A DNA stretch of 64,000 nt from Orenia metallireducens. GTDB taxonomy: Bacteria > Bacillota > Halanaerobiia > Halobacteroidales > Halobacteroidaceae. The position numbers were made by a program, and so were the translations under genes. Of this stretch, positions 1-64,000 are shown one piece after another. The number at the start of each line of letters is the position of its first letter. The first letter of the stretch is position 1. The notes below the pieces were generated by a model that saw only the letters and a program-made list of their open reading frames with translations, made no database searches and had not been told where the DNA came from. The stretch is from positions 1-64,000 of the forward strand of contig NZ_LWDV01000009.1 in the NCBI RefSeq assembly GCF_001693735.1, written 5' to 3'.

Positions 1-158
1 TTATTTCTAACTATTAAAGTAAAGAAAATAAAGGAATTTAAATAAATTACAAAGAATTATATTATATTCCTATTATTGGTACAGTTATTTTCTTATATTC
101 ATATAATTTCTTGAATATACATAGCAATAGGTTTATTTGATTTAGAGGAGGTGAAGAT

Positions 159-410
159 GTGGATTATTATATTTATGCAACTGACCATGCTATTGAAAGG
201 TATCAACAGCGTCAAAAAGCAATTAGTCGTCAAAAGGCTATTCATAATATAGTAGAAGGTGTAAAGAGAAGCCGACTGATTGGCTTTGCCAAAGGAAAGA
301 GAGAGATAAGAGAACATAGAGGTGTGATTTTTGTTTGTGAACTAGAAGGAGAGACAATGAATGTAATAACAATTTTAAATAGTAAAGCAGAATTAAGGTT
401 TATTGGATAA
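159..410 (+). CDS. Small DUF4258-like hypothetical protein
   Basis: An 83-residue protein of unknown role. The N-terminal pattern D-H-A-I-E-R-Y-x-x-R resembles the conserved H-A-x-x-R-x-x-x-R start of DUF4258-type small proteins, and the rest alternates short strands and a helix. The start is GTG at 159, set by GAGGAGGTG at 145-153; the ATG at 157 is in another frame. It is a single gene followed by an AT-rich hairpin terminator. Family assignment rests on this one motif; no toxin partner gene is seen beside it, so calling it a toxin would be unsupported. Confidence 0.6.
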   Translation: MDYYIYATDHAIERYQQRQKAISRQKAIHNIVEGVKRSRLIGFAKGKREIREHRGVIFVCELEGETMNVITILNSKAELRFIG

Positions 411-709
411 AATTAATTGATAGATTCTAAAAAATAAGATTATTAATAATTTTATTAAAACCTTATTTTTTAATGATTAATATTAGATTAATGTTAATAT
501 ATATTGTATACATAAGAAAACTATTAGAGAATTATATAAATAGATTTATTAAAGGAGCTATGATTATGATAAAAGAAAAAAGATATATAAACTTTAAATT
601 TTAAGTATAACAAATTAATTTGACTTATCATAAAAATTAATTATTGATTTGCTGTAAATAATTAGTTATACTATTAGTAAACTAGATGAGAAGAGAATTT
701 TAAGAGGAG
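411..709. other. Intergenic region upstream of the tryptophan transporter
   Basis: After the terminator, this AT-rich stretch holds a possible 14-codon ORF (560-604, with AAAGGAGC before its ATG) that contains no Trp codons. It also holds an 8-bp perfect inverted repeat, AGTATAAC (604-611) and GTTATACT (665-672), enclosing a nested AT hairpin. No T-box core motif or other known riboswitch was recognised. The structure could be an attenuator for the downstream gene, but the sequence alone does not show it. Confidence 0.35.
429..472 (+). terminator. Probable intrinsic terminator after the DUF4258-like gene
   Basis: The arms AAAAAATAAG (429-438) and CTTATTTTTT (462-471) are exact inverted repeats with a 23-base loop, and the right arm supplies the U-tract. 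The stem is AT-rich, so strength is uncertain. Confidence 0.5.
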
Positions 710-1258
710 ATGAGCAGAGTGAAGTTGAGAAAAGTTATTGAATCAAGTTTATTGTTGGCAGGGGGCTTTGTCTTACATCAAATTATGCCTCCTTTGGTAG
801 CAGGAATGAAACCAGATATGAGTTTATTAATGTTGTTCATAGTTGTATTATTGTATCAAGATAAGAAATTAACAATATTATCTGGTTTAGTAGCTGGAAT
901 TATTTCTGCATTAAGTACAACTTTTCCAGGTGGTCAAGTGGCTAATATGATTGACAAACCTATTACTGCTTTAGCTGTATTGGCTTTAGTGTTGTCAGGA
1001 AAGTATTTTAACTTATCGAAAAAGTTTAGTTTGGGGATTATTGGTGCTTTAGGTACTATCATAAGTGGTAGTATATTTTTAGGTATTGCTTCCTTGATAG
1101 TTGCTTTGCCACAATCATTTATGGTTTTATTTATTTCTGTAGTATTGCCTGCTGCATTGTTGAATACTTGTTTTCTGTATATGCTATATCCTATTATAGC
1201 TAAAATTAAAGGTTTGTTACCTAAAATTGAATTTGATTCTGAAAAAGAGACAGCCTAG
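710..1258 (+). CDS. trpP: Tryptophan transporter, TrpP (YhaG) family
   Basis: A 182-residue integral membrane protein with about five hydrophobic segments. The central stretch containing G-M-K-P-D, a loop with T-T-F-P-G-G-Q and then D-K-P-I-T-A is characteristic of the Firmicutes TrpP tryptophan uptake family, which has about this length. The family imports tryptophan through the cytoplasmic membrane. The start is set by AAGAGGAGATGAGC just upstream; ATG 710 is followed by S-R-V-K. The gene is monocistronic and its last codons form half of a strong terminator. The family identification is fairly secure; substrate is by homology. Confidence 0.8.
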   Translation: MSRVKLRKVIESSLLLAGGFVLHQIMPPLVAGMKPDMSLLMLFIVVLLYQDKKLTILSGLVAGIISALSTTFPGGQVANMIDKPITALAVLALVLSGKYFNLSKKFSLGIIGALGTIISGSIFLGIASLIVALPQSFMVLFISVVLPAALLNTCFLYMLYPIIAKIKGLLPKIEFDSEKETA

Positions 1259-1272
1259 GCTGTCTCTTTTTA
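1243..1272 (+). terminator. Terminator overlapping the trpP stop codon
   Basis: Bases 1243-1256 and 1257-1270 form a perfect 14-bp palindrome (AAAAGAGACAGCCT and its complement) followed by T residues. The trpP TAG stop (1256-1258) lies at the centre of the palindrome, so the terminator is built from coding sequence. Confidence 0.9.
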
Positions 1273-1383
1273 TTCTATAGAGGATTAATACAAGTTATTT
1301 TTTATTTCATGAATAATTTCTTTAAATTTGTTAAAACTAATTATGGTACTTATAGATAAACTACATTTCAGGAGGTTTACTAG

Positions 1384-1857
1384 ATGATAAAGTATCCAGA
1401 AGTGAAAGAATCAAGTCAAAGAATTGTTACAGTTTTGAGTCAATTGTACAAGCTGGGAGTTGTTGATTTTGACTATTCTGATTCTATTAAACTGTACTGT
1501 GAAGTAATTCCTGATGATAAAGAGTACTTAAAGGTAAAGGTCTGGTTAACAGAGCAGAATCAGTTATCTATTTATGAGGATATTAATGGAGGATTGGAGC
1601 ATAGGGATTTTGTAAGTGATATGGCAAAATATTTAGAGATAGTTGGTGAGTTGAACCTAGGTGATCTTAAAATAGAGAGATGGGATCATAAATCGAAAGA
1701 ATATCAATTGGATAAAGGAGCTATAGAGAATAATTGTTTTACATGTTACTATCGGACTAGACGGGGATATTGTAATCTTTTAAAGAGTTGGCATCCTAGA
1801 AAAGAAGGTAATTCAGCTTGTGCTTATTGGATCAAAGTTAAGGAGTTAGTTATTTAA
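1384..1857 (+). CDS. Hypothetical protein with C-terminal four-cysteine motif
   Basis: A 157-residue soluble protein not recognised as a named family. The first 100 residues look alpha/beta and acidic. The C-terminus carries Cys118, Cys121, Cys130 and Cys146 (C-x2-C-x8-C-x15-C) in a basic, aromatic-rich setting, which suggests a zinc or iron-sulfur site. GGAGG precedes the ATG by 9 bases. It is a single gene between terminators. No catalytic function can be assigned. Confidence 0.7.
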   Translation: MIKYPEVKESSQRIVTVLSQLYKLGVVDFDYSDSIKLYCEVIPDDKEYLKVKVWLTEQNQLSIYEDINGGLEHRDFVSDMAKYLEIVGELNLGDLKIERWDHKSKEYQLDKGAIENNCFTCYYRTRRGYCNLLKSWHPRKEGNSACAYWIKVKELVI

Positions 1858-1956
1858 TATAACCCTTACTTATCTTTTCATTATTGATTTATGAATGAGT
1901 ATATTATATAATAATAAAGCGTTAAAAAATATAATTACATATAATTATTATTTGTT

Positions 1957-1986
1957 GTGAGTTCTCATGAAACTCACTTTTTCTTT
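1957..1986 (+). terminator. Intrinsic terminator
   Basis: GTGAGTT (1957-1963) and AACTCAC (1971-1977) form a 7-bp stem with a 7-base loop, followed by TTTTTCTTTT. It lies about 100 bases after the Cys-motif gene and directly before the helicase gene. Confidence 0.7.
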
Positions 1987-2015
1987 TGTAAATCAAGTAA
2001 AAAGGAGAGTTAGTT

Positions 2016-4019
2016 ATGAATTTATCCTTAGCATTGAATGCTAAGCAATTAGAAGCAGTAAAGACAACTGAAGGACCAGTATTGGTCTTAGCAGGAGCAG
2101 GAAGTGGTAAGACAAGAGCTTTAACCTATAGGATAGCCTATCTAATTAATAAAGATGTTGATCCTTATAATATTTTGACATTAACCTTTACAAATAAGGC
2201 TGCTGAAGATATGAAGAGGAAGGTTGAGGAGTTAATTGGAGACATCTCTAAACGGATGTGGATGGGAACCTTTCACAGTGTTTGTGTAAGAATTATTAGT
2301 CAAAATATAAAAGCTTTAGGTTATGATTCTGGATTTGTCATTTATGACCAAAATGAAAGTAAAGATTTAGTTTCCGATATTATATTAACTATGAATTTAG
2401 ATAAAGAGAAGTATGATGCTAAAATTGTCTTAAATATGATTAATAAGGCTAAAATGAATATGTGGTCAAAAAGAGAATTGATTAACAATTATCTAGAGAT
2501 TGGTGGAGGTAGTGAAGAATTTTATCAGAATATTGGTGATGTTTATCTTAAATATAATGAGGTTTTAAAGGATAATAATGCCTTTGATTTTAATGATTTG
2601 ATTGGAAAGACTATTGAATTATTTGAAAGCAATGAGGATATATTAAAAAGATATCAGGATAGATTCAAATACATCTTGATTGATGAGTATCAAGATACAT
2701 CTCCTTTCCAGTATAAGCTGGCAAGTATGTTAGCAGGAAAGCATCAAAATATATTCGTTGTTGGAGATGACTATCAAAGCATCTATAAGTTCCGTGGAGC
2801 AGATATGGAGAACATATTAAACTTTAATGAAGATTATCCTGAATGTAAAACTATTAAATTAGAACAGAATTATCGCTCTAAAAAGAATATTATTGAAGCA
2901 TCAAATGCTCTAATATCTAATAATTATCGCCAATTTGATAAGAAAGCTTGGACTGAAAAGGATGAAGGAGAGCCGATTATTATCTGTGAAGCTTTAAATG
3001 AATATGGTGAAGCAGATTATGTAGCAGAAGAAATTGATAATTTAATTAGGTTTACTAATTATAGTTATAATGATGTTGCTATCTTATATCGTTCTAATCA
3101 TCAATCGAGGGTATTAGAAGAGGCTTTTATTAGAAGAAGGATACCTTATCATATTGTTGGAGGATTAGGCTTTTATGATCGTAAGGAGATTAAAGATATT
3201 ATCAGTTACTTAAAGGTTGCTGTTAATCCACAAGATACTATTGCCTTAAAGAGGATTGTTAATGCACCTAAAAGAGGTATTGGAGCTAAGACTCTGGATA
3301 AATTGATCAATCATGCTCAAAAGTATGTACCTGAATTTAATTTATTCAGTTTTTCTCAAGAGGATAATAGCTTGGGGCTGTTTGATGTTATGAAAGATCC
3401 TACTGGAGTATCAGGAATTGGCAAGAAGACAGCAGAAAGGATAAAACAATTTAGACGTGATTTAGAAGATGTCATTACAGTAAAGGAGTCAAGGATTACT
3501 CTACCAGAGAAGGTGGACAAGATTATGAAGGTGAGTGGATATCAGGCTATGTTAGAGCTTGATGGCTCAGAGACTGCTTTAAATAGATTAGATAATTTAG
3601 CTGAATTCTTGGCTTTAACAGAGAATTACTATAATAAGAATCAAGATAGAGACTTGGAGGATTTTGTTAGAGACCTTAAGCTTTTATCTGATCAAGATGA
3701 TATGAATAACTCTAATCAAATCAAGATGATGACTGTTCATGCTTCTAAAGGGCTAGAATTTCCTGTTATCTTTATAGTTGGGATGGAAGAGGATACATTT
3801 CCTCATTATAGAAGTGTTAAGACTGGTATGTTAGAGGAGATAGAAGAGGAGAGAAGACTGTGTTATGTGGCTATGACTAGGGCTGCTGATAGGTTATTTA
3901 TGACTTATGCTAGGGAAAGACAACGTTATGGTGAAACACGATCTATGACCCCTTCTCGTTTTTTAGATGAAATTCCAACAGAACTTATTTTAGAGGGTAA
4001 TCATTATCGAAATTTATAA
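2016..4019 (+). CDS. UvrD/Rep/PcrA-family ATP-dependent DNA helicase
   Basis: A 667-residue superfamily 1A 3'-5' DNA helicase. Visible motifs in order are Walker A GAGSGKT (27-33), T-L-T-F-T-N-K-A-A (Ia), D-E-Y-Q-D-T (II), G-D-D-Y-Q-S-I-Y-K-F-R-G-A (III), Q-N-Y-R-S (IV), T-V-H-A-S-K-G-L-E-F (V) and V-A-M-T-R-A (VI). It is a little shorter than typical PcrA (about 720-740) and ends shortly after motif VI without the usual C-terminal tail. Such proteins act in repair and replication restart by unwinding DNA and displacing proteins. AAAAAGGAGAG lies before the ATG. It is a stand-alone gene; whether it is the housekeeping PcrA or a paralogue cannot be told here. Confidence 0.93.
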   Translation: MNLSLALNAKQLEAVKTTEGPVLVLAGAGSGKTRALTYRIAYLINKDVDPYNILTLTFTNKAAEDMKRKVEELIGDISKRMWMGTFHSVCVRIISQNIKALGYDSGFVIYDQNESKDLVSDIILTMNLDKEKYDAKIVLNMINKAKMNMWSKRELINNYLEIGGGSEEFYQNIGDVYLKYNEVLKDNNAFDFNDLIGKTIELFESNEDILKRYQDRFKYILIDEYQDTSPFQYKLASMLAGKHQNIFVVGDDYQSIYKFRGADMENILNFNEDYPECKTIKLEQNYRSKKNIIEASNALISNNYRQFDKKAWTEKDEGEPIIICEALNEYGEADYVAEEIDNLIRFTNYSYNDVAILYRSNHQSRVLEEAFIRRRIPYHIVGGLGFYDRKEIKDIISYLKVAVNPQDTIALKRIVNAPKRGIGAKTLDKLINHAQKYVPEFNLFSFSQEDNSLGLFDVMKDPTGVSGIGKKTAERIKQFRRDLEDVITVKESRITLPEKVDKIMKVSGYQAMLELDGSETALNRLDNLAEFLALTENYYNKNQDRDLEDFVRDLKLLSDQDDMNNSNQIKMMTVHASKGLEFPVIFIVGMEEDTFPHYRSVKTGMLEEIEEERRLCYVAMTRAADRLFMTYARERQRYGETRSMTPSRFLDEIPTELILEGNHYRNL

Positions 4020-4125
4020 TTAATAGTACACTATACAGTATTATAAGATTTTACTATGCTCCTTAATAATACTTTTGAATCTACTTACTTAACATAAAAA
4101 ATATTTAAATATAAAAATTTTAATA

Positions 4126-4150
4126 AGGGGTGGTTTTTACCATCCCTATT
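4126..4150 (+). terminator. Probable terminator after the helicase gene
   Basis: AGGGGTGGT (4126-4134) pairs with ACCATCCCT (4139-4147) with one G-T wobble and a 4-base T loop. The downstream U-tract is poor (ATTCTATATTT), so confidence is moderate. Confidence 0.45.
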
Positions 4151-4187
4151 CTATATTTAATTAATATTTTTCTAGAATGAAAAAACT

Positions 4188-4217
4188 TTGAAGATGGGAT
4201 GATAATTGTAGTATAAT
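4188..4217 (+). promoter_or_regulatory. Sigma-A-type promoter for ndk
   Basis: TTGAAG (4188-4193) and TATAAT (4212-4217) are separated by 18 bases, giving a start near 4224, about 36 bases before the ndk start codon. Confidence 0.55.
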
Positions 4218-4259
4218 ATTACCAAGGAACATAATATATTACTGATAGGGGGAATGAAA

Positions 4260-4682
4260 ATGGAACAGACATTGGTACTTATTAAACCTGATGCAGTAGT
4301 GAATAGAAAGATTGCTAAAGTTATTGGACGGTTTGAAGATAAGGGGCTAAAGATTGAGGGGATGAAGATGGTCTGGATAGATGAAGAACTCGCTAAGGAG
4401 CATTATAAACAGCATATCTCTAAGAGTTTCCTTCCTAGATTAATATCTTATATCACACAAGCCCCAGTAGTTGCTATGGTGATTTCCGGTCCAGAAGCAA
4501 TTAAGACAGTTAGAAATTTAGTAGGAGATACAGATCCTCTTAAGGCTTTACCAGGGACTATAAGAGGAGATTTAGCTTTAGATTTAGATTCAGGGAATAT
4601 TATACATGCTTCTGATTCTAATGGTAGTGCTATGAAAGAGATTGAACTTTTCTTTACTGCTGAAGAGATTTATAGTTATTGA
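4260..4682 (+). CDS. ndk: Nucleoside diphosphate kinase
   Basis: A 140-residue NDP kinase that transfers phosphate from NTPs to NDPs through a phosphohistidine. The N-terminal E-Q-T-L-V-L-I-K-P-D-A-V and the active-site N-I-I-H-A-S-D-S (His116) are diagnostic, and the length is normal for the family. Two in-frame ATGs occur, at 4254 and 4260. The Shine-Dalgarno AGGGGG (4247-4252) is only one base from the first but seven from the second, and family members begin M-E-x-T-L, so 4260 is chosen. It is monocistronic, with a promoter just upstream and a strong terminator just after. Confidence 0.97.
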   Translation: MEQTLVLIKPDAVVNRKIAKVIGRFEDKGLKIEGMKMVWIDEELAKEHYKQHISKSFLPRLISYITQAPVVAMVISGPEAIKTVRNLVGDTDPLKALPGTIRGDLALDLDSGNIIHASDSNGSAMKEIELFFTAEEIYSY

Positions 4683-4692
4683 TTTTTTAATA

Positions 4693-4730
4693 AATAATAG
4701 GTGTAGAATTTATTCTACACCTATTATTTT
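4693..4730 (+). terminator. Intrinsic terminator of ndk
   Basis: A long stem with core AGGTGTAGAAT and ATTCTACACCT, extended by AATAAT/ATTATT (4693-4728), has a very short loop and ends in TTTT. It lies 10 bases after the stop codon. Confidence 0.9.
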
Positions 4731-5313
4731 ATCAATTAGAATAGTTTGTAGATTTATGAATTTAGAAATTAATTTAAATATAAAACAATATGGGTTAAAT
4801 TATGATATTCTGATTTTTTAAAAATAAACAAAATTATTAGATGCTATTTATTCCAAGAATGCTTCCATGGGGTGTCCTCATTCTACTTCCTTAGATGTAG
4901 TATTTTTAGGACCAAAAAATAACTAGACCTATGGGTTTATTTTTAAATTTATTACCAAAATTTTTTGCTCAAAAAAACTGTAGAAAAATCTTCGTGGCAA
5001 AGTTAACTCAGTTGGCAATAAAATTGCTTATGATTATTATTGATTAGGATATTTAGTCAAAACTTAATTTGATTTTAAATTTTAGCTCAATTTTTTGGAT
5101 TATAATCGTTTATTTCGTTTGTGCGATTATATTTTTAAGTTAACTATTGAGTACATTTAATTAATTTTATAGTGAATCTACTACTAGATATATAGGTTAG
5201 TGACTATTATATAAATTATTGAAAAATAATGAATTTATACTAGATAAATAAAGGAATTCATTGAATAAATATAGAATTCAAAATAGGAGTAAAATAGGAG
5301 GAGGGAGTAGAAA
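4731..5313. other. Gene-free AT-rich region before the malic enzyme gene
   Basis: No ORF with a credible start is visible in this 580-base gap. The only GC-richer patch is 4848-4925, which includes CCATGGGGTGTCC and a stretch that on the minus strand reads like the end of a short ORF. It might be a decayed mobile-element end, but nothing diagnostic was found. The rest is AT-rich spacer with the ribosome binding site of the next gene at its right end. Confidence 0.4.
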
Positions 5314-6522
5314 GTGTCACTAAAAGAAGAAGCACTATTATTACATAAGAAGAATCAGGGAAAGATAACTGTAAATAGTAAAGTAGAAGTTAAGAATAGA
5401 GAAGACTTAACTTTGGCTTATAGTCCTGGGGTGGCTGAGCCTTGTTTAGAGATTGTTAAGGATAAATCAGAGGTATATAATTATACTGCAAAGGGTAACT
5501 TAGTAGCAGTTGTTTCTGATGGAACTGCTGTTTTAGGATTGGGGGATATTGGTCCAGAAGCTGCAATGCCAGTTATGGAAGGGAAAGCAGTCTTGTTTAA
5601 GGAATTTGCTGGAGTTGATGCTTTTCCTATCTGTTTAAATACTAAAGATGTTGATGAGATAGTAGAGACTGTGAAAAGATTAGAACCTACCTTTGGGGGT
5701 ATAAATTTAGAGGATATTTCAGCACCACGCTGTATAGAGATTGAAGAAAGATTAAAGAAGGAGCTAGATATTCCTGTCTTCCATGATGATCAACATGGAA
5801 CAGCAATTGTAGTCTTAGCAGGATTGATTAATGCAGCTAAATCTGTAGATAAAAAGTTAGAGGATTTGAAGGTGTTAGTCAATGGAGCAGGGGCAGCGGG
5901 ATTGGCTATTGCTAGGTTATTATTAAATGTTGGAATTAAAGATATAATCTTAGTTGATAAATTTGGTGCTTTGGCTTCTGGTGTTAAAGAGATGAACACT
6001 ATTCAAAAAGAGTTAGCAGAGATAACCAATCCAGAAGGTAAGAGAGGTAGCTTAGGTGAGGTAATCGTTGGTAGAGACGTCTTCATTGGTGTTTCAGCTC
6101 CTAATATATTGACTAAGGATATGGTTGAAAGTATGGCTAAGGATGCGATTATTTTTGCTATGGCGAATCCTGTTCCAGAGATAAATCCTGATTTAGCTAA
6201 AGAAGCAGGTGCTAAAATAATAGGGACTGGTCGTTCTGATTATCCAAATCAGGTCAATAATGTATTGGCTTTTCCAGGTATCTTTAAAGGTGCATTAAAG
6301 GTACAGGCAAGGGAGATTACTGAACAGATGAAGATTGCTGCTGCTTATGGTATAGCAGAATTAATTGATGAAGATGAATTATCGGCTGATTATGTTATTC
6401 CTAATCCCTTTAATAAAAAAGTGGTAAATAGGGTGGCTTTAGAGGTGGCTAAGAAGGCTATAAAGGATGGTTTGGCTAAAAGAGTTCTAAGTGAGGAAGA
6501 GTTGCAGAAAGAGTTTTCTTAA
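5314..6522 (+). CDS. NAD-dependent malic enzyme (malate dehydrogenase, oxaloacetate-decarboxylating)
   Basis: A 402-residue bacterial short-form malic enzyme converting malate to pyruvate and CO2 with NAD(P)+ reduction. Features include Y-S-P-G-V-A-E-P-C near residue 38, the metal-binding region N-L-E-D-I-S-A-P-R-C followed by F-H-D-D-Q-H-G-T-A, and the Rossmann loop N-G-A-G-A-A-G-L-A. The length is typical of anaerobic Firmicutes enzymes, without a fused PTA domain. The start is GTG 5314, preceded by AGGAGGAGGGAG. It is a single gene sharing a downstream bidirectional terminator with rpmB. NAD versus NADP preference is not certain from sequence. Confidence 0.95.
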   Translation: MSLKEEALLLHKKNQGKITVNSKVEVKNREDLTLAYSPGVAEPCLEIVKDKSEVYNYTAKGNLVAVVSDGTAVLGLGDIGPEAAMPVMEGKAVLFKEFAGVDAFPICLNTKDVDEIVETVKRLEPTFGGINLEDISAPRCIEIEERLKKELDIPVFHDDQHGTAIVVLAGLINAAKSVDKKLEDLKVLVNGAGAAGLAIARLLLNVGIKDIILVDKFGALASGVKEMNTIQKELAEITNPEGKRGSLGEVIVGRDVFIGVSAPNILTKDMVESMAKDAIIFAMANPVPEINPDLAKEAGAKIIGTGRSDYPNQVNNVLAFPGIFKGALKVQAREITEQMKIAAAYGIAELIDEDELSADYVIPNPFNKKVVNRVALEVAKKAIKDGLAKRVLSEEELQKEFS

Positions 6523-6544
6523 TTTGTACTAAAAGGTATCAATT

Positions 6545-6587
6545 AAAAAAAGCAAGGAGATTAATATTAATCTCCTTGCTTTAATTG
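6545..6587. terminator. Bidirectional terminator between the malic enzyme gene and rpmB
   Basis: AAAGCAAGGAGATTAAT (6549-6565) and its exact complement (6566-6582) form a 17-bp palindrome. The A-run at 6545-6551 gives a strong U-tract for the minus-strand rpmB transcript; the plus-strand side ends in TTTAATT. It serves the two convergent genes. Confidence 0.9.
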
Positions 6588-6589
6588 AA

Positions 6590-6820
6590 TTAGTATGCTC
6601 TTTCTACCTTGCCTGCTTTTAAGCAAGAAGTACATACCTTAATTTTTTTAGTAGTACCATCAACAACAGCTTTAACTTTTTGTAGGTTAGGTCGTTGAGT
6701 TCTTTTTGCAATACCAGTTACATTACGACCAACTCCACCTTCTTTTTTAGCCTTACCTCTACGAGTAACACTATTAGCAGTATTAGATCCTTTTCCACAG
6801 ATTTCACAAATCCTTGCCAT
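6590..6820 (-). CDS. rpmB: 50S ribosomal protein L28
   Basis: A 76-residue bL28 of the large ribosomal subunit, starting M-A-R-I-C-E-I-C-G-K-G. It has the zinc-type cysteine pairs Cys5/Cys8 and Cys63/Cys66, so it is the C+ form. It is longer than the common 62-63-residue form through a basic, Gly-rich insertion around residues 20-45. AAAGGAGGTG precedes the ATG on the minus strand. It is divergent from the DUF1858 gene. In Firmicutes rpmB is often found next to asp23 and the DAK2 gene, as here. Confidence 0.97.
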   Translation of the reverse strand: MARICEICGKGSNTANSVTRRGKAKKEGGVGRNVTGIAKRTQRPNLQKVKAVVDGTTKKIKVCTSCLKAGKVERAY

Positions 6821-6987
6821 TTATTGCACCTCCTTTAATCTATATCAATATTTTTATGTTTTAGCTAGAACCACTTAAACATTTTAACATAAAAGGTGGG
6901 TAAGTAGCAAGGTTAATTTTGTATTTTATCTTATAAAGAAGGATTTTATTGACTTCTATTGAATAATAATCAGGTAGGAGGTCAAAC

Positions 6988-7188
6988 ATGAAACTTAGTA
7001 AAGAGACATCTGTATTAAAAATTTTGCAGGAGTATCCAGAGATTAACCAAATTTTTGTAGCTCATGGTCTAGGATGTGCTAAGTGTTTAGCTGCCGACTA
7101 TGAAGATTTAGAAACAGTAGCCAAGGCTAACAATTTAGATTTAAAGATGTTATTAAATGAATTAAATAATTTTATTCAAAATAATTGA
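6988..7188 (+). CDS. DUF1858 redox-disulfide domain protein
   Basis: A 66-residue protein consisting of one DUF1858 domain (described in databases as the hybrid-cluster-protein-associated redox disulfide domain). The hallmark is H-G-L-G-C-A-K-C, giving a C-x2-C pair at Cys30/Cys33. It begins K-L-S-K-E-T-S-V-L-K-I-L and has the typical helix-rich ending. GTAGGAGG precedes the ATG. It lies 21 bases before the asp23 gene, so the two are likely cotranscribed. The biological role of the family is not established. Confidence 0.88.
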   Translation: MKLSKETSVLKILQEYPEINQIFVAHGLGCAKCLAADYEDLETVAKANNLDLKMLLNELNNFIQNN

Positions 7189-7209
7189 TTTAACAAGGGG
7201 GAATAAAGT

Positions 7210-7578
7210 ATGACAACAGGGCAAGAGTTGACAAATGAGTTAGGAATGGTTAAAATATCTGAGGAAGTTATTTCAATTATTGCGGGTTTAGCTGCAATGG
7301 AATGTTATGGATTGGTAGGTATGGCTGGTAAGACTATTCAAGATGGTCTAGCAAAGTTATTAGGAAATGATCATTTAAGTAAAGGGGTTGAAGTAGAAAC
7401 TACCGAAGAAGGAGTAAGTGTGGATTTATATATTATAGTAGAATATGGGACAAAAATTTCAGAGGTAGCTAATAATATAATTGATAGAGTAAAATATACT
7501 TTAGAAGAGATGACAGGGGTAAATGTTTTAGAAGTTAACATTAATGTACAAGGAGTGAGGGTGAATAATGCTACCTGA
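7210..7578 (+). CDS. Asp23/Gls24 family protein
   Basis: A 122-residue Asp23/Gls24 family member. The family core is seen as I-S-E-E-V-I-S-I-I-A-G-L-A-A-M-E-C-Y-G-L-V-G-M (about 16-40) and a C-terminal V-N-V-L-E-V-N-I-N-V-Q-G-V. In Firmicutes one such gene almost always precedes the DAK2/FakA gene, and it does so here with an 11-base overlap, so translational coupling is likely. Members are linked to envelope stress; this paralogue's exact role is unknown. Confidence 0.92.
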   Translation: MTTGQELTNELGMVKISEEVISIIAGLAAMECYGLVGMAGKTIQDGLAKLLGNDHLSKGVEVETTEEGVSVDLYIIVEYGTKISEVANNIIDRVKYTLEEMTGVNVLEVNINVQGVRVNNAT

Positions 7579-9217
7579 TTCATTGAATAAGGATATAAAG
7601 CAAATAAATTCAGCTAAATTCAAACAAATGCTACTAGTAGCAACCAATACTTTAAAAGAGGTAGAAGATGAAATCAATGATTTAAATATCTTTCCTGTTC
7701 CTGATGGAGATACAGGTACTAATATGTATTTGACCTTATCAAATGCTATTGAGGAGATAGAGTTTACTACTGAAGATTCAGTAGGAGCTGTAGCAAATAA
7801 ACTAGCAATGGGGGCACTGATGGGGGCTAGGGGAAATTCTGGGGTAATCTTATCCCAGCTTTTAAGAGGGTTAGCTGATGGCATTGGTAATGCTAAATTA
7901 TTGACAGCAGAAGTCTTAGCAAATGGATTACAAAAAGCGTCTGATAAGGCTTATCAAGCCGTAATGAAGCCTGTAGAAGGAACTATTCTAACAGTAGCTA
8001 AAGATGTAGGGAAGAAAGCGAAAAAATTGGCTTCAGAGTTGACTGTAGTTGAACTTTTGATAGAGGTCGTAAAGGAGGCAGAAAAGTCTGTAGCTAATAC
8101 ACCTAATCTATTACATACTTTAAAGGAAGCAGATGTAGTAGATGCTGGTGGTAAGGGCTATCAAATGTTTTTAACTGGGCTATTACAAGGTCTAAGCTCT
8201 GACAATTCAATTATTATAAGAGAGCAAGTTGGAGCAAAATCTAATACAAAGGTAGATTTATCGCAAATAGAAGAGTTTGGTTATTGTACTGAATTTATTG
8301 TTAAAAATGCTAGAGTCGAGGCTAATGAATTTAAAGAGATATTAAGTGAGTATGGTGACTCTATTATTGCTGTTAAATCTGGTGATATTCTAAAGGTTCA
8401 TGTTCATGCAGGGCATCCAGGATCAGTATTAGAAGAAGGATTAAAGTATGGACAGTTAACTAGGATTAAGATTGAGAATATGTCTGAACAGCATGAGGAG
8501 AGGTTAAGAAAAGAGATTGAGGCAGAACAAGTAGATGTTAGTGAAGAGCAGAAAGTAGTAGGTGGAATAGGAGTTTTAGCTGTAGCTGCTGGAGAAGGAT
8601 TAGAAGTTATCTTCAAGAAGCTTGGAGTTGCTAATGTACTCTTAGGTGGACAATCCATGAATCCAAGTATTCAAGACCTATTAGAGTCTGTAGAGGAGAT
8701 TAATACCAATAAGGTTATTATCTTGCCAAATAATAAGAATGTTATCTCTACTGCTGAGCAGGTCAAAGAGTTAACAGATAAAGAGATTGAGGTTATTCCA
8801 ACTAGGACTATTCCTCAAGGTGTGACAGCAATGATGGTCTTTAATCCAGAAGGCGACCTGCAAGAAGTTACTACAGAGATGAAAAAAGAGGTAGATTTTG
8901 TTAAGACTGGAGAGATTACTTATGCTGTTAGAGATACTAAGATTAATGAGTTAGAGATTAATAAAGGTGATATCTTGGGCTTGATAGAGGGGAATATAGA
9001 GGTTGTATCTTCCCATTACAATCAAGCAGCATTAGATTTATTAGAGGATATGGTTGAAGCTGATGATTCTTTAATTACTATTTACGTAGGAGAAGAAGTA
9101 TCTTCTGAAGATAAGAAGGAATTGATACATAATTTAGAAGAGGTATATGAAGATTTTGATATTGAAATCTATGATGGATATCAACCTATTTATTATTATA
9201 TTATTTCTGTGGAGTAG
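7568..9217 (+). CDS. fakA: DAK2-domain protein, FakA/YloV-type fatty acid kinase subunit
   Basis: A 549-residue protein with an N-terminal DhaL/DAK2 kinase domain: P-V-P-D-G-D-T-G-T-N-M near residue 40, and G-A-R-G-N-S-G-V-I-L-S-Q at about 89-100. A middle segment and a C-terminal DegV-like/DUF1949-type domain follow. FakA phosphorylates fatty acids bound to FakB (DegV) proteins, feeding phospholipid synthesis. The start is ATG 7568, supported by AAGGAGTGAGGG and overlapping the asp23 gene. A DegV gene follows 12 bases later, which supports a FakA-FakB pair. The function is inferred from this family and context. Confidence 0.92.
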   Translation: MLPDSLNKDIKQINSAKFKQMLLVATNTLKEVEDEINDLNIFPVPDGDTGTNMYLTLSNAIEEIEFTTEDSVGAVANKLAMGALMGARGNSGVILSQLLRGLADGIGNAKLLTAEVLANGLQKASDKAYQAVMKPVEGTILTVAKDVGKKAKKLASELTVVELLIEVVKEAEKSVANTPNLLHTLKEADVVDAGGKGYQMFLTGLLQGLSSDNSIIIREQVGAKSNTKVDLSQIEEFGYCTEFIVKNARVEANEFKEILSEYGDSIIAVKSGDILKVHVHAGHPGSVLEEGLKYGQLTRIKIENMSEQHEERLRKEIEAEQVDVSEEQKVVGGIGVLAVAAGEGLEVIFKKLGVANVLLGGQSMNPSIQDLLESVEEINTNKVIILPNNKNVISTAEQVKELTDKEIEVIPTRTIPQGVTAMMVFNPEGDLQEVTTEMKKEVDFVKTGEITYAVRDTKINELEINKGDILGLIEGNIEVVSSHYNQAALDLLEDMVEADDSLITIYVGEEVSSEDKKELIHNLEEVYEDFDIEIYDGYQPIYYYIISVE

Positions 9218-9229
9218 GAGTGGTCAGTG

Positions 9230-10072
9230 ATGGGTAAGATAGCAGTTGTAACAGACAGTACAGCAGATTTACCATCGAAATTTATAGAAAAGTATAATAT
9301 TAACGTAATTCCTTTAAAGGTTAGATTAGATGGAGATGAGTATGAGGATGGTATTGATATTAGTAGAGAAGAGTTTTTAGATAGGCTAGAAGAAAGTAAT
9401 GAAGTGCCTACAACATCACAGCCACCTATTGGTAAATTTCTAGATTTATATAAATTTTTGGCTGAAGAATATGATCAGATCTTATCACTTCATTTTTCTG
9501 AGAAGATGAGTGGAACTATTAAAACAGCTCGATTAGCTGCTAGTATGTTAGAGGATATTGATATCAGAGTTATTGATTCTGAGACTGTAACAGCCCCTTT
9601 AGGTGTTATGGTGGTAGAGGTGGCCAAAGCTATTAAAGAAGGTAAGCAGATGGATGAACTGATAGATTTAATAGCTGAATTAAAAGAGAATGTTAAGATT
9701 TATTTTACTATAGATGATTTAACTTATCTAGAACGTGGAGGTCGTATAGGTAAGGCTACTGCTTTTATAGGTAATCTTTTTAATGTTAAACCAATGCTGA
9801 CTATAGATAATGGTGAAATAACTCCATATAAGAGAATTAGAGGGGATAAAAGGTTATATAAGGAATTTAAGAAGTTAGCTAAACAAGAATTAACAAATAA
9901 TAAAGGTCATAAGTTAGTTGTATTATATGGTAAATACTTAGATAATGCTAATCAATTAAAAGAGATGTTAACTGAAGAATTTGACTGGGAAGAAGTAAAC
10001 ATGATTCAATTTGGTTCAGTAGTCGGTGCACATATTGGTCCAACTCCTTTTGGAATGATAATTTATAAATAA
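9230..10072 (+). CDS. DegV family protein (FakB-type fatty acid-binding subunit)
   Basis: A 280-residue DegV protein with the diagnostic N-terminus V-T-D-S-T-A-D-L-P, the ligand-binding T-S-Q-P region, the L-S-x-x-F-S-x-x-M-S-G-T loop, and L-x-x-L-x-R-G-G-R-I-G. DegV/FakB proteins bind fatty acids and present them to FakA. A GTG at 9227 directly precedes the ATG at 9230. The ATG is chosen because AGGAG (9216-9220) is 9 bases away and family members start M-x-K-I-x-V-V-T-D. It is the last gene of the DUF1858-asp23-fakA operon before a strong terminator. Confidence 0.94.
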   Translation: MGKIAVVTDSTADLPSKFIEKYNINVIPLKVRLDGDEYEDGIDISREEFLDRLEESNEVPTTSQPPIGKFLDLYKFLAEEYDQILSLHFSEKMSGTIKTARLAASMLEDIDIRVIDSETVTAPLGVMVVEVAKAIKEGKQMDELIDLIAELKENVKIYFTIDDLTYLERGGRIGKATAFIGNLFNVKPMLTIDNGEITPYKRIRGDKRLYKEFKKLAKQELTNNKGHKLVVLYGKYLDNANQLKEMLTEEFDWEEVNMIQFGSVVGAHIGPTPFGMIIYK

Positions 10073-10100
10073 TTGGTGTATTATAAAAGGTTAGTTGGGT

Positions 10101-10137
10101 AATTCCTAATGCTAAATAGTATTAGGAATTTTTTTTA
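10101..10137 (+). terminator. Intrinsic terminator of the asp23-fakA-degV operon
   Basis: AATTCCTAAT (10101-10110) pairs with ATTAGGAATT (10121-10130), with a 10-base loop, followed by a run of eight T. Confidence 0.92.
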
Positions 10138-10268
10138 ATATAGGTTGTTAATACTAATAATACTTTAAAATATTAATTGGTTATTTATAAACTTGATAAT
10201 ATCTAATTGAGATTAGATAGTAATATCTTCCCCCATATATTAGCGAGTTTGAATAATGAGGTGATTGC

Positions 10269-12845
10269 ATGAAAAAGGTAGAAGATATATTTGAAAATCT
10301 TATAAAACCTATTCCAATAGAGATTAAAGGTAAAGGATTGAATACCTCAGTCTTTGGGGGATTTGATAGTTATATCTTAAATTGGAGTAATAAATTACAG
10401 GCAAGTACAGAGGAAGAAGAGATTAAAAACCTTGCTCAAGACTTGTATGTTTTATTTATAGATTATGAGAAGGTTGCTTTGGAGAAAAGGCATCAGAAGT
10501 TAAAGGAATCTATTAAATTGATCAACCAATTAGGTCAAAAAATAAAGGGGAGAGCAGTCTTTAATTTAAGTGATAATAGATTGAGAATAGTTAAGGAGCT
10601 GCCGATAAAGAAGAAAGCTAAAAGGAAGAATAAAGCTCCACAGAACTCTTTACAGTTAAATTTTGATGGAAATAAAGAGGTCGACAAAGAGAAAGCAATT
10701 CAAAAGAAGGATAAGCCAACTAATAAGCAACAAGTAAAGAAGGTTAAAGAAAAGAAGGCTGAAGTAGATAAAAAGAAAAGTGGATTTTGGCATCAACCTA
10801 TCAAATATATTAAAGGGGTAGGAGATTATTGGACAAAACGGTTAAAACGATTGGAGATTAAAGAGTTAAAAGACTTGCTTTATTACTTCCCTAGAGATTA
10901 TAATGATTGGAGTCAGACTAAGAAGATTAGAGAGTTAAAGACTGGAGAGAATGTGACTGTTCAAGGTAAGGTTGTTAATATCAATGAGATTAAGCCCCGA
11001 TCAGGGCTTAAGATTATTAAAGTTGCTATCAGTGATGGTACTGGGATATTGCATGGTGTTTGGTTCAATCAAGGCTATATTAAAAAGACTTTTAGAAAAG
11101 ATGTTACCTTCTTGTTCAGTGGTGAGGTCAAGTATAGCTATGGTAACTTTGAGATTAACAATCCCCATTTTGAAGAGGTTGATTTCCAAGATAACTTACA
11201 TACTGGTCGAATAGTTCCAGTTTATCCAACGACTAAAGGTATCAGCCAGAAGAAGTTAAGAAGGATTGTTAAAAATGGTCTTGATAAATATTTGGGGGAT
11301 GTTGAGGAGTTTCTTCCTGAAGATATTATAAATAAACATAAATTTTTAGATTTAAATTATGCTCTCCCAATGATTCATTTTCCAGAATCTAAAGAATTAT
11401 TAAAAGAAGCAAGAAGGAGATTTGCCTATGAGGAGTTATTTGTCTTACAGTTAATTTTGGCATTAAAAAAGTCTGAAGCACAGAGTGATAAGTTAGGAAT
11501 CAAGCATTCTAAAGAGAATGGCTTAGTTGATAAGTTTTTAGATTTGCTACCCTTTGATTTGACTAAGGCTCAGGCAAGGGTCTGGCAGGAGATTAAAGGG
11601 GATATGGAGTCTAATAGGAATATGAACCGCCTCTTACAAGGTGATGTAGGAGCGGGAAAAACGGTTATAGCTACCTTGGCATTATTAAAGACAGTACAAT
11701 CAGGGTTTCAAGGGGCATTGATGGCTCCTACAGAGATTTTAGCAGAGCAACATTACTTAGGTTTAAAGGATGATTTAGAGCCTTTAGGGCTCGAAATAGG
11801 GCTTTTAGTTGGAAGTTTAAAGGCTAAAGAGAAAAAAGAGCTATTAGAGGCAATTGAAGCTGGAGAGATCGATATAGTAATTGGAACCCATGCTCTGATT
11901 CAAGAAGGAATCAATTTCTCTAATTTAGGTTTAGCTATTATTGATGAACAGCACCGCTTTGGAGTCAAGCAAAGAGCTACTTTACAGGAGAAAGGTGATA
12001 ATCCAGATGTACTTGTTATGACTGCTACTCCAATTCCCAGAACCTTAGCCTTGACTGTATATGGTGATTTGGATGTCTCTGTAATTGATGAATTACCACC
12101 AGGGAGAAAACCAGTTATCACTGAATGGAGAACGCAGCAGGTCAGAGATAGAATCTACTCTTTTTTAAGAGAGGAGATAGAGAAGGGAAGGCAAGCCTAT
12201 GTGGTCTGTCCTTTGGTAGAAGAGTCAGAGAAATTAGATATAGAATCGGCGACTGAGTTATCTATTAAGCTACAAAATGAGTACTTCCCTGATTTGAAGA
12301 TTGCTCTTTTACATGGTAAGATGAAGCCGACAGAGAAGGAAGAGGTAATGGAGGACTTTAGGATAGGAGATATTGATATTCTGGTATCGACTACTGTTAT
12401 TGAGGTAGGAGTCAATGTTCCTAATGCTTCGGTAATGATTATTGAAGATGCACAGCGCTTTGGATTAGCTCAGCTCCACCAATTAAGAGGAAGGGTTGGA
12501 AGAGGCCAATACCAATCTTACTGTATTCTAATCTCAGACCCATCTACAGATGAGGGTGTAGAACGGATGAAGATTATGACCAAATCTACCGATGGTTTTG
12601 TAATAGCAGAAGAGGATTTGCACCTGCGGGGTCCTGGAGAATTTTTTGGTACTCGTCAGCATGGTATGCCAGACTTGAAGGTTGCAGATATCTTACGAGA
12701 TCATAAACTATTAGAATTGGCTAGAGAGGATGCTTTTGCTCTTATTAAAGATGATCCAAGATTAGAGAAAAGGGAGAATAAACTATTAAAAGGTATCTTA
12801 ACAGAGAATTTCAATTATGACTTTGAATTGCTAGATATTAGCTAA
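10269..12845 (+). CDS. recG: ATP-dependent DNA helicase RecG with long N-terminal extension
   Basis: An 858-residue RecG, the branch-migrating helicase of replication fork restart and recombination. The canonical part begins near residue 178 (I-K-Y-I-K-G-V-G), then the wedge/OB domain, Walker A G-D-V-G-A-G-K-T (458-465), D-E-Q-H (559-562), T-A-T-P-I-P-R-T-L-A and the C-terminal Q-L-R-G-R-V-G-R-G. RecG is usually 680-700 residues; the extra 170 residues here are a helical domain followed by a Lys-rich linker (about 125-172). Comparable extensions are known in some thermophile RecGs. ATG 10269 is preceded by ATGAGGTGATTGC. It likely shares transcription with rsmD and coaD. Confidence 0.96.
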   Translation: MKKVEDIFENLIKPIPIEIKGKGLNTSVFGGFDSYILNWSNKLQASTEEEEIKNLAQDLYVLFIDYEKVALEKRHQKLKESIKLINQLGQKIKGRAVFNLSDNRLRIVKELPIKKKAKRKNKAPQNSLQLNFDGNKEVDKEKAIQKKDKPTNKQQVKKVKEKKAEVDKKKSGFWHQPIKYIKGVGDYWTKRLKRLEIKELKDLLYYFPRDYNDWSQTKKIRELKTGENVTVQGKVVNINEIKPRSGLKIIKVAISDGTGILHGVWFNQGYIKKTFRKDVTFLFSGEVKYSYGNFEINNPHFEEVDFQDNLHTGRIVPVYPTTKGISQKKLRRIVKNGLDKYLGDVEEFLPEDIINKHKFLDLNYALPMIHFPESKELLKEARRRFAYEELFVLQLILALKKSEAQSDKLGIKHSKENGLVDKFLDLLPFDLTKAQARVWQEIKGDMESNRNMNRLLQGDVGAGKTVIATLALLKTVQSGFQGALMAPTEILAEQHYLGLKDDLEPLGLEIGLLVGSLKAKEKKELLEAIEAGEIDIVIGTHALIQEGINFSNLGLAIIDEQHRFGVKQRATLQEKGDNPDVLVMTATPIPRTLALTVYGDLDVSVIDELPPGRKPVITEWRTQQVRDRIYSFLREEIEKGRQAYVVCPLVEESEKLDIESATELSIKLQNEYFPDLKIALLHGKMKPTEKEEVMEDFRIGDIDILVSTTVIEVGVNVPNASVMIIEDAQRFGLAQLHQLRGRVGRGQYQSYCILISDPSTDEGVERMKIMTKSTDGFVIAEEDLHLRGPGEFFGTRQHGMPDLKVADILRDHKLLELAREDAFALIKDDPRLEKRENKLLKGILTENFNYDFELLDIS

Positions 12846-12912
12846 CTATAATGTACAATTAAAACGATAAGTATTTTGAAGTTAATTGTAAATTAGTTTC
12901 GGGGGTGTTTTG

Positions 12913-13467
12913 ATGAGAATTATTGCAGGAAGAGATAGGGGTAGAAAACTAAAGTCTATCGATAGAGGTGATGTTCGACCTACTACCGATAGGACTAAAG
13001 AGTCTTTATTTAATATTATAGGTCCTAATATAGTTGGTGCTAGGTTTCTAGATTTATTTGCAGGATTTGGGGGCATTGGTATTGAGGCTTTAAGCCGTGG
13101 GGCAGAAGAAGTTATCTTCGTAGAAAAAGACCGGAGAAATGCTAAAATTATTAATGAAAATTTAGCAATGGTCGGTTATGAGGATGAGAGCCTAATAATT
13201 AATAATGATGTTCTAAAGGTTTTAGGGGGATTGACAGGGAATTTTGATCTAATCTTTATGGATCCTCCCTATGAAGAGTTGAATTTATATACTCAGACTT
13301 TGGATAAGATTAAAGAGTATAAGTTACTTCACCCAAGTGGAATTATAATTATTGAACACTTTTCCAAAGATACTATAGCTTTACCTGAAGGATATGATAT
13401 AATAAAAGAGAAGAAATATGGTAAAAGTGGTATTACTTTATTAAAAATAAGAGAAGGTGAGGAATAA
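12913..13467 (+). CDS. rsmD: 16S rRNA (guanine(966)-N(2))-methyltransferase
   Basis: A 184-residue RsmD-family methyltransferase starting M-R-I-I-A-G-x-x-R-G-R-K-L. It has the SAM-binding [19 protein letters not shown] and the catalytic D-P-P-Y motif near residue 117. It methylates G966 of 16S rRNA in the 30S subunit. TTG 12910 and ATG 12913 are adjacent; ATG is chosen because GGGGGTG (12901-12907) is then correctly spaced. The recG-rsmD-coaD order is classical for Firmicutes. Confidence 0.96.
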
Positions 13468-13469
13468 GA

Positions 13470-13967
13470 TTGAGTAATATAGCTGTTTATGCAGGGAGCT
13501 TTGACCCTGTAACCAATGGTCATTTAGATATTATTGAACGGGCTAGTAGAACCTTTGATAAGGTAATTGTAGCCGTCTTCCATAATCCTAATAAGAGTCC
13601 TCTCTTTACTATGGAAGAAAGAATGGAGATGTTGGCAGAGGCTGTTCAAGATTTTGATGGGGTAGAAGTAGATGGTTTTGAAGGGCTGCTAATTGACTAT
13701 ATTAATAATCAGAAAGCAGGAGTAATTATTAGAGGATTAAGGGCTGTCTCTGATTTTGAAGCAGAGTTTCAGATGGCTTCAATGAATAAGAAGTTGGCCC
13801 CAGATATAGAGACTCTATTTATGATGACAAGTACTGAATATGCCTATCTAAGCTCCAGTTCTATTAAAGAGGTGGCTAGCTTTGGAGGATGTATTGAAGG
13901 TCTTGTACCAGATCATGTGATAAAGAGGCTGATTAAAAGATTAAAAGAAGAGGATAAGATGATATAG
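13470..13967 (+). CDS. coaD: Phosphopantetheine adenylyltransferase
   Basis: A 165-residue PPAT catalysing the penultimate step of coenzyme A synthesis. It shows [15 protein letters not shown] (T/HxGH nucleotidyltransferase motif), [10 protein letters not shown], and the C-terminal Y-x-x-x-S-S-S-x-I-K-E motif. The start is TTG 13470, two bases after the rsmD stop. GGTGAGGAA before it, and lack of a better start, support this choice. It is cotranscribed with rsmD. Confidence 0.97.
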
Positions 13968-14008
13968 TTTAATAAGTGTCTGCTTTTTTGATTGATAATA
14001 TACATACA

Positions 14009-14042
14009 TAAAAAACTTAGGGAAATTACCTAAGTTTTTTTA
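14009..14042. terminator. Bidirectional terminator after coaD and the convergent TPR gene
   Basis: AAAAACTTAGG (14011-14021) pairs with CCTAAGTTTTT (14029-14039). It has a U-tract on both strands and lies between convergent genes. Confidence 0.9.
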
Positions 14043-15074
14043 TTATTCAACTTCTAATTCCTCTTCAAGTTGTTTAGTAATCCGTTTGACTCCAACCCTT
14101 TTGCTAATTTTCAAAGCTTCTTTAAAATTTTCAAGGGCATCTCTTTTTTTATTTAATTCCAAATAGACTTCTCCAATATATCTATAGGTTCTAGCATGCT
14201 TATATTTAACAGTTGTTATATCTTCAAAGTCTAAAAGAAAAGTTAATTTCTTCAAATGAAGATTTAATTCTTCTTTAGAGAGATCTTCTAAATGTTTTTT
14301 GTGAGTCTCTTCTAGAGCTTCAAAAAGATCTGTAGAATATTTTATTTCCATATAGTTTTCTTTTAGAATTTCTTCGTCTAAAAACACACCTTCAAAATTA
14401 TAACGATAAGATTTATTATCTGTATAATGTAAGGTTAATATCTTCTTATCTATATCAAAGCTATAAGACTCTGCTATTCCAGTTAGGGGTTTAATCTTCC
14501 AAAGTAACCTCTTTTCTTTTAAATCAAAGAATAATAATTTATTAGAGTCATCCTCATGCTTACTTTTATAGGTTTGACAGACAGCATAACTACCATCATT
14601 AGATATACTATTATTATACAAATTGGCTTTTAATTTCTCACTAACTATAATTTCCCCATCTTTATTAAAAGCAGTAAAGAGACCAAAGAGGTTAGTTGAT
14701 ATCCCCCAATTATTAATGATGAAGGTTCCATTGTTTGCTACATTAGCAAAACTAGGTCTCTCTATATCTCCTTCAACTAAAATATCTTCTCCTTTTAGTA
14801 GTACATATTTATTTATAGGACTTTCTGAATAAGCAACTATATAAGTATTGTCAGGGGATCTGCTAAATTTACCGAAGAAATCTATCGAATCTATATCAAT
14901 ATAATTACCATGGTAGGTTATATTCTTTTGATAGATAGAATATTCTTTTGGCTTATTATCAGAAATCTTAGTAATTGGATAATTATTTTTTTTACGATTT
15001 GCTACTAACCTTATTATAAGAATTAAGGTTATCAGTAAAACTGCTGCCAGTATCCACTTATTTAATTTCATCAA
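14043..15074 (-). CDS. Membrane-anchored protein with C-terminal TPR repeats
   Basis: A 343-residue protein of unknown function. Residues 6-25 form one hydrophobic N-terminal anchor followed by Arg/Lys, so the bulk is probably extracytoplasmic. The middle (about 45-230) is a beta-rich region with repeated short strands, suggesting a partial propeller. The last 60 residues (H-A-R-T-Y-R-Y-I-G-E-V-Y-L-E-L-N-K onward) resemble a TPR pair. On the minus strand GGGGAGG precedes the first of two ATGs by 8 bases. It is a single gene ending at the shared terminator. Confidence 0.75.
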   Translation of the reverse strand: MMKLNKWILAAVLLITLILIIRLVANRKKNNYPITKISDNKPKEYSIYQKNITYHGNYIDIDSIDFFGKFSRSPDNTYIVAYSESPINKYVLLKGEDILVEGDIERPSFANVANNGTFIINNWGISTNLFGLFTAFNKDGEIIVSEKLKANLYNNSISNDGSYAVCQTYKSKHEDDSNKLLFFDLKEKRLLWKIKPLTGIAESYSFDIDKKILTLHYTDNKSYRYNFEGVFLDEEILKENYMEIKYSTDLFEALEETHKKHLEDLSKEELNLHLKKLTFLLDFEDITTVKYKHARTYRYIGEVYLELNKKRDALENFKEALKISKRVGVKRITKQLEEELEVE

Positions 15075-15602
15075 TATTACCTCCCCTAACTAATAATTGA
15101 TAATAGTTAATAAATATCTAGAAAATAATATATATCTACTATATATATTATAAAAATTACTAACTCTTTTCAACTATTATGTATATAGAATGTGAAAAAG
15201 AATTTAAATATCTAGCCACAGATTAACATAGATGAAACACGGATAAGTATAGCTAATAGCTGTAGTCAAATAATCACTCCAAGATTAAATACATTGGCTA
15301 GGGCGTTGTGGTTAACAATTGCTTTGTTTTTTTATTTCACAGTTGGATGACTATAACTTAATAATTTTTAATATCAAATCTTTATCAAGTTCTATATATA
15401 TTAATTAATTATTCATTTTCTTTACTTTCTAGGTGAAATAATTATGTTGTTATAGAAATAAAGATTGATGTTTCATAATATACTTGTTATAATTGAAATA
15501 TATAATTTCTTGCAATACGGGTATAGACCGGTACACCTTGAATCAACTACTTTTGTATCTGGAATTTATTTATAAAGTAGAATAAGAAACAGGAGGGATA
15601 TT
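15075..15602. other. Divergent intergenic region upstream of the GntR regulator
   Basis: This is 528 bases without an ORF. The left part has a degenerate CACAGATTAACATAGATG / ACACGGAT segment (15217-15243), of a kind also seen near 36910. The right part holds the predicted GntR operator at 15520-15537 and an AGGAGGG ribosome binding site before the regulator gene. Confidence 0.5.
15518..15539 (+). promoter_or_regulatory. Predicted GntR operator at the regulator's own promoter
   Basis: GGTATAGACC (15520-15529) is immediately followed by a second half-like GGTACACC (15530-15537). The decamer matches the sites before the ABC and porin operons and fits the TGGT...ACCA-type operators of the HutC/NagR subfamily. 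It is about 70 bases upstream of the regulator start, implying autoregulation. Confidence 0.65.
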
Positions 15603-16325
15603 ATGAGATTAAATGAGAACAGTCCAATTCCTTTATATTATCAATTAGAGAATATAATTAGGGAAAAGATAGAAAAAGGAGTATATCAGCCTGGTGATAA
15701 GATTCCATCAGAAAGACAGTATAGTGAAGAGATTAATCTAAGTAGGATAACTATCAGAAAGGCTATTAATAATCTAGTTCAAGAAGGAATTTTAGAGAGA
15801 AGGAGAGGTCAAGGTACTTTTGTTTCTGAAAAGAAATTAGATACCTTTCCTGGTTTAATTGGGTTTAATGAACATATTGAAATGATGGGGATGGTTCCAT
15901 CTAGTAAGGTTTTGGAGAATAAAGTAGTCTTTGCTACTCATGAAATAGCTAACCGCTTAGAGATAAAAGAAGAAGATAAAATTATCTTGACAGCTAGATT
16001 ACGTTTTGCCAATAATCAGCCAATAGGGTATGAAAAATCCTATATTCCTTATAATATATGTCCAGAAATTTTGGAGATAGATCTTTCTAAAGAGTCTATT
16101 TATAATACTTTAAGTAAAGTAGGTTACAAGCCAACTTTAGCAAATCAGGAAATTGAAGCTATATTAGCTGATGAAGAGATTGCTGAACTTTTAGGAGGAA
16201 GTGTTGATCAGCCGATTTTGCGTAATACAAGAGTTACTTACTCTGGTACTACACCAGTAGAATTTAGTCTTAACTTCTATCGAGGTGATAATTATAGTAT
16301 TCACACCACACTAACTAACAATTAA
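15603..16325 (+). CDS. GntR family transcriptional regulator, HutC subfamily (wHTH-UTRA)
   Basis: A 240-residue regulator. Residues 8-75 form the GntR winged helix (I-P-L-Y-Y-Q-L, then P-G-D-K-I-P-S-E-R, S-R-I-T-I-R-K-A-I-N-N-L, R-R-G-Q-G-T-F-V). Residues 95-235 form a UTRA effector domain (F-N-E-H-I-E-M-M-G-M...R-x-R-F-A-N...Y-I-P). Such proteins usually repress sugar-catabolic operons and are released by a phosphosugar or oligosaccharide. Its gene opens the glucan locus, and matching operators occur upstream of itself and two downstream operons. AGGAGGGAT lies before the ATG. The effector is unknown. Confidence 0.93.
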   Translation: MRLNENSPIPLYYQLENIIREKIEKGVYQPGDKIPSERQYSEEINLSRITIRKAINNLVQEGILERRRGQGTFVSEKKLDTFPGLIGFNEHIEMMGMVPSSKVLENKVVFATHEIANRLEIKEEDKIILTARLRFANNQPIGYEKSYIPYNICPEILEIDLSKESIYNTLSKVGYKPTLANQEIEAILADEEIAELLGGSVDQPILRNTRVTYSGTTPVEFSLNFYRGDNYSIHTTLTNN

Positions 16326-16559
16326 TAATTAATAGTATTGTTATTATAGTTATTGGTGAATTTGATTTAAAGAATGAATAGAGAGTTAAGAGAGGTCTAG
16401 AGATTATTATATAAGCATGTACTATTGAAGTATTTGAAGATCTATCTATTTAATATAATATTTTGTTATTTATCGTAGATATAATAGATTAATAATTATT
16501 AGTTCCTAGATTTAAATAATTGTATAATAGTTAAATTAAAAAAGGGGAATAAATTTATA

Positions 16560-17849
16560 ATGAACTTTGATAAGTTATTTAGTTGTCTACAGAATTATTT
16601 AGTACCTTTTATGATTAAGACATCTAATCAAAGACATATTCAAGCGATTAAAAAGGGATTAGTAAGTACTATACCTGTTACTTTTATTGGGAGTATTGTA
16701 ATAATATTAAGGTATGCTCCTATTAAGTTTAATATAGCTGGTAGTAATTCTTTTTTTAAATTCTTATTATTATGGAGAGAATGGTCTGAAGCAAATAATG
16801 AAGCAATTATGAAGTTATTTAAGGTGACTGTTGGAATTTATAGTGTCTTTTTAGTATTGGCTATTAGTTATAATTTAGCAAGGGAGTATAAGCTAAAGGA
16901 GATAATTGTTACTAAAGTTGCTATAATAAATTTTTTAATAGTATCTGTTGAATTTGATGATAATTTATTTATAATAGATAATTTGAATGGACAAAATTTA
17001 TTTACAGCAATTATAGTAGCTATTTTGACAGTGGAGATAATGAGGAAATTAGATAATATTGAGGTTAAATTAAATCTAAAAATCAATATACCTCCAGCTA
17101 CCATAGAAGTTTTCACATCTTTAGTTCCTCTTTTATGCTCTATTTTATTCTTTTATTTCTTGGATTTTGGAACCCATAGGATAATTGGAATATCATTTCC
17201 TGAAATAATTAATATTATTTTTGATTCTATAGTTAGGATTGTAGATACGCCCATAGGAATCTTTTTTTTCGGTATGTTAATGCAGTTATTATGGTTTACT
17301 GGTATTCATGGTGTTACAATGGTAGATGCTTTTTTAAGACCGATATTAGAGTATAATTGGATGGTAAATCTTAATTTATATCTAGCTGGACAAGAGATGG
17401 ATAAGATATTTACAATTCAATTCTTAAATTTTTACATGTTGATTGGTGGTGCGGGAACTACTTTAGCTTATTCGTTTTTGTGTTGGAGCAGTTCAGCACA
17501 ACAGTTGAAAAAGATAGGAGAAACCAATTTGATTTCAAGTCTATTTAATATTGATGAATCTCTTATCTTTGCATCACCTTTGGTATTAAATAAAATTCTG
17601 TTCATCCCTTTTGTATTTGTACAACCTATTATTGGTGTATTAGCATATCTTATTATAAGTTATGGAATTGTACAAAAGAGTTTTATTAGGGTTCCTTGGA
17701 TAATACCAGCTCCTTTAGGTGCTCTTTTATCTACTTTAGATTGGAAGGCAGCTATATTAGTAATCTTTTTAACATTATTATCAGGTGGATTTTATTATCC
17801 ATTTTTCAAAAAATATGAGAATCATCTTATAAATAAAGGTCAGGGATAA
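16560..17849 (+). CDS. PTS transporter subunit EIIC, lactose/cellobiose (CelB-like) family, orphan
   Basis: A 429-residue polytopic membrane protein with about ten hydrophobic segments. It has the family N-terminus (N-Q-R-H-I-Q-A-I-K-K-G-L) and the substrate-site region W-F-T-G-I-H-G-V-T-M-V-D-A-F. EIIC forms the sugar channel, which normally needs EIIA and EIIB for phosphorylation; neither is present nearby. AAAGGGG precedes the ATG by about 11 bases. It sits between the regulator and the ABC operon, so a beta-glucoside such as cellobiose or laminaribiose is plausible. It could depend on EIIA/EIIB encoded elsewhere, or act in sensing. Confidence 0.88.
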   Translation: MNFDKLFSCLQNYLVPFMIKTSNQRHIQAIKKGLVSTIPVTFIGSIVIILRYAPIKFNIAGSNSFFKFLLLWREWSEANNEAIMKLFKVTVGIYSVFLVLAISYNLAREYKLKEIIVTKVAIINFLIVSVEFDDNLFIIDNLNGQNLFTAIIVAILTVEIMRKLDNIEVKLNLKINIPPATIEVFTSLVPLLCSILFFYFLDFGTHRIIGISFPEIINIIFDSIVRIVDTPIGIFFFGMLMQLLWFTGIHGVTMVDAFLRPILEYNWMVNLNLYLAGQEMDKIFTIQFLNFYMLIGGAGTTLAYSFLCWSSSAQQLKKIGETNLISSLFNIDESLIFASPLVLNKILFIPFVFVQPIIGVLAYLIISYGIVQKSFIRVPWIIPAPLGALLSTLDWKAAILVIFLTLLSGGFYYPFFKKYENHLINKGQG

Positions 17850-17931
17850 TTTGATTAGGTTAGGTATTATTTCTTTCTAAAGTATTGATTTAAAAAAATT
17901 AAATAATACTTGAAATATAACCTGACCTTTG
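17835..17931 (+). repeat. Long-range inverted repeat overlapping the EIIC stop codon
   Basis: AAAGGTCAGG (17835-17844) is matched exactly by CCTGACCTTT (17921-17930). Nested inside is GTATTATTT paired with AAATAATAC. The left arm is inside the EIIC coding end. After the right arm comes GTTATAATTT, so it may act as a terminator or a processing structure. Confidence 0.55.
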
Positions 17932-18054
17932 TTATAATTTAGTTAATAAGGAGCTATGGTGTTTTCAATTTTAACTCTCTTTATTTATAAGACTTAAGAT
18001 ATATAAGGTTATAATTATACAACTACTATTTAAGAGGGTGTTTATTTTTATGGG

Positions 18055-18074
18055 GTAGTGGTATACACCACAAC
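18055..18074 (+). promoter_or_regulatory. Predicted GntR operator 1 of the ABC operon
   Basis: Core GGTATACACC (18060-18069) lies within TAGTGGTATACACC, the same 14 bases found at 30384-30397. The flanks GTAGTGGTAT and its partner GTTGTGGTGT give 8 of 10 matching inverted-repeat positions. Confidence 0.72.
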
Positions 18075-18169
18075 ACCTAAATCCCTCAATATATAATTCC
18101 TTAGGTCTGCAAACTCAATAAAGGTTATAGAACTATAAGGGTATAAGAGAATGATTAACTTGTAATGCT

Positions 18170-18204
18170 TATAATTTTTTTGAGTATGGTGGTATACACC
18201 TGTA
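18170..18204 (+). promoter_or_regulatory. -10 element and predicted GntR operator 2 of the ABC operon
   Basis: TATAAT (18170-18175) is followed 15 bases later by GGTATACACC (18191-18200). An operator at about +9 would block transcription. No good -35 hexamer is seen. The same TATAAT-to-operator spacing recurs at 30366/30388. Confidence 0.65.
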
Positions 18205-18514
18205 ACCATTAGCATGTCGATGTCTGGTTATCTGCTATAAGAGTATAAGAAATTACTATTTTAAAGTGATATAATCTGCTAAAGCTATATCTTCTTCTAT
18301 AAGCTAAATAAGGCAGAGAATTACATAAAGCAGGAAGGTATAGAGATTATTTATTTGCTATAATAAATTATTAAATTTAAGTATGAGATGGTTAATTTTA
18401 TAACAAACATTAGTAATTATGAGCAAGAAATAGGTAGTAATACTATAAGTTGCTTAGCTAATGTACTTATAAAATTAGCTAAAAATCAATTTTATTTTAG
18501 AGGAGGAAATAATA

Positions 18515-19849
18515 ATGAAAAAAGATAGTTTAAAGAGTTTAGCTATTATGGGGATGTTGATTTTTGTGCTATTATTATCAGCTTGTTCATCAAAGGCACC
18601 TGAAACTTCTCAAACTCCAGCAAATAATGAAAAGGTGGCAGAATCTACCGAAAACACCGATTCAGGTCCAATAACAATTAAGGTTGCTTCATGGGCAGAT
18701 GAAGCTATGGTAGATGTTGTTATCCCTGCTTTTGAAAAGAAATATCCTAATATTAAAGTTGAGCCAGTAATAACAGAGATTAATGAACATCATAATTCAT
18801 TGTTAACTAAGATTGCAGCTGGTGCAGAGGTTCCAGATGTAGCATTTTTCGAAATTGCTCACATTGGAAAATTTTCTGGTAAAGGTGGGTTTGTAGATTT
18901 GTCAAAAGCACCTTATAATGCAACTCAATATAAAGATAAAATTGTTCCTTATGCATGGTCGCAAGGAATGACTCAAGACGGTAGAATGCTTGGTATTCCA
19001 ACAGATATAGCTCCTGCTACTATCTTTTATAGAAAAGATAAGTTTGATGAATTAGGGGTAAGTATTGATGATATTAAGACTATGGAGGATTGGATTGAGG
19101 TTGGAAAGAAATTTGCTAAAGATATAGATGGAGATGGAACTAATGATAGATGGTTAATAGCAGATGCAACAAATATTTATAATATGTATGCTAAGAGTGG
19201 TGGAACAAGATACTTTGATGCTGAAGGAAATTCTATAGTTGATTCTCCAAACTTTGTAAAGGCTTTTGAAATGGCTAAGAAAGTTAGAGAGTTAGGTTTA
19301 GATGCTGGAATTGGAGAGTGGAGTAATGAATGGTATGCAACATTCCAAGAAGGAACAGCATTAATGGCACCTTCAGGAGCTTGGTTAGGTGGACATATTA
19401 AAGGTTGGATAGCTCCAGATACAGCAGGCAAATGGAGAGCGACTAACTTCCCTGATGGAATGTATGCAAGTTGGGGAGGATCCTTTGCTGGTATTCCAGC
19501 AGATGCTAAGCATAAAGATGCTGCTTGGAAGTATATTCAATTTGTTGCTACAAGACCAGATATTCAATTAGCACAGTTTAAAGCTTATGATATGTTTCCT
19601 TCTTTAACAGAAACTTATGACAGTCCAGTATTTGATGAAGGTGATGAATTTTATGGTGGTCAGAAGGTTAGAAGACTCTGGGCAGAAACAGCAGCAGAAA
19701 TACCAAATGTTATTACAAACGTTAATGATATGATTGCTGAAAGAGCTTTAGGAACTGCTTTGACTGAAGTTTTAGAAAATGATAAAGATCCTAAAGTAGC
19801 ATTAAAAGAAGCTAAAAAGATTATTGAAAGAAAGACTCAAAGAAGATAA
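18515..19849 (+). CDS. ABC transporter sugar-binding lipoprotein (family 1 extracellular solute-binding)
   Basis: A 444-residue binding protein with a lipoprotein signal peptide (K-K-D then a hydrophobic core and the L-S-A-C lipobox at 21-24). A Ser/Thr/Asn/Glu-rich linker and a MalE/UgpB-type fold follow, e.g. I-T-I-K-V-A-S-W-A near residue 53 and D-V-A-F-F-E-I. It captures oligosaccharides for the two permeases encoded next. AGGAGG lies upstream of the ATG, after a long regulated leader. Context suggests beta-1,3-glucan oligosaccharides as ligand, but this is inferred from neighbours rather than binding-site residues. Confidence 0.93.
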   Translation: MKKDSLKSLAIMGMLIFVLLLSACSSKAPETSQTPANNEKVAESTENTDSGPITIKVASWADEAMVDVVIPAFEKKYPNIKVEPVITEINEHHNSLLTKIAAGAEVPDVAFFEIAHIGKFSGKGGFVDLSKAPYNATQYKDKIVPYAWSQGMTQDGRMLGIPTDIAPATIFYRKDKFDELGVSIDDIKTMEDWIEVGKKFAKDIDGDGTNDRWLIADATNIYNMYAKSGGTRYFDAEGNSIVDSPNFVKAFEMAKKVRELGLDAGIGEWSNEWYATFQEGTALMAPSGAWLGGHIKGWIAPDTAGKWRATNFPDGMYASWGGSFAGIPADAKHKDAAWKYIQFVATRPDIQLAQFKAYDMFPSLTETYDSPVFDEGDEFYGGQKVRRLWAETAAEIPNVITNVNDMIAERALGTALTEVLENDKDPKVALKEAKKIIERKTQRR

Positions 19850-19859
19850 GTAATAAGTA

Positions 19860-19881
19860 GGGGTCGTAAATTTACGACCCC
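19860..19881 (+). other. Intercistronic hairpin after the binding-protein gene
   Basis: GGGGTCGTAAA and TTTACGACCCC form an 11-bp perfect palindrome between the binding-protein and first permease genes. There is no U-tract, so it more likely stabilises the upstream mRNA segment and lets the binding protein be made in excess than terminates transcription. Confidence 0.7.
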
Positions 19882-19902
19882 TTAAAAGAAGGAGGTTAGA
19901 AT

Positions 19903-20811
19903 ATGAGATTGAGCAAGAAAGTGGCACCATATATTTTTGTTTCACCATTTTTTATTCTTTTTGCTGTATTTGGGATTTTCCCAATTTTATTCTCTTTTTA
20001 CTTAAGTTTTAATATGTGGGATGGAATGTCTGCTATGAGGTTTGTCGGTCTTGGTAATTACAAATATGTTTTAAGCGATCCTTTATTTTGGAAATCACTT
20101 TACAATTCATTCGTTATCTTTGCTTTAACTACAGTTCCTCAGCATGTAATAGCACTATCTTTGGCATTTATTTTAAATTCAGGTTTAATAAAATTTAAAG
20201 AGTTCTTTAGATCTGCATACTTTTTACCATATATAACCTCTGCTATAGCAGTAGCTATGATATTTGGGCTTTTATTGGGTCAACAGTTTGGAATATTAAA
20301 TACTATTATAAAGCTATTGGCTACTTTTCCACCTATTAAGTTCTTATTTGATTTATTTAATATTCAATTACCAATAGGGTGGGTGACTAAACCTGAATGG
20401 ATTAAGCCTTCAATTGCTCTATTGATAACATGGAAATTTACAGGTTGGAATATGATTATTTATTATGCTGGGTTACAAAAGATACCAGAAACTTTATATG
20501 AAGCTGCTCGAGTTGATGGAGCTAACTTACGCCAGATTTTCTTTAAAGTTACTTTGCCCTTATTAAGACCTATTATCTTCTTTGGGGTTACAATGTCTAT
20601 TATTGGTAACTTACAGATCTTTGCCGAAGCTAGACAACTAGTTGGTGCTACAGGTGGAGCATCTAATGCTGGTTTAACTACAGCAATGTACTTATATAAT
20701 ACTGGTTTTGAGACCCTAGATTTTGGAGCAGGGAGTGCGATGGCCTATATTCTCTGTTTTATAATAGTTCTATTAAGTTACTTTAATAATAAATTCTTTA
20801 GAAGTGAATAG
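19903..20811 (+). CDS. ABC transporter permease, MalF/UgpA type
   Basis: A 302-residue inner-membrane permease with six hydrophobic segments and the EAA loop L-Y-E-A-A-R-V-D-G-A-N-L-R-Q-I-F-F-K-V-T-L-P near residue 200, which contacts the ATPase. AAGGAGG precedes the ATG. It follows the binding-protein gene and is followed 17 bases later by the second permease, forming a carbohydrate uptake class 1 importer. No ATPase gene is in the locus. Confidence 0.95.
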   Translation: MRLSKKVAPYIFVSPFFILFAVFGIFPILFSFYLSFNMWDGMSAMRFVGLGNYKYVLSDPLFWKSLYNSFVIFALTTVPQHVIALSLAFILNSGLIKFKEFFRSAYFLPYITSAIAVAMIFGLLLGQQFGILNTIIKLLATFPPIKFLFDLFNIQLPIGWVTKPEWIKPSIALLITWKFTGWNMIIYYAGLQKIPETLYEAARVDGANLRQIFFKVTLPLLRPIIFFGVTMSIIGNLQIFAEARQLVGATGGASNAGLTTAMYLYNTGFETLDFGAGSAMAYILCFIIVLLSYFNNKFFRSE

Positions 20812-20828
20812 ATAAGGAGGGGAAATAG

Positions 20829-21710
20829 ATGGAGAAGATAGATGTGGAGTACAATGAAATTGGTACTTCAAAGGTTAATACTGAAAAAGTTTGGAGTAAG
20901 ATAAAGACAGGACTGATGTATTTTGTTCTGGTATTGGGGGTAGTAATTACTATATTCCCTTTTTATTATATGCTTGTATTAGCTACTAAAAGTAACGCAG
21001 AAATTTTTAGTTTTCCTCCACCACTCTGGTTTGGAGATTCTTTTTCTGATAATCTAAGTAGATTATTGAGTGTTATGCCTTTTTATAGAAATATTTTAAA
21101 TAGTATATTTGTAGCAACGGTAGCTACAATTGCTACTGTATTCTTTTGTTCTTTGGGAGGTTATGGTTTTGCCAAATATGATTTTAAGTATAAGGAGAAA
21201 TTATTCTTCATAATGCTAGCAACAATGATGATTCCTGGATTGTTATCTATTATTCCATGGTTTATCATGATGACCAAATTTGGATGGGTAAATACATTTA
21301 AACCTTTAATTATACCAGGAATGGCTAATGCTTTTGGTATATTCTTAATGAGGCAGTTTATGGAGGATATTCCAGATGAAATTATAGAAGCGGCTAGGAT
21401 AGATGGCTGTGGAGAATTTGAGATATTCTTTAGAATTATTCTACCGATGAGCTTACCTGGATTAGGTACTTTAGGACTTCTAACCTTCCTTACTTCTTGG
21501 AATAATTATATGGCAGCATTATTGATTTTACAAGACAAGGCAATGTATACGATTCCAGTGGCTCTTTCCAAATTAGGAGGAAAGGTAGATAATGATTGGG
21601 GAGCACAAATGGTAGGGACAACTTTAGCTATTGCACCAATTATAATCGCCTTTGTAGCTGCTTCTAAACAGTTTATCTCTGGAATAACTGAAGGTGCAAC
21701 TAAGGGATAA
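20829..21710 (+). CDS. ABC transporter permease, MalG/UgpE type
   Basis: A 293-residue permease with a short cytoplasmic N-terminus (about 25 residues) and six membrane segments. The EAA loop is I-I-E-A-A-R-I-D-G-C-G-E-F-E-I-F-F-R-I-I-L-P near residue 190. It partners the preceding permease. AAGGAGGGG precedes the ATG. The ATPase must be a shared MsmK/UgpC-type protein encoded elsewhere. Confidence 0.95.
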   Translation: MEKIDVEYNEIGTSKVNTEKVWSKIKTGLMYFVLVLGVVITIFPFYYMLVLATKSNAEIFSFPPPLWFGDSFSDNLSRLLSVMPFYRNILNSIFVATVATIATVFFCSLGGYGFAKYDFKYKEKLFFIMLATMMIPGLLSIIPWFIMMTKFGWVNTFKPLIIPGMANAFGIFLMRQFMEDIPDEIIEAARIDGCGEFEIFFRIILPMSLPGLGTLGLLTFLTSWNNYMAALLILQDKAMYTIPVALSKLGGKVDNDWGAQMVGTTLAIAPIIIAFVAASKQFISGITEGATKG

Positions 21711-21758
21711 ATTTAGAAATTTAGCTTAAAAATATATACTAATTAGAGTGAAAGGTAA

Positions 21759-23135
<1,377 letters not shown>

Positions 23136-23220
23136 ACATTAATAAATAATAAGTATAGTCAGTAAGGCTAGGTTTAATATAAGACCCTGACAATAAAAAT
23201 AGAGAGGGGAGAATAGGTTT

Positions 23221-25956
23221 ATGGCAGAAGAAAGATGCAAAGCTTGGGAGTTTATTGGAAAGAATGGGGAGTTTAGATTAGAAGAAGCAGATAAGAGTAG
23301 TTATCTCTACTTTCCCTTAAGCAATGAAGCGGGGATGATGTCTGTGGTTACTCCTAAGCTACATGGAGATATTAAGACAAGTCAGAATACTTTTGCTTTA
23401 ATGCCAGTTTCTGTGGAGGACTTGCATAATACTAAATCAGCTAGAAACTTCTGGTTGAATATAGATGATGAGATAATATGGTCTGCTACAGGGAATTCAG
23501 CGCAGCAGATAGCTCTACATTTTAATCCCGAAGATGAGAAGGTTACTGTAGAAGCTGGCTTATTGTGGCATAAGGTTATTAGAGAGAATGAGAAGTTGGG
23601 AATTAAATCGGAAATAACTAGTTTTGTTCCAGCTAATGATGATACAGTAGAGTTGATGGAGGTTAAAATCACCAATATAGGAGAGAAAGATAAGAAGATA
23701 ACTCCTACAGCAGCCATACCTATCTATGGTCGGTCAGCTGATAATCTACGAGATCATCGACATGTGACCTCTTTGTTACATAGGATTAAGACTATAGATA
23801 GTGGTATAGTTGTCAACCCAACACTATCCTTTGATGAGCGGGGGCATCAAATTAATGATGTAAGCTATGGAGTTTTAGGGTCGAATCAAAATGGAGAAAG
23901 ACCTGTAGGGTTCTGCCCAATTGTAGAGGATTTTATTGGCGAAGGTGGAAATTTGGAGTGGCCAAAAGCTATTGTTAAGAATTTAGATGTCTATTGCCAA
24001 GCAGGAAAAGAATTAGAAGGCTTTGAATCTATTGGAGGACTAAGGTTTAAAGATACTATATTAAAAGCTGGAGAAGAAGAATCGTATATAATCGCTATAG
24101 CTATTGGTGAAAACGTTGATATTGTGGATAGCTTGGCAGAAAAGTACTTAAATAAGGACTTATTTGATAATTATCTAAGTCAAAACAGAGCTTATTGGGA
24201 AGAGAAGATTAATAAAGTACAATTTAAATCTGGTAATCCAGATTATGATAACTGGATGAAATGGGTTACTTTACAACCGATTTTAAGAAGAATTTATGGT
24301 TGTTCCTTCCTTCCACATCATGATTATGGTCGTGGGGGAAGAGGATGGAGAGATTTATGGCAAGATTGTTTAGCTCTTCTGTTGATGGAGCCAGAAGGGG
24401 TAAGGGATTTATTATTGAATAATTTTGCAGGGATTAGAATTGATGGGAGTAATGCTACTATTATTGGTTCTAAGCCAGGAGAGTTTATTGCTGATAGAAA
24501 TAATATTAGTAGGGTATGGATGGATCATGGCTCTTGGCCATTCTTAACTACTAAGTTATATATCGACCAGAGTGGAGATATAGACTTCTTATTAGAAGGG
24601 CAGACCTACTTTAAAGATGCTCAGATCTATCGTTCTAAGAGGAATGATGAAAACTGGGAGCCTGAAGATGGTAATAAATTATTAGATAGAGAAGGTAATA
24701 TTTATAAAGGAAGTATTTTAGAGCATATGTTAGTTCAGCATCTGACATTATTCTTTAATGTAGGAGAGCATAATAACTTTAAGCTAGAGGGTGCTGACTG
24801 GAATGATGGTTTAGATATGGCTGAAGAACGAGGAGAGAGTGTAGCTTTTACGGCTTTATATGCTAGTAATTTATTGGAGATGGCTAATTTATTACGTGAG
24901 TTAGCAGAAAGAAGGGAGATTAATAAATTAGAGATTGCCAGAGAGATGAAGCTCTTATTAGATACATTAAATAATAAAGTAGATTATGATTCAGTAGAAG
25001 CTAAGCATAAGCTATTAGGTCAATATTTTGATAGCTGTGTTAGTAGAGTTTCAGGTGATAAGGTTGAGATTTCTATTGAAGAATTGGCTAATGATTTAAA
25101 GGTAAAGGGTAATTGGATTATAGATCATCTGCGGAAGAATGAATGGATTAAAAATAATGAAGGTTATGAATGGTTTAATGGTTATTATGACAATGATGGG
25201 AAGCGCCTAGAGGGTGATCATCCATTAGGTACAAGAATGACTTTAACAGGACAGGTATTTACTATTATGGGTGGGGTTGCTACTGATGAGCAGGTAGAGA
25301 AGATTGTTAAAGCTGCTGATCATTATTTAAAAGATGATATAGTTGGTGGATATCGTTTAAATACCAACTTTAAAGAGTTAAAGACCAATCTAGGAAGGTT
25401 GTTTGGCTTTGCTTTTGGGCATAAAGAGAATGGAGCAATGTTCAGTCATATGGCTGTAATGTATGGAAATGCCCTTTATCAACGTGGTTTTGCCAAAGAG
25501 GGCTATGAGGTTATAAATTCTATTTATAGACATTGTAAAGAATTTAAGACAAGTAGAATATATCCTGGTATACCAGAGTATATTAATCAACGCGGAAGAG
25601 GTCTATACCACTACCTGACAGGTTCTGCTAGCTGGCTGTTGTTAACAGAAGTAACTCAAGTTTATGGAGTTAGAGGGGAGTTAGGCAACTTAGTCTTGAA
25701 CCCTAAATTATTAAAGAAGCAGTTTGATAATGAGGGGAATGCCAACATCTATACTCTTTTTGCTAATCGACCTATAAATGTAATCTATAAGAACCAAAAG
25801 GAGCTTGAATTTGGTGAGTATAATATTATAGATATTATAATAAATGATGAAGAGATTAATTTTGAAATAAAGGATCAATCTGCAATAATTAAAAAAGAGT
25901 TAATAGAAAGATTATCTTTAGATGATGTTAATGAGATAGAGGTTATCTTGGGTTAA
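23221..25956 (+). CDS. Glycoside hydrolase family 94 phosphorylase, probable laminaribiose phosphorylase
   Basis: A 911-residue GH94 phosphorylase without a signal peptide. The acidic motif A-D-W-N-D-G places the general acid at Asp529 with Trp527 two residues before. An upstream P-H-H-D-Y-G-R-G-G-R-G-W-R-D-L-W-Q-D segment (about 362-379) is the GH94 phosphate/sugar site region. GH94 members split beta-linked glucose disaccharides with phosphate to give glucose 1-phosphate and a sugar. The length is close to the roughly 910-residue laminaribiose phosphorylase type rather than the roughly 810-residue cellobiose enzymes. Surrounding beta-1,3-glucanase genes favour laminaribiose, but the specificity is inferred. 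Confidence 0.88.
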   Translation: MAEERCKAWEFIGKNGEFRLEEADKSSYLYFPLSNEAGMMSVVTPKLHGDIKTSQNTFALMPVSVEDLHNTKSARNFWLNIDDEIIWSATGNSAQQIALHFNPEDEKVTVEAGLLWHKVIRENEKLGIKSEITSFVPANDDTVELMEVKITNIGEKDKKITPTAAIPIYGRSADNLRDHRHVTSLLHRIKTIDSGIVVNPTLSFDERGHQINDVSYGVLGSNQNGERPVGFCPIVEDFIGEGGNLEWPKAIVKNLDVYCQAGKELEGFESIGGLRFKDTILKAGEEESYIIAIAIGENVDIVDSLAEKYLNKDLFDNYLSQNRAYWEEKINKVQFKSGNPDYDNWMKWVTLQPILRRIYGCSFLPHHDYGRGGRGWRDLWQDCLALLLMEPEGVRDLLLNNFAGIRIDGSNATIIGSKPGEFIADRNNISRVWMDHGSWPFLTTKLYIDQSGDIDFLLEGQTYFKDAQIYRSKRNDENWEPEDGNKLLDREGNIYKGSILEHMLVQHLTLFFNVGEHNNFKLEGADWNDGLDMAEERGESVAFTALYASNLLEMANLLRELAERREINKLEIAREMKLLLDTLNNKVDYDSVEAKHKLLGQYFDSCVSRVSGDKVEISIEELANDLKVKGNWIIDHLRKNEWIKNNEGYEWFNGYYDNDGKRLEGDHPLGTRMTLTGQVFTIMGGVATDEQVEKIVKAADHYLKDDIVGGYRLNTNFKELKTNLGRLFGFAFGHKENGAMFSHMAVMYGNALYQRGFAKEGYEVINSIYRHCKEFKTSRIYPGIPEYINQRGRGLYHYLTGSASWLLLTEVTQVYGVRGELGNLVLNPKLLKKQFDNEGNANIYTLFANRPINVIYKNQKELEFGEYNIIDIIINDEEINFEIKDQSAIIKKELIERLSLDDVNEIEVILG

Positions 25957-26076
25957 CTATCTATGGCTATCGAACTTTAGAGTAAAATTTAAATATATCG
26001 GATTAGTTCTTTATACTAACACAAGATATTATTATAATATTTTACTTTTGATATAATTCAAAAAGGAAGTGGAATT

Positions 26077-26517
26077 ATGGAGGCTCACAAAGAATTATTA
26101 GAAGTAAAAGAGTATATTGATGAAGGGTATAAGCCTGTAATTGATTATGGTCAGTGGAGAGTAGCGATTTTAAATTACTGTGATGAGTTACTTCCTCAAA
26201 AGATTACTAAGATGCAAAAGCATCTTCAGACCGATGAGGTATTTATCTTATTAGCAGGTAAATGTATCTTATTTATTGGTGAAGGTGATGAATCGGGGGT
26301 TACTAAGATACATGCTCAAGATATGGAGCCACGGAAGATGTATAATATTAAGCAAGGAGTATTGCACACCCATACTTTAAGTCAAGATGCTATGGTCTTG
26401 ATTGTAGAGAATAGAGATACAGATTTATCCAATTCGCCAGAGGTAGATTTAAGTGAAACTCAACAGGATAAATTGGTTGAGTTAACAAAATCCCTTTGGA
26501 ATAACAATAACAACTAG
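26077..26517 (+). CDS. Small cupin-like protein between two phosphorylase genes
   Basis: A 146-residue protein with a single cupin-like domain. Candidate metal ligands are His49, Glu54, His97 and His99, in the patterns K-H-L-Q-T-D-E-V-F-I-L-L-A-G-K and K-Q-G-V-L-H-T-H-T. No signal peptide is present, so it is cytoplasmic. GGAAGTGG lies before the ATG. It sits between the GH94 gene and the larger phosphorylase gene, probably in the same operon. It could be a sugar-binding, epimerase/mutarotase-like or regulatory cupin; the family function is not recognised. Confidence 0.72.
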   Translation: MEAHKELLEVKEYIDEGYKPVIDYGQWRVAILNYCDELLPQKITKMQKHLQTDEVFILLAGKCILFIGEGDESGVTKIHAQDMEPRKMYNIKQGVLHTHTLSQDAMVLIVENRDTDLSNSPEVDLSETQQDKLVELTKSLWNNNNN

Positions 26518-26597
26518 ATAAAAAATATAGCCGTTTTATAAGTAGTTATTTAAAGAAATAGTATTAGGAATTGATAAGTTATAAGGAGGTAGATAAA

Positions 26598-29500
26598 ATG
26601 TCTCAAGATTTCTTCTTAAATAAAGATGGAAGTTTTGTTATAGAGAATTACCAGAACAAACGTACTTTTGCAAGTTTTTTACCTGGTATTGCTGGCAAAT
26701 TGGGAATTCCTATCTGGGCTTTTTATGTTAATCGTGGTCAAGGAATTGCTAGCTTTGGATCAAAGGATAAGGATAATCCAATTATGGAGTTTTATCCAGC
26801 TAATAAATCTTATCAAAATGTTGAAACTAAAGGCTTTAGAACCTTTATTAAACTCAAAAAAGATGGAAAAGAACTTGTCTATGAACCCTTTAGAAAGTTA
26901 GTTGATGGTGTGTCCACTAAAATGACTATCTCCCTCCATTCACTAACTATTGAAGAAGAGAATTTAAACTTAGGATTCAAGGTTAAGGTTACTTACTTTA
27001 TCTTACCTAATGAGAATTTTGGTGCTCTAGTCCGGAGGGTTAAATTTCAGAATATTAGTGAGATAGAGCAGAAAATAGAGGTCTTAGATGGGATGCCAAT
27101 CGTTATCCCTTATGGTATGGAAAATGGGGCATTAAAAGAGGTGAGTCAGACAATCTCTGCTTGGGCAAAGGTCTATGCTTTTGAAGATAAGACCCCTTTT
27201 TATCGTTTAAGAGCTTCTGCTGAGGATGAGGCTGAGGTTAAAGAGATGAATGCAGGTAACTTTTATATTTCTTTTGTTAAGCAAGAAGAAAACAATCAGT
27301 TATTGACCCCTGTGGTAGATCCAGATTTGGTATTTGCTGAGATGACTAACTTAGAAGAGCCAGTAGGCTTTGTTAGAAATAGATTGGCTAATTATAGTGG
27401 AGAGCAAATCTTAGAGAATCGTTTCCCGATGGCTATGGCTGCTGTTGAACATAATTTAGCGCCAAAAGAAGAGATAGAAATCAATTCAGTTTATGGACAC
27501 CTTGCTAATCAAGATAGATTATTAGAGGTTAAGGAGAAGTTATTGACTGTTGATTACTTAAATCAAAAAGAGGAAGAGACGGTACGAATTCATAATTATT
27601 ATGCTGATCATATCTTTACTGTAAGTGGTCAACCTACTTTAGATGCCTATAGTCGCCAGACATTTATAGATAACTTATTACGTGGTGGATTTCCAATCAG
27701 CCTAGGAAATAAAGAGAAGACTTATCATATCTTCTCCCGTAAGCATGGGGATTTAGAGCGAGATTATAACCATTTCCTATTAGAGCCTACTTACTATTCA
27801 CAAGGTAATGGTAACTTCAGAGATGTAAATCAGAATCGGCGTTGTGATAACTTCTTTAATCCAAGTGTTAAAGAAGATAATATTAAGGTTTTTGCTAACT
27901 TGATTCAAGCTGATGGATATAATCCATTGGTAATTGAAGGAAGCAAATTTTATCTGGCAACTGATGAAGCTAAGGATAAAGTATTAGAGCAAGTAGATGA
28001 AAGTAGTAAAAAAGTTTTAGCAAAAAGATTGAATAAGGCATTTACCCCTGGAGAAATTGCTGTATTCATAGATGATTTCAATCTAAATATTAAGCTACCT
28101 ATTGAAGAATTTATTGATTTATTAATAGATAATTCTGACTCTTGGACTGAGGCTAAACATGGTGAAGGCTATTGGATAGATCATTGGACTTATACTTTAG
28201 ATTTAATTGAAAACTATCTAGCTATTTATCCAGAGAATTTGGAGAAGTTATTATTTGGTGAGGGCTATACCTTTTATGATAATTTTACTAAGGTCTTGCC
28301 AAGGAGTAAAAAATATCTCTTAACTGATAAGGGACCACGCCAATATGAAGCTGTTTATGAAGATGATCAGAAAAAAGAGCTAATTTCTAATAGAGATAGA
28401 TTACCTTATTGTGTTAGAAAAGATAAAGGAGAAGGTGAGATTTATCGTACCAGTTTAATAGCTAAGCTACTTACCTTAGTAGTAAATAAAGTATCTACTT
28501 TAGATCCTTATGGTGTTGGGATTGAGATGGAGGCCAATAAACCAGGCTGGTATGATGCCCTTAATGGATTACCTGGGATCTTTGGTTCTGCTATAGCAGA
28601 GACTATGGAGTTAATGAGACTTGTGGAATTCTTAAAGGTTTCCTTAGAAGAGTTAGGATTAGATGGTAATCAGGTAATTAAGTTACCAAAAGAGCTTTAT
28701 AGTTTTTATCAAGGTTTAGAAGATGCTTTAGATGTCTGGACCAATAATCAAGATAATTTTAAATATTGGGAAGTAGCTACTTCTTTAAGAGAAAGTTATC
28801 GTGATGAAGTATTTATGGGCTTTGCTGGGGCTGAAAAAGAGTTGACTATCGAAGAACTTAAATCTTTCTTTACTAAGGTACTAGATAAGTTAAATTATGC
28901 TCTTGAAGCTGCTAAAGAGGAGGATACTGAATTATTTACTATGTACTTCTCCTATGAAGCTGTTGACTTTGAAGAGACTGGAGAGTACTCAACTAAAGGA
29001 TTATCTTATGTTAGAGTTAAGGAATTCAAACAGCATAGATTACCTGCCTTCTTAGAAGGTCAAGTAAGGGCTATGAAGATATTAAAAGATAAAGAAGAAG
29101 CTCGTAAGTTACATGAGAGTGTCCATAATAGTGATTTATATGATCAACCTTTAGGGATGTATCGAGTTAATGGAGATATCTCTAGTGAATCCCATGAGAT
29201 TGGTCGTGCTAGGGCATTTAGTCCAGGCTGGTTAGAGAATGGCTCTATCTGGTTGCATATGGAGTATAAATACCTATTGGAGCTATTAAAGTCTGGATTA
29301 TATGATGAATATTATCAAGCTATTGACTCTGCTTTAGTTCCTTTCCAAGACTCTAAAATCTATGGACGTAGTATACTAGAGAATAGTTCCTTTATTTTAA
29401 GTACTCTTAATGGAGATAAGAAGAATCATGGGCGTGGATATATTGCTCGTTTAAGTGGTTCTACTGCTGAGTATATCCATATGTGGTCATTAATGTGCTT

Positions 29501-29864
29501 TGGTGATAAACCATTTACTATAAAAAATAAAGAGTTAGTTTATAAGCCTAATCCTAAGTTGGCTAGTAAGTTATTTACTAAAGAAGATAAGAGAGTTAAA
29601 ATACAAGTCAATGAATTTAAAGAGATAGAGGTAGATATTCCAGCCAATAGTTTTGCATATCGTTTTTTAGGTAAGACTTTAGTAGTCTATCATAACCCTA
29701 AAGGAGGCAATACTTTTGGTGATGATAAAGTAGAGATAAACAGCTATAAGTTATTGACTAAAAAAGGTGAAGAGGTTGTAGTTGAAGAATCAGAAGTAAG
29801 AGCTGACCTTGCTAAAGAAATTAGAAGAGGTGAGGTTAGTAGAATAGATATTTTCTTAAGCTAA
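26598..29864 (+). CDS. Large beta-glucan phosphorylase, GH161 or GH94-like (probable beta-1,3-oligoglucan phosphorylase)
   Basis: A 1088-residue cytoplasmic protein of the clan containing GH94, GH149 and GH161. The N-terminus has F-L-P-G-I-A-G-K-L-G-I-P and Y-V-N-R-G-Q-G-I-A-S-F-G, typical of the large oligoglucan phosphorylases. A candidate catalytic motif is K-P-G-W-Y-D-A-L-N-G-L-P-G (Trp651, Asp653). Start choice: AAGGAGG (26583-26589) precedes ATG 26598; the upstream TTG 26571 has no site. Context with GH16, GH3 and laminaribiose phosphorylase favours GH161 beta-1,3-glucan phosphorylase. A 1,2-beta-oligoglucan phosphorylase of GH94 is the main alternative. It would release glucose 1-phosphate from imported oligosaccharides. 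Confidence 0.8.
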   Translation: MSQDFFLNKDGSFVIENYQNKRTFASFLPGIAGKLGIPIWAFYVNRGQGIASFGSKDKDNPIMEFYPANKSYQNVETKGFRTFIKLKKDGKELVYEPFRKLVDGVSTKMTISLHSLTIEEENLNLGFKVKVTYFILPNENFGALVRRVKFQNISEIEQKIEVLDGMPIVIPYGMENGALKEVSQTISAWAKVYAFEDKTPFYRLRASAEDEAEVKEMNAGNFYISFVKQEENNQLLTPVVDPDLVFAEMTNLEEPVGFVRNRLANYSGEQILENRFPMAMAAVEHNLAPKEEIEINSVYGHLANQDRLLEVKEKLLTVDYLNQKEEETVRIHNYYADHIFTVSGQPTLDAYSRQTFIDNLLRGGFPISLGNKEKTYHIFSRKHGDLERDYNHFLLEPTYYSQGNGNFRDVNQNRRCDNFFNPSVKEDNIKVFANLIQADGYNPLVIEGSKFYLATDEAKDKVLEQVDESSKKVLAKRLNKAFTPGEIAVFIDDFNLNIKLPIEEFIDLLIDNSDSWTEAKHGEGYWIDHWTYTLDLIENYLAIYPENLEKLLFGEGYTFYDNFTKVLPRSKKYLLTDKGPRQYEAVYEDDQKKELISNRDRLPYCVRKDKGEGEIYRTSLIAKLLTLVVNKVSTLDPYGVGIEMEANKPGWYDALNGLPGIFGSAIAETMELMRLVEFLKVSLEELGLDGNQVIKLPKELYSFYQGLEDALDVWTNNQDNFKYWEVATSLRESYRDEVFMGFAGAEKELTIEELKSFFTKVLDKLNYALEAAKEEDTELFTMYFSYEAVDFEETGEYSTKGLSYVRVKEFKQHRLPAFLEGQVRAMKILKDKEEARKLHESVHNSDLYDQPLGMYRVNGDISSESHEIGRARAFSPGWLENGSIWLHMEYKYLLELLKSGLYDEYYQAIDSALVPFQDSKIYGRSILENSSFILSTLNGDKKNHGRGYIARLSGSTAEYIHMWSLMCFGDKPFTIKNKELVYKPNPKLASKLFTKEDKRVKIQVNEFKEIEVDIPANSFAYRFLGKTLVVYHNPKGGNTFGDDKVEINSYKLLTKKGEEVVVEESEVRADLAKEIRRGEVSRIDIFLS

Positions 29865-29874
29865 TTTTATCTTG

Positions 29875-29923
29875 AAATAGGTTGTTGAATATCTATAGAG
29901 TGTTTGGCAACCTATTTTTAAAA
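29875..29923 (+). terminator. Probable terminator of the ABC-phosphorylase operon
   Basis: AAATAGGTTG (29875-29884) and CAACCTATTT (29908-29917) are exact inverted repeats with a 23-base loop, and the right arm continues in TTTTT. It lies 10 bases after the phosphorylase stop. Confidence 0.65.
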
Positions 29924-30143
29924 TAGGACTGCGTTAGGGAATATATTGGAATTTAGGTATAATTTATCTTCTGATGGTTATTAACTTAATATCAAAATAA
30001 CTATTGAAAAGATGGAATATTTATATTATAATAGAATCATCTTTTAGAGGAATTAAGCACATAGTTATAATTAAATTTCTATAATTGATAAGCTATTATT
30101 TTATATCTAGTATATGAAATAATAGGACTATTAAATTTTTAAG

Positions 30144-30180
30144 ATAGTGGTATAGACCTCTATAAGTAAACCAAATATGT
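30144..30180 (+). promoter_or_regulatory. Predicted GntR operator 1 of the porin-glucanase operon
   Basis: Core GGTATAGACC (30149-30158) is flanked symmetrically by ATAG and CTAT. A weak -10-like TATTAA (30129-30134) lies 20 bases upstream. It is the first copy of the duplicated operator cassette. Confidence 0.7.
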
Positions 30181-30365
30181 CATTAGCATGGATTTCTAAT
30201 GGTTCATACTTATATAAAAGATATTGGATACTAGAAAATTAAGCAATGAGATCAAAGGAAGTAACTGCTATAGGTAATTATTAGAGCTAGAAAATCTAAT
30301 GATTTTAATAATCTTGTTATCATATGCATTTAAGAAATTTTAGTAGAGTGTATAAATAATTAGAT

Positions 30366-30419
30366 TATAATTTATTTTTGGAGTAGTGGTATACACCTCT
30401 ACAAGTAAACTTAATATGT
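30366..30419 (+). promoter_or_regulatory. -10 element and predicted GntR operator 2 of the porin-glucanase operon
   Basis: TATAAT (30366-30371) precedes GGTATACACC (30388-30397) by 16 bases. The extended site GTAGTGGTATACACCTCTAC (30384-30403 approx.) is an inverted repeat with 8 of 10 matching positions. It is the second copy of the cassette. Confidence 0.72.
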
Positions 30420-30661
30420 TGTTATTATAAAATTGAAGTGATTCATTACTTAGATAAGCCAGGTGTTAAATATTGTTAGTTAATGATATTTAACAGCTTA
30501 ATAATTAAATTTCAATTACTAAATTAAAGGGGGATAGTTACTAATATTAATATTAATTTGAATTATAAATAAGTTTATAAGCCTATAAGTCCTAATAATT
30601 TAAATATGCAAGGAACTACATTAAAAAATTTAAACTTAATTAATATTAGGAGGGGTTATTT

Positions 30662-32602
30662 ATGAAAAAGATTTCCTTATTACTTACTTTTGTGTTAATT
30701 TGTTCATTAGCGTTACCTGCTTTTGCAGAGACAGAGATTGAATTTAATGGAGGTTTATGGTTTACTTTTGATGAATTTACAGAGGTTGATGGTAAACCTT
30801 TTTATTCAATGAATGGTAATACTAATATCTTTGGAACTGGTGATTGGAAGCAATCTACAAGTGATAATGGAAATGATAATCGAGAGAAGTTTGAAAGTCA
30901 GTTAGTATTGAATACTAAAATCAAAATAGATGATATTGTAACAATTGATGTTGGTTTTGAATCACTGACAGATGAGTTTGTTGGTTATCCTAACGGTACT
31001 GGAGCAACTAGAGTACAAGAGGCTCCAACTGTAAGAGATAATCCTCCAGTCCAGTTAAAGGACTTAACTCTAACTGCCGATACTCAATACGCCAAAATAA
31101 TAGCTACTAATAACTTTAATTATAATTTCAATGAAAGAGTTTTAGCTACTCAATTTGAAGATAACTGGGGAGAAATGAATCCTTATGGTGAAGGTATATT
31201 AGTACAGACTGATATAGCTGGAGTAGCTACTCAAGGATTTATCTTCCAAGCTACTAAGAGTCAAGCTGGTACTGCTAGTAGTGCTGGAGATGATATAATA
31301 GTTAATAATCATGAGACATTTAAGAAGGCAGATAAATTAATTTATGGTGCAGATTTGAAGAAGGATTTAGCTAAAGGAAAGGTTGGAGCTCTTATTATAA
31401 ATACTCATGATAAAAGTTCTGATGAACAAGGTGACAACTTTGATAAAGACCTTGATAACTTACATTTAGCCATTAATGGTGAGTATAGTCTGACAGATAA
31501 AGTTACTTTAAATGGTGAATTTATCACTGCTCAATATGGTGATGATGTAACAGAGGTTATGAACGTACATAACCTTCCTTACCCATCAACTGATTTTGGC
31601 CCTGAACACATTATTGGTTATGATTTAAGTGGTGCAGGTGCTAAGGAAGATACTGATATATTTGAGGTTGGTGCTACTGTCAAGCCATTACCTAATTTAA
31701 AGGTTAATACTTTTTATAAGAATGTAGGAGAGGATTATATAGCTGTAATTGGTGCAGACCATGATATGGATTCTTGGTTTGGAGATGCTAACTTTAATTA
31801 TGGAGATGGTAATGGATACGAGAAAGGTTTAGGTTTGAATGTAAGTTATGACTTGAAAACATTCTTTAACCCAACACTTACTTTAGATCTAACTAATTAT
31901 GAGATGACTAGAAGCCAATTAAATAATGCCCAAGATGATACAGAAAGAGAGATTGAAGCTGGTGTATCCTTTGGAGATGGACCTTGGAGTTTAGGAGCTT
32001 CATATAGAATTATGACTAGAGAGAATGATGACTTTGATGTAGATATGGAATATAATGACTTTAATGTAAATGGTTCATATAAGCTAATTAATGATGAAAG
32101 ATTAACAGCAGATATACATGGTGATATCAACTACTATACTGGTGATGATAAAGCTATTAACCAGAACTTCTCTACTGAAACTAGGTTTAAATTAGGAGCA
32201 GGAAGTAGCTATAAATTAAATGAATTGGTTACTTTGACTAGTAGTTATGACTTTGGTTATGCAACAGAAGATAATGATGTAATCAAAGATGCTAGTGGTC
32301 AACAACATTTAATTAAGTTAGGAGCAAGCTATAAGATTACTGAAAATACTAGCTTTACTGTAATGTATAAATATGACAACTATAATCTAGATAGAGAAGC
32401 TACTGCAGAAGAACTACAGAATTCAGTATATAAAAAAGAAGCAGAGCATCAATGGTACGATGGTGGAGAAAGTTGGGAACATGAACCTGCGGAACAGGGA
32501 GGTTATGCTTGGGATTATGGCCCAACTATCAAGAACGTTGCTCCAACTTATAGTGGATATACAACTCATGAGATTAAAGCTACTTATAATATAAACTTCT
32601 AA
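30662..32602 (+). CDS. Outer-membrane beta-barrel (porin-like) protein
   Basis: A 646-residue exported protein. Residues 1-22 form a signal peptide ending A-F-A. The mature chain is rich in alternating amphipathic strands separated by Asp/Asn/Gly turns, with many Tyr/Phe aromatic residues. It ends T-Y-N-I-N-F, matching the C-terminal Phe signature of outer-membrane barrels. No Pfam family was recognised by eye. It lies under two copies of the GntR operator and is followed by GH30 and GH16 genes, so it probably carries glucan oligosaccharides across the outer membrane. A surface glucan-binding role is the alternative. It is the clearest sign that the host is diderm. Confidence 0.75.
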   Translation: MKKISLLLTFVLICSLALPAFAETEIEFNGGLWFTFDEFTEVDGKPFYSMNGNTNIFGTGDWKQSTSDNGNDNREKFESQLVLNTKIKIDDIVTIDVGFESLTDEFVGYPNGTGATRVQEAPTVRDNPPVQLKDLTLTADTQYAKIIATNNFNYNFNERVLATQFEDNWGEMNPYGEGILVQTDIAGVATQGFIFQATKSQAGTASSAGDDIIVNNHETFKKADKLIYGADLKKDLAKGKVGALIINTHDKSSDEQGDNFDKDLDNLHLAINGEYSLTDKVTLNGEFITAQYGDDVTEVMNVHNLPYPSTDFGPEHIIGYDLSGAGAKEDTDIFEVGATVKPLPNLKVNTFYKNVGEDYIAVIGADHDMDSWFGDANFNYGDGNGYEKGLGLNVSYDLKTFFNPTLTLDLTNYEMTRSQLNNAQDDTEREIEAGVSFGDGPWSLGASYRIMTRENDDFDVDMEYNDFNVNGSYKLINDERLTADIHGDINYYTGDDKAINQNFSTETRFKLGAGSSYKLNELVTLTSSYDFGYATEDNDVIKDASGQQHLIKLGASYKITENTSFTVMYKYDNYNLDREATAEELQNSVYKKEAEHQWYDGGESWEHEPAEQGGYAWDYGPTIKNVAPTYSGYTTHEIKATYNINF

Positions 32603-32641
32603 ATTATATTTAAGCTTTAAGAATTAAAATTTAAGCTTATT

Positions 32642-32701
32642 AAGTGGATTTCATAAACGAAATAATAGATTATATTATGAAGATATGAAATCCACTTTTA
32701 C
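32642..32701 (+). terminator. Hairpin after the porin gene
   Basis: AAGTGGATTTCAT (32642-32654) and ATGAAATCCACTT (32685-32697) are perfect 13-base arms with a 30-base loop, followed by TTTACAATAATTTTT. It is probably a partial terminator or mRNA stabiliser between porin and GH30. Confidence 0.6.
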
Positions 32702-32802
32702 AATAATTTTTAAGTTTAGCTTATATGTATAAATGAAATTTTAGTTGACTAACATAGATAACTAATGTTTTTAAAGTTCAATCAAATGAAAGGGGACTAA
32801 TA

Positions 32803-34173
32803 ATGGATTTGAATAAAATCAAGGTAATCCAAACAGTAAAAGATACAGAGGATAGGTTAACAGAAAAGGATTCATTAACTTTTCAGAAAGACTATCAAGA
32901 GAATCTACCTTTGATAGAGATTAATAGGAATAAGAAGTTTCAGGAGGTTATTGGTTTTGGAGGTGCCTTTACAGAAGCAGCTTCTTCAACGCTAGATCAA
33001 TTGAGTCCCCAAAAGCGTCAAGAAGCGATAGATGCTTATTTCCACCCAGAAAAGGGTATTAATTATACCTTTTGTAGAACTCATATCAATAGTTGTGATT
33101 TCTCTTTAGGCAATTATGCTTATACTGAAACCCCTGGTGATGTAGAGTTAGAAGACTTTACAATTGAAAGGGATAGAAAGTCTTTAATTCCCTTGATTAA
33201 AGATGCTTTAAAGACTAAAGGTGAAGATTTTAAACTATTTGCTTCTCCCTGGAGCCCTCCTGCTTGGATGAAGACCAATGGGAGAATGAACAATGGTGGA
33301 AGCTTAAAGGATGAATATAGAGAAGTATGGGCAAAGTACTTTGCTAAATATATCAAAGAGTATCAAAAAGAAGGTATAGATATTTGGGGAGTAACAATCC
33401 AAAATGAACCAATGGCAACAACTCCTTGGGATAACTGCATTTATACTGATGAACAAGAGAGGGACTTTGTTAAAATCTTAGGGTCAACATTAAAAGAAGA
33501 GGGTCTAGAAGATATTAAGATTATAGTCTGGGATCACAATAAAGATATTATGAAGTCAAGAGTAGATACTATTATGTCTGATCCTGAAGCTGCTAAATGG
33601 GTTTGGGGAGTAGGTTTTCATTGGTATGGTCCAGAAGATAGTGAGTCTACAGTAGACAATGATGTGTTAGACTATACTTATGAGACTTATCAGACTAACT
33701 TAGTATTTACTGAAGGATGCAACCCTTATTACAATATTGATCAAGATAATTTAATTGGCGAGTGGTGGACTGGTGAGAAGTATGGTAGACATATTATTGC
33801 TGATTTAAATCACTGGACTGTGGCATGGTGTGACTGGAATATGTACTTAAATGAAGAGGGTGGACCAAATCATGTAGGAAATCTTTGTGATGCACCTATC
33901 ATGGCAGATAGGGAGAAGGATATTCTATATTACAATACGCCTTATTATTATCTGGGGCATTTTAGTAAATATATCTTGCCAGGTGCTAAAAGGATTGAAT
34001 GGAAGTCTGATATAGGAGAATTAAATATTACTGCTTTTGAAAATACAGATGGAAGTATAGCAGTTATAGTGATGAATGAAACCGATAAAGAACAGACCTT
34101 TACATTAAAGGATGGAGATAGAGCTGTTAAAGTAGTAAGTCCAGCTCATTCTATTCAGACATTGTTATATTAA
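32803..34173 (+). CDS. Glycoside hydrolase family 30 (beta-1,6-glucanase / beta-glucosidase type)
   Basis: A 456-residue GH30 enzyme with no signal peptide, hence cytoplasmic. Family marks are G-F-G-G-A-F-T-E-A (about 50), S-P-W-S-P-P-A-W-M-K, acid/base Glu202 in T-I-Q-N-E-P, nucleophile Glu304 in V-F-T-E-G-C, and a C-terminal beta-sandwich. Related GH30 enzymes include endo-beta-1,6-glucanases and glucosylceramidases. In this setting removal of beta-1,6 branches from imported laminarin oligosaccharides is the simplest role. AAAGGGG precedes the ATG. Confidence 0.93.
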   Translation: MDLNKIKVIQTVKDTEDRLTEKDSLTFQKDYQENLPLIEINRNKKFQEVIGFGGAFTEAASSTLDQLSPQKRQEAIDAYFHPEKGINYTFCRTHINSCDFSLGNYAYTETPGDVELEDFTIERDRKSLIPLIKDALKTKGEDFKLFASPWSPPAWMKTNGRMNNGGSLKDEYREVWAKYFAKYIKEYQKEGIDIWGVTIQNEPMATTPWDNCIYTDEQERDFVKILGSTLKEEGLEDIKIIVWDHNKDIMKSRVDTIMSDPEAAKWVWGVGFHWYGPEDSESTVDNDVLDYTYETYQTNLVFTEGCNPYYNIDQDNLIGEWWTGEKYGRHIIADLNHWTVAWCDWNMYLNEEGGPNHVGNLCDAPIMADREKDILYYNTPYYYLGHFSKYILPGAKRIEWKSDIGELNITAFENTDGSIAVIVMNETDKEQTFTLKDGDRAVKVVSPAHSIQTLLY

Positions 34174-34223
34174 GAGTATATAAGATAATAAGAAAAAGAG
34201 AAGCTAGAATCTCTTTATAGTCA

Positions 34224-34260
34224 CCTCTTATAATATACAGATTAAAATATTATAAGGAGG
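34224..34260 (+). promoter_or_regulatory. Hairpin sequestering the ribosome binding site of the GH16 gene
   Basis: CCTCTTATAATAT (34224-34236) can pair with ATATTATAAGGAGG (34247-34260), forming 13 base pairs with one bulged G and a 10-base loop. The right arm includes the Shine-Dalgarno AAGGAGG of the GH16 gene (ATG 34267). Closed, it would block translation; heat, a helicase or coupled translation could open it. Confidence 0.6.
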
Positions 34261-34266
34261 GAAAAG

Positions 34267-36426
34267 ATGAATAGATTATTTTCTAAGAAGGGATTTGCTG
34301 TACTAATATTTTTAGTAATTGGCTTAGTAGCTGTGGTAGGATGTAATGGTAATGAGGTTAAAGGAGATATGTCTAAATTGACAGTAAGCATTACTGATGT
34401 TGATTCCGCAGATAGCCTAACAGCTACTGTAAAGATTTTAAAGGGTGGTAAAGAGGTAGGAAATAAAGAAGGAAGTAATGTACAATTTAATTTAGCGCAG
34501 GGCAACTATACAGTTGAGGTTATTGATGAGGCTTATGAAAGATGGACAAAGGATATATCTATAATAACTGATTCAATATTAGATGCTAAATTAAATGCCC
34601 TTAATCTAGTGGGCAATGGTACTTTTGATCAAGCATTATCAGATGCAGTACCAGCTGATGGTAGTGGAGACCTTCCTCAAGGAAGCGTAGACACAGAAGG
34701 TAGTTGGATCTATTTCCAAGGTGCTGGTGGCTCTGGCAATGCTACTATACAGGATGGAGCTATTAAAGTTGATGTAAGCCAAAATGATGCAGGATATTCT
34801 GTACAATTATTACAAGGTCCACTTACTTTAACTAGAGGAAGTAAGTATAAGGTTCAATTTAAGGCTAAAGCTAGTTCTGAGATGGATTTAACTGTTAAGG
34901 TTGGTGGAGTAGCAGATGCAAATTGGGGAGCTTATCTTCAAAAAAATGAAAGCTTAACAAGTGAATGGACTACTTATGAATTAAACTTCACAATGGAAAC
35001 AGAGACAAATAAGAATAGCCGGTTTGAGTTCTGGCTACTAAATCCTGGAACCTACTATATAGATGATGTTAGTTTAATTAAGACTGGGGAAGTAGAACTA
35101 GTAGATGAGGGGTCATTGACTGAAGCAGATGAAGATAAGGTAGAGAATTGGAAACTTGTTAAAGAGTATAGTTTTGATTCTAAGGTAGACTTAGCTGATT
35201 GGAGATTTGAAGTAGGAAATGGTCAGGCTAAGGGTATCCCAGGCTGGGGTAATGCTGAATTAGAGTATTATACTGATGGTGAAAATGCAGAGATAGTAGA
35301 TGGTAAATTAGTACTTACAGCTAAAGAAGAGAAAAGAAGCGATGAGTATGGAACTTATAACTATACTTCTACAAGAATGATTACTCAAGATAAGTTTGAA
35401 TTTACTTATGGTAGAGTGGAAATTAGAGCTAAACTTCCAGAAGGGCAAGGAATCTGGCCAGCTATTTGGATGTTAGGTGCTGATATAGCTGAGAACCCGT
35501 GGCCAGACTGTGGTGAGATTGATATTATGGAGTTAGTTGGTTATGAACCATCAACTGTTCATGGAACAATTCATGGTTCAGGACCGAGTAAAGGTAGTGC
35601 CTATACTTTAGAAGAAGGCAAATTCTCTGATGATTTCCATGAGTTTGCTTTAGAGTGGGATGAAGATGAGATTGAATGGTATGTAGATGATACTTTATAC
35701 CATGTAGCCAATGCAGCAGAAGTAGGAAGCACTTGGGTATTTGATCATCCATTCTTTCTAATCTTAAATATTGCTGTTGGTGGAAATTGGCCAGGTAACC
35801 CTGATGCTAGTACAAGATTCCCACAAACTATGGAGATAGACTATATTAAGATTTTTGAAGATACAAATTCAGAGTCAATTACTGGTCAAGAAGTATGGAA
35901 TAGTGAATATGAAGATAACTACGATGGAAATCATAGTTCAGAAGAACCTAATGCTACTTCAGTTAAAGCAGGTGTAATTGTTAATGGTAGCTTTGACAAT
36001 GAAATTGCCGATAAATTAGGTGTTTTAGGCAACTGGTATGTATGGTCTGGTGAAGGTGGAGCAGTCAGTGACTATGGTGTAGAAGATGGTGAGTTCAAGA
36101 TTGATGTTACTGCTCTTGGAGGTCAGACTTGGGCAATTCAATTTGTACAAAATTTAAAGTTAGATAAAGGAGATTATAAAGTCTCTTTTAAAGCAAGAGC
36201 AGAAGATGATAGAGATATAATAGTGATGGTACAAGAAGATGGAGGGGCATGGACTGTCTATGGTGAAACGAAGCCAACTTTAACTAGTGATATGACAGAG
36301 TATAGTTTCGATGTATCAATGAGTAGAGATGATAGTCCAAAATTAGTCTTCAGCTTAGGAAAGACTGAAGATGGAAGACCAACTACGATTTATATTGATG
36401 ATGTAAGTATTGAAGAAGTTAATTAA
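34267..36426 (+). CDS. GH16 endo-beta-1,3-glucanase (laminarinase), lipoprotein with flanking carbohydrate-binding modules
   Basis: A 719-residue lipoprotein (lipobox V-V-G-C at 23-26). Order: PEGA-like domain (about 35-110), CBM4-type module (about 115-275), GH16 catalytic domain (about 294-535) with E-I-D-I-M-E (nucleophile Glu417, Asp419, acid/base Glu422), a short linker, and a second CBM4-type module (about 565-719) ending Y-I-D-D-V-S-I like the first. The motif without the beta-bulge residues of lichenases plus W-P-A-I-W-M-L fits laminarinase. It is probably surface- or periplasm-anchored and is the initial depolymerase of the locus. Its ribosome binding site lies in a hairpin. Confidence 0.94.
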   Translation: MNRLFSKKGFAVLIFLVIGLVAVVGCNGNEVKGDMSKLTVSITDVDSADSLTATVKILKGGKEVGNKEGSNVQFNLAQGNYTVEVIDEAYERWTKDISIITDSILDAKLNALNLVGNGTFDQALSDAVPADGSGDLPQGSVDTEGSWIYFQGAGGSGNATIQDGAIKVDVSQNDAGYSVQLLQGPLTLTRGSKYKVQFKAKASSEMDLTVKVGGVADANWGAYLQKNESLTSEWTTYELNFTMETETNKNSRFEFWLLNPGTYYIDDVSLIKTGEVELVDEGSLTEADEDKVENWKLVKEYSFDSKVDLADWRFEVGNGQAKGIPGWGNAELEYYTDGENAEIVDGKLVLTAKEEKRSDEYGTYNYTSTRMITQDKFEFTYGRVEIRAKLPEGQGIWPAIWMLGADIAENPWPDCGEIDIMELVGYEPSTVHGTIHGSGPSKGSAYTLEEGKFSDDFHEFALEWDEDEIEWYVDDTLYHVANAAEVGSTWVFDHPFFLILNIAVGGNWPGNPDASTRFPQTMEIDYIKIFEDTNSESITGQEVWNSEYEDNYDGNHSSEEPNATSVKAGVIVNGSFDNEIADKLGVLGNWYVWSGEGGAVSDYGVEDGEFKIDVTALGGQTWAIQFVQNLKLDKGDYKVSFKARAEDDRDIIVMVQEDGGAWTVYGETKPTLTSDMTEYSFDVSMSRDDSPKLVFSLGKTEDGRPTTIYIDDVSIEEVN

Positions 36427-36614
36427 TAAGGTTTATTTATAGATATAAGTTAGTGTAACTAGGAGAGAATAAAGACCTACAATAGACTCTATTATAGAGT
36501 TACAAGTATACTAAGATGGTTTTTAGAATAAATAAAAAAGATTAAAATTTTCCAGTGTTTTAATCGAAGATGTAAGGAAGTTTTTAAAGTTGTTGTTTTA
36601 CCCCTTAAAGATAG

Positions 36615-36650
36615 ATAAGAGAAAGAGATTGATCTCTTTCTCTTATTAAA
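36615..36650 (+). terminator. Hairpin after the GH16 gene
   Basis: ATAAGAGAAAGAGAT (36615-36629) and ATCTCTTTCTCTTAT (36632-36646) are perfect 15-base arms. The U-tract is weak (TAAATAATG), but it lies about 190 bases after the operon end. Confidence 0.6.
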
Positions 36651-36857
36651 TAATGACTAATGATGGTTATGAGATAAATTTATTATATGGACTAATTTTA
36701 TTAATTCTTATTTGACATATATAGATTTGTGAACCTAAAATGAAATTTATCCAATATAGTATCTAGAACATATAACTTTTGTCTATAACTTAATATAATT
36801 ATAAAACTTTTATAGAAATATTAATACTGGAAAATTTCAGTCTAAAGTCACGAACCT

Positions 36858-36882
36858 ATATAGATAAACAACTCTAAAAAGA
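36858..36882 (+). repeat. Dispersed repeat copy A
   Basis: TAGATAAACAACT followed by a single variable base and TAAAAAGAAAT also occurs at 42610-42634. Both copies are followed by degenerate ACACAGATT or GACGCAGACT sequence. Confidence 0.5.
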
Positions 36883-37582
36883 AATATAAGAAATACTTTG
36901 CTACAAATTTACACAGATTAACACCAATTAAAATTAATAAAGACAGTAATTGATGAAAGATCAAAGAATTTAGCTAGTTATAATTAATGATCTTAATAAA
37001 CTATATGATTGCTTTTTGTATTTTTAATTTATATGTTAGCTATATTAATCCGTGATTAATAATTTTTTGGATTTGTTTCATTTTAGACTTTGGTGTCTAT
37101 AGATTAATTTGAATCTAAAATATTTATTTGTTAACTAAGTTTTCTTTAATTTAATTCCTATAGATATAAAAAGGGAGGAGAGTCCCTAACTCTTCTCTCA
37201 AAAAACAAAATTATTTTGATTAGACCTTTAAATAAATTGCCACAATCTCTTTTCTGATCTTAATATTCAAACTCTTAAATTTAAAGATTTATATTTAATC
37301 ATAATTAATCTTTATGAATAAAGGTATCTGATTAATTGTTATCTTGTTATAATCTTCCTTATATATTGATATTCCCTTTCTTATTTATTTTTTAACCTAT
37401 TAAAAAGTTTATCGGTATTTTTATAGTTGCTATTAGGTATCATTGTCTTATAGATTTCTAGTTAAAATCTTTGATAATATAGAAAGATTGCAGAATCCTT
37501 TAGAGTAATGAATGATTATGATTGATATTAAGTAGATGGAGAAGTTAAATATTATATCTAATTGGGAAGGGATGTGATAGTA

Positions 37583-39226
37583 ATGAAGATTTTTAACTTT
37601 TTAAAGTCGGTTGATATGATTTCAAAGTTAAATTCTAATAAGGGCTTTAAAATTGCTTTTATAGCAAAGCTAACTGTTAATAAGCAGTTTAAGGTTGGGT
37701 TTGTATCATTATTATTAATTATGCTCATTGTTGGCTTTTTTGTAGTCTCCAATACAAATCAGATGAAAAAAGATATTGAGTTCTTAAATTCTAAACTGGT
37801 TCCTGCAGTAAAAATAGTAACTAATGTTGATAGTGGATTATCCAAAGAGCTTAAGAGGATTTATGGAGAAGAGGCAGGATTATCTTTTTCAGATTCTGAA
37901 GGTATTACAGATCAAAAGCGTTTTGCTCAGATAGGAAAGAATATAGAAAGATTAAAAGAATATATACAAGATGAAAAAGTATTAAAAGCCTTAAATGTTT
38001 TACAGAGTTATAATAATAATTTTGCAGCATTGAATAAAGAACGGAAAGATAGTACAGGAATGATAAGAAATATGGTTTTGGAAGATCTAAGTATATTAGA
38101 GAATAATATCAGTACAGTTAATGAACATTTAAAAGAGTATAATTGGAATCGGTTATATAAGACTTTTGATCAAGTTATTAAGCAAATTGAAGATAATAGA
38201 CAGAAGGTAATAATCTTTAATCTTATAGGGATGGTAATTACTTTTGTTTTAGGTTTAACTATCAATAAAGCTATTAATAAGGTTACTAATAAGATTAAGG
38301 ATGAGACGTATCAAGCTGCTAATAAGGCAGAAGCAGTGAGTAATTCTGCTGAAGATATGAAGTTTATTGCTGATAAGTTAGAGGATAAAGTGACCAAAAG
38401 CTATGAAGTAATTCAAAATCTTATGTCTGGAAATAATGAGATATCAGAAGCTGTAGAGGAAGTAGCTATAGCTATTAGAGAGGTAGCAACGGGAATTACA
38501 GAATTATCAGAGAAAGCAGAGTTTATCTCTTTATCTGGAAAGAGTACTTATGATACTATACAAGTTACTAATCAAAGAATTAAATCAGGAGCAGAGATTG
38601 TCAATAGAGCATCAGATGTTATGGGAGATTTGAAGATTAGTGTAAGTAAGATTAATAAGATTTCAGATAAGATTATGAAAATAACAGATCAAACGAATTT
38701 ATTGGCTTTAAATGCTGCAATTGAAGCAGCTAGAGCAGGAGATGCTGGTCGAGGTTTTGCGGTAGTAGCAGAAGAGATTAAGGATTTAGCTGATGAAAGT
38801 ATGGAAGCAACTAAAGAGGTAAAGAAAATGACCAATGAAATAGAGGATGTTGTAAAGATAGTAGTAAATATGATGTCAAAGTCTAGTGACAAAGATGATA
38901 ATGTAGTCAATATTTTCAATGATATTAATAATTTGGTTACTGATATTACTAATAGAATGGGGGAGGTTACTGACTCTGCTCAAGACCAAGCTAGTGCTAG
39001 TGAACAGATGAGTTCTTGGGTTGAACAAATCTCTGCCTCAAGTGAAGAGGTATCTAGTCAAACTCAGGAGGCGTTAGTTTCTGTACAGCAAATGGGTGGA
39101 ATAATCAAGGAGTTAACCAATGCAAACACAGAATTATATTTTAAGATTAAAGAACAGGCTAAAATATCTAAAGAACAGCTGTATTTAATCAATAATGTGG
39201 TAGAAGCCAATTATGATTTAAAATAA
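37583..39226 (+). CDS. Methyl-accepting chemotaxis protein
   Basis: A 547-residue chemoreceptor. A membrane segment lies near residues 44-65 and a second near 215-235, enclosing an extracytoplasmic helical sensor. The C-terminal signalling domain has the hairpin tip [25 protein letters not shown] (about 370). No canonical HAMP with a D-E-I-G signature is visible after TM2. Start choice: GGAAGGG (37565-37571) precedes ATG 37583; TTG 37562 overlaps that site. Placed inside the glucan locus, it may direct movement towards glucan or its products, but the ligand is unknown. Confidence 0.92.
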
Positions 39227-39273
39227 TAGATTAAGGAAAGTGTTGGTGAAGAGATGGTGTATGGTAAAAAAAG

Positions 39274-41112
39274 ATGCATCTTTTTTTTAGTTTAACTTTG
39301 ATTTTAATTACTTTAATTATAGGGTGTAGGAATAATGATGAATTAACTTTAGAGAAGAGCATTTATAGCGACCCTAATATTGAAATTGAAGCTAGAGTGG
39401 ATGATTTACTCAGCAAAATGACCTTAGAAGAGAAGATAGGGCAGATGGTTCAAGCTGAGAGAAATGGAATTGAAGAAGGAGATATAAAGAAATATAAGCT
39501 TGGGTCACTTTTAAGTGGAGGTGGGTCAGTTCCAAAAGGGAATACACCTAAAGCTTGGGTAGATATGTATAATAAGTTCCAAGCTGAAGCATTAAGTACT
39601 AGACTGACTATTCCTCTGGTCTATGGAGTGGATGCAGTTCATGGACATAATAATGTTAAAGGGGCAACTATCTTTCCTCATAATATTGGATTAGGTGCTA
39701 CTTTTGATGCTGACTTGGTAGAAAGGGTTGCCCAGATAACTGCTAAAGAGGTTGCAGCTACTGGTCTAGATTGGGACTTTGCACCTTGTGTTGCTGTTTC
39801 TCGTGATGAACGATGGGGGAGAGCCTATGAAAGTTTTGGAGAATCACCAGAATTACAAGAGCTTTTAGCAGGAGCCTATATAAGAGGATTACAAGGTCCA
39901 AATGCTGAGATGGGTGGGAAGTATGTTATTGCAACAGCCAAACACTTTATTGGTGATGGTGGAACTGATTGGGGCACAGGTGATGCGGGTTATATAATTG
40001 ATAGAGGAGATCTAACCATTGATGAAAAGAGTTTACGAGCAATTCATCTGCCTGGCTATATTAAAGCTATCGAAGAGAATGTAGGAACGATAATGGCTTC
40101 TTTTAGTAGCTATCAGGGTAAGAAAATGCATGCTCATAAGTATCTATTAACGGATTTATTAAAAGGTGAGCTTGGTTTTGAAGGATATATTATCTCTGAC
40201 TGGGAAGCTATGAATGAAATCGCTGCTCCTACTTATTATGATAAGATAGTCAAGTCAGTAAATGCTGGTGTTGATATGTTTATGGAGCCCTATAGATGGA
40301 AAGAGCTTATTGATGTTATGAAGAAGGCAGTTGATAATGGAGATGTGAGTATAGCAAGAGTTGATGATGCTGTCAGAAGGATTTTAAGAATTAAGTTTAA
40401 AGCTGGTTTATTCGAGAATCCATTGGCAGATAGTGAAGTATTAAATGAAGGTAGCTTTGGTTCCAAGGAGCATAGAGAGATAGCTAGAGAGGCTGTCAGA
40501 AAATCACTAGTTCTACTAAAGAATAAGGGTAATATATTACCTTTAACTAAAGATTATAAGGTTTATGTATCAGGTTCTAATGCTGATGATATAGGTAATC
40601 AATCAGGAGGTTTGACTATTGAGTGGCAAGGTAGAAGTGGTAATATTACTTCTGGAACTACAATCTTAGATGGTATAAAAGAAGCGATTAAAGGTCATGG
40701 AGAAGTGGTAGATGATATAAGTAAAGCAGATGTAGCTATAGCTGTAATTGGGGAAAGACCTTATGCTGAAGGCAAGGGAGATGATGGAGAGTTATCCCTT
40801 GGCTATCAAGATCTTCTTACTCTGCAAGAAATCAAGGAATCAGGAAAACCTGTAGTAGTGATTATGGTATCAGGTAGACCATTAATCATTAGTGATTATA
40901 TTGATGACTGGGATGCCTTTGTGGTAGCCTGGTTGCCAGGAAGTGAAGGCCAAGGGGTAGCTGATCTAATCTTTGGCGATTATAATTTCACAGGTAAATT
41001 ACCTGTATCTTGGCCAAGAAGTATTGATCAACTCCCTATTAATATAAATGATAAAGATTATAATCCATTATTTGAATATGGGTATGGATTAGAGATGGAT
41101 TTAGAAGATTAA
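39274..41112 (+). CDS. GH3 beta-glucosidase lipoprotein, 5' end possibly frameshifted
   Basis: A 612-residue GH3 glycoside hydrolase. Early residues form a hydrophobic segment ending L-I-I-G-C, a lipobox. The family regions L-S-K-M-T-L-E-E-K-I-G-Q-M, V-D-A-V-H-G, K-H-F-I-G-D-G, the nucleophile Asp309 in I-I-S-D-W-E, and the GH3 C-terminal domain are intact. It would cut short beta-glucans to glucose outside the cytoplasm. The start is odd: ATG 39274 lacks a ribosome binding site and a basic n-region, an in-frame stop sits at 39265, and a run of eight T follows at 39281-39288. Upstream ATGs at 39254 and 39261 encode Lys/Arg-rich beginnings that would join this frame by one T more or less. Confidence 0.88.
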   Translation: MHLFFSLTLILITLIIGCRNNDELTLEKSIYSDPNIEIEARVDDLLSKMTLEEKIGQMVQAERNGIEEGDIKKYKLGSLLSGGGSVPKGNTPKAWVDMYNKFQAEALSTRLTIPLVYGVDAVHGHNNVKGATIFPHNIGLGATFDADLVERVAQITAKEVAATGLDWDFAPCVAVSRDERWGRAYESFGESPELQELLAGAYIRGLQGPNAEMGGKYVIATAKHFIGDGGTDWGTGDAGYIIDRGDLTIDEKSLRAIHLPGYIKAIEENVGTIMASFSSYQGKKMHAHKYLLTDLLKGELGFEGYIISDWEAMNEIAAPTYYDKIVKSVNAGVDMFMEPYRWKELIDVMKKAVDNGDVSIARVDDAVRRILRIKFKAGLFENPLADSEVLNEGSFGSKEHREIAREAVRKSLVLLKNKGNILPLTKDYKVYVSGSNADDIGNQSGGLTIEWQGRSGNITSGTTILDGIKEAIKGHGEVVDDISKADVAIAVIGERPYAEGKGDDGELSLGYQDLLTLQEIKESGKPVVVIMVSGRPLIISDYIDDWDAFVVAWLPGSEGQGVADLIFGDYNFTGKLPVSWPRSIDQLPININDKDYNPLFEYGYGLEMDLED

Positions 41113-41164
41113 AGAGTAGTTTGATTAGGTGGGAATTGATAGTTTTTTATATTCTAGAAATTTT

Positions 41165-41209
41165 GATGATGGTAAAATATTGTTGATATTTTGCCATCAT
41201 TATTTTTTA
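41165..41209 (+). terminator. Intrinsic terminator after the GH3 gene
   Basis: GATGATGGTAAAATAT (41165-41180) pairs with ATATTTTGCCATCAT (41186-41200), with one mismatch at the outer end region and a 5-base loop, followed by TATTTTTT. Confidence 0.88.
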
Positions 41210-41252
41210 ACTATTTAATATACAATATATGTAAGGGGTGGTGAGATAGATT

Positions 41253-42578
41253 ATGAATGATTCTTTTATTCAAGTATCAGGAGAAGATTTAGTTTATCAA
41301 GGAGAAAAGATAAGGCTAAGAGGTTTTGGTTTAGGAACATGGATGAATATGGAGCACTTTATGACTGGATTACCCGGAAATGACCAACAAAAAAGAGCAG
41401 CCTTTGCTGAAGTATATGATCAGGATAAAGCAGAGGAACTATTTGATAAATATCTCAGTAATTTTATCACAGAGGATGATTTTATCTTTTTAAAGGAGCT
41501 AGGAATTAATCTTCTTAGGTTATCATTTAGCTATCGCCACTTTGAGGATGACCAAAGACCTGGAGAGTATAAGCAAGGTGCTTTTAAACATTTAGATAGG
41601 GTATTAAGTCTTTGTAAGAAGTATAATATTTATGCAATTTTAGATTTACATACTGCACCTGGAGGTCAGAATCCTGATTTTCATTCAGATAATAACTTAG
41701 GAGTCTCATATTTCTGGCAGAATGCTTCTTTACGTAAGAGGGTAGTGAACTTATGGAGATTTATAGCTGATTATTATAAGGATAATCGATATATTGCCGG
41801 CTATGACTTGCTTAATGAACCTGTATTTGTACCTGATGCTAAGGTCTTTAATGATTTTTTTGATCAAGTTATTGGAGCCATTAGGGAGGTTGATAATAAT
41901 CACATCTTATTTTTGGAAGGGGATAGTTGGGCTCAAGATTTTAGTAAGTTTGAGCTACCAAAGGATAAGCAGATTGCTTATTCATTCCATTTTTATCCTC
42001 AGTATTCATTAACAGAAGCTTATCCTGCTCCTGTAAAGGTCAAAGAGATAAAAGCTGACCTTGAAGGTTTAATAAATAGATTAAGAGAGAAGTTTCAAAG
42101 ACCACTATGGTGTGGTGAAACTGGTACTGTTTTCAGTAAATATGAAATTGCTTATGCCAAGAATTTAGTAAAGGTGACTTTAGATATATTAGAAGAGAAT
42201 AATGTATCTTGGACTTTATGGTCTTATAAGGATGCTCAGGCTATGGGGTTGGTTTATCCAAAAGATGAGACTTTATGGATGGGATTGGTTAAAAGTTGTA
42301 GTTGGAATCTAAAGGATGAAAAGGAGCAGTCTAAAGACGTCTTTAATTTCTTAGAAGAAAAAGGTTATGTAGAAGTAATGTCTGAAGAGATGAAGTTTAA
42401 ATTAGATTTTAGGTTAAGAGCTATGTTACAGGAGATTTATGTAGAACAGAAGCTAAAACCATTATTAAGTGATATTCCTTGGGGAGATATGGAATCTTAT
42501 CCAAAGTCTTTCTTATGGGAAAATTGTAGTTATTATGAGGAGATAGCTACTTTAGTTAAGAGATATACTTTTAAATAG
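41253..42578 (+). CDS. Glycoside hydrolase family 5, exo-beta-1,3-glucanase-like, cytoplasmic
   Basis: A 441-residue GH5 enzyme without a signal peptide. It starts with a strand and R-L-R-G-F-G-L-G-T-W, as in exo-1,3-glucanase-type GH5. It then shows L-D-L-H-T-A-P-G-G-Q, acid/base Glu189 in L-L-N-E-P and nucleophile Glu289 in W-C-G-E-T-G. A helical C-terminal extension of about 70 residues follows the barrel. It probably trims beta-1,3-linked oligosaccharides after import. Spaced from GH3 by a terminator, it appears to be its own transcript; no GntR operator is seen upstream. AAGGGGTGGTGAG precedes the ATG. Confidence 0.9.
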   Translation: MNDSFIQVSGEDLVYQGEKIRLRGFGLGTWMNMEHFMTGLPGNDQQKRAAFAEVYDQDKAEELFDKYLSNFITEDDFIFLKELGINLLRLSFSYRHFEDDQRPGEYKQGAFKHLDRVLSLCKKYNIYAILDLHTAPGGQNPDFHSDNNLGVSYFWQNASLRKRVVNLWRFIADYYKDNRYIAGYDLLNEPVFVPDAKVFNDFFDQVIGAIREVDNNHILFLEGDSWAQDFSKFELPKDKQIAYSFHFYPQYSLTEAYPAPVKVKEIKADLEGLINRLREKFQRPLWCGETGTVFSKYEIAYAKNLVKVTLDILEENNVSWTLWSYKDAQAMGLVYPKDETLWMGLVKSCSWNLKDEKEQSKDVFNFLEEKGYVEVMSEEMKFKLDFRLRAMLQEIYVEQKLKPLLSDIPWGDMESYPKSFLWENCSYYEEIATLVKRYTFK

Positions 42579-42806
42579 TTAAAGGATTGATTAGGAGAAT
42601 TTATGATATAGATAAACAACTATAAAAAGAAATTTAAAACCTTTTTAGACGCAGACTGAAATCTGACCAAAAGCAGGCTTTAACAAATTTAAACTTTTTA
42701 ATTTTTGGTTAGCTCTTAGTCTGAACTTAGTCTGTGAAAGTGAGTGTGGAGATGAATTTTGTCTTTAATTTGTTTCTAAATAAATTCAAATTTTTTTCAT
42801 GTTCTA
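42579..42806. repeat. Repeat-containing spacer after the GH5 gene
   Basis: Begins with dispersed repeat copy B (42610-42634, compare 36858-36882), followed by GACGCAGACTGAAATCTGACC and the complementary-looking TTAGTCTGAACTTAGTCTG (around 42716-42735), which suggests a degenerate palindromic element. No ORF is present. Confidence 0.45.
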
Positions 42807-43037
42807 TATATAGGTATAGGAATGGCAAACCTAATTAATATCTTCAATCTTGATACTATAGTAGTTGAAGGAGGAGTATCTTACTTTTAGGATTTACTTG
42901 AGGATAAAGTTATTTTGGAGATTAAAAGAAGAGCTATGGACTCTTTAGTAGATGATATTGAGATTATTACTGCCAAATTAGGTAGTGATGTAAAAGCAGT
43001 TGCTACTGCTTTAGCAGAGCTGAAATTATTAAATTAA
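42807..43037 (+). pseudogene. C-terminal remnant of a ROK-family sugar kinase
   Basis: In frame from 42810, the translation I-G-I-G-M-A-N-L-I-N-I-F-N-L-D-T-I-V-V-E-G-G-V-S, then a TAG stop (42888-42890), then D-L-L-E-D-K-V, I-K-R-R-A-M, V-D-D-I-E-I-I-T-A-K-L-G-S-D-V-K-A-V-A-T-A and TAA (43035-43037) matches the last 75 residues of ROK glucokinases (family pattern G-I-A-N-L-I-N-I-F-N-P-D-x-I-V-I-G-G-G-V). The N-terminal ATP and zinc regions are absent and a stop interrupts it, so it is a decayed fragment. A terminator follows. A glucokinase would fit a pathway releasing free glucose. Confidence 0.82.
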
Positions 43038-43094
43038 GTATTTGAATTATTATCTTATTTCTACTAGGTAACTCTATAATTATAAAATAATGAT

Positions 43095-43126
43095 AAAAAC
43101 AGGGGGAATTTCCCCTGTTTTTATTT
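43095..43126 (+). terminator. Intrinsic terminator after the ROK remnant
   Basis: AAAAACAGGGG (43095-43105) and CCCCTGTTTTT (43112-43122) form an 11-bp stem with a 6-base loop and following T residues. It probably belonged to the intact kinase gene. Confidence 0.9.
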
Positions 43127-43453
43127 TGAATAATGAAAGATAATTATCTTAAATGATCTTGGTAAAATGGGTGTAAAGGTTAATAATCTTAAAATAATAT
43201 GGTTTTTGTGAAATTATCTTAATTCTAAATAATTTAAGATTAAGAACAAGATGATATATTCTCTGATTAATTGCACTAAACTTTTATTGAACTAGTAGCT
43301 TTATCTTTATTAACATTTATTTTATAGTTTAACAAATTTATAAAAGTTATTGTCGCAAAGCAGGAAAAAATGTATTAATTAAAGAAATCTAATAGAGCAC
43401 ATTGGATAAAAAATCAGAATTATGTAAATTTATATAAATTTAGAGGGGATAAA
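43127..43453. other. Upstream region of the type II secretion operon
   Basis: AT-rich spacer of about 330 bases with no ORF. A GTCGCAAAGCAGG motif (around 43352-43364) resembles part of the c-di-GMP-I core, but the flanking stems are missing. AGAGGGG precedes the gspK start. Confidence 0.4.
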
Positions 43454-44455
43454 ATGAAACCAATGTATAAAGGAAACCAAGGATATGCCTTGATAATAGT
43501 CTTATGGTCTATGGTTATTCTCAGTATTATTTTTGTCAACTTAGTAGACGAAATTCATTTAACTAGTTTATTACTTAGGAATAATCTAGATAGCCAAAAT
43601 GCTTATCAAACTTTAGTTTCAGGATTTACATTAGGAGTTAATGAATTGAAGGCTGATAATAATAATCATGATAATAAAGAGGATCAATGGGTTAAAGCAA
43701 TAGAAGGAGAACTAAATAACTTTAAATATCGAGTAAAAATCGAAGATATAGGAAGTAAATTAAATATTAATTACCTATCAGTAGAAGATTTACAGAACCT
43801 TAATTGGTGGGATAAAGAGGTAGAAGGATATTTTAAAGAGAGGTTAATTCCAGAATTAATACTTTTAAAGGAAATTATAGGTGATGATTATTCCAAAGTT
43901 GAAGAGGTTTTTACTACCTATGGAGCTTTTAACTTAAATAATAATAGTTTAGAAAGACTAAAGGTACTGATGGATTTTTTAGATATAGATCAGTTTGAAA
44001 GTCAATTAATCCTTAATTTTTTAGATAAAAAACGGAAGGAAAAAGGTATTGTTAGTAAGATTAATGACTTACAGGTTCTTTATTTACAAGGGCTTAGTAT
44101 GAGCACATTAGATAAGCTAAAGAATTATATTAGTACACAAGGGAGTATTAATATTAATTTTGCTTCATCAGAAACTTTGGAGCTATTATTTAAGATATTA
44201 AAGGTAAATAGGGCTGATAGAATTAAAATATTAGAGGCAAATAGAAGGGGTAATATCAAAAAGATATCCCAACTGAAGATTTCAAATCAAGCTATTAAAA
44301 GTTATTTTACTACTGAGTCAAGATACTTTTTGATAGAAGTCCAATGCTATAATTTAAGCGGTAAGAAGGTGAAAGAGTTAAGAAGTACAGTAAAAAGAGT
44401 AAGAAATGATAAAAACCAATGGGAGATAAAGATATTAAGATGGTCTGAGAAGTAA
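43454..44455 (+). CDS. gspK: Type II secretion minor pseudopilin GspK
   Basis: A 333-residue pseudopilin with the prepilin-type start N-Q-G-Y-A-L-I-I-V-L-W-S-M-V-I-L-S-I-I (about 8-26), in which the G-Y bond is the expected peptidase site. It is far longer than ordinary pilins, and its large alpha-helical domain contains L-N-I-N-Y-L and repeated helix-hairpin-like I-N-x-N segments, as in GspK. GspK sits at the tip of the pseudopilus and starts its assembly. It opens the operon. AGAGGGG precedes the ATG. Confidence 0.85.
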   Translation: MKPMYKGNQGYALIIVLWSMVILSIIFVNLVDEIHLTSLLLRNNLDSQNAYQTLVSGFTLGVNELKADNNNHDNKEDQWVKAIEGELNNFKYRVKIEDIGSKLNINYLSVEDLQNLNWWDKEVEGYFKERLIPELILLKEIIGDDYSKVEEVFTTYGAFNLNNNSLERLKVLMDFLDIDQFESQLILNFLDKKRKEKGIVSKINDLQVLYLQGLSMSTLDKLKNYISTQGSININFASSETLELLFKILKVNRADRIKILEANRRGNIKKISQLKISNQAIKSYFTTESRYFLIEVQCYNLSGKKVKELRSTVKRVRNDKNQWEIKILRWSEK

Positions 44456-44471
44456 TTTGGAGGTGAGAATT

Positions 44472-45026
44472 TTGTCAGGTAGAGTAAGATTCTTTTTAAA
44501 TATAATTCTATTAGCCATTATAGTTAGCAGTCTAGTCTATTGTTGGAATCTTTGGCAAGAGTTTAAACTGGATGATAAAGCTATAGTAACTTTAAGTTTA
44601 AACCTAGAAGAGTTAGAGATAAAATTAGATAATATCAATCCAGTAGTTGAAGCTAGTGGTAATAATACCACAAAAGATTGGCAGGGTATAGTTGCTAACA
44701 ACTATTTTAATTTGAAAGAAGAATTAAAGAAAGAGAAGGTAGAAGAGGTTAAAAAAGAGGAAAGAGTAGTTGATAACTCTCCAGATACCTATTTGCCTAA
44801 TTTCTTAAGAAATAATAATTCTAAGAAATTGAATTTACGTTTAGAGGCTATCTCTGAAATTGGGAGTAATAGTAGAGCACTTATAGCTGATAAAGAGACT
44901 AATAAGACCTATATCTTAAGTTTAGGTCAGAAGATTGATAATTATAAAGTTCATGAAATTAAAAAAGGACAAGTTATCTTAATAGATGATAAGCAAAAAG
45001 AGTTTATCTTAGAATTTAATAAATAA
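44472..45026 (+). CDS. GspC/PilP-like inner-membrane protein
   Basis: A 184-residue protein with one N-terminal membrane helix (about 5-25), a Glu/Lys-rich linker, and a C-terminal beta domain (about 115-184: L-E-A-I-S-E-I-G-S-N-S-R-A-L-I-A, then I-L-S-L-G-Q-K-I-D-N-Y-K-V, V-I-L-I). This matches the homology region of GspC/PilP, which links the inner-membrane platform to the secretin. Start TTG 44472 is chosen because GGAGGTGAG (44459-44467) lies 5 bases upstream; TTG 44457 overlaps that site. It has no PDZ domain, as in short GspC forms. Assignment rests on layout and position. Confidence 0.72.
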   Translation: MSGRVRFFLNIILLAIIVSSLVYCWNLWQEFKLDDKAIVTLSLNLEELEIKLDNINPVVEASGNNTTKDWQGIVANNYFNLKEELKKEKVEEVKKEERVVDNSPDTYLPNFLRNNNSKKLNLRLEAISEIGSNSRALIADKETNKTYILSLGQKIDNYKVHEIKKGQVILIDDKQKEFILEFNK

Positions 45027-45044
45027 TTAGTTAGGGTGAAGATC

Positions 45045-46547
45045 ATGGATTACGAAAATTTAGTTGAGAAGATTGATATAAAATCAATAACCAATTTCCC
45101 CAAGGAGATATTAAAGGAATATAATTTACTTCCAATAAAGAATGATAGTGCTAAGGTGATGTTTATAACTGACAAAAGACCTCCATTAAATATTATCGAT
45201 GATTTAAGAGTCTATTCTAATTCTCAAATAGAATTTAGATTAATAGCTACTGCTTTAATAAAGGTTTTAATTGGTGAGTATTTGGAGGCTCCTTTAGATA
45301 CAGTAGAAGGTATGCTAAGTGATTTTAAAGAGAATGAGTTAGATGAATATATCAACCTTAATCTAGACTCTAAAATTGAAAATCTAGAAGAATTGGCTAA
45401 TGAGGCTCCAATTATTCGTTTAGTTAATACTATTATTACTACTGGCTTGAAGAGAGGGGCTAGTGATATTCATCTTGAACCCTTTGAAGACAAGATCAAG
45501 ATTAGATATAGAATTGATGGTTACCTATATGAAGAACCCGCTCCACCTAAGAGTCTTTTTCCAGCAATTGTGACTAGAATTAAGATTATATCTAATTTGG
45601 ATATTGCTGAACGTAGATTACCCCAAGATGGAAGAGTTAGAATTAAGGTCTTGGGAAGGGAGCTAGATGTAAGAATCTCTATTATTCCTAATCTATATGG
45701 TGAGAGTATAGTCTTGAGGTTATTAGATAGGGCTGAGATATTATTAGAGCTTGATAACTTAGGTTTTAATCAAGATTTAATGAGAGATTATAGTGATTTA
45801 ATCAGTTACTCTAATGGAATCATTCTAGTCACAGGTCCTACTGGAAGTGGAAAGACAACTACCTTGTATGCTACATTAAATCATCTTAATTCTTCAGAAA
45901 AGAAGATAGTTACTATTGAAGATCCAGTAGAATACCAAATAGATGGTATCAATCAGATTCAAGTAAAGCCAGAGATAGATTTCACCTTTGCTAATGGATT
46001 AAGGGCAATCTTGCGCCATGATCCTGATATTGTAATGGTAGGAGAGATTCGTGATGTGGAGACTGCTAAGATAGCAATTCAAGCTGCTTTAACAGGACAC
46101 CTAGTTTTTGCTACTTTGCATACCAATGATGCAGTTGGAGCAGTTACCCGTTTAATAGAGATGGGGATTGAGCATTATCTCTTAGCTTCAGCCCTAAGAG
46201 GAATTATGGCACAAAGACTAGTTAGAGTATTATGCCCTGAATGTAAGAAAGAGTACTATCCTAATGAAGAAGAGTTGGGAGCTCTTGCTGGAGAGCTTGA
46301 GAGGGTCTATCTTGCTCAAGGATGTGATAAGTGTAACCAAATCGCTTTTAAAGGCAGAACCAGTATTTATGAATTGCTAATCTTTGATGAAGAGCTAAAA
46401 TCTCTGTTAACTCACCAGAAAGGGGTTAGTGAGGTTAGAAATGCAGTTAAGAAAAAAGGGATAAAGAGTTTATTTGAAGATGGGGTAGAGAAGGTTAAAG
46501 CTGGAATTACTACTCTTGATGAAGTATTTAGAGCAACTAAAAATTAA
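45045..46547 (+). CDS. gspE: Type II secretion ATPase GspE
   Basis: A 500-residue assembly ATPase. An N-terminal GspE domain is followed by Walker A G-P-T-G-S-G-K-T (264-271), the Asp box, Walker B-like I-V-M-V-G-E-I-R-D, the His box T-G-H-L-V-F-A-T-L-H-T-N-D and a CxxC zinc region (C-P-E-C-K ... C-D-K-C). It drives pseudopilus polymerisation from the cytoplasm. GTG 45036 and ATG 45045 are both in frame; AGGGTGA (45033-45039) points to ATG 45045. It could also be called PilB, but the surrounding GspK/GspC genes and lack of PilT favour T2SS. Confidence 0.95.
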   Translation: MDYENLVEKIDIKSITNFPKEILKEYNLLPIKNDSAKVMFITDKRPPLNIIDDLRVYSNSQIEFRLIATALIKVLIGEYLEAPLDTVEGMLSDFKENELDEYINLNLDSKIENLEELANEAPIIRLVNTIITTGLKRGASDIHLEPFEDKIKIRYRIDGYLYEEPAPPKSLFPAIVTRIKIISNLDIAERRLPQDGRVRIKVLGRELDVRISIIPNLYGESIVLRLLDRAEILLELDNLGFNQDLMRDYSDLISYSNGIILVTGPTGSGKTTTLYATLNHLNSSEKKIVTIEDPVEYQIDGINQIQVKPEIDFTFANGLRAILRHDPDIVMVGEIRDVETAKIAIQAALTGHLVFATLHTNDAVGAVTRLIEMGIEHYLLASALRGIMAQRLVRVLCPECKKEYYPNEEELGALAGELERVYLAQGCDKCNQIAFKGRTSIYELLIFDEELKSLLTHQKGVSEVRNAVKKKGIKSLFEDGVEKVKAGITTLDEVFRATKN

Positions 46548-46564
46548 AGATAGGAGGAGTTAGG

Positions 46565-47773
46565 ATGGCTCAATTCACTTACAAAGCCATCAATCAGGAT
46601 ACTGGTCAAACAGTAGAGGGGATTATAGATGCTGATAATTCAACTATTGCTCTTGAAAAGATTGAAGCAAAGAATTTATCACCTTTTAGTTTGGAAGAAG
46701 GTACAAAGGTTGAGATCAAAGATACCACTTCTCTCTTTATTAATAAAGAGAATAACCTAATTTTATTTACAAGTCAATTGGCTAATCTCCTAAAGTCAGG
46801 TATCCAATTAGGAGAAGCATTGGGTATTACCCAGCGCTTAATCAAGGAAGGCAAGTTTAAAGAGATTATAGTTAATCTAAATAAATCGCTTAAAGGTGGA
46901 AAACACTTTGCAGAAGCTTTAAGTGATTATCCTAATTATTTTTCTGATAGCTATATCAGTATGATTAAAGCTGGAGAAGAAGGAGGATTTCTTGATTTAA
47001 GTTGCCAGCGTCTAGCTCAAGATCTAGAAGATCATAGTGAACTGAAATCCTTTATTATCTCTAGTTTGATCTATCCAATGATTTTATTGCTAGTGGCTTT
47101 ACTAGCTATTTTAGTAATGATTACTTATGTCTTACCTAAGTTTTCGATGATCTATGGAAAGTACGGTAAAAGTTTACCTTTCTCAACTAAGTTATTGCTA
47201 GATATTAGCCAGTTTATCTCTAGTAATGGATTAATAATAGCAATTATTACATTAGTTACGGGTTTAGGTATCTGGCAGTATTACCAGAGTGAGAATGGTA
47301 AGAAAAGACTGGATCAATTTATTTTGAAGATACCTATACTAGGAAGTTTAATAACTGATCTGACTATAGTTAAGATAACTAGGAGTATAGGTAGTATGCT
47401 TATTAATGGTGTCTCCTTAATTAAGGCTTTAGAAGTAAGTAGGTATTTAACTAATAACTCTCTCTTTAGAAGAGCCATAGTTAAATCTATAACCCAAGTT
47501 CAAAGGGGAAATGCATTATCGGAGGCTTTAGCGAAGACAGAAGTTTTTCCAGAGATAGTGATTTATATGATAGGTGTTGGTGAAGAGACTGGTCGATTAG
47601 GTACTATGTTAGTACAGATATCTGAAAACTTTGAAAAGAATAGCCGCAAAAAAATTGAGAAATTAATGAAAGCTTTTGAGCCTTTAGTTATATTTTTTAT
47701 GGGGCTGATTATTGGTCTTATAGTTATTTCGATGTTATTACCTATCTTAGGGGTTAATAATATCTCTATCTAA
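46565..47773 (+). CDS. gspF: Type II secretion inner-membrane platform protein GspF
   Basis: A 402-residue polytopic protein with two GspF (T2SSF) domains and three hydrophobic segments (about 170-190, 220-240, 375-395). It starts A-Q-F-T-Y-K-A-I-N-Q-D-T-G and has the family motif A-G-E-E-G-G-F-L-D in domain 1 and G-E-E-T-G-R-L-G in domain 2. It interacts with GspE and the pseudopilus base. GGAGGAG precedes the ATG, 17 bases after gspE. Confidence 0.95.
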   Translation: MAQFTYKAINQDTGQTVEGIIDADNSTIALEKIEAKNLSPFSLEEGTKVEIKDTTSLFINKENNLILFTSQLANLLKSGIQLGEALGITQRLIKEGKFKEIIVNLNKSLKGGKHFAEALSDYPNYFSDSYISMIKAGEEGGFLDLSCQRLAQDLEDHSELKSFIISSLIYPMILLLVALLAILVMITYVLPKFSMIYGKYGKSLPFSTKLLLDISQFISSNGLIIAIITLVTGLGIWQYYQSENGKKRLDQFILKIPILGSLITDLTIVKITRSIGSMLINGVSLIKALEVSRYLTNNSLFRRAIVKSITQVQRGNALSEALAKTEVFPEIVIYMIGVGEETGRLGTMLVQISENFEKNSRKKIEKLMKAFEPLVIFFMGLIIGLIVISMLLPILGVNNISI

Positions 47774-47829
47774 GATTCAGTAACAGATAATAAATGATTA
47801 GTAACAAGGAAAGTAGGTGGGGTTAAATC

Positions 47830-48267
47830 ATGACTGAATTATCAATAAGTAAAGAAGAAGGGTTTACCTTATTAGAGTTAACGATTGTGATAGTCTTAAT
47901 GGGGATAGTATTAGCTATGGTCTTACCTACTTTTGATCTATTATTTGATTCAATTACGGGAAAGAGTACAGAACGAAAGATATTCAATATAGTAGAGAAG
48001 GTAAGAGATCAAGCTATTATTAGTAATCAAGAACAGACAATATTGGTTAAGGATAATAAGTTGATTTATAGGGATAACGCTGGGATAGAAGAGGTATTTA
48101 ATGAAGGAATCAAAAGGATTGAGTTAAAGCAGGTAGAGGATAAAAAGATTACTTTCTATCCAAACAGGACAAATTCAGGAGGAGTTTTAAGGGGAGTTTT
48201 AGCTAATAATCAAGAGTTTAGCTTAAGTATTAATCCTCTCAATGGACAGCTAAGCTTGGAGGAGTAA
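47830..48267 (+). CDS. Pseudopilin, GspH-like
   Basis: A 145-residue prepilin-like protein. G-F-T-L-L-E-L-T-I-V-I-V-L-M-G-I-V-L begins near residue 12, with the conserved Glu at +5. The following E-R-K-I-F-N-I-V-E-K-V-R-D-Q-A helix and beta sheet match GspH. It is a minor pseudopilin of the secretion apparatus. It does not show the GspG calcium-site ending, so it is not the major subunit. It overlaps nothing and leads the H-I-J cluster. Confidence 0.82.
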   Translation: MTELSISKEEGFTLLELTIVIVLMGIVLAMVLPTFDLLFDSITGKSTERKIFNIVEKVRDQAIISNQEQTILVKDNKLIYRDNAGIEEVFNEGIKRIELKQVEDKKITFYPNRTNSGGVLRGVLANNQEFSLSINPLNGQLSLEE

Positions 48268-48269
48268 TT

Positions 48270-48623
48270 ATGAACAATGAAGATGGATTTACCTTGTTAG
48301 AGGTTATAATAGCAATGGCTATTTTAGGTATCGGATTTGCTATTTTAACTCAAGGTTTTACAGAGGTCAATGATGGGATTGAAGGTAATAGCAATTATAA
48401 TTATATTTCTATCTGGGCAGAGAGTAAGATTAGTGAGTTGACCACTAAGATTGAATTGAATAATCATGGTGTCTTTTTTTATCAGAATAATGAATATAAG
48501 TGGTGGACTGTAGAGAAGCATCTTGATAAAGATTTAAAGGAGTTAATTTTATATATTGGTTGGCAAGAAGATGGTATAGAGAAGAACTATTCTATCAAAA
48601 GAATTCTTATTGTAGAAGATTAG
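48270..48623 (+). CDS. Pseudopilin, GspI-like
   Basis: A 117-residue minor pseudopilin with D-G-F-T-L-L-E-V-I-I-A-M-A-I-L-G-I-G-F-A-I-L at the N-terminus, followed by a helix and a short sheet, the size and order expected for GspI. It starts two bases after the preceding stop with GGAGGAG as ribosome binding site. Confidence 0.82.
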   Translation: MNNEDGFTLLEVIIAMAILGIGFAILTQGFTEVNDGIEGNSNYNYISIWAESKISELTTKIELNNHGVFFYQNNEYKWWTVEKHLDKDLKELILYIGWQEDGIEKNYSIKRILIVED

Positions 48624-48634
48624 GGGAGAGGTAA

Positions 48635-49186
48635 ATGCAAGAAGAAGGATTTACATTAGTAGAGATTTTAATAGCTATTACAATTGCAAGTATTATTCTG
48701 ACTTCTGTCTTCTCTTTTTTTAATTTGGGCTTCTCTACTTGGGAGAAGAGGAAAGAAGATAAAGCATTGGAGCAGGAATGGAGAGTAGTTGACCAATTTT
48801 TAAAGAGAGATCTACATAATCTATTTACATCAGATATATATAATAACCGGTTTTTAGGAGATTATCATGGTTTTGAAGGAATAATTTTGACAGAAAAGGG
48901 TTTAAGCAAAATCAGATATCAGTATAATCCTGCTAAGAATCAGTTACTGAGACAAGTGATTGATTTAGAGAAGGATAAGTTAATAGAAGAGACCCTTTTT
49001 TTGGCTGATATTAATTTAAGGGATTTAGAATTTTCTTTTTATGATTCTAAAAATCAGTATTGGAAGAGTGATTGGGAGTATAGAGCTAATCAAGGTCTGC
49101 CTTTAGCTGTAAAATTAGAACTAAGAGGTAAAGATATAGAGTTGCCTGCTCTAGTTATTGATATTTATATAGAACAGAAATATTAA
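48635..49186 (+). CDS. Pseudopilin, GspJ-like
   Basis: A 183-residue minor pseudopilin beginning E-E-G-F-T-L-V-E-I-L-I-A-I-T-I-A-S-I-I-L. The longer C-terminal beta-rich domain with Y-Q-Y-N-P-A-K-N-Q-L-L-R-Q fits GspJ. With GspI and GspK it would form the tip complex. GGGGAGAGG precedes the ATG. Confidence 0.82.
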   Translation: MQEEGFTLVEILIAITIASIILTSVFSFFNLGFSTWEKRKEDKALEQEWRVVDQFLKRDLHNLFTSDIYNNRFLGDYHGFEGIILTEKGLSKIRYQYNPAKNQLLRQVIDLEKDKLIEETLFLADINLRDLEFSFYDSKNQYWKSDWEYRANQGLPLAVKLELRGKDIELPALVIDIYIEQKY

Positions 49187-49529
49187 AATCATTTAAATTA
49201 ATCAATTGTTGTAATTAAATTTTAATATAGCTAGTGTGTTGTTATGGGTGTATTAAGATACTTTCAGACCTCACCCCCTAGCTCCCTCTCCTACCTTAGG
49301 AGAGGGGGAATTAAAGATTTTGCTTTCCTTTCTCCTAGTGTAGGAGAAGATGCTTTTTTCACGAAGAGTCTTACCTTTTAGACTCGTAGGGGGATTAAGG
49401 GATGAGGTAGATGTTTTGAACCTAACTATCAACTATCAACTTTACACTATACACTGAAGTAGAAAGTGTCGCATTATTATTCTTAAATTTCATTTTATAG
49501 CTATTTATCTATGGTGAGAGGAGAATCAA
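49187..49529. other. Spacer between the two halves of the secretion operon
   Basis: Besides the palindromic element, this stretch carries a tandem ACTATCAACTATCAACT (49425-49441) with TACACTATACACT after it, and an AGAGGAG ribosome binding site before the next gene. No ORF or clear promoter was found. Confidence 0.5.
49268..49408. repeat. Multi-hairpin palindromic element inside the secretion operon
   Basis: The outer arms ACCTCACCCCCT (49268-49279) and AGGGATGAGGT (49398-49408) are imperfect inverted repeats. Inside are three hairpins: CCCTCTCCTA/TAGGAGAGGG (49284-49306), TTCTCCTA/TAGGAGAA (49330-49348) and GAGTCT/AGACTC (49366-49385). The GC-rich composition differs sharply from its surroundings. 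The arm sequence resembles widely dispersed CCTCACCCCC-type bacterial repeats. It splits the gspK-J part from the gspL-D part. Confidence 0.75.
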
Positions 49530-50822
49530 ATGGGGTTTTTTAGTAAGGAGCATACTTATTTAGAGTTAGATCAAGGTTATTTGAGATTGGTTCAAGTTAA
49601 GAAAGATCAAATTATTTATAATAATAAATTTAATATAAAAGAAGAGTTAAAGAAGATAGAGTTACCCTTTTATTTACATCAGCTACCCCAAGAAGTAAAG
49701 GGAATATCACTATTAATACCACCTACTAGGTTATTTATTCGTACTCTGCAATTACCAACTAATGCCCAAGATAAGTTGACAGATATTATTAAGCTACAAG
49801 TCTTAAAGAAGTTCCCCTATGATGAGAGTAGTTTATACTTTACTTATCATTCAATAAAGTCTGATAATAGGTTGATTGTTATAGTATTTATAGCATTAAA
49901 GGATTATATTGACCAACTATATCAGCTTTGTTATCAGGCAGAAATAGAGGTTAAAGCTATTATTCCAATGACTCTAATCTTTAATCAATTACATCAAAAA
50001 AATAGGACTAGCTCTAAGCCAGTCTTGTATCTTGATTTGATGGAAGATTATCAATGTTTTGTCTTCTATAATAAGGATGATGCTTATATTAGAAGTAGTA
50101 GCAGGGTAGATGACTTATCTAGAGAGGTAGAAGAGACTATTAACTATCTAGAGGATACTTATAATTTAGACTATTCTCCAGAGCTGATAGTAGGTGGGAA
50201 GAGAATAACTGAAGAGAATTTAGAAGAGTTAGCTAATCAACAAAATATTCCAGAAACAGCCCATTTCTGGACTGAGCTAGCTAAGGTAGAAAAAAACTTA
50301 GATAGTCAGGACTTTTTAAAAAAGATATCTACTAGCAAAGAGAAGAAAGATAGAAGCTTTAAAATAAAGATATCAGCTATAATCATACTAATCTTACTAA
50401 TTAATAGTCTGTCTTTGATTATGAAATTAAAGATTGAAGATAGAGAGCTTGCTAAGGTAGAGGAGGTTATAAATAGAACACTGCCTTTAGTATTAAAGGT
50501 AAATGATTTAAAGATAGAAGAGCAGGAGGTTGGAATAGAGTTAGAACTATTAAATAAAGTAACTGACCGTAACTCTGCTTATTTGCCTTGGTTGATGGAA
50601 CTTAGTCGAATCTTAACTGGTGATATAGGTATTAACCAAGTAGTCTTTAAAGGTAATAGGTTGATCTTATTAGAAGGAAATGCTCCTTCTGCTACAGAGG
50701 TAATGGCAAGTTTAGAAGAGTCTCAATACTTTATAAACTTATACTTTGTAGGTAATATTGTCAGTAAGGGTGATTATGAGGAGTTTAGAATTGCAGGTGA
50801 TTTAGTAGATGAAACTAAATAA
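49530..50822 (+). CDS. GspL/PilM-like assembly protein
   Basis: A 430-residue protein. The first 250 residues have an actin-like PilM/GspL cytoplasmic fold (Y-L-E-L-D-Q-G-Y-L-R-L-V ... Y-L-D-L-M-E-D-Y-Q-C-F-V-F). A membrane helix lies near 283-300, followed by a periplasmic helical and ferredoxin-like domain. This fused PilM-PilN/GspL layout recruits GspE to the membrane. It overlaps gspM by 14 bases. AGAGGAG precedes the ATG. Confidence 0.82.
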   Translation: MGFFSKEHTYLELDQGYLRLVQVKKDQIIYNNKFNIKEELKKIELPFYLHQLPQEVKGISLLIPPTRLFIRTLQLPTNAQDKLTDIIKLQVLKKFPYDESSLYFTYHSIKSDNRLIVIVFIALKDYIDQLYQLCYQAEIEVKAIIPMTLIFNQLHQKNRTSSKPVLYLDLMEDYQCFVFYNKDDAYIRSSSRVDDLSREVEETINYLEDTYNLDYSPELIVGGKRITEENLEELANQQNIPETAHFWTELAKVEKNLDSQDFLKKISTSKEKKDRSFKIKISAIIILILLINSLSLIMKLKIEDRELAKVEEVINRTLPLVLKVNDLKIEEQEVGIELELLNKVTDRNSAYLPWLMELSRILTGDIGINQVVFKGNRLILLEGNAPSATEVMASLEESQYFINLYFVGNIVSKGDYEEFRIAGDLVDETK

Positions 50823-51417
50823 GAGGGAATCTAGATTACTAACATTAGCTATAATAATAATTTTAACTATTTCTCTAATAAAAGGATTTTTGATACCATT
50901 ATGGAAAAATCATAGAAGTATTGGATATAAGATAATCAAGAGTAAGGCTTTATTAAAGAGAAATGAAGGTCTTTTAAATAATGCTAATCGAATCAAAAGT
51001 AAGTTAGAAGGGACTAAGGGGAGGCTACTAGGGGTTAATTCTACTTTCTTTAATCAAAGTAAGGATAGAGCTAAGTTAGAGTTATTAAACTTAATAGAAG
51101 AGTATATTCGGGCAAGTGGTTTGGAAGTTAGAGATAAGAGTTTGCAGATGGAAAAAATAGATTTTTCAGAGTTTGATGATGAGCAATATAATAGAGCAAA
51201 GGAGAAGTTGACTACAGAGTTGACCCTCCTAGTATGTAGGCTGAATTTAAAGGGAAGTCTTAATGATTTAGTAAGCTTTTTAGACTCTATAGAGGGTAGT
51301 AGCAAGTTTTTAAAGATAGATTATTTAGCAATTACAGCAAATAAGAGTTCTACTAAATTATCGATTGATTTGATTATAAAAGGTGTTAATAGAGAAGGTG
51401 ATAAAGATGTCGAATAA
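50809..51417 (+). CDS. GspM/PilO-like inner-membrane protein
   Basis: A 202-residue protein with one membrane helix (about 11-30), then a coiled-coil region and a ferredoxin-like periplasmic domain (about 95-195), typical of GspM/PilO. It pairs with the GspL-like protein. Its start overlaps the end of the gspL-like gene and its end overlaps gspD, so translation is likely coupled. Confidence 0.8.
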   Translation: MKLNKRESRLLTLAIIIILTISLIKGFLIPLWKNHRSIGYKIIKSKALLKRNEGLLNNANRIKSKLEGTKGRLLGVNSTFFNQSKDRAKLELLNLIEEYIRASGLEVRDKSLQMEKIDFSEFDDEQYNRAKEKLTTELTLLVCRLNLKGSLNDLVSFLDSIEGSSKFLKIDYLAITANKSSTKLSIDLIIKGVNREGDKDVE

Positions 51418-53197
51418 GAAAAGATTAATAAGTTTGATACTAGCATTTGCTATCATCATATTTTCAGCTCAAGTTATTGCTGAAGAAGAGTTGGTTACTT
51501 TACAAGTAAGGGATGGAGAGATTAAAGATGTATTGGTAATGCTAACAGATCAAAGTAGAATGAATTTGGTCCCTGATGAGACGGTAGAAGGAAGGGTTAC
51601 TCTAAATTTAACAGATGTTAAGTTAAAGGATGCTCTAGAGACGTTGACTATAGCTTATGGCTATAAGTTTGAAAAGATAAATGATAATACCTATTTAGTC
51701 AGTAAGAAGGAGTTTGAGCAACCCTTAGAGGTTGAGGTAAAAGATAATTTGTTATCTATCCATATCAGTAATGGAGAGATTAGAAGTATATTAAAGGAGA
51801 TTGCTCAGCAAGCAGAGATTAATATTATTATGGATAATTCAGTCAAGGGGCGAGTCTCTATTGATTTAGATAATGTTCCTTTAAAAGAAGGATTGATGAA
51901 TCTTTTAGAGGTTAATGGCTTTGCTTTAAGTGAACATAATCAAATCTATCGGGTGATTAAGGTTGGTGAGAGTAATTCTAGAAGAAACTTAGCTATTTCA
52001 GTAATCGATGAACAGGTAAGTATCGATGTGGAGCAGGCTGATATTAGTGAGGTTTTGCGGACTATTGCTAAGTTAAGTGGGAAGGATATGGCTCTATATG
52101 GTGGGGTTCGAGAGAGAATTGACCTTAAGATAGAAGACCGTTCTATTGAGGAAGCCATTGAGATTATCTTATCGGGAACACGCTTTACTTATAGTAAAGT
52201 CAATGATATCTATTTAATTGGGGATAAGAGTGTTAGTAGCCCTACATCCTCTTTATTTACTACAGATGCTTTAATTCCCTTGCGTTATTTAGAGGCTGAG
52301 CAGGTACCGAAGTTATTACCAAATAGTTTAGCTAGCACCAATGTAAAGGTCTTTAAAGAGCAGAATGCTATCTTGGTAACAGGGACTGAAGATGATCTTA
52401 AGGATTTAAAGAAATTTATTGCTAAGATCGATCAGAAGATTCCCCAAATTGTGGTGGAAGCATTAATTTTAGATATATCCCATAATGAAGGTGAAAGTCC
52501 ACAAGCAAAGTTGGGTATCGATTATGATGATGAAAGAACTCTATTTGATAGTGTATCAGGGTTTTTAAATTATAAGTCAGTCTTAGAGTTACCCAAGGAC
52601 TTTTATGTAACTTTACAGTCCCTTGTAAATGCAGGACAGGTTACTGTTAAGGCAAATCCTAATATTACCACCTTAAATGGTCAACAGGCAAGGATTAATG
52701 TAGATACAGTTGAGTATTATCAGGTGGTTAAGAGAGATGATGATGATGAAGAGACTATAGATTATCAGAGTATTAATACTGGGGTTACCTTAGATGTTAC
52801 CCCATGGGTCAGTAGTACTGGAGAGATTACCTTGAAGTTGAATCCAACTGTCAGTAATCCAGGTACACGTCCAAAATCTGGTCCTCCTAATGTTAATAGT
52901 AGAGAGATTACTACTACCGTTAGAGTCAAAGATGGAGAGACGATTGTATTAGGAGGACTGATTAGAGATGAGAGTACTACTACTGAATCCAAAGTACCTA
53001 TCTTAGGGGATATTCCATTATTAGGTAAACTATTTAGGAGTAGCAGTAATGAGTTGAAGCAGACAGAGCTAGTAATCTATATTACTCCTCATGTACTTGA
53101 TGAAGATAATATGGAGGTAGAACAGAAGAAGCAAGAGATGTTAGATAAAGTAGAGGAAGAGATGGAGAAGGGAGAAAAATTGATAAATAAAGATTAG
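51407..53197 (+). CDS. gspD: Type II secretion secretin GspD with three N-terminal STN-like repeats
   Basis: A 596-residue outer-membrane secretin. A signal peptide (about 1-25, ending V-I-A) is followed by three tandem STN/N0-like modules (about 28-97, 108-182, 197-272), each with the pattern V-x-x-G-E-I-x-x-V-L followed by R-V-x-L-D/N-L. An N1-like module (about 287-352) and the secretin domain (about 371-575) follow, the latter with N-T-G-V-x-L-D-V-T-P, V-x-D-G-E-T-I-V-L-G-G-L and P-I-L-G-D-I-P-L-L-G-K-L-F. ATG 51407 is chosen because AAGGTGA lies upstream; the longer ORF start is in the gspM end. It shows that the host has an outer membrane. Confidence 0.93.
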   Translation: MSNKKRLISLILAFAIIIFSAQVIAEEELVTLQVRDGEIKDVLVMLTDQSRMNLVPDETVEGRVTLNLTDVKLKDALETLTIAYGYKFEKINDNTYLVSKKEFEQPLEVEVKDNLLSIHISNGEIRSILKEIAQQAEINIIMDNSVKGRVSIDLDNVPLKEGLMNLLEVNGFALSEHNQIYRVIKVGESNSRRNLAISVIDEQVSIDVEQADISEVLRTIAKLSGKDMALYGGVRERIDLKIEDRSIEEAIEIILSGTRFTYSKVNDIYLIGDKSVSSPTSSLFTTDALIPLRYLEAEQVPKLLPNSLASTNVKVFKEQNAILVTGTEDDLKDLKKFIAKIDQKIPQIVVEALILDISHNEGESPQAKLGIDYDDERTLFDSVSGFLNYKSVLELPKDFYVTLQSLVNAGQVTVKANPNITTLNGQQARINVDTVEYYQVVKRDDDDEETIDYQSINTGVTLDVTPWVSSTGEITLKLNPTVSNPGTRPKSGPPNVNSREITTTVRVKDGETIVLGGLIRDESTTTESKVPILGDIPLLGKLFRSSSNELKQTELVIYITPHVLDEDNMEVEQKKQEMLDKVEEEMEKGEKLINKD

Positions 53198-53282
53198 AAA
53201 GTGTTAAATTTATTGACTATTTAACTATAATATTTTTGAATAAAAATAATTAAATGTTAATGTAATTGATTTCTAAAAAATC

Positions 53283-53311
53283 TTGATAATTATAGGTTTA
53301 TTTAGTAAAAT
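53283..53311 (+). promoter_or_regulatory. Promoter of the riboswitch-controlled giant gene
   Basis: TTGATA (53283-53288) and TAAAAT (53306-53311) are exactly 17 bases apart, giving a start near 53318, about 65 bases before the riboswitch core. Confidence 0.7.
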
Positions 53312-53382
53312 ATACTGAAAGAAGATAAATATTCTTCTATTTGAGGTATTGATTAATAAATTAAATAAAAATTATTTCCTTA

Positions 53383-53470
53383 CGAAAAAGGCACACTTAC
53401 TGAAAGGTAGGGTCGCAAAGTTATGAGTCTACGGCATAGTAATATGCTAAGATTGTCAGACTACCGAAAG
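53383..53470 (+). ncRNA. Cyclic di-GMP-I riboswitch (GEMM-I)
   Basis: The conserved aptamer core is present: AAAGGCACAC, then stem P1b CTTAC/GTAGG closed by a GAAA-containing loop (53397-53412), GGGTCGCAAAG (53410-53420), and P2 AGTCT/AGACT with inner GCATA/TATGC (53425-53462), ending ACCGAAAG. This follows the GEMM-I consensus (GGCAAAC, GAAA tetraloop, GGGACGCAAAGC). It lies in the leader of the 2678-residue protein gene and is followed by a terminator, so it likely controls transcription by c-di-GMP. Whether ligand turns expression on or off is not settled. Confidence 0.87.
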
Positions 53471-53480
53471 AGATTTGGAG

Positions 53481-53525
53481 AACCCTATTTCTTTCATTTA
53501 GTTTGTGGGAGAGATAGGGTTTTTA
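53481..53525 (+). terminator. Riboswitch expression-platform terminator
   Basis: AACCCTATTTCT (53481-53492) pairs with AGAGATAGGGTT (53510-53521) with one mismatch and a 17-base loop, followed by TTTT. It starts 10 bases after the aptamer and sits before the gene's ribosome binding site. Confidence 0.82.
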
Positions 53526-53570
53526 GAGTTAAGATTTATAAATAAATAATTTATAGAAAGGAGAAAGAGA

Positions 53571-56500
53571 ATGAAGTGTCATTTAAAGATTAAAATAGTA
53601 TTAGCATTGTTGATGTTGTTATTTCTAGTTTCTTTTGAAATTGATGCTAGGGATATAACAGGAAATGAAACCTTCAATAATCTTATAATAAGTAGAGGAA
53701 GTACTTGGAGGATAACTAAAAATGGTGATGTCACTTTGACAGTTAAGGGTAATTTTATTATAGAGGAAGGGGCTACACTAACCTATAATAAAGCAAATAA
53801 AAATAAATTTACTGTAACAATTAATGTTAGTGGAAATACTGAAATTTATGGAACTATTGATTTAGCTGGGAAAGATGGCAGTAAAGGTGCTGGCAATGGT
53901 CATGATGCCGGAAGCCCTGGCGAAAATGGTGGGCATGGAAAGAATCTAACAATCAATACAAGAGAGGGTTATTTTAAGATACAGGGTAAAATAACGACAA
54001 AAGGTGGTAATGGAGGAAAAGGTGGAGATGGTGATGATGGAAGTGGCGCCCATGATAAAGATTCTGGTGGGCATGGTGGTGATGGTGGTGATGCTGGAAA
54101 GATAAAAATTGTGGCTAAGCAGTTCATAGGCAATAGTGATTCAGAAAGAGGTGCAGAAATTAATTCTCAGAAAGGAAGTAAAGGAGCCGATGGATGGCCA
54201 TATTATAGTGGGAGTTATACCGCTACAGATGGTATAGCAGAAAATCCCATGATAATAATAGGTTACGGTCATACCAATATTTGGGGATATAGATTTCATG
54301 TTTCAAAAATGTATCTAGTTCCACGGAAATCTGATAGTAATTTCATAGAAAAAAATGTAATAGCCCCAGCAGAAAGAGAGTTAGCAGATGTATTAAAAGA
54401 AAAAGAGTACACCTACACTATGGATTTAAAGAAAAATACAGCCTTCTTCTTATATGACATTTATACTGTTCATTTTAAAGTAAAGGTTAATAACAATATT
54501 TATCCAGATGCTAATATAACTAAAGATAATCTTGCCCCTAATCCTATCAGAAATATTACTATAGATGATAAAAGAGGAAGTGAGATATTTATCAATAATC
54601 CTACTCCCACAGTGAAATGGGACAAGGTTGTAGATGCTGAAGGACAGAAAGCAATGGATGGTACTAAGGTACCCGTTAGTGGGATTAAGAATTACCGGTT
54701 CACCATTTATTCACAACGAAATGGTAGTAAGATTTATTCAAAGAATATTATGCAAGTAACAGGTGGGGCAAATTATTTAGCAGAAAGAACAAATTATTTA
54801 GCTGATGGAACTTATCAGGTATCTTTACAGGCATGGGACAATGCTGATAACTTCAATGAAAAAGCTAGGCTTAATTTTACTATCGATACAGTAGATCCTT
54901 CTACTCCAGTATTAGATGCTCCTGAAATTGGAACTCAAAGTTTTACTATCAATTGGCAGGCATCAACTGATAATATAAGTGGAGTAGCTAATTATGAAAT
55001 TGAATTTTATGATGAATATAACAACCCTTTGCTAAAAGGTGAAGCCGCAGCAACAGAAGATATGGGTAGCTATACAGTAACTGAGACTGATTATAAAAAT
55101 AATTTCAGACCGAATCAAAAGGTTATCTATAGAGTCAGAGCTGTTGATAAAGCAGGTAATAAATCAGCTATGGATGAGGGGAGCTTAGTAACTGCTCCAG
55201 CAACTGCTAGCATAAAAACTCCTATAAGTACAGGAGGAGAGTATGGAAACTATTATGTAAGAGTAGAAATACCTTCTTTAGAAGAGAAAGCAGATAGATA
55301 TCGTATTCTTAGAAAAGGGGCTAGTCAAACAAGTTTTAAAGAAGTGAAAAGTTGGTTCTCGATTACACAAAATGAGGAAATTTTCATAGATCGAGATTCT
55401 TTATTAGAGAAGCATGGTAAGTATGAATATAAGGTTGAAACGATCAATTCTGCAGGAGATCAGAATACAATTCAATCAAGTAGAGAATATTCGGTTCAGA
55501 TTAAAAATAACAAACCACAATCTCAAGGTTTAATAGCACCCAAAAGTGGTAGTAAATTCAATGATCGCAGTAAAGAATATAGTATTCTACCTTTTAGCGA
55601 TGGAGATAGAGATGGACTTGATTATGAATTTATTTTAGAATATATGGATGCTAATGGGGATTGGATTGTAAGTAATCAACTAGATGAGACAACCTTTAAT
55701 AAAAATTCAGATCAAGTCAGTATCATGGCTAAGAATTTAGATGAAGGTGGGTATCGTTGGAGTGTTGAAGTAGATGATGGTTATGATACAGTAACCACAG
55801 ATTATTATTACTTTATGACTGATTATACAGCACCTAAAAGCCCTGATTTTACTTTATTAGAAGCTAATATCGACAGTGATGGTATAGCAAATATTGATGA
55901 TAATGTATTATATACTAATAATCAAAGTCTAACTTTAAAGAATATAATAGTAGCTAATGATGTAGAAGAGGTTAGAGTGTATGAAGATGATAGATTATTG
56001 ACTACAGCTGTACCTATCAATCAAAAAATTAGTAATTTAGAGGTAACCTTAAATTCTATAGAAGGAAGAAGAGAGATTAGGCTTACAGCTATAGATGATG
56101 TTGGCAATGAAAGCTCTGCTAGAGTAATAACTACTATTTACGATCAACAAGCTCCTAACAATCCAAGTGACTTTACATATAAAGGAGGCTTAAATTCACT
56201 AACAATTAATTGGAATCAGCCGACTGATCAAGGGGAGAGTGGAGTTGATTATTATAGGCTAGAGTATAAAAGAATTAATCAACAAGATGCTACCTTTATA
56301 GCTATAAATAAGGTTAATAATACTCAATATAGTATAACAGGTCTTGACTATAATGAACCGATTTGGGTTAGAATTAAAGCAGTTGATAAAGCAGGAAATG
56401 AAAGTACTAGCTGGTTAACTAAGAGTAATGGTTATTATGGGTATTCTTTGCCAGAAGAAGGTGTTATCTTAAATCAGAGTTTTAACTATGGGGAGAGTAT

Positions 56501-59500
56501 AGATGGTGGTTATGACCATACTGTTAATTTAACTTTAAAGCCAGTAAAGGCGGCTGCCTTTAAAATAAGGTGGCAAGAACTTAATAGTGCTAGTAACCCT
56601 ATCCAAGAGAGTGAATGGATAACCAATAGCAATCAAGAGAGTTTTATTAGTCAAGTTAAACCTCATAAACAATATAATTACTGGATAGTAACTAGAAATG
56701 GTCGAGGCGAGGAAGTTAAATCTGATATTTATGGTATTCAAGTACCAAATCATCAGCCAACAAAGCCTATAATTGATCAAGAGATTTATAAATATATTAA
56801 TCATCTGCCTATCGAGCTTCGAACAGCAAGAGTTATTGATTATGATCAAGATTTATTAAGTTATTACTTTACAGTAGTTGATAAGGCTGGTAACCCAATC
56901 GTTAATAAAGAACAGAGTAATATAGAAAATGGTGATAAGTTATCATATCAATTATTAGCTAGTGATTTAGTGGATGGTCAAAGCTATTGCTGGTGGGTCG
57001 AAGTAGAAGATGGGTATGGTGCGAATATTTCTTCAGAGATTATTACTTCGACAGTAGATTTAATTGCACCTAGTATTAATATAATTGAAGCTAATGAAGT
57101 TTATTTACCAGAACTAAGGATAGAAGTTCAAGTAAATGATAAAATCAGTGGAATCAAAGAGATTAAGTATTATTGGAATGAAGAAGATAATCCAACAACC
57201 ATAAACCTAGGAGCAGGTATATATCAAAAAGATATTAGTATTGAAGCTCTTCACGGAAATAATATACTTTACTTACAAGCAGTTGATCATGCAGGAAATG
57301 AAACTAATCTTTTGAGTAGAAGGTATTTGATAGATAAGACAAAGCCCCAGATAGAGGATTTTAGTCTGGCAGGGCAGTTAGTTGATGGTCAATATTATAC
57401 AACCAATTCAAATAGCTTATATGGAAGTTGGGAATTTATTGAACCTGAAACAGGCATCGATTATTATAAATATGCTGTAATAACAAAGGATGAGGTTAGT
57501 CAAATAGATTCTTTAGCAATAGATAGATTTGTGACAGTTGATACTAATGAGATGGAAGGTGATTTTGACCAAGTTATAGAGATCTCATTAGAAGAAGGTA
57601 GGGAATATTATTTAGTTATTGAGGGTGTAAATAAAGTAGGAAGAAGTAGTGGGTTGATAATTAGTAAAAATGGAGTGGTCATTGATTCTAAGCCACCTGT
57701 GATTACTGATATTCAATTAGATAATGTAGTTGATTATGGAAGTAAAGTTTATCTTAATGATTTAGCTGGGTTGAGTATGAGTGCAGATATAAGTGATACT
57801 GGTAGCGGAATTGCTCAGACCGGATATGCTTTAGCCAAGGACATTAACCAATTAGAAACAGTAGTTTGGTATACTAGTTTAGCAGAATTAAAGAATTTAG
57901 CTCAAGTTGAGGATGGAGAAAGCTATTATTTAGCGATTAAAGCTAAGGACAAATTAGGACAAGAGATGATTGAATATAGTAAGCCAATAATTATCGATCA
58001 GACAGCACCAGAGATAAATAAATTAATAGCTGGTAATGAACTAGAGATTGATTCGCCAAGTGATCTTTATGAAGTCAAACCTGGTTATAAGATTCCAATT
58101 ACTCTTGAAATAAGCGATGAAAGTGACTTAGCTAATATTACTTACTCTATTGGAAGAAGTCCAGGAGACAATAGTGTTAGTAATGAGATTTATCCAGATA
58201 AGAATGGCTGGATAGAACTAGATACCAATCTTATACAACAGTTTATAATAGATGAAGAGTTAAGTGATGGAACCTATTATTTAAATATCAAAGTCAAGAA
58301 TAAAGCTAATTTAGTTACAGAATTTAGTAGTAATCCAATCAAGGTAAATAGTAATATTCAACCAAGACCTGAAGTAATAGATGATGGTGCTTTTACAGCA
58401 AATAATAAGGAATTACATTTTAGCTGGAATTTTACAGATACACCAGATGAAGTTGTAGCTTATGAATATCAAATTGTTGATAAAGAGAGTAATCTCGTTA
58501 AGAATTGGCAACAGGTAGCTATACAGACTGCAGGTAATAGTCAAAGTCTAATAGTAGAGAATTTAGACCTTGAAGATAATATGAAATATTTTATTAAGGT
58601 AAGAGCATTGTATCAAGAAAGTAGTTATTCTGAAGTTGGTTTAAGTGATGGTATTGTAGTTGATACTACTGTTCCAACTGGCTTGCTTATTGATGATGGA
58701 GAATATATAGCTGGCAATAAGCTTCACCTAAAATGGGAGGCTGAAGATAATGAATCACCAATTAGTAAGTATCAGGTTAAGGTTGGTACAAGCCCTGGTG
58801 CTAATGATATAACAGGTGATTGGATTGAATTGGATAACTCTGGAGAAGGGATAGTAGAAGGATTAGAGTTAACTACTAATCAGGTATATTTCACTACTTT
58901 AAGGGTACTTAATTCTGCTGGGTTAATTGCAGAAACCACTAGTGATGGTTTTAGAGTAGATAAGACACCGCCACCTGTTCCAATGGTTTTAGATGGTGGA
59001 AGTTATAACAATGAAAAATATCTTGCTTTTGATTGGAATTGGAGTAAGACAGATTCTCAATCAGGAATTAAAGAGTATCAATATGCTTTATTGACCAAAA
59101 GAGAGGTTACCAATAATACCAACTGGCAATCTGCAGCCTTAAATAGGGAAGTAGAACTTAGTGAAGGTCTAATAGATGGTCAGAAATACTATTTAGCTGT
59201 TAAAGCAATTAATGGTGCTGGAATGATCTCTATTGGTTATAGTGATGGAATCTTAATAGATACTAGTAAGCCAAATCCACCAGAAGTAGATGATTTTGTA
59301 GACTATCAATTGATAGATAATAATTCTCTATCGGCTCATTTTACTGCTTCTGATGATGAGTCTGGTATTGATCATTATGAATACTCTATAGGAACCTTTA
59401 ATAATCGTGACTTGATTATTTCCAATAAAGGGTTTAGTGGAGAAGATATTACCGAGGCAGGATTAAGCTTAGATAAAGGTGAGATATACTTTACTACGGT

Positions 59501-61607
59501 AAAAGCGATTAATGGTGCAGGTTTAGTATCAATGGAGAGTATGAGTGATGGGATAAAGATTATTGATGGTTCTCCAGAAATTTATAATGTTAAAGATTAC
59601 GGTGATTTTACAACTTTTGCAGATAAGATTATTGTTAGTTGGGATTATAAGTCTTCTGATGTGCCTATTGATTATTATGAAGTTGCTGTTAGTACTTCTG
59701 CTAATGAAAGTAATTTTAATTGGACGAAGGTAACTAAGCAACAACTAGTTATTACTCCAGAATTGATAGGTTTAGAGAGTTTTGAAGATGGTATGAAGTA
59801 TTATGTGTATATTAGAGGTATCAATAGAGCTGGAATTAAGACTCCAACTAGCAAGTTAGGTAAGACTGATGGAATTGTAGTCGATAGTACCCCTCCATCT
59901 AAGCCACAGATTAAGCATGATGATGATTATACAACTACTGATTTTAAAATAGAGTGGAAAAGTATAGAAGATGATACAGAGATTGTTGCGTATCGTTATG
60001 CAATTGGTACAAGTAGAGGTGGAACAGAGATTACTAATGGGTGGCAGTATGTGAGTACTAATCAAGAACTATATAGCAGAGTACTGAAATTAGATTTAAA
60101 TCATAATCAACGTTATTATCTAACGGTTCAATCTAAGAATATAGCAGGTCTTTGGTCAGAATTGGGCTATGATGATGGAGTGATTGCTGATTTAACTTCT
60201 CCACTTATACCGGTATTAGAATATAACAATAACTATATTACTAGTTTAGAGGAGATAAGGAATATTACTTGGGAGTCAGATGATCCTGAGACTGGAATTA
60301 CAGGATATAGATATCAAGTGGTTCAAAGTAAAGAAGGTTTAGATTGGACAGGTATTGAAGAGTATGAAACTACCAAGAAGCAATTAACGATTGATATTGG
60401 TAATCTAAATTTGATAGAGGATGAGAAGTATTATGTGGGATTACAAGTTAGAAATCGTTTAGGAGTTTGGTCTAAAACAGGATTTAGTCAGCAATTGACA
60501 GTGGATACAATTTTACCAGAGATATATCTTGAAAATCAAGATAAAGAAATGGTTACTAATTCAGGACAAATAGATGTGCCATGGCAAGTTAGTGAGGAGG
60601 CTATAGTATATTATCGAGTGATAAGACCTGATGGAAGTATGAATCCAGAAGTGGGTTATCATAAGCAAGATGGACAGGCTAATATTCTTTATAATTATCA
60701 ATTTGATGAGCTTTTAGAAGGAAGCTATAAGTTAGAACTATATGGAGTTGATTTGGCAGGAAATACAGGTCAGAAGGTAACCCAAGAGATTCGTTTAAAT
60801 GCTAAACCTAGGATAAATGTCGGTAGTGATCTAGCTACCTTTAAAGGAAGAGTAGTTGATTTTGCAGCAATGGTATCAGATCCAGATGGAGAAGTTGTTA
60901 AATACATTTGGAGTTTTGGTGATGGTAGTGAGGTCTCTAACCAAAAAGCACCAGCTCATTTTTACTCAGAGCTTGGTAGTTATCAAGTTACTTTAACCTG
61001 TATCGATAATGATGGAGGAGAGAGTTCAGATAGTTTATGGATAGAGGTTACAAATACTACTGAGGGTAGTCTGGTAATGGATGAGAGTTGGTTTGGAGAG
61101 ATGAATATTACAGGAACGGTTATAGTTCCAACTTGGATTAACTTAACTATTGAACCTGGTACTAAAATTACTTTCCCAAGGGATACTAGTTTAATTATTT
61201 ATGGTAATTTGAAGGTTGAAGGAATAGACAGTAAACAAATCATCTTTACTACATCTTCAATAATAGAAGAATGGGAAGGGATTAAGATTGATAGTAGTAT
61301 AAGCCAAATTAGTGTAGAAGAATCCATTATTGAGAATGCTAAGCGAGGGATTACCTTAAATGAAAGTAATGGAGAGTTCAATAATCTAACTTTAAGAAAT
61401 AATAAGGTAGGTATCCATCTAATTAATTCTTCTCCAGTAATTCAATATAGCCAAATTTTAAATAATGAGCTTTATGGAATTAAAGAGGATGGAGATTCTA
61501 ATCCAGAGTTACTTGGAAATTATTTTGATGGAAATAAAGCAGGAGATTATTATGATAGTAGATTAACTATTCTTATCTTTGATGAATTGTTGGATTTAAA
61601 TAGGTAG
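53571..61607 (+). CDS. Giant secreted multi-domain protein with Fn3/Ig-like repeats, PKD and beta-helix
   Basis: A 2678-residue exported protein. A signal peptide ends near residue 27 (I-D-A). A beta-rich region (28-100) and a Gly/Asp-rich, collagen-like segment follow (about 100-190, G-G-N-G-G-K-G-G-D-G). Then come about twenty beta-sandwich modules of roughly 95-110 residues (about 320-2405), each ending in a V-D-x-T-x-P-type junction with a Y-Y-L-x-V-K-A-x-N-x-A-G strand. Next are a PKD domain (about 2410-2495, W-S-F-G-D-G-S) and a right-handed beta-helix region (about 2500-2678). No LPXTG or membrane anchor is visible. It is a probable surface adhesin or matrix protein under c-di-GMP control, and the adjacent type II system is its likely exporter. 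GAAAGGAG precedes the ATG. Confidence 0.9.
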   Translation: MKCHLKIKIVLALLMLLFLVSFEIDARDITGNETFNNLIISRGSTWRITKNGDVTLTVKGNFIIEEGATLTYNKANKNKFTVTINVSGNTEIYGTIDLAGKDGSKGAGNGHDAGSPGENGGHGKNLTINTREGYFKIQGKITTKGGNGGKGGDGDDGSGAHDKDSGGHGGDGGDAGKIKIVAKQFIGNSDSERGAEINSQKGSKGADGWPYYSGSYTATDGIAENPMIIIGYGHTNIWGYRFHVSKMYLVPRKSDSNFIEKNVIAPAERELADVLKEKEYTYTMDLKKNTAFFLYDIYTVHFKVKVNNNIYPDANITKDNLAPNPIRNITIDDKRGSEIFINNPTPTVKWDKVVDAEGQKAMDGTKVPVSGIKNYRFTIYSQRNGSKIYSKNIMQVTGGANYLAERTNYLADGTYQVSLQAWDNADNFNEKARLNFTIDTVDPSTPVLDAPEIGTQSFTINWQASTDNISGVANYEIEFYDEYNNPLLKGEAAATEDMGSYTVTETDYKNNFRPNQKVIYRVRAVDKAGNKSAMDEGSLVTAPATASIKTPISTGGEYGNYYVRVEIPSLEEKADRYRILRKGASQTSFKEVKSWFSITQNEEIFIDRDSLLEKHGKYEYKVETINSAGDQNTIQSSREYSVQIKNNKPQSQGLIAPKSGSKFNDRSKEYSILPFSDGDRDGLDYEFILEYMDANGDWIVSNQLDETTFNKNSDQVSIMAKNLDEGGYRWSVEVDDGYDTVTTDYYYFMTDYTAPKSPDFTLLEANIDSDGIANIDDNVLYTNNQSLTLKNIIVANDVEEVRVYEDDRLLTTAVPINQKISNLEVTLNSIEGRREIRLTAIDDVGNESSARVITTIYDQQAPNNPSDFTYKGGLNSLTINWNQPTDQGESGVDYYRLEYKRINQQDATFIAINKVNNTQYSITGLDYNEPIWVRIKAVDKAGNESTSWLTKSNGYYGYSLPEEGVILNQSFNYGESIDGGYDHTVNLTLKPVKAAAFKIRWQELNSASNPIQESEWITNSNQESFISQVKPHKQYNYWIVTRNGRGEEVKSDIYGIQVPNHQPTKPIIDQEIYKYINHLPIELRTARVIDYDQDLLSYYFTVVDKAGNPIVNKEQSNIENGDKLSYQLLASDLVDGQSYCWWVEVEDGYGANISSEIITSTVDLIAPSINIIEANEVYLPELRIEVQVNDKISGIKEIKYYWNEEDNPTTINLGAGIYQKDISIEALHGNNILYLQAVDHAGNETNLLSRRYLIDKTKPQIEDFSLAGQLVDGQYYTTNSNSLYGSWEFIEPETGIDYYKYAVITKDEVSQIDSLAIDRFVTVDTNEMEGDFDQVIEISLEEGREYYLVIEGVNKVGRSSGLIISKNGVVIDSKPPVITDIQLDNVVDYGSKVYLNDLAGLSMSADISDTGSGIAQTGYALAKDINQLETVVWYTSLAELKNLAQVEDGESYYLAIKAKDKLGQEMIEYSKPIIIDQTAPEINKLIAGNELEIDSPSDLYEVKPGYKIPITLEISDESDLANITYSIGRSPGDNSVSNEIYPDKNGWIELDTNLIQQFIIDEELSDGTYYLNIKVKNKANLVTEFSSNPIKVNSNIQPRPEVIDDGAFTANNKELHFSWNFTDTPDEVVAYEYQIVDKESNLVKNWQQVAIQTAGNSQSLIVENLDLEDNMKYFIKVRALYQESSYSEVGLSDGIVVDTTVPTGLLIDDGEYIAGNKLHLKWEAEDNESPISKYQVKVGTSPGANDITGDWIELDNSGEGIVEGLELTTNQVYFTTLRVLNSAGLIAETTSDGFRVDKTPPPVPMVLDGGSYNNEKYLAFDWNWSKTDSQSGIKEYQYALLTKREVTNNTNWQSAALNREVELSEGLIDGQKYYLAVKAINGAGMISIGYSDGILIDTSKPNPPEVDDFVDYQLIDNNSLSAHFTASDDESGIDHYEYSIGTFNNRDLIISNKGFSGEDITEAGLSLDKGEIYFTTVKAINGAGLVSMESMSDGIKIIDGSPEIYNVKDYGDFTTFADKIIVSWDYKSSDVPIDYYEVAVSTSANESNFNWTKVTKQQLVITPELIGLESFEDGMKYYVYIRGINRAGIKTPTSKLGKTDGIVVDSTPPSKPQIKHDDDYTTTDFKIEWKSIEDDTEIVAYRYAIGTSRGGTEITNGWQYVSTNQELYSRVLKLDLNHNQRYYLTVQSKNIAGLWSELGYDDGVIADLTSPLIPVLEYNNNYITSLEEIRNITWESDDPETGITGYRYQVVQSKEGLDWTGIEEYETTKKQLTIDIGNLNLIEDEKYYVGLQVRNRLGVWSKTGFSQQLTVDTILPEIYLENQDKEMVTNSGQIDVPWQVSEEAIVYYRVIRPDGSMNPEVGYHKQDGQANILYNYQFDELLEGSYKLELYGVDLAGNTGQKVTQEIRLNAKPRINVGSDLATFKGRVVDFAAMVSDPDGEVVKYIWSFGDGSEVSNQKAPAHFYSELGSYQVTLTCIDNDGGESSDSLWIEVTNTTEGSLVMDESWFGEMNITGTVIVPTWINLTIEPGTKITFPRDTSLIIYGNLKVEGIDSKQIIFTTSSIIEEWEGIKIDSSISQISVEESIIENAKRGITLNESNGEFNNLTLRNNKVGIHLINSSPVIQYSQILNNELYGIKEDGDSNPELLGNYFDGNKAGDYYDSRLTILIFDELLDLNR

Positions 61608-61727
61608 TAATAACAGGTAACTAGTAACAAGTGACGGGGAAACAGATAAAAGATGAAGAGAGGTAATAATAACTGATTACTCGTCACTTTCGTTACTTTG
61701 TTACTTAATTAGAAAGGAGAGAAGATA
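61608..61727. repeat. Inverted repeat between the two giant genes
   Basis: AGTAACAAGTGACG (61623-61636) is matched by CGTCACTTTCGTTACT (61682-61697), 14 pairs with a 2-base bulge and a 45-base loop. Direct partial copies of GTAACTAGTAACAAGT and TTACTTTGTTACTT flank it. It looks like a dispersed palindromic repeat; there is no clear U-tract. Confidence 0.6.
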
Positions 61728-64000
61728 ATGTTTAGAAAATTCAATGCTTGTTTAATAGTGGTAATGGTTTTATTAGTAGCATTGACTCTTCCAATAGAGG
61801 CTAATGATAATAGTTTATATATAGGAGTAAATAAGGTTTTATCAGGTAATAGTACTGACATATTATATCCAACAGGTTATTTGATAGATAATGATTGGAC
61901 AACTAGTTGGAAGTTTAAATCTGATGCTCAAGAGGGCTGGGCTGAGTTGGAGCTAGAAAAGAGAGCTTTAATTCAGGGCCTAGAGCTATCAGGTACTTTA
62001 GCTATGAATACAGAACTGAGAGTAGAGTATAAAAGAGGAGATAATTGGATTCCTTTTCTAGCTCCTTCAATCGATAGATTGGCAGGAGAGAAGTTCATTG
62101 ACCTATCCTATGATGAGATTGTAACAGACAGAATCCGTTTAAGAGTCAAAGGGTTAGGATTAAGTAATAGTGAGTTAACAGAGATTAAGATTTTAGGAGA
62201 AAGGGTAGACGGTATTTATCATGTTATTGAAGTAGAATCGATTACTGCTTCTGAGAATACTGATTATACTTATCCAGCTAAATTTTTAGTTGATGGGAAT
62301 ACATATACAATGTGGAGGAGTAAGGTAGTTTCCACTGACTGGAGAGATCAGAAGTTTGATGAGATATTAGAGAGTGAACAAGGTGCAGAAATTTTTAGTA
62401 ATGGTAACAGTAATAATCAAGATCAAGCTCAAGTTCTATTTGAGTTAGGCAGAATTTATCAATTAGATCAGCTTAAAATTTACTTTAATAAGCAGGCTAA
62501 AGGAAATCTGAAAATAGAGGTAAATAATGAAGGAAACTGGAAAGAGCTAGCCACAATTAATGCCGATAGTCAAGAAGGCTGGTATCCTTTTGAGTTAGCA
62601 GAAGAGGTTAGTACAGATCAGATAAGGTTTGTAGTAATAGGGTCTGGAGGAGGACTTGGCGGTATAGGAGAGGTTCAATTCTGGGGTAAGGGAGACTATA
62701 AAGGTTCTAGTAAGAAATTAATTGGAATTCAAGAAGGGACTTCATTAAATGAATCAATTAATCGCCACTTTACTCTAACAAGTGAAGAGATAAATGATTA
62801 TTATTTAGAGTTAGCTATTAAAGAAGAGAGTAATGATTTATTAACAATAGAGCTAAATGGGAGAGAATTTAAGATAGAGCCTACGTTTACTTTAAGAGGA
62901 TATACTATCTATCGCCAGAAGATAAAGAAAGATTATCTATGGACAGGTAGTAATTTTCTAAAAGTAGGAGCAACTGAAGGATTGACCCTGGTCAATGCTA
63001 GCTTGAGAAACACTGAGAATAAGAGTAGACAGATCCATTCAATCGATCAATTAGATGATGGTATCTTATTTAATGGGGTCAATAATCAAGAGGAATTGGA
63101 ATTAAGCTTGATTTCTGAAGGGTATAGGCTACCAGAGTTTCCTAACATCCCTGAATTTCCTACAGGATTAGAGAATAAGGGGACTGTACAAATTAATGAT
63201 TGGACCAATCCTACTGTAATAGCTGATGATGGCTATTATGAAAGCTTAAGTGTAATTAGTTCATTAATTATCGATACTAGCAATGGAGATCGGATACTTA
63301 GAGTTAAGAGTTTAACCTTTGGCTCTAATGGTAATATTAGTATCGAAGGTGATGGTCAGGTCTATCTCTATGTAGAGAATGATTTGGAGATAGGCAGTGG
63401 TAGTCGGATTAATGGAATTGGTAGAGATAATAGCTTAGTAATTTATCATAGTGGAGCTAGAGTTAGCTTCCAAGGTGGTATAGGAGGTAATGATAAGTAT
63501 AAGTTTGCTGGAACTCTTTACACTCAAGCAGATCAGGTTAATATTACCGGTGGAGCTGCTGTACAGGGAGCTATCTATATCGAAGAAGGTGACCTTACAA
63601 TCACAGGTGGAGCCACTGTAGCAGGCGGAAGCTTTTATACTAAATCAGGAACAATTAATATAACTGGTGGAGCAAAGGTAGAAGGTTCACTGCTAAGTGG
63701 AGGAGAGGAGATTGTCATCACTGGAGGCAGCACTATGGCTGGAGCTGAAGGAGGAATCTATGCTCCTAATGCCTGGATTGACCTTGATGGAGGTGCTTTG
63801 ATAGAAGGCAAAATTATAGCTACTTCTGATAAGGTTAGGATTGGAAATATTAATCATAGAGAATCCTATTATAGTATTCCTCAAATAGACTTTTCAAAAG
63901 AGAAGAGATTAGTAGAGGAAGTAGAGATTTATGCTAATGAGGATAATCCTTATTTTAAGTTATATGCTTGGATAGATGGTAGTTGGGTTGAACTCTATGA
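61728..64000 (+). CDS. Secreted protein with discoidin-like domains and ITGGA beta-solenoid repeats (partial, runs off right edge)
   Basis: The frame is open from ATG 61728 to the window end, 757 codons without a stop. A signal peptide (about 1-25, ending I-E-A) is followed by two discoidin/F5-8C-like modules (about 33-160 and 170-325; first has D-N-D-W-T-T-S-W, second has D-G-N-T-Y-T-M-W). A linker and a C-terminal region with a roughly 17-20-residue repeat N-I-T-G-G-A-x-V-x-G come after (about 590-690), resembling bactofilin/DUF7305-type polymer-forming solenoids. AGAAAGGAG precedes the ATG. It is probably a carbohydrate-binding surface or matrix protein, expressed with or beside the giant protein. 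The C-terminus is unseen. Confidence 0.82.
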   Translation, partial: MFRKFNACLIVVMVLLVALTLPIEANDNSLYIGVNKVLSGNSTDILYPTGYLIDNDWTTSWKFKSDAQEGWAELELEKRALIQGLELSGTLAMNTELRVEYKRGDNWIPFLAPSIDRLAGEKFIDLSYDEIVTDRIRLRVKGLGLSNSELTEIKILGERVDGIYHVIEVESITASENTDYTYPAKFLVDGNTYTMWRSKVVSTDWRDQKFDEILESEQGAEIFSNGNSNNQDQAQVLFELGRIYQLDQLKIYFNKQAKGNLKIEVNNEGNWKELATINADSQEGWYPFELAEEVSTDQIRFVVIGSGGGLGGIGEVQFWGKGDYKGSSKKLIGIQEGTSLNESINRHFTLTSEEINDYYLELAIKEESNDLLTIELNGREFKIEPTFTLRGYTIYRQKIKKDYLWTGSNFLKVGATEGLTLVNASLRNTENKSRQIHSIDQLDDGILFNGVNNQEELELSLISEGYRLPEFPNIPEFPTGLENKGTVQINDWTNPTVIADDGYYESLSVISSLIIDTSNGDRILRVKSLTFGSNGNISIEGDGQVYLYVENDLEIGSGSRINGIGRDNSLVIYHSGARVSFQGGIGGNDKYKFAGTLYTQADQVNITGGAAVQGAIYIEEGDLTITGGATVAGGSFYTKSGTINITGGAKVEGSLLSGGEEIVITGGSTMAGAEGGIYAPNAWIDLDGGALIEGKIIATSDKVRIGNINHRESYYSIPQIDFSKEKRLVEEVEIYANEDNPYFKLYAWIDGSWVELY

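Follow-up and report, generated by a model that had tools for sequence, protein, structure and literature searches.

How fragments of polysaccharides pass through the outer membrane of diderm Firmicutes is hardly known; a study of OmpM in Veillonella concluded that this bacterium probably has no porins besides its OmpM proteins and that diderm Firmicutes couple uptake to tethering (PMC10628300). The question was raised here by a gene in the first 64,000 nucleotides of contig NZ_LWDV01000009.1 of Orenia metallireducens (hereafter the window, part of a 3.47-Mb genome), whose product had been predicted from the letters alone to be a sugar-regulated outer-membrane barrel: is it one, and what would it carry? 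The Halanaerobiales possess LPS outer membranes, with a single BamA in those analysed (PMC5007114), compared with four Omp85 matches in the present genome (C10:636360, C5:91994, C8:106808 and C9:708979). Together with the relatives found in Halanaerobiia, these Omp85 proteins bear out the outer membrane that the original prediction had assumed in a Firmicute. The genome also encoded one TonB receptor, away from the barrel locus. The features of the window are collected in Table 1.

Table 1. Features of the putative barrel gene, its candidate operators and the surrounding glucan locus (positions in the window).
Feature	Position	Strand	Details or basis
Predicted outer-membrane beta-barrel gene	30662..32602	+	646 aa; proposed beta-1,3-gluco-oligosaccharide channel
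Signal peptide, residues 1-22	30662..30727	+	Sequence; same kind in 6/6 orthologues
C-terminal strand IKATYNINF, Phe-ended, BAM-signal-like	32573..32599	+	Orthologue alignment
Most conserved stretch TNNFNYNFNERVLATQFEDNWGEMNPYGEG, residues 149-178	31106..31195	+	16/25 of residues 149-173 invariant vs 28% overall
GntR-type operator ATAGTGGTATAGACCTCTAT upstream of barrel	30144..30163	.	Motif search
GntR-type operator GTAGTGGTATACACCTCTAC upstream of barrel	30383..30402	.	Motif search
Operator core GGTATAGACC before gntR	15520..15529	.	Motif search
Operator before ABC binding-protein gene	18055..18074	.	Motif search
Second operator before ABC binding-protein gene	18189..18203	.	Motif search
GntR/HutC-type regulator (GntR + UTRA)	15603..16325	+	Domain matches
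Sugar ABC importer, with a lipoprotein as binding protein and two permeases	18515..21710	+	ATPase outside operon
GH1 beta-glucosidase	21783..23135	+	Family match
GH94 laminaribiose phosphorylase	23221..25956	+	1279 bits to PDB 6ggy
Small cupin-like protein	26077..26517	+	Weak NCBIfam match; kept in relatives' loci
GH161 beta-1,3-glucan phosphorylase	26571..29864	+	E 5.5e-248 to PDB 9qqk
GH30 glycosidase without signal peptide	32803..34173	+	Family match
GH16 laminarinase lipoprotein with two CBM4_9 domains (lipobox VVGC)	34267..36426	+	Domains
GH3 beta-glucosidase with lipobox (LIIGC)	39274..41112	+	Family match, sequence

The open reading frame started with ATG behind a GGAGG site, and its product began with the signal peptide MKKISLLLTFVLICSLALPAFA, cleavable before E. 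Six orthologues, including that of the window, could be aligned from end to end, 180 positions being invariant, and all six ended in Phe, with hydrophobic residues at positions -3, -5, -7 and -9 (IKATYNINF, VKATLTVNF, VKASYNITF). Alternating amphipathic segments were enriched in each family member over composition-matched shuffles (z 3.8-5.8), and the family average contained 20 strong alternating 9-mers, compared with 5.8 ± 2.2 in shuffles (shuffle maximum 12). Most control proteins of the window scored z <=1.4, but two rich in beta-sandwiches reached 3.1-3.2, so that alternation alone is no proof of a barrel. The most conserved stretch of the protein (residues 149-178) may possibly form a constriction or a sugar-binding loop.

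No curated family claimed the protein, whose own Pfam matches were all weak and below cut-off (DUF3187, the PelB barrel and DUF2490). Over the six members, the PelB_C barrel and DUF2490 were matched by all (best 2.8e-6 and 2.9e-5, respectively), DUF3187 by five, while DUF5777 and OMP_b-brl each drew a single member; the sole remaining match was a weak one to Big_7 (0.26) in one member. DUF2490 and DUF3187 are outer-membrane barrels. In profile-profile comparisons, the mature family matched local SLH/OmpM proteins in their barrel region (90%, E 1.4e-6, residues 509-570 only) and also the 470-residue porin-like proteins of the same genomes (73%, E 3e-5, 198 columns), with which it had a motif of the VGEDYIA/VGEKFAA type in common, whereas soluble controls (GH16, GH30, binding protein and lipoprotein) reached at most 0.2%. 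The barrel was thus probably derived from the resident porin stock. Neither the protein nor the family profile retrieved a meaningful match from the PDB. Judged from its sequence, the product is very probably an outer-membrane barrel, and what had been read from the signal peptide, the strands and the terminal Phe was corroborated by alignment, shuffles and profile comparison.

Two profile matches were discarded: one of 98% to the local 470-residue porins, due in part to the signal peptide and falling to 73% once it was removed, and one to 360-residue porins, which vanished without the signal peptide. The porin-like proteins themselves (about 390-470 residues; for example G000:C10:600540-602681 and G002:C1:1075154-1077844) are uncatalogued, some of them in tandem and ending in VSF, VKF or LAF, and probably represent another resident outer-membrane family of Halanaerobiia.

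The genes around the barrel gave the predicted glucan locus a more precise identity, the GH161 enzyme and the laminaribiose phosphorylase marking it as one for beta-1,3-glucan. GH94 and GH161 were located upstream of the barrel gene, and GH30, the CBM4_9/GH16 lipoprotein and GH3 downstream; no glucan synthase was recognised in the locus. Between the binding-protein and permease genes, a perfect 24-bp palindrome (AGGGGTCGTAAATTTACGACCCCT, 19859-19882) is perhaps an mRNA-stabilising or attenuating hairpin. Further along the window, a gene for a giant secreted protein of 2678 residues, repeat-rich in appearance (53571-61607), was located downstream of a cluster resembling type II secretion or type IV pilus systems (43454-53197).

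The five other orthologues (47-86% identity) all belonged to Halanaerobiia, including Halanaerobacter jeridensis and Halanaerobium saccharolyticum as identified by genome scan, and all were in beta-1,3-glucan loci. Across 59 genomes of the class, the barrel was present in six and GH161 in 22, all six barrel genomes being among the latter; 16 of the 22 GH161 genomes had no barrel, so that the use of beta-1,3-glucan does not require it. No relative was found in plasmid and viral collections. GH16 was found in 18 class genomes, two of which (G057, cut, and G058, fragmented) were left out of the count. Lipoboxes were called by a pattern search and by inspecting the N-terminal sequences; each of the six barrel genomes carried one or more GH16 proteins with a lipobox, but none of the ten GH16 genomes without a barrel did (Fisher p = 1.2e-4, with kinship ignored and the genomes not independent). 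In G058, a contig began with a lipoprotein GH16, and a barrel gene would fall beyond that contig end.

A second lipoprotein was encoded directly beside the barrel in the five relatives, but not in the window's own locus. Its CarboxypepD_reg domains were clear in four relatives and weak in the fifth. CBM4_9, Exop_C or SGBP_B_XBD-like domains also occurred in some of these lipoproteins, and in H. saccharolyticum the SGBP_B_XBD-like match exceeded the cut-off. Two lipoproteins beside a barrel (L017:10699-12237 and L019:12178-12978) carried a domain like the surface glycan-binding protein SGBP-B of Bacteroidota, above the Pfam cut-off in L017 and below it in L019.

By identity, the barrels fell into two groups, one comprising the window, G002, G003 and G035 (57-86%), the other G005 and G028, which share 64% identity and match the remaining barrels at 43-48%. 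No such split was seen for the enzymes, G005 being closest to G003 for both GH161 (76%) and GH30 (82%). The barrel therefore seems to have been exchanged alone between lineages, though within the same locus.

Concerning regulation, five copies of a near-palindrome with the core GGTATACACC or GGTATAGACC were present, one ahead of gntR and two each ahead of the ABC operon and the barrel, the two copies upstream of the barrel being near-identical. GTGGTATANACCNNT gave six rows in the window compared with 0.22 expected, two rows being one palindrome on both strands, and six of the 13 copies of GGTATASACC in the genome were located between 15.5 and 30.4 kb of the window. An operator-like site at 25600 was rejected, as it corresponds to conserved GH94 codons for RGLYHY, and five credible operators were left, at 15520 (gntR), 18060 and 18191 (ABC binding protein), and 30149 and 30388 (barrel). 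Other genomic copies of the core were near other GntR-family genes, indicating a motif type common to HutC-type regulators; we take it to resemble DasR/NagR sites. Promoter-like sites near the barrel were no more frequent than in shuffles. The claim that the barrel is controlled by the same GntR operators as the locus was supported for the window, where they are shared with gntR and the ABC importer, but not beyond it, since none preceded the barrel genes of the relatives examined, several of which carry LacI-type genes in the locus. On the sequences compared, the GntR operators before the barrel are local to O. metallireducens.

A second sugar locus of the same genome contained a genuine LamB (G000:C10:364811-366010; L116:8812-10512, - strand) with an N-terminal AMPK1_CBM/CBM48-like (starch-binding-like) domain, followed by genes for three lipoprotein GH13 enzymes, one of the pullulanase type. 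LamB was also present in four other genomes of Halanaerobiia. A layout of porin and lipoprotein hydrolases would thus serve both alpha-glucan and beta-1,3-glucan in this organism.

Altogether, the barrel is probably an inducible uptake channel dedicated to beta-1,3-gluco-oligosaccharides, i.e. laminarin fragments. This reading is supported by the restriction of the orthologues to beta-1,3-glucan loci, the association with lipoprotein GH16, the glycan-binding-type domains of lipoproteins next to the barrel in relatives, the operators in common with the importer, the apparent exchange of the barrel between lineages while it was kept in the locus, and the LamB layout of the same genome. The channel role, read from the locus context, is inferred, as are pore formation, substrate, direction, the placing of the lipoproteins at the surface, and the repressor action with its inducer. 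The protein would be assembled by BAM into an outer-membrane barrel of roughly 16-22 strands. At or near the cell surface, GH16 and GH3 enzymes that are lipid-anchored and bear carbohydrate-binding domains would cut laminarin, and the resulting oligosaccharides would reach the periplasm through the barrel by facilitated diffusion, to be imported by the binding protein and ABC permeases. The GH161 and GH94 phosphorylases, with GH1 and GH30, would then convert them to glucose-1-phosphate and glucose. By way of the common operator, the HutC-type GntR regulator may keep its own gene, the ABC operon and the barrel repressed until a sugar relieves it.

The strict association of the barrel is with lipoprotein laminarinases, and the family has long conserved stretches outside the alternating segments, which are unusual in plain porins; both would suit an outer-membrane barrel that is no sugar channel but a surface scaffold or a PopA-like plugged oligomer, holding the laminarinases or binding glucan. 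Such a role is unlikely, given that the closest relations are the OmpM barrels and porin-like proteins, that the operators are common with the importer, and that the candidate compared from Halothermothrix orenii, which we guess from its map position to be Hore_23180, reached a probability of only 1.4%. A plugged barrel of this kind has a modelled precedent in that species, where Hore_23180 belongs to the PopA superfamily of 16-strand plugged barrels forming radial oligomers (PMC12228718). OmpM serves Veillonella as a general porin (PMC10628300), and the sequence relation to it would also fit a general-diffusion porin for any small solute that sits in the locus by chance. However, all six genomes with the barrel, themselves only part of the GH161 carriers, have it in a beta-1,3-glucan locus and nowhere else, and it was apparently swapped between lineages while kept in the locus, which makes this reading distinctly improbable.

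A secreted or periplasmic beta-rich glucan-binding protein that forms no barrel would agree with two AlphaFold models, neither of which showed one but both of which were unusable (pLDDT 28 and 32), and with the alternation that beta-sandwich proteins also display. The conserved terminal Phe strand, the matches of all members to outer-membrane barrel models and the OmpM relation argue against it, as does the Pfam search, in which no carbohydrate-binding domain was found in the family, and it is thus very improbable. Even less credence is given to an exporter of cell-made glucan of the PelB or AlgE kind: the C-terminal barrel of PelB was the commonest Pfam match, but the locus is catabolic, with a sugar-binding importer, phosphorylases and hydrolases and no recognised synthase. 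Beyond the uptake channel itself, it is conceivable, though doubtful, that Halanaerobiia evolved from their own porin stock a modular Sus-like glucan machine without TonB or SusD, in which a dedicated barrel, exchanged between lineages as a separate module of the locus, is either joined or supplied by surface lipoproteins, namely laminarinases and a glycan-binding protein.

Membership of LamB, SusC and OmpM was rejected for the barrel protein in each case, as the diagnostic domains were missing. Like LamB and the lipoprotein GH13 enzymes of the same genome, it is a sugar-locus barrel beside lipid-anchored hydrolases, but no PF02264 match was found in its family and profile comparison aligned the signal peptide only. 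The C-terminal part is related by profile to OmpM, the SLH porin of diderm Firmicutes; in contrast to that general tether, the barrel protein lacked a Pfam match to an SLH domain at its N-terminus, has a longer barrel region and sits in a catabolic locus. Tandem phosphorylases, beta-glucosidases and an ABC importer are shared with the GH94-GH161 clusters of PMC6484121, for which no outer-membrane component was described (the phrase is absent from the main text), whereas the present locus has the barrel. Neither the barrel family nor a glucan uptake channel of Halanaerobiia was described in the literature searched, which covered few subscription papers.

Together with the LamB locus, the barrel locus suggests that another branch of diderm Firmicutes has dedicated sugar channels, one of them from an uncatalogued family, and that two-membraned, salt-loving Firmicutes evolved an equivalent of the known sugar porins by themselves. 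The role had been likened to that of SusC or LamB in a protein unlike both in sequence, and indeed no sequence relation emerged from Pfam or profile comparison. What the barrel has in common with SusC/SusD of Bacteroidota is its role, as part of a polysaccharide locus that includes surface lipoproteins, and the likeness extends to the SGBP_B-like domain above cut-off in the neighbouring lipoprotein of one relative. The differences are that no member of the barrel family matched a TonB-receptor or plug domain at E <= 1 and that SusD_RagB was found in 0/59 class genomes. The barrel thus appears to be an independent counterpart of the Bacteroidota glycan systems and offers a concrete candidate for testing.
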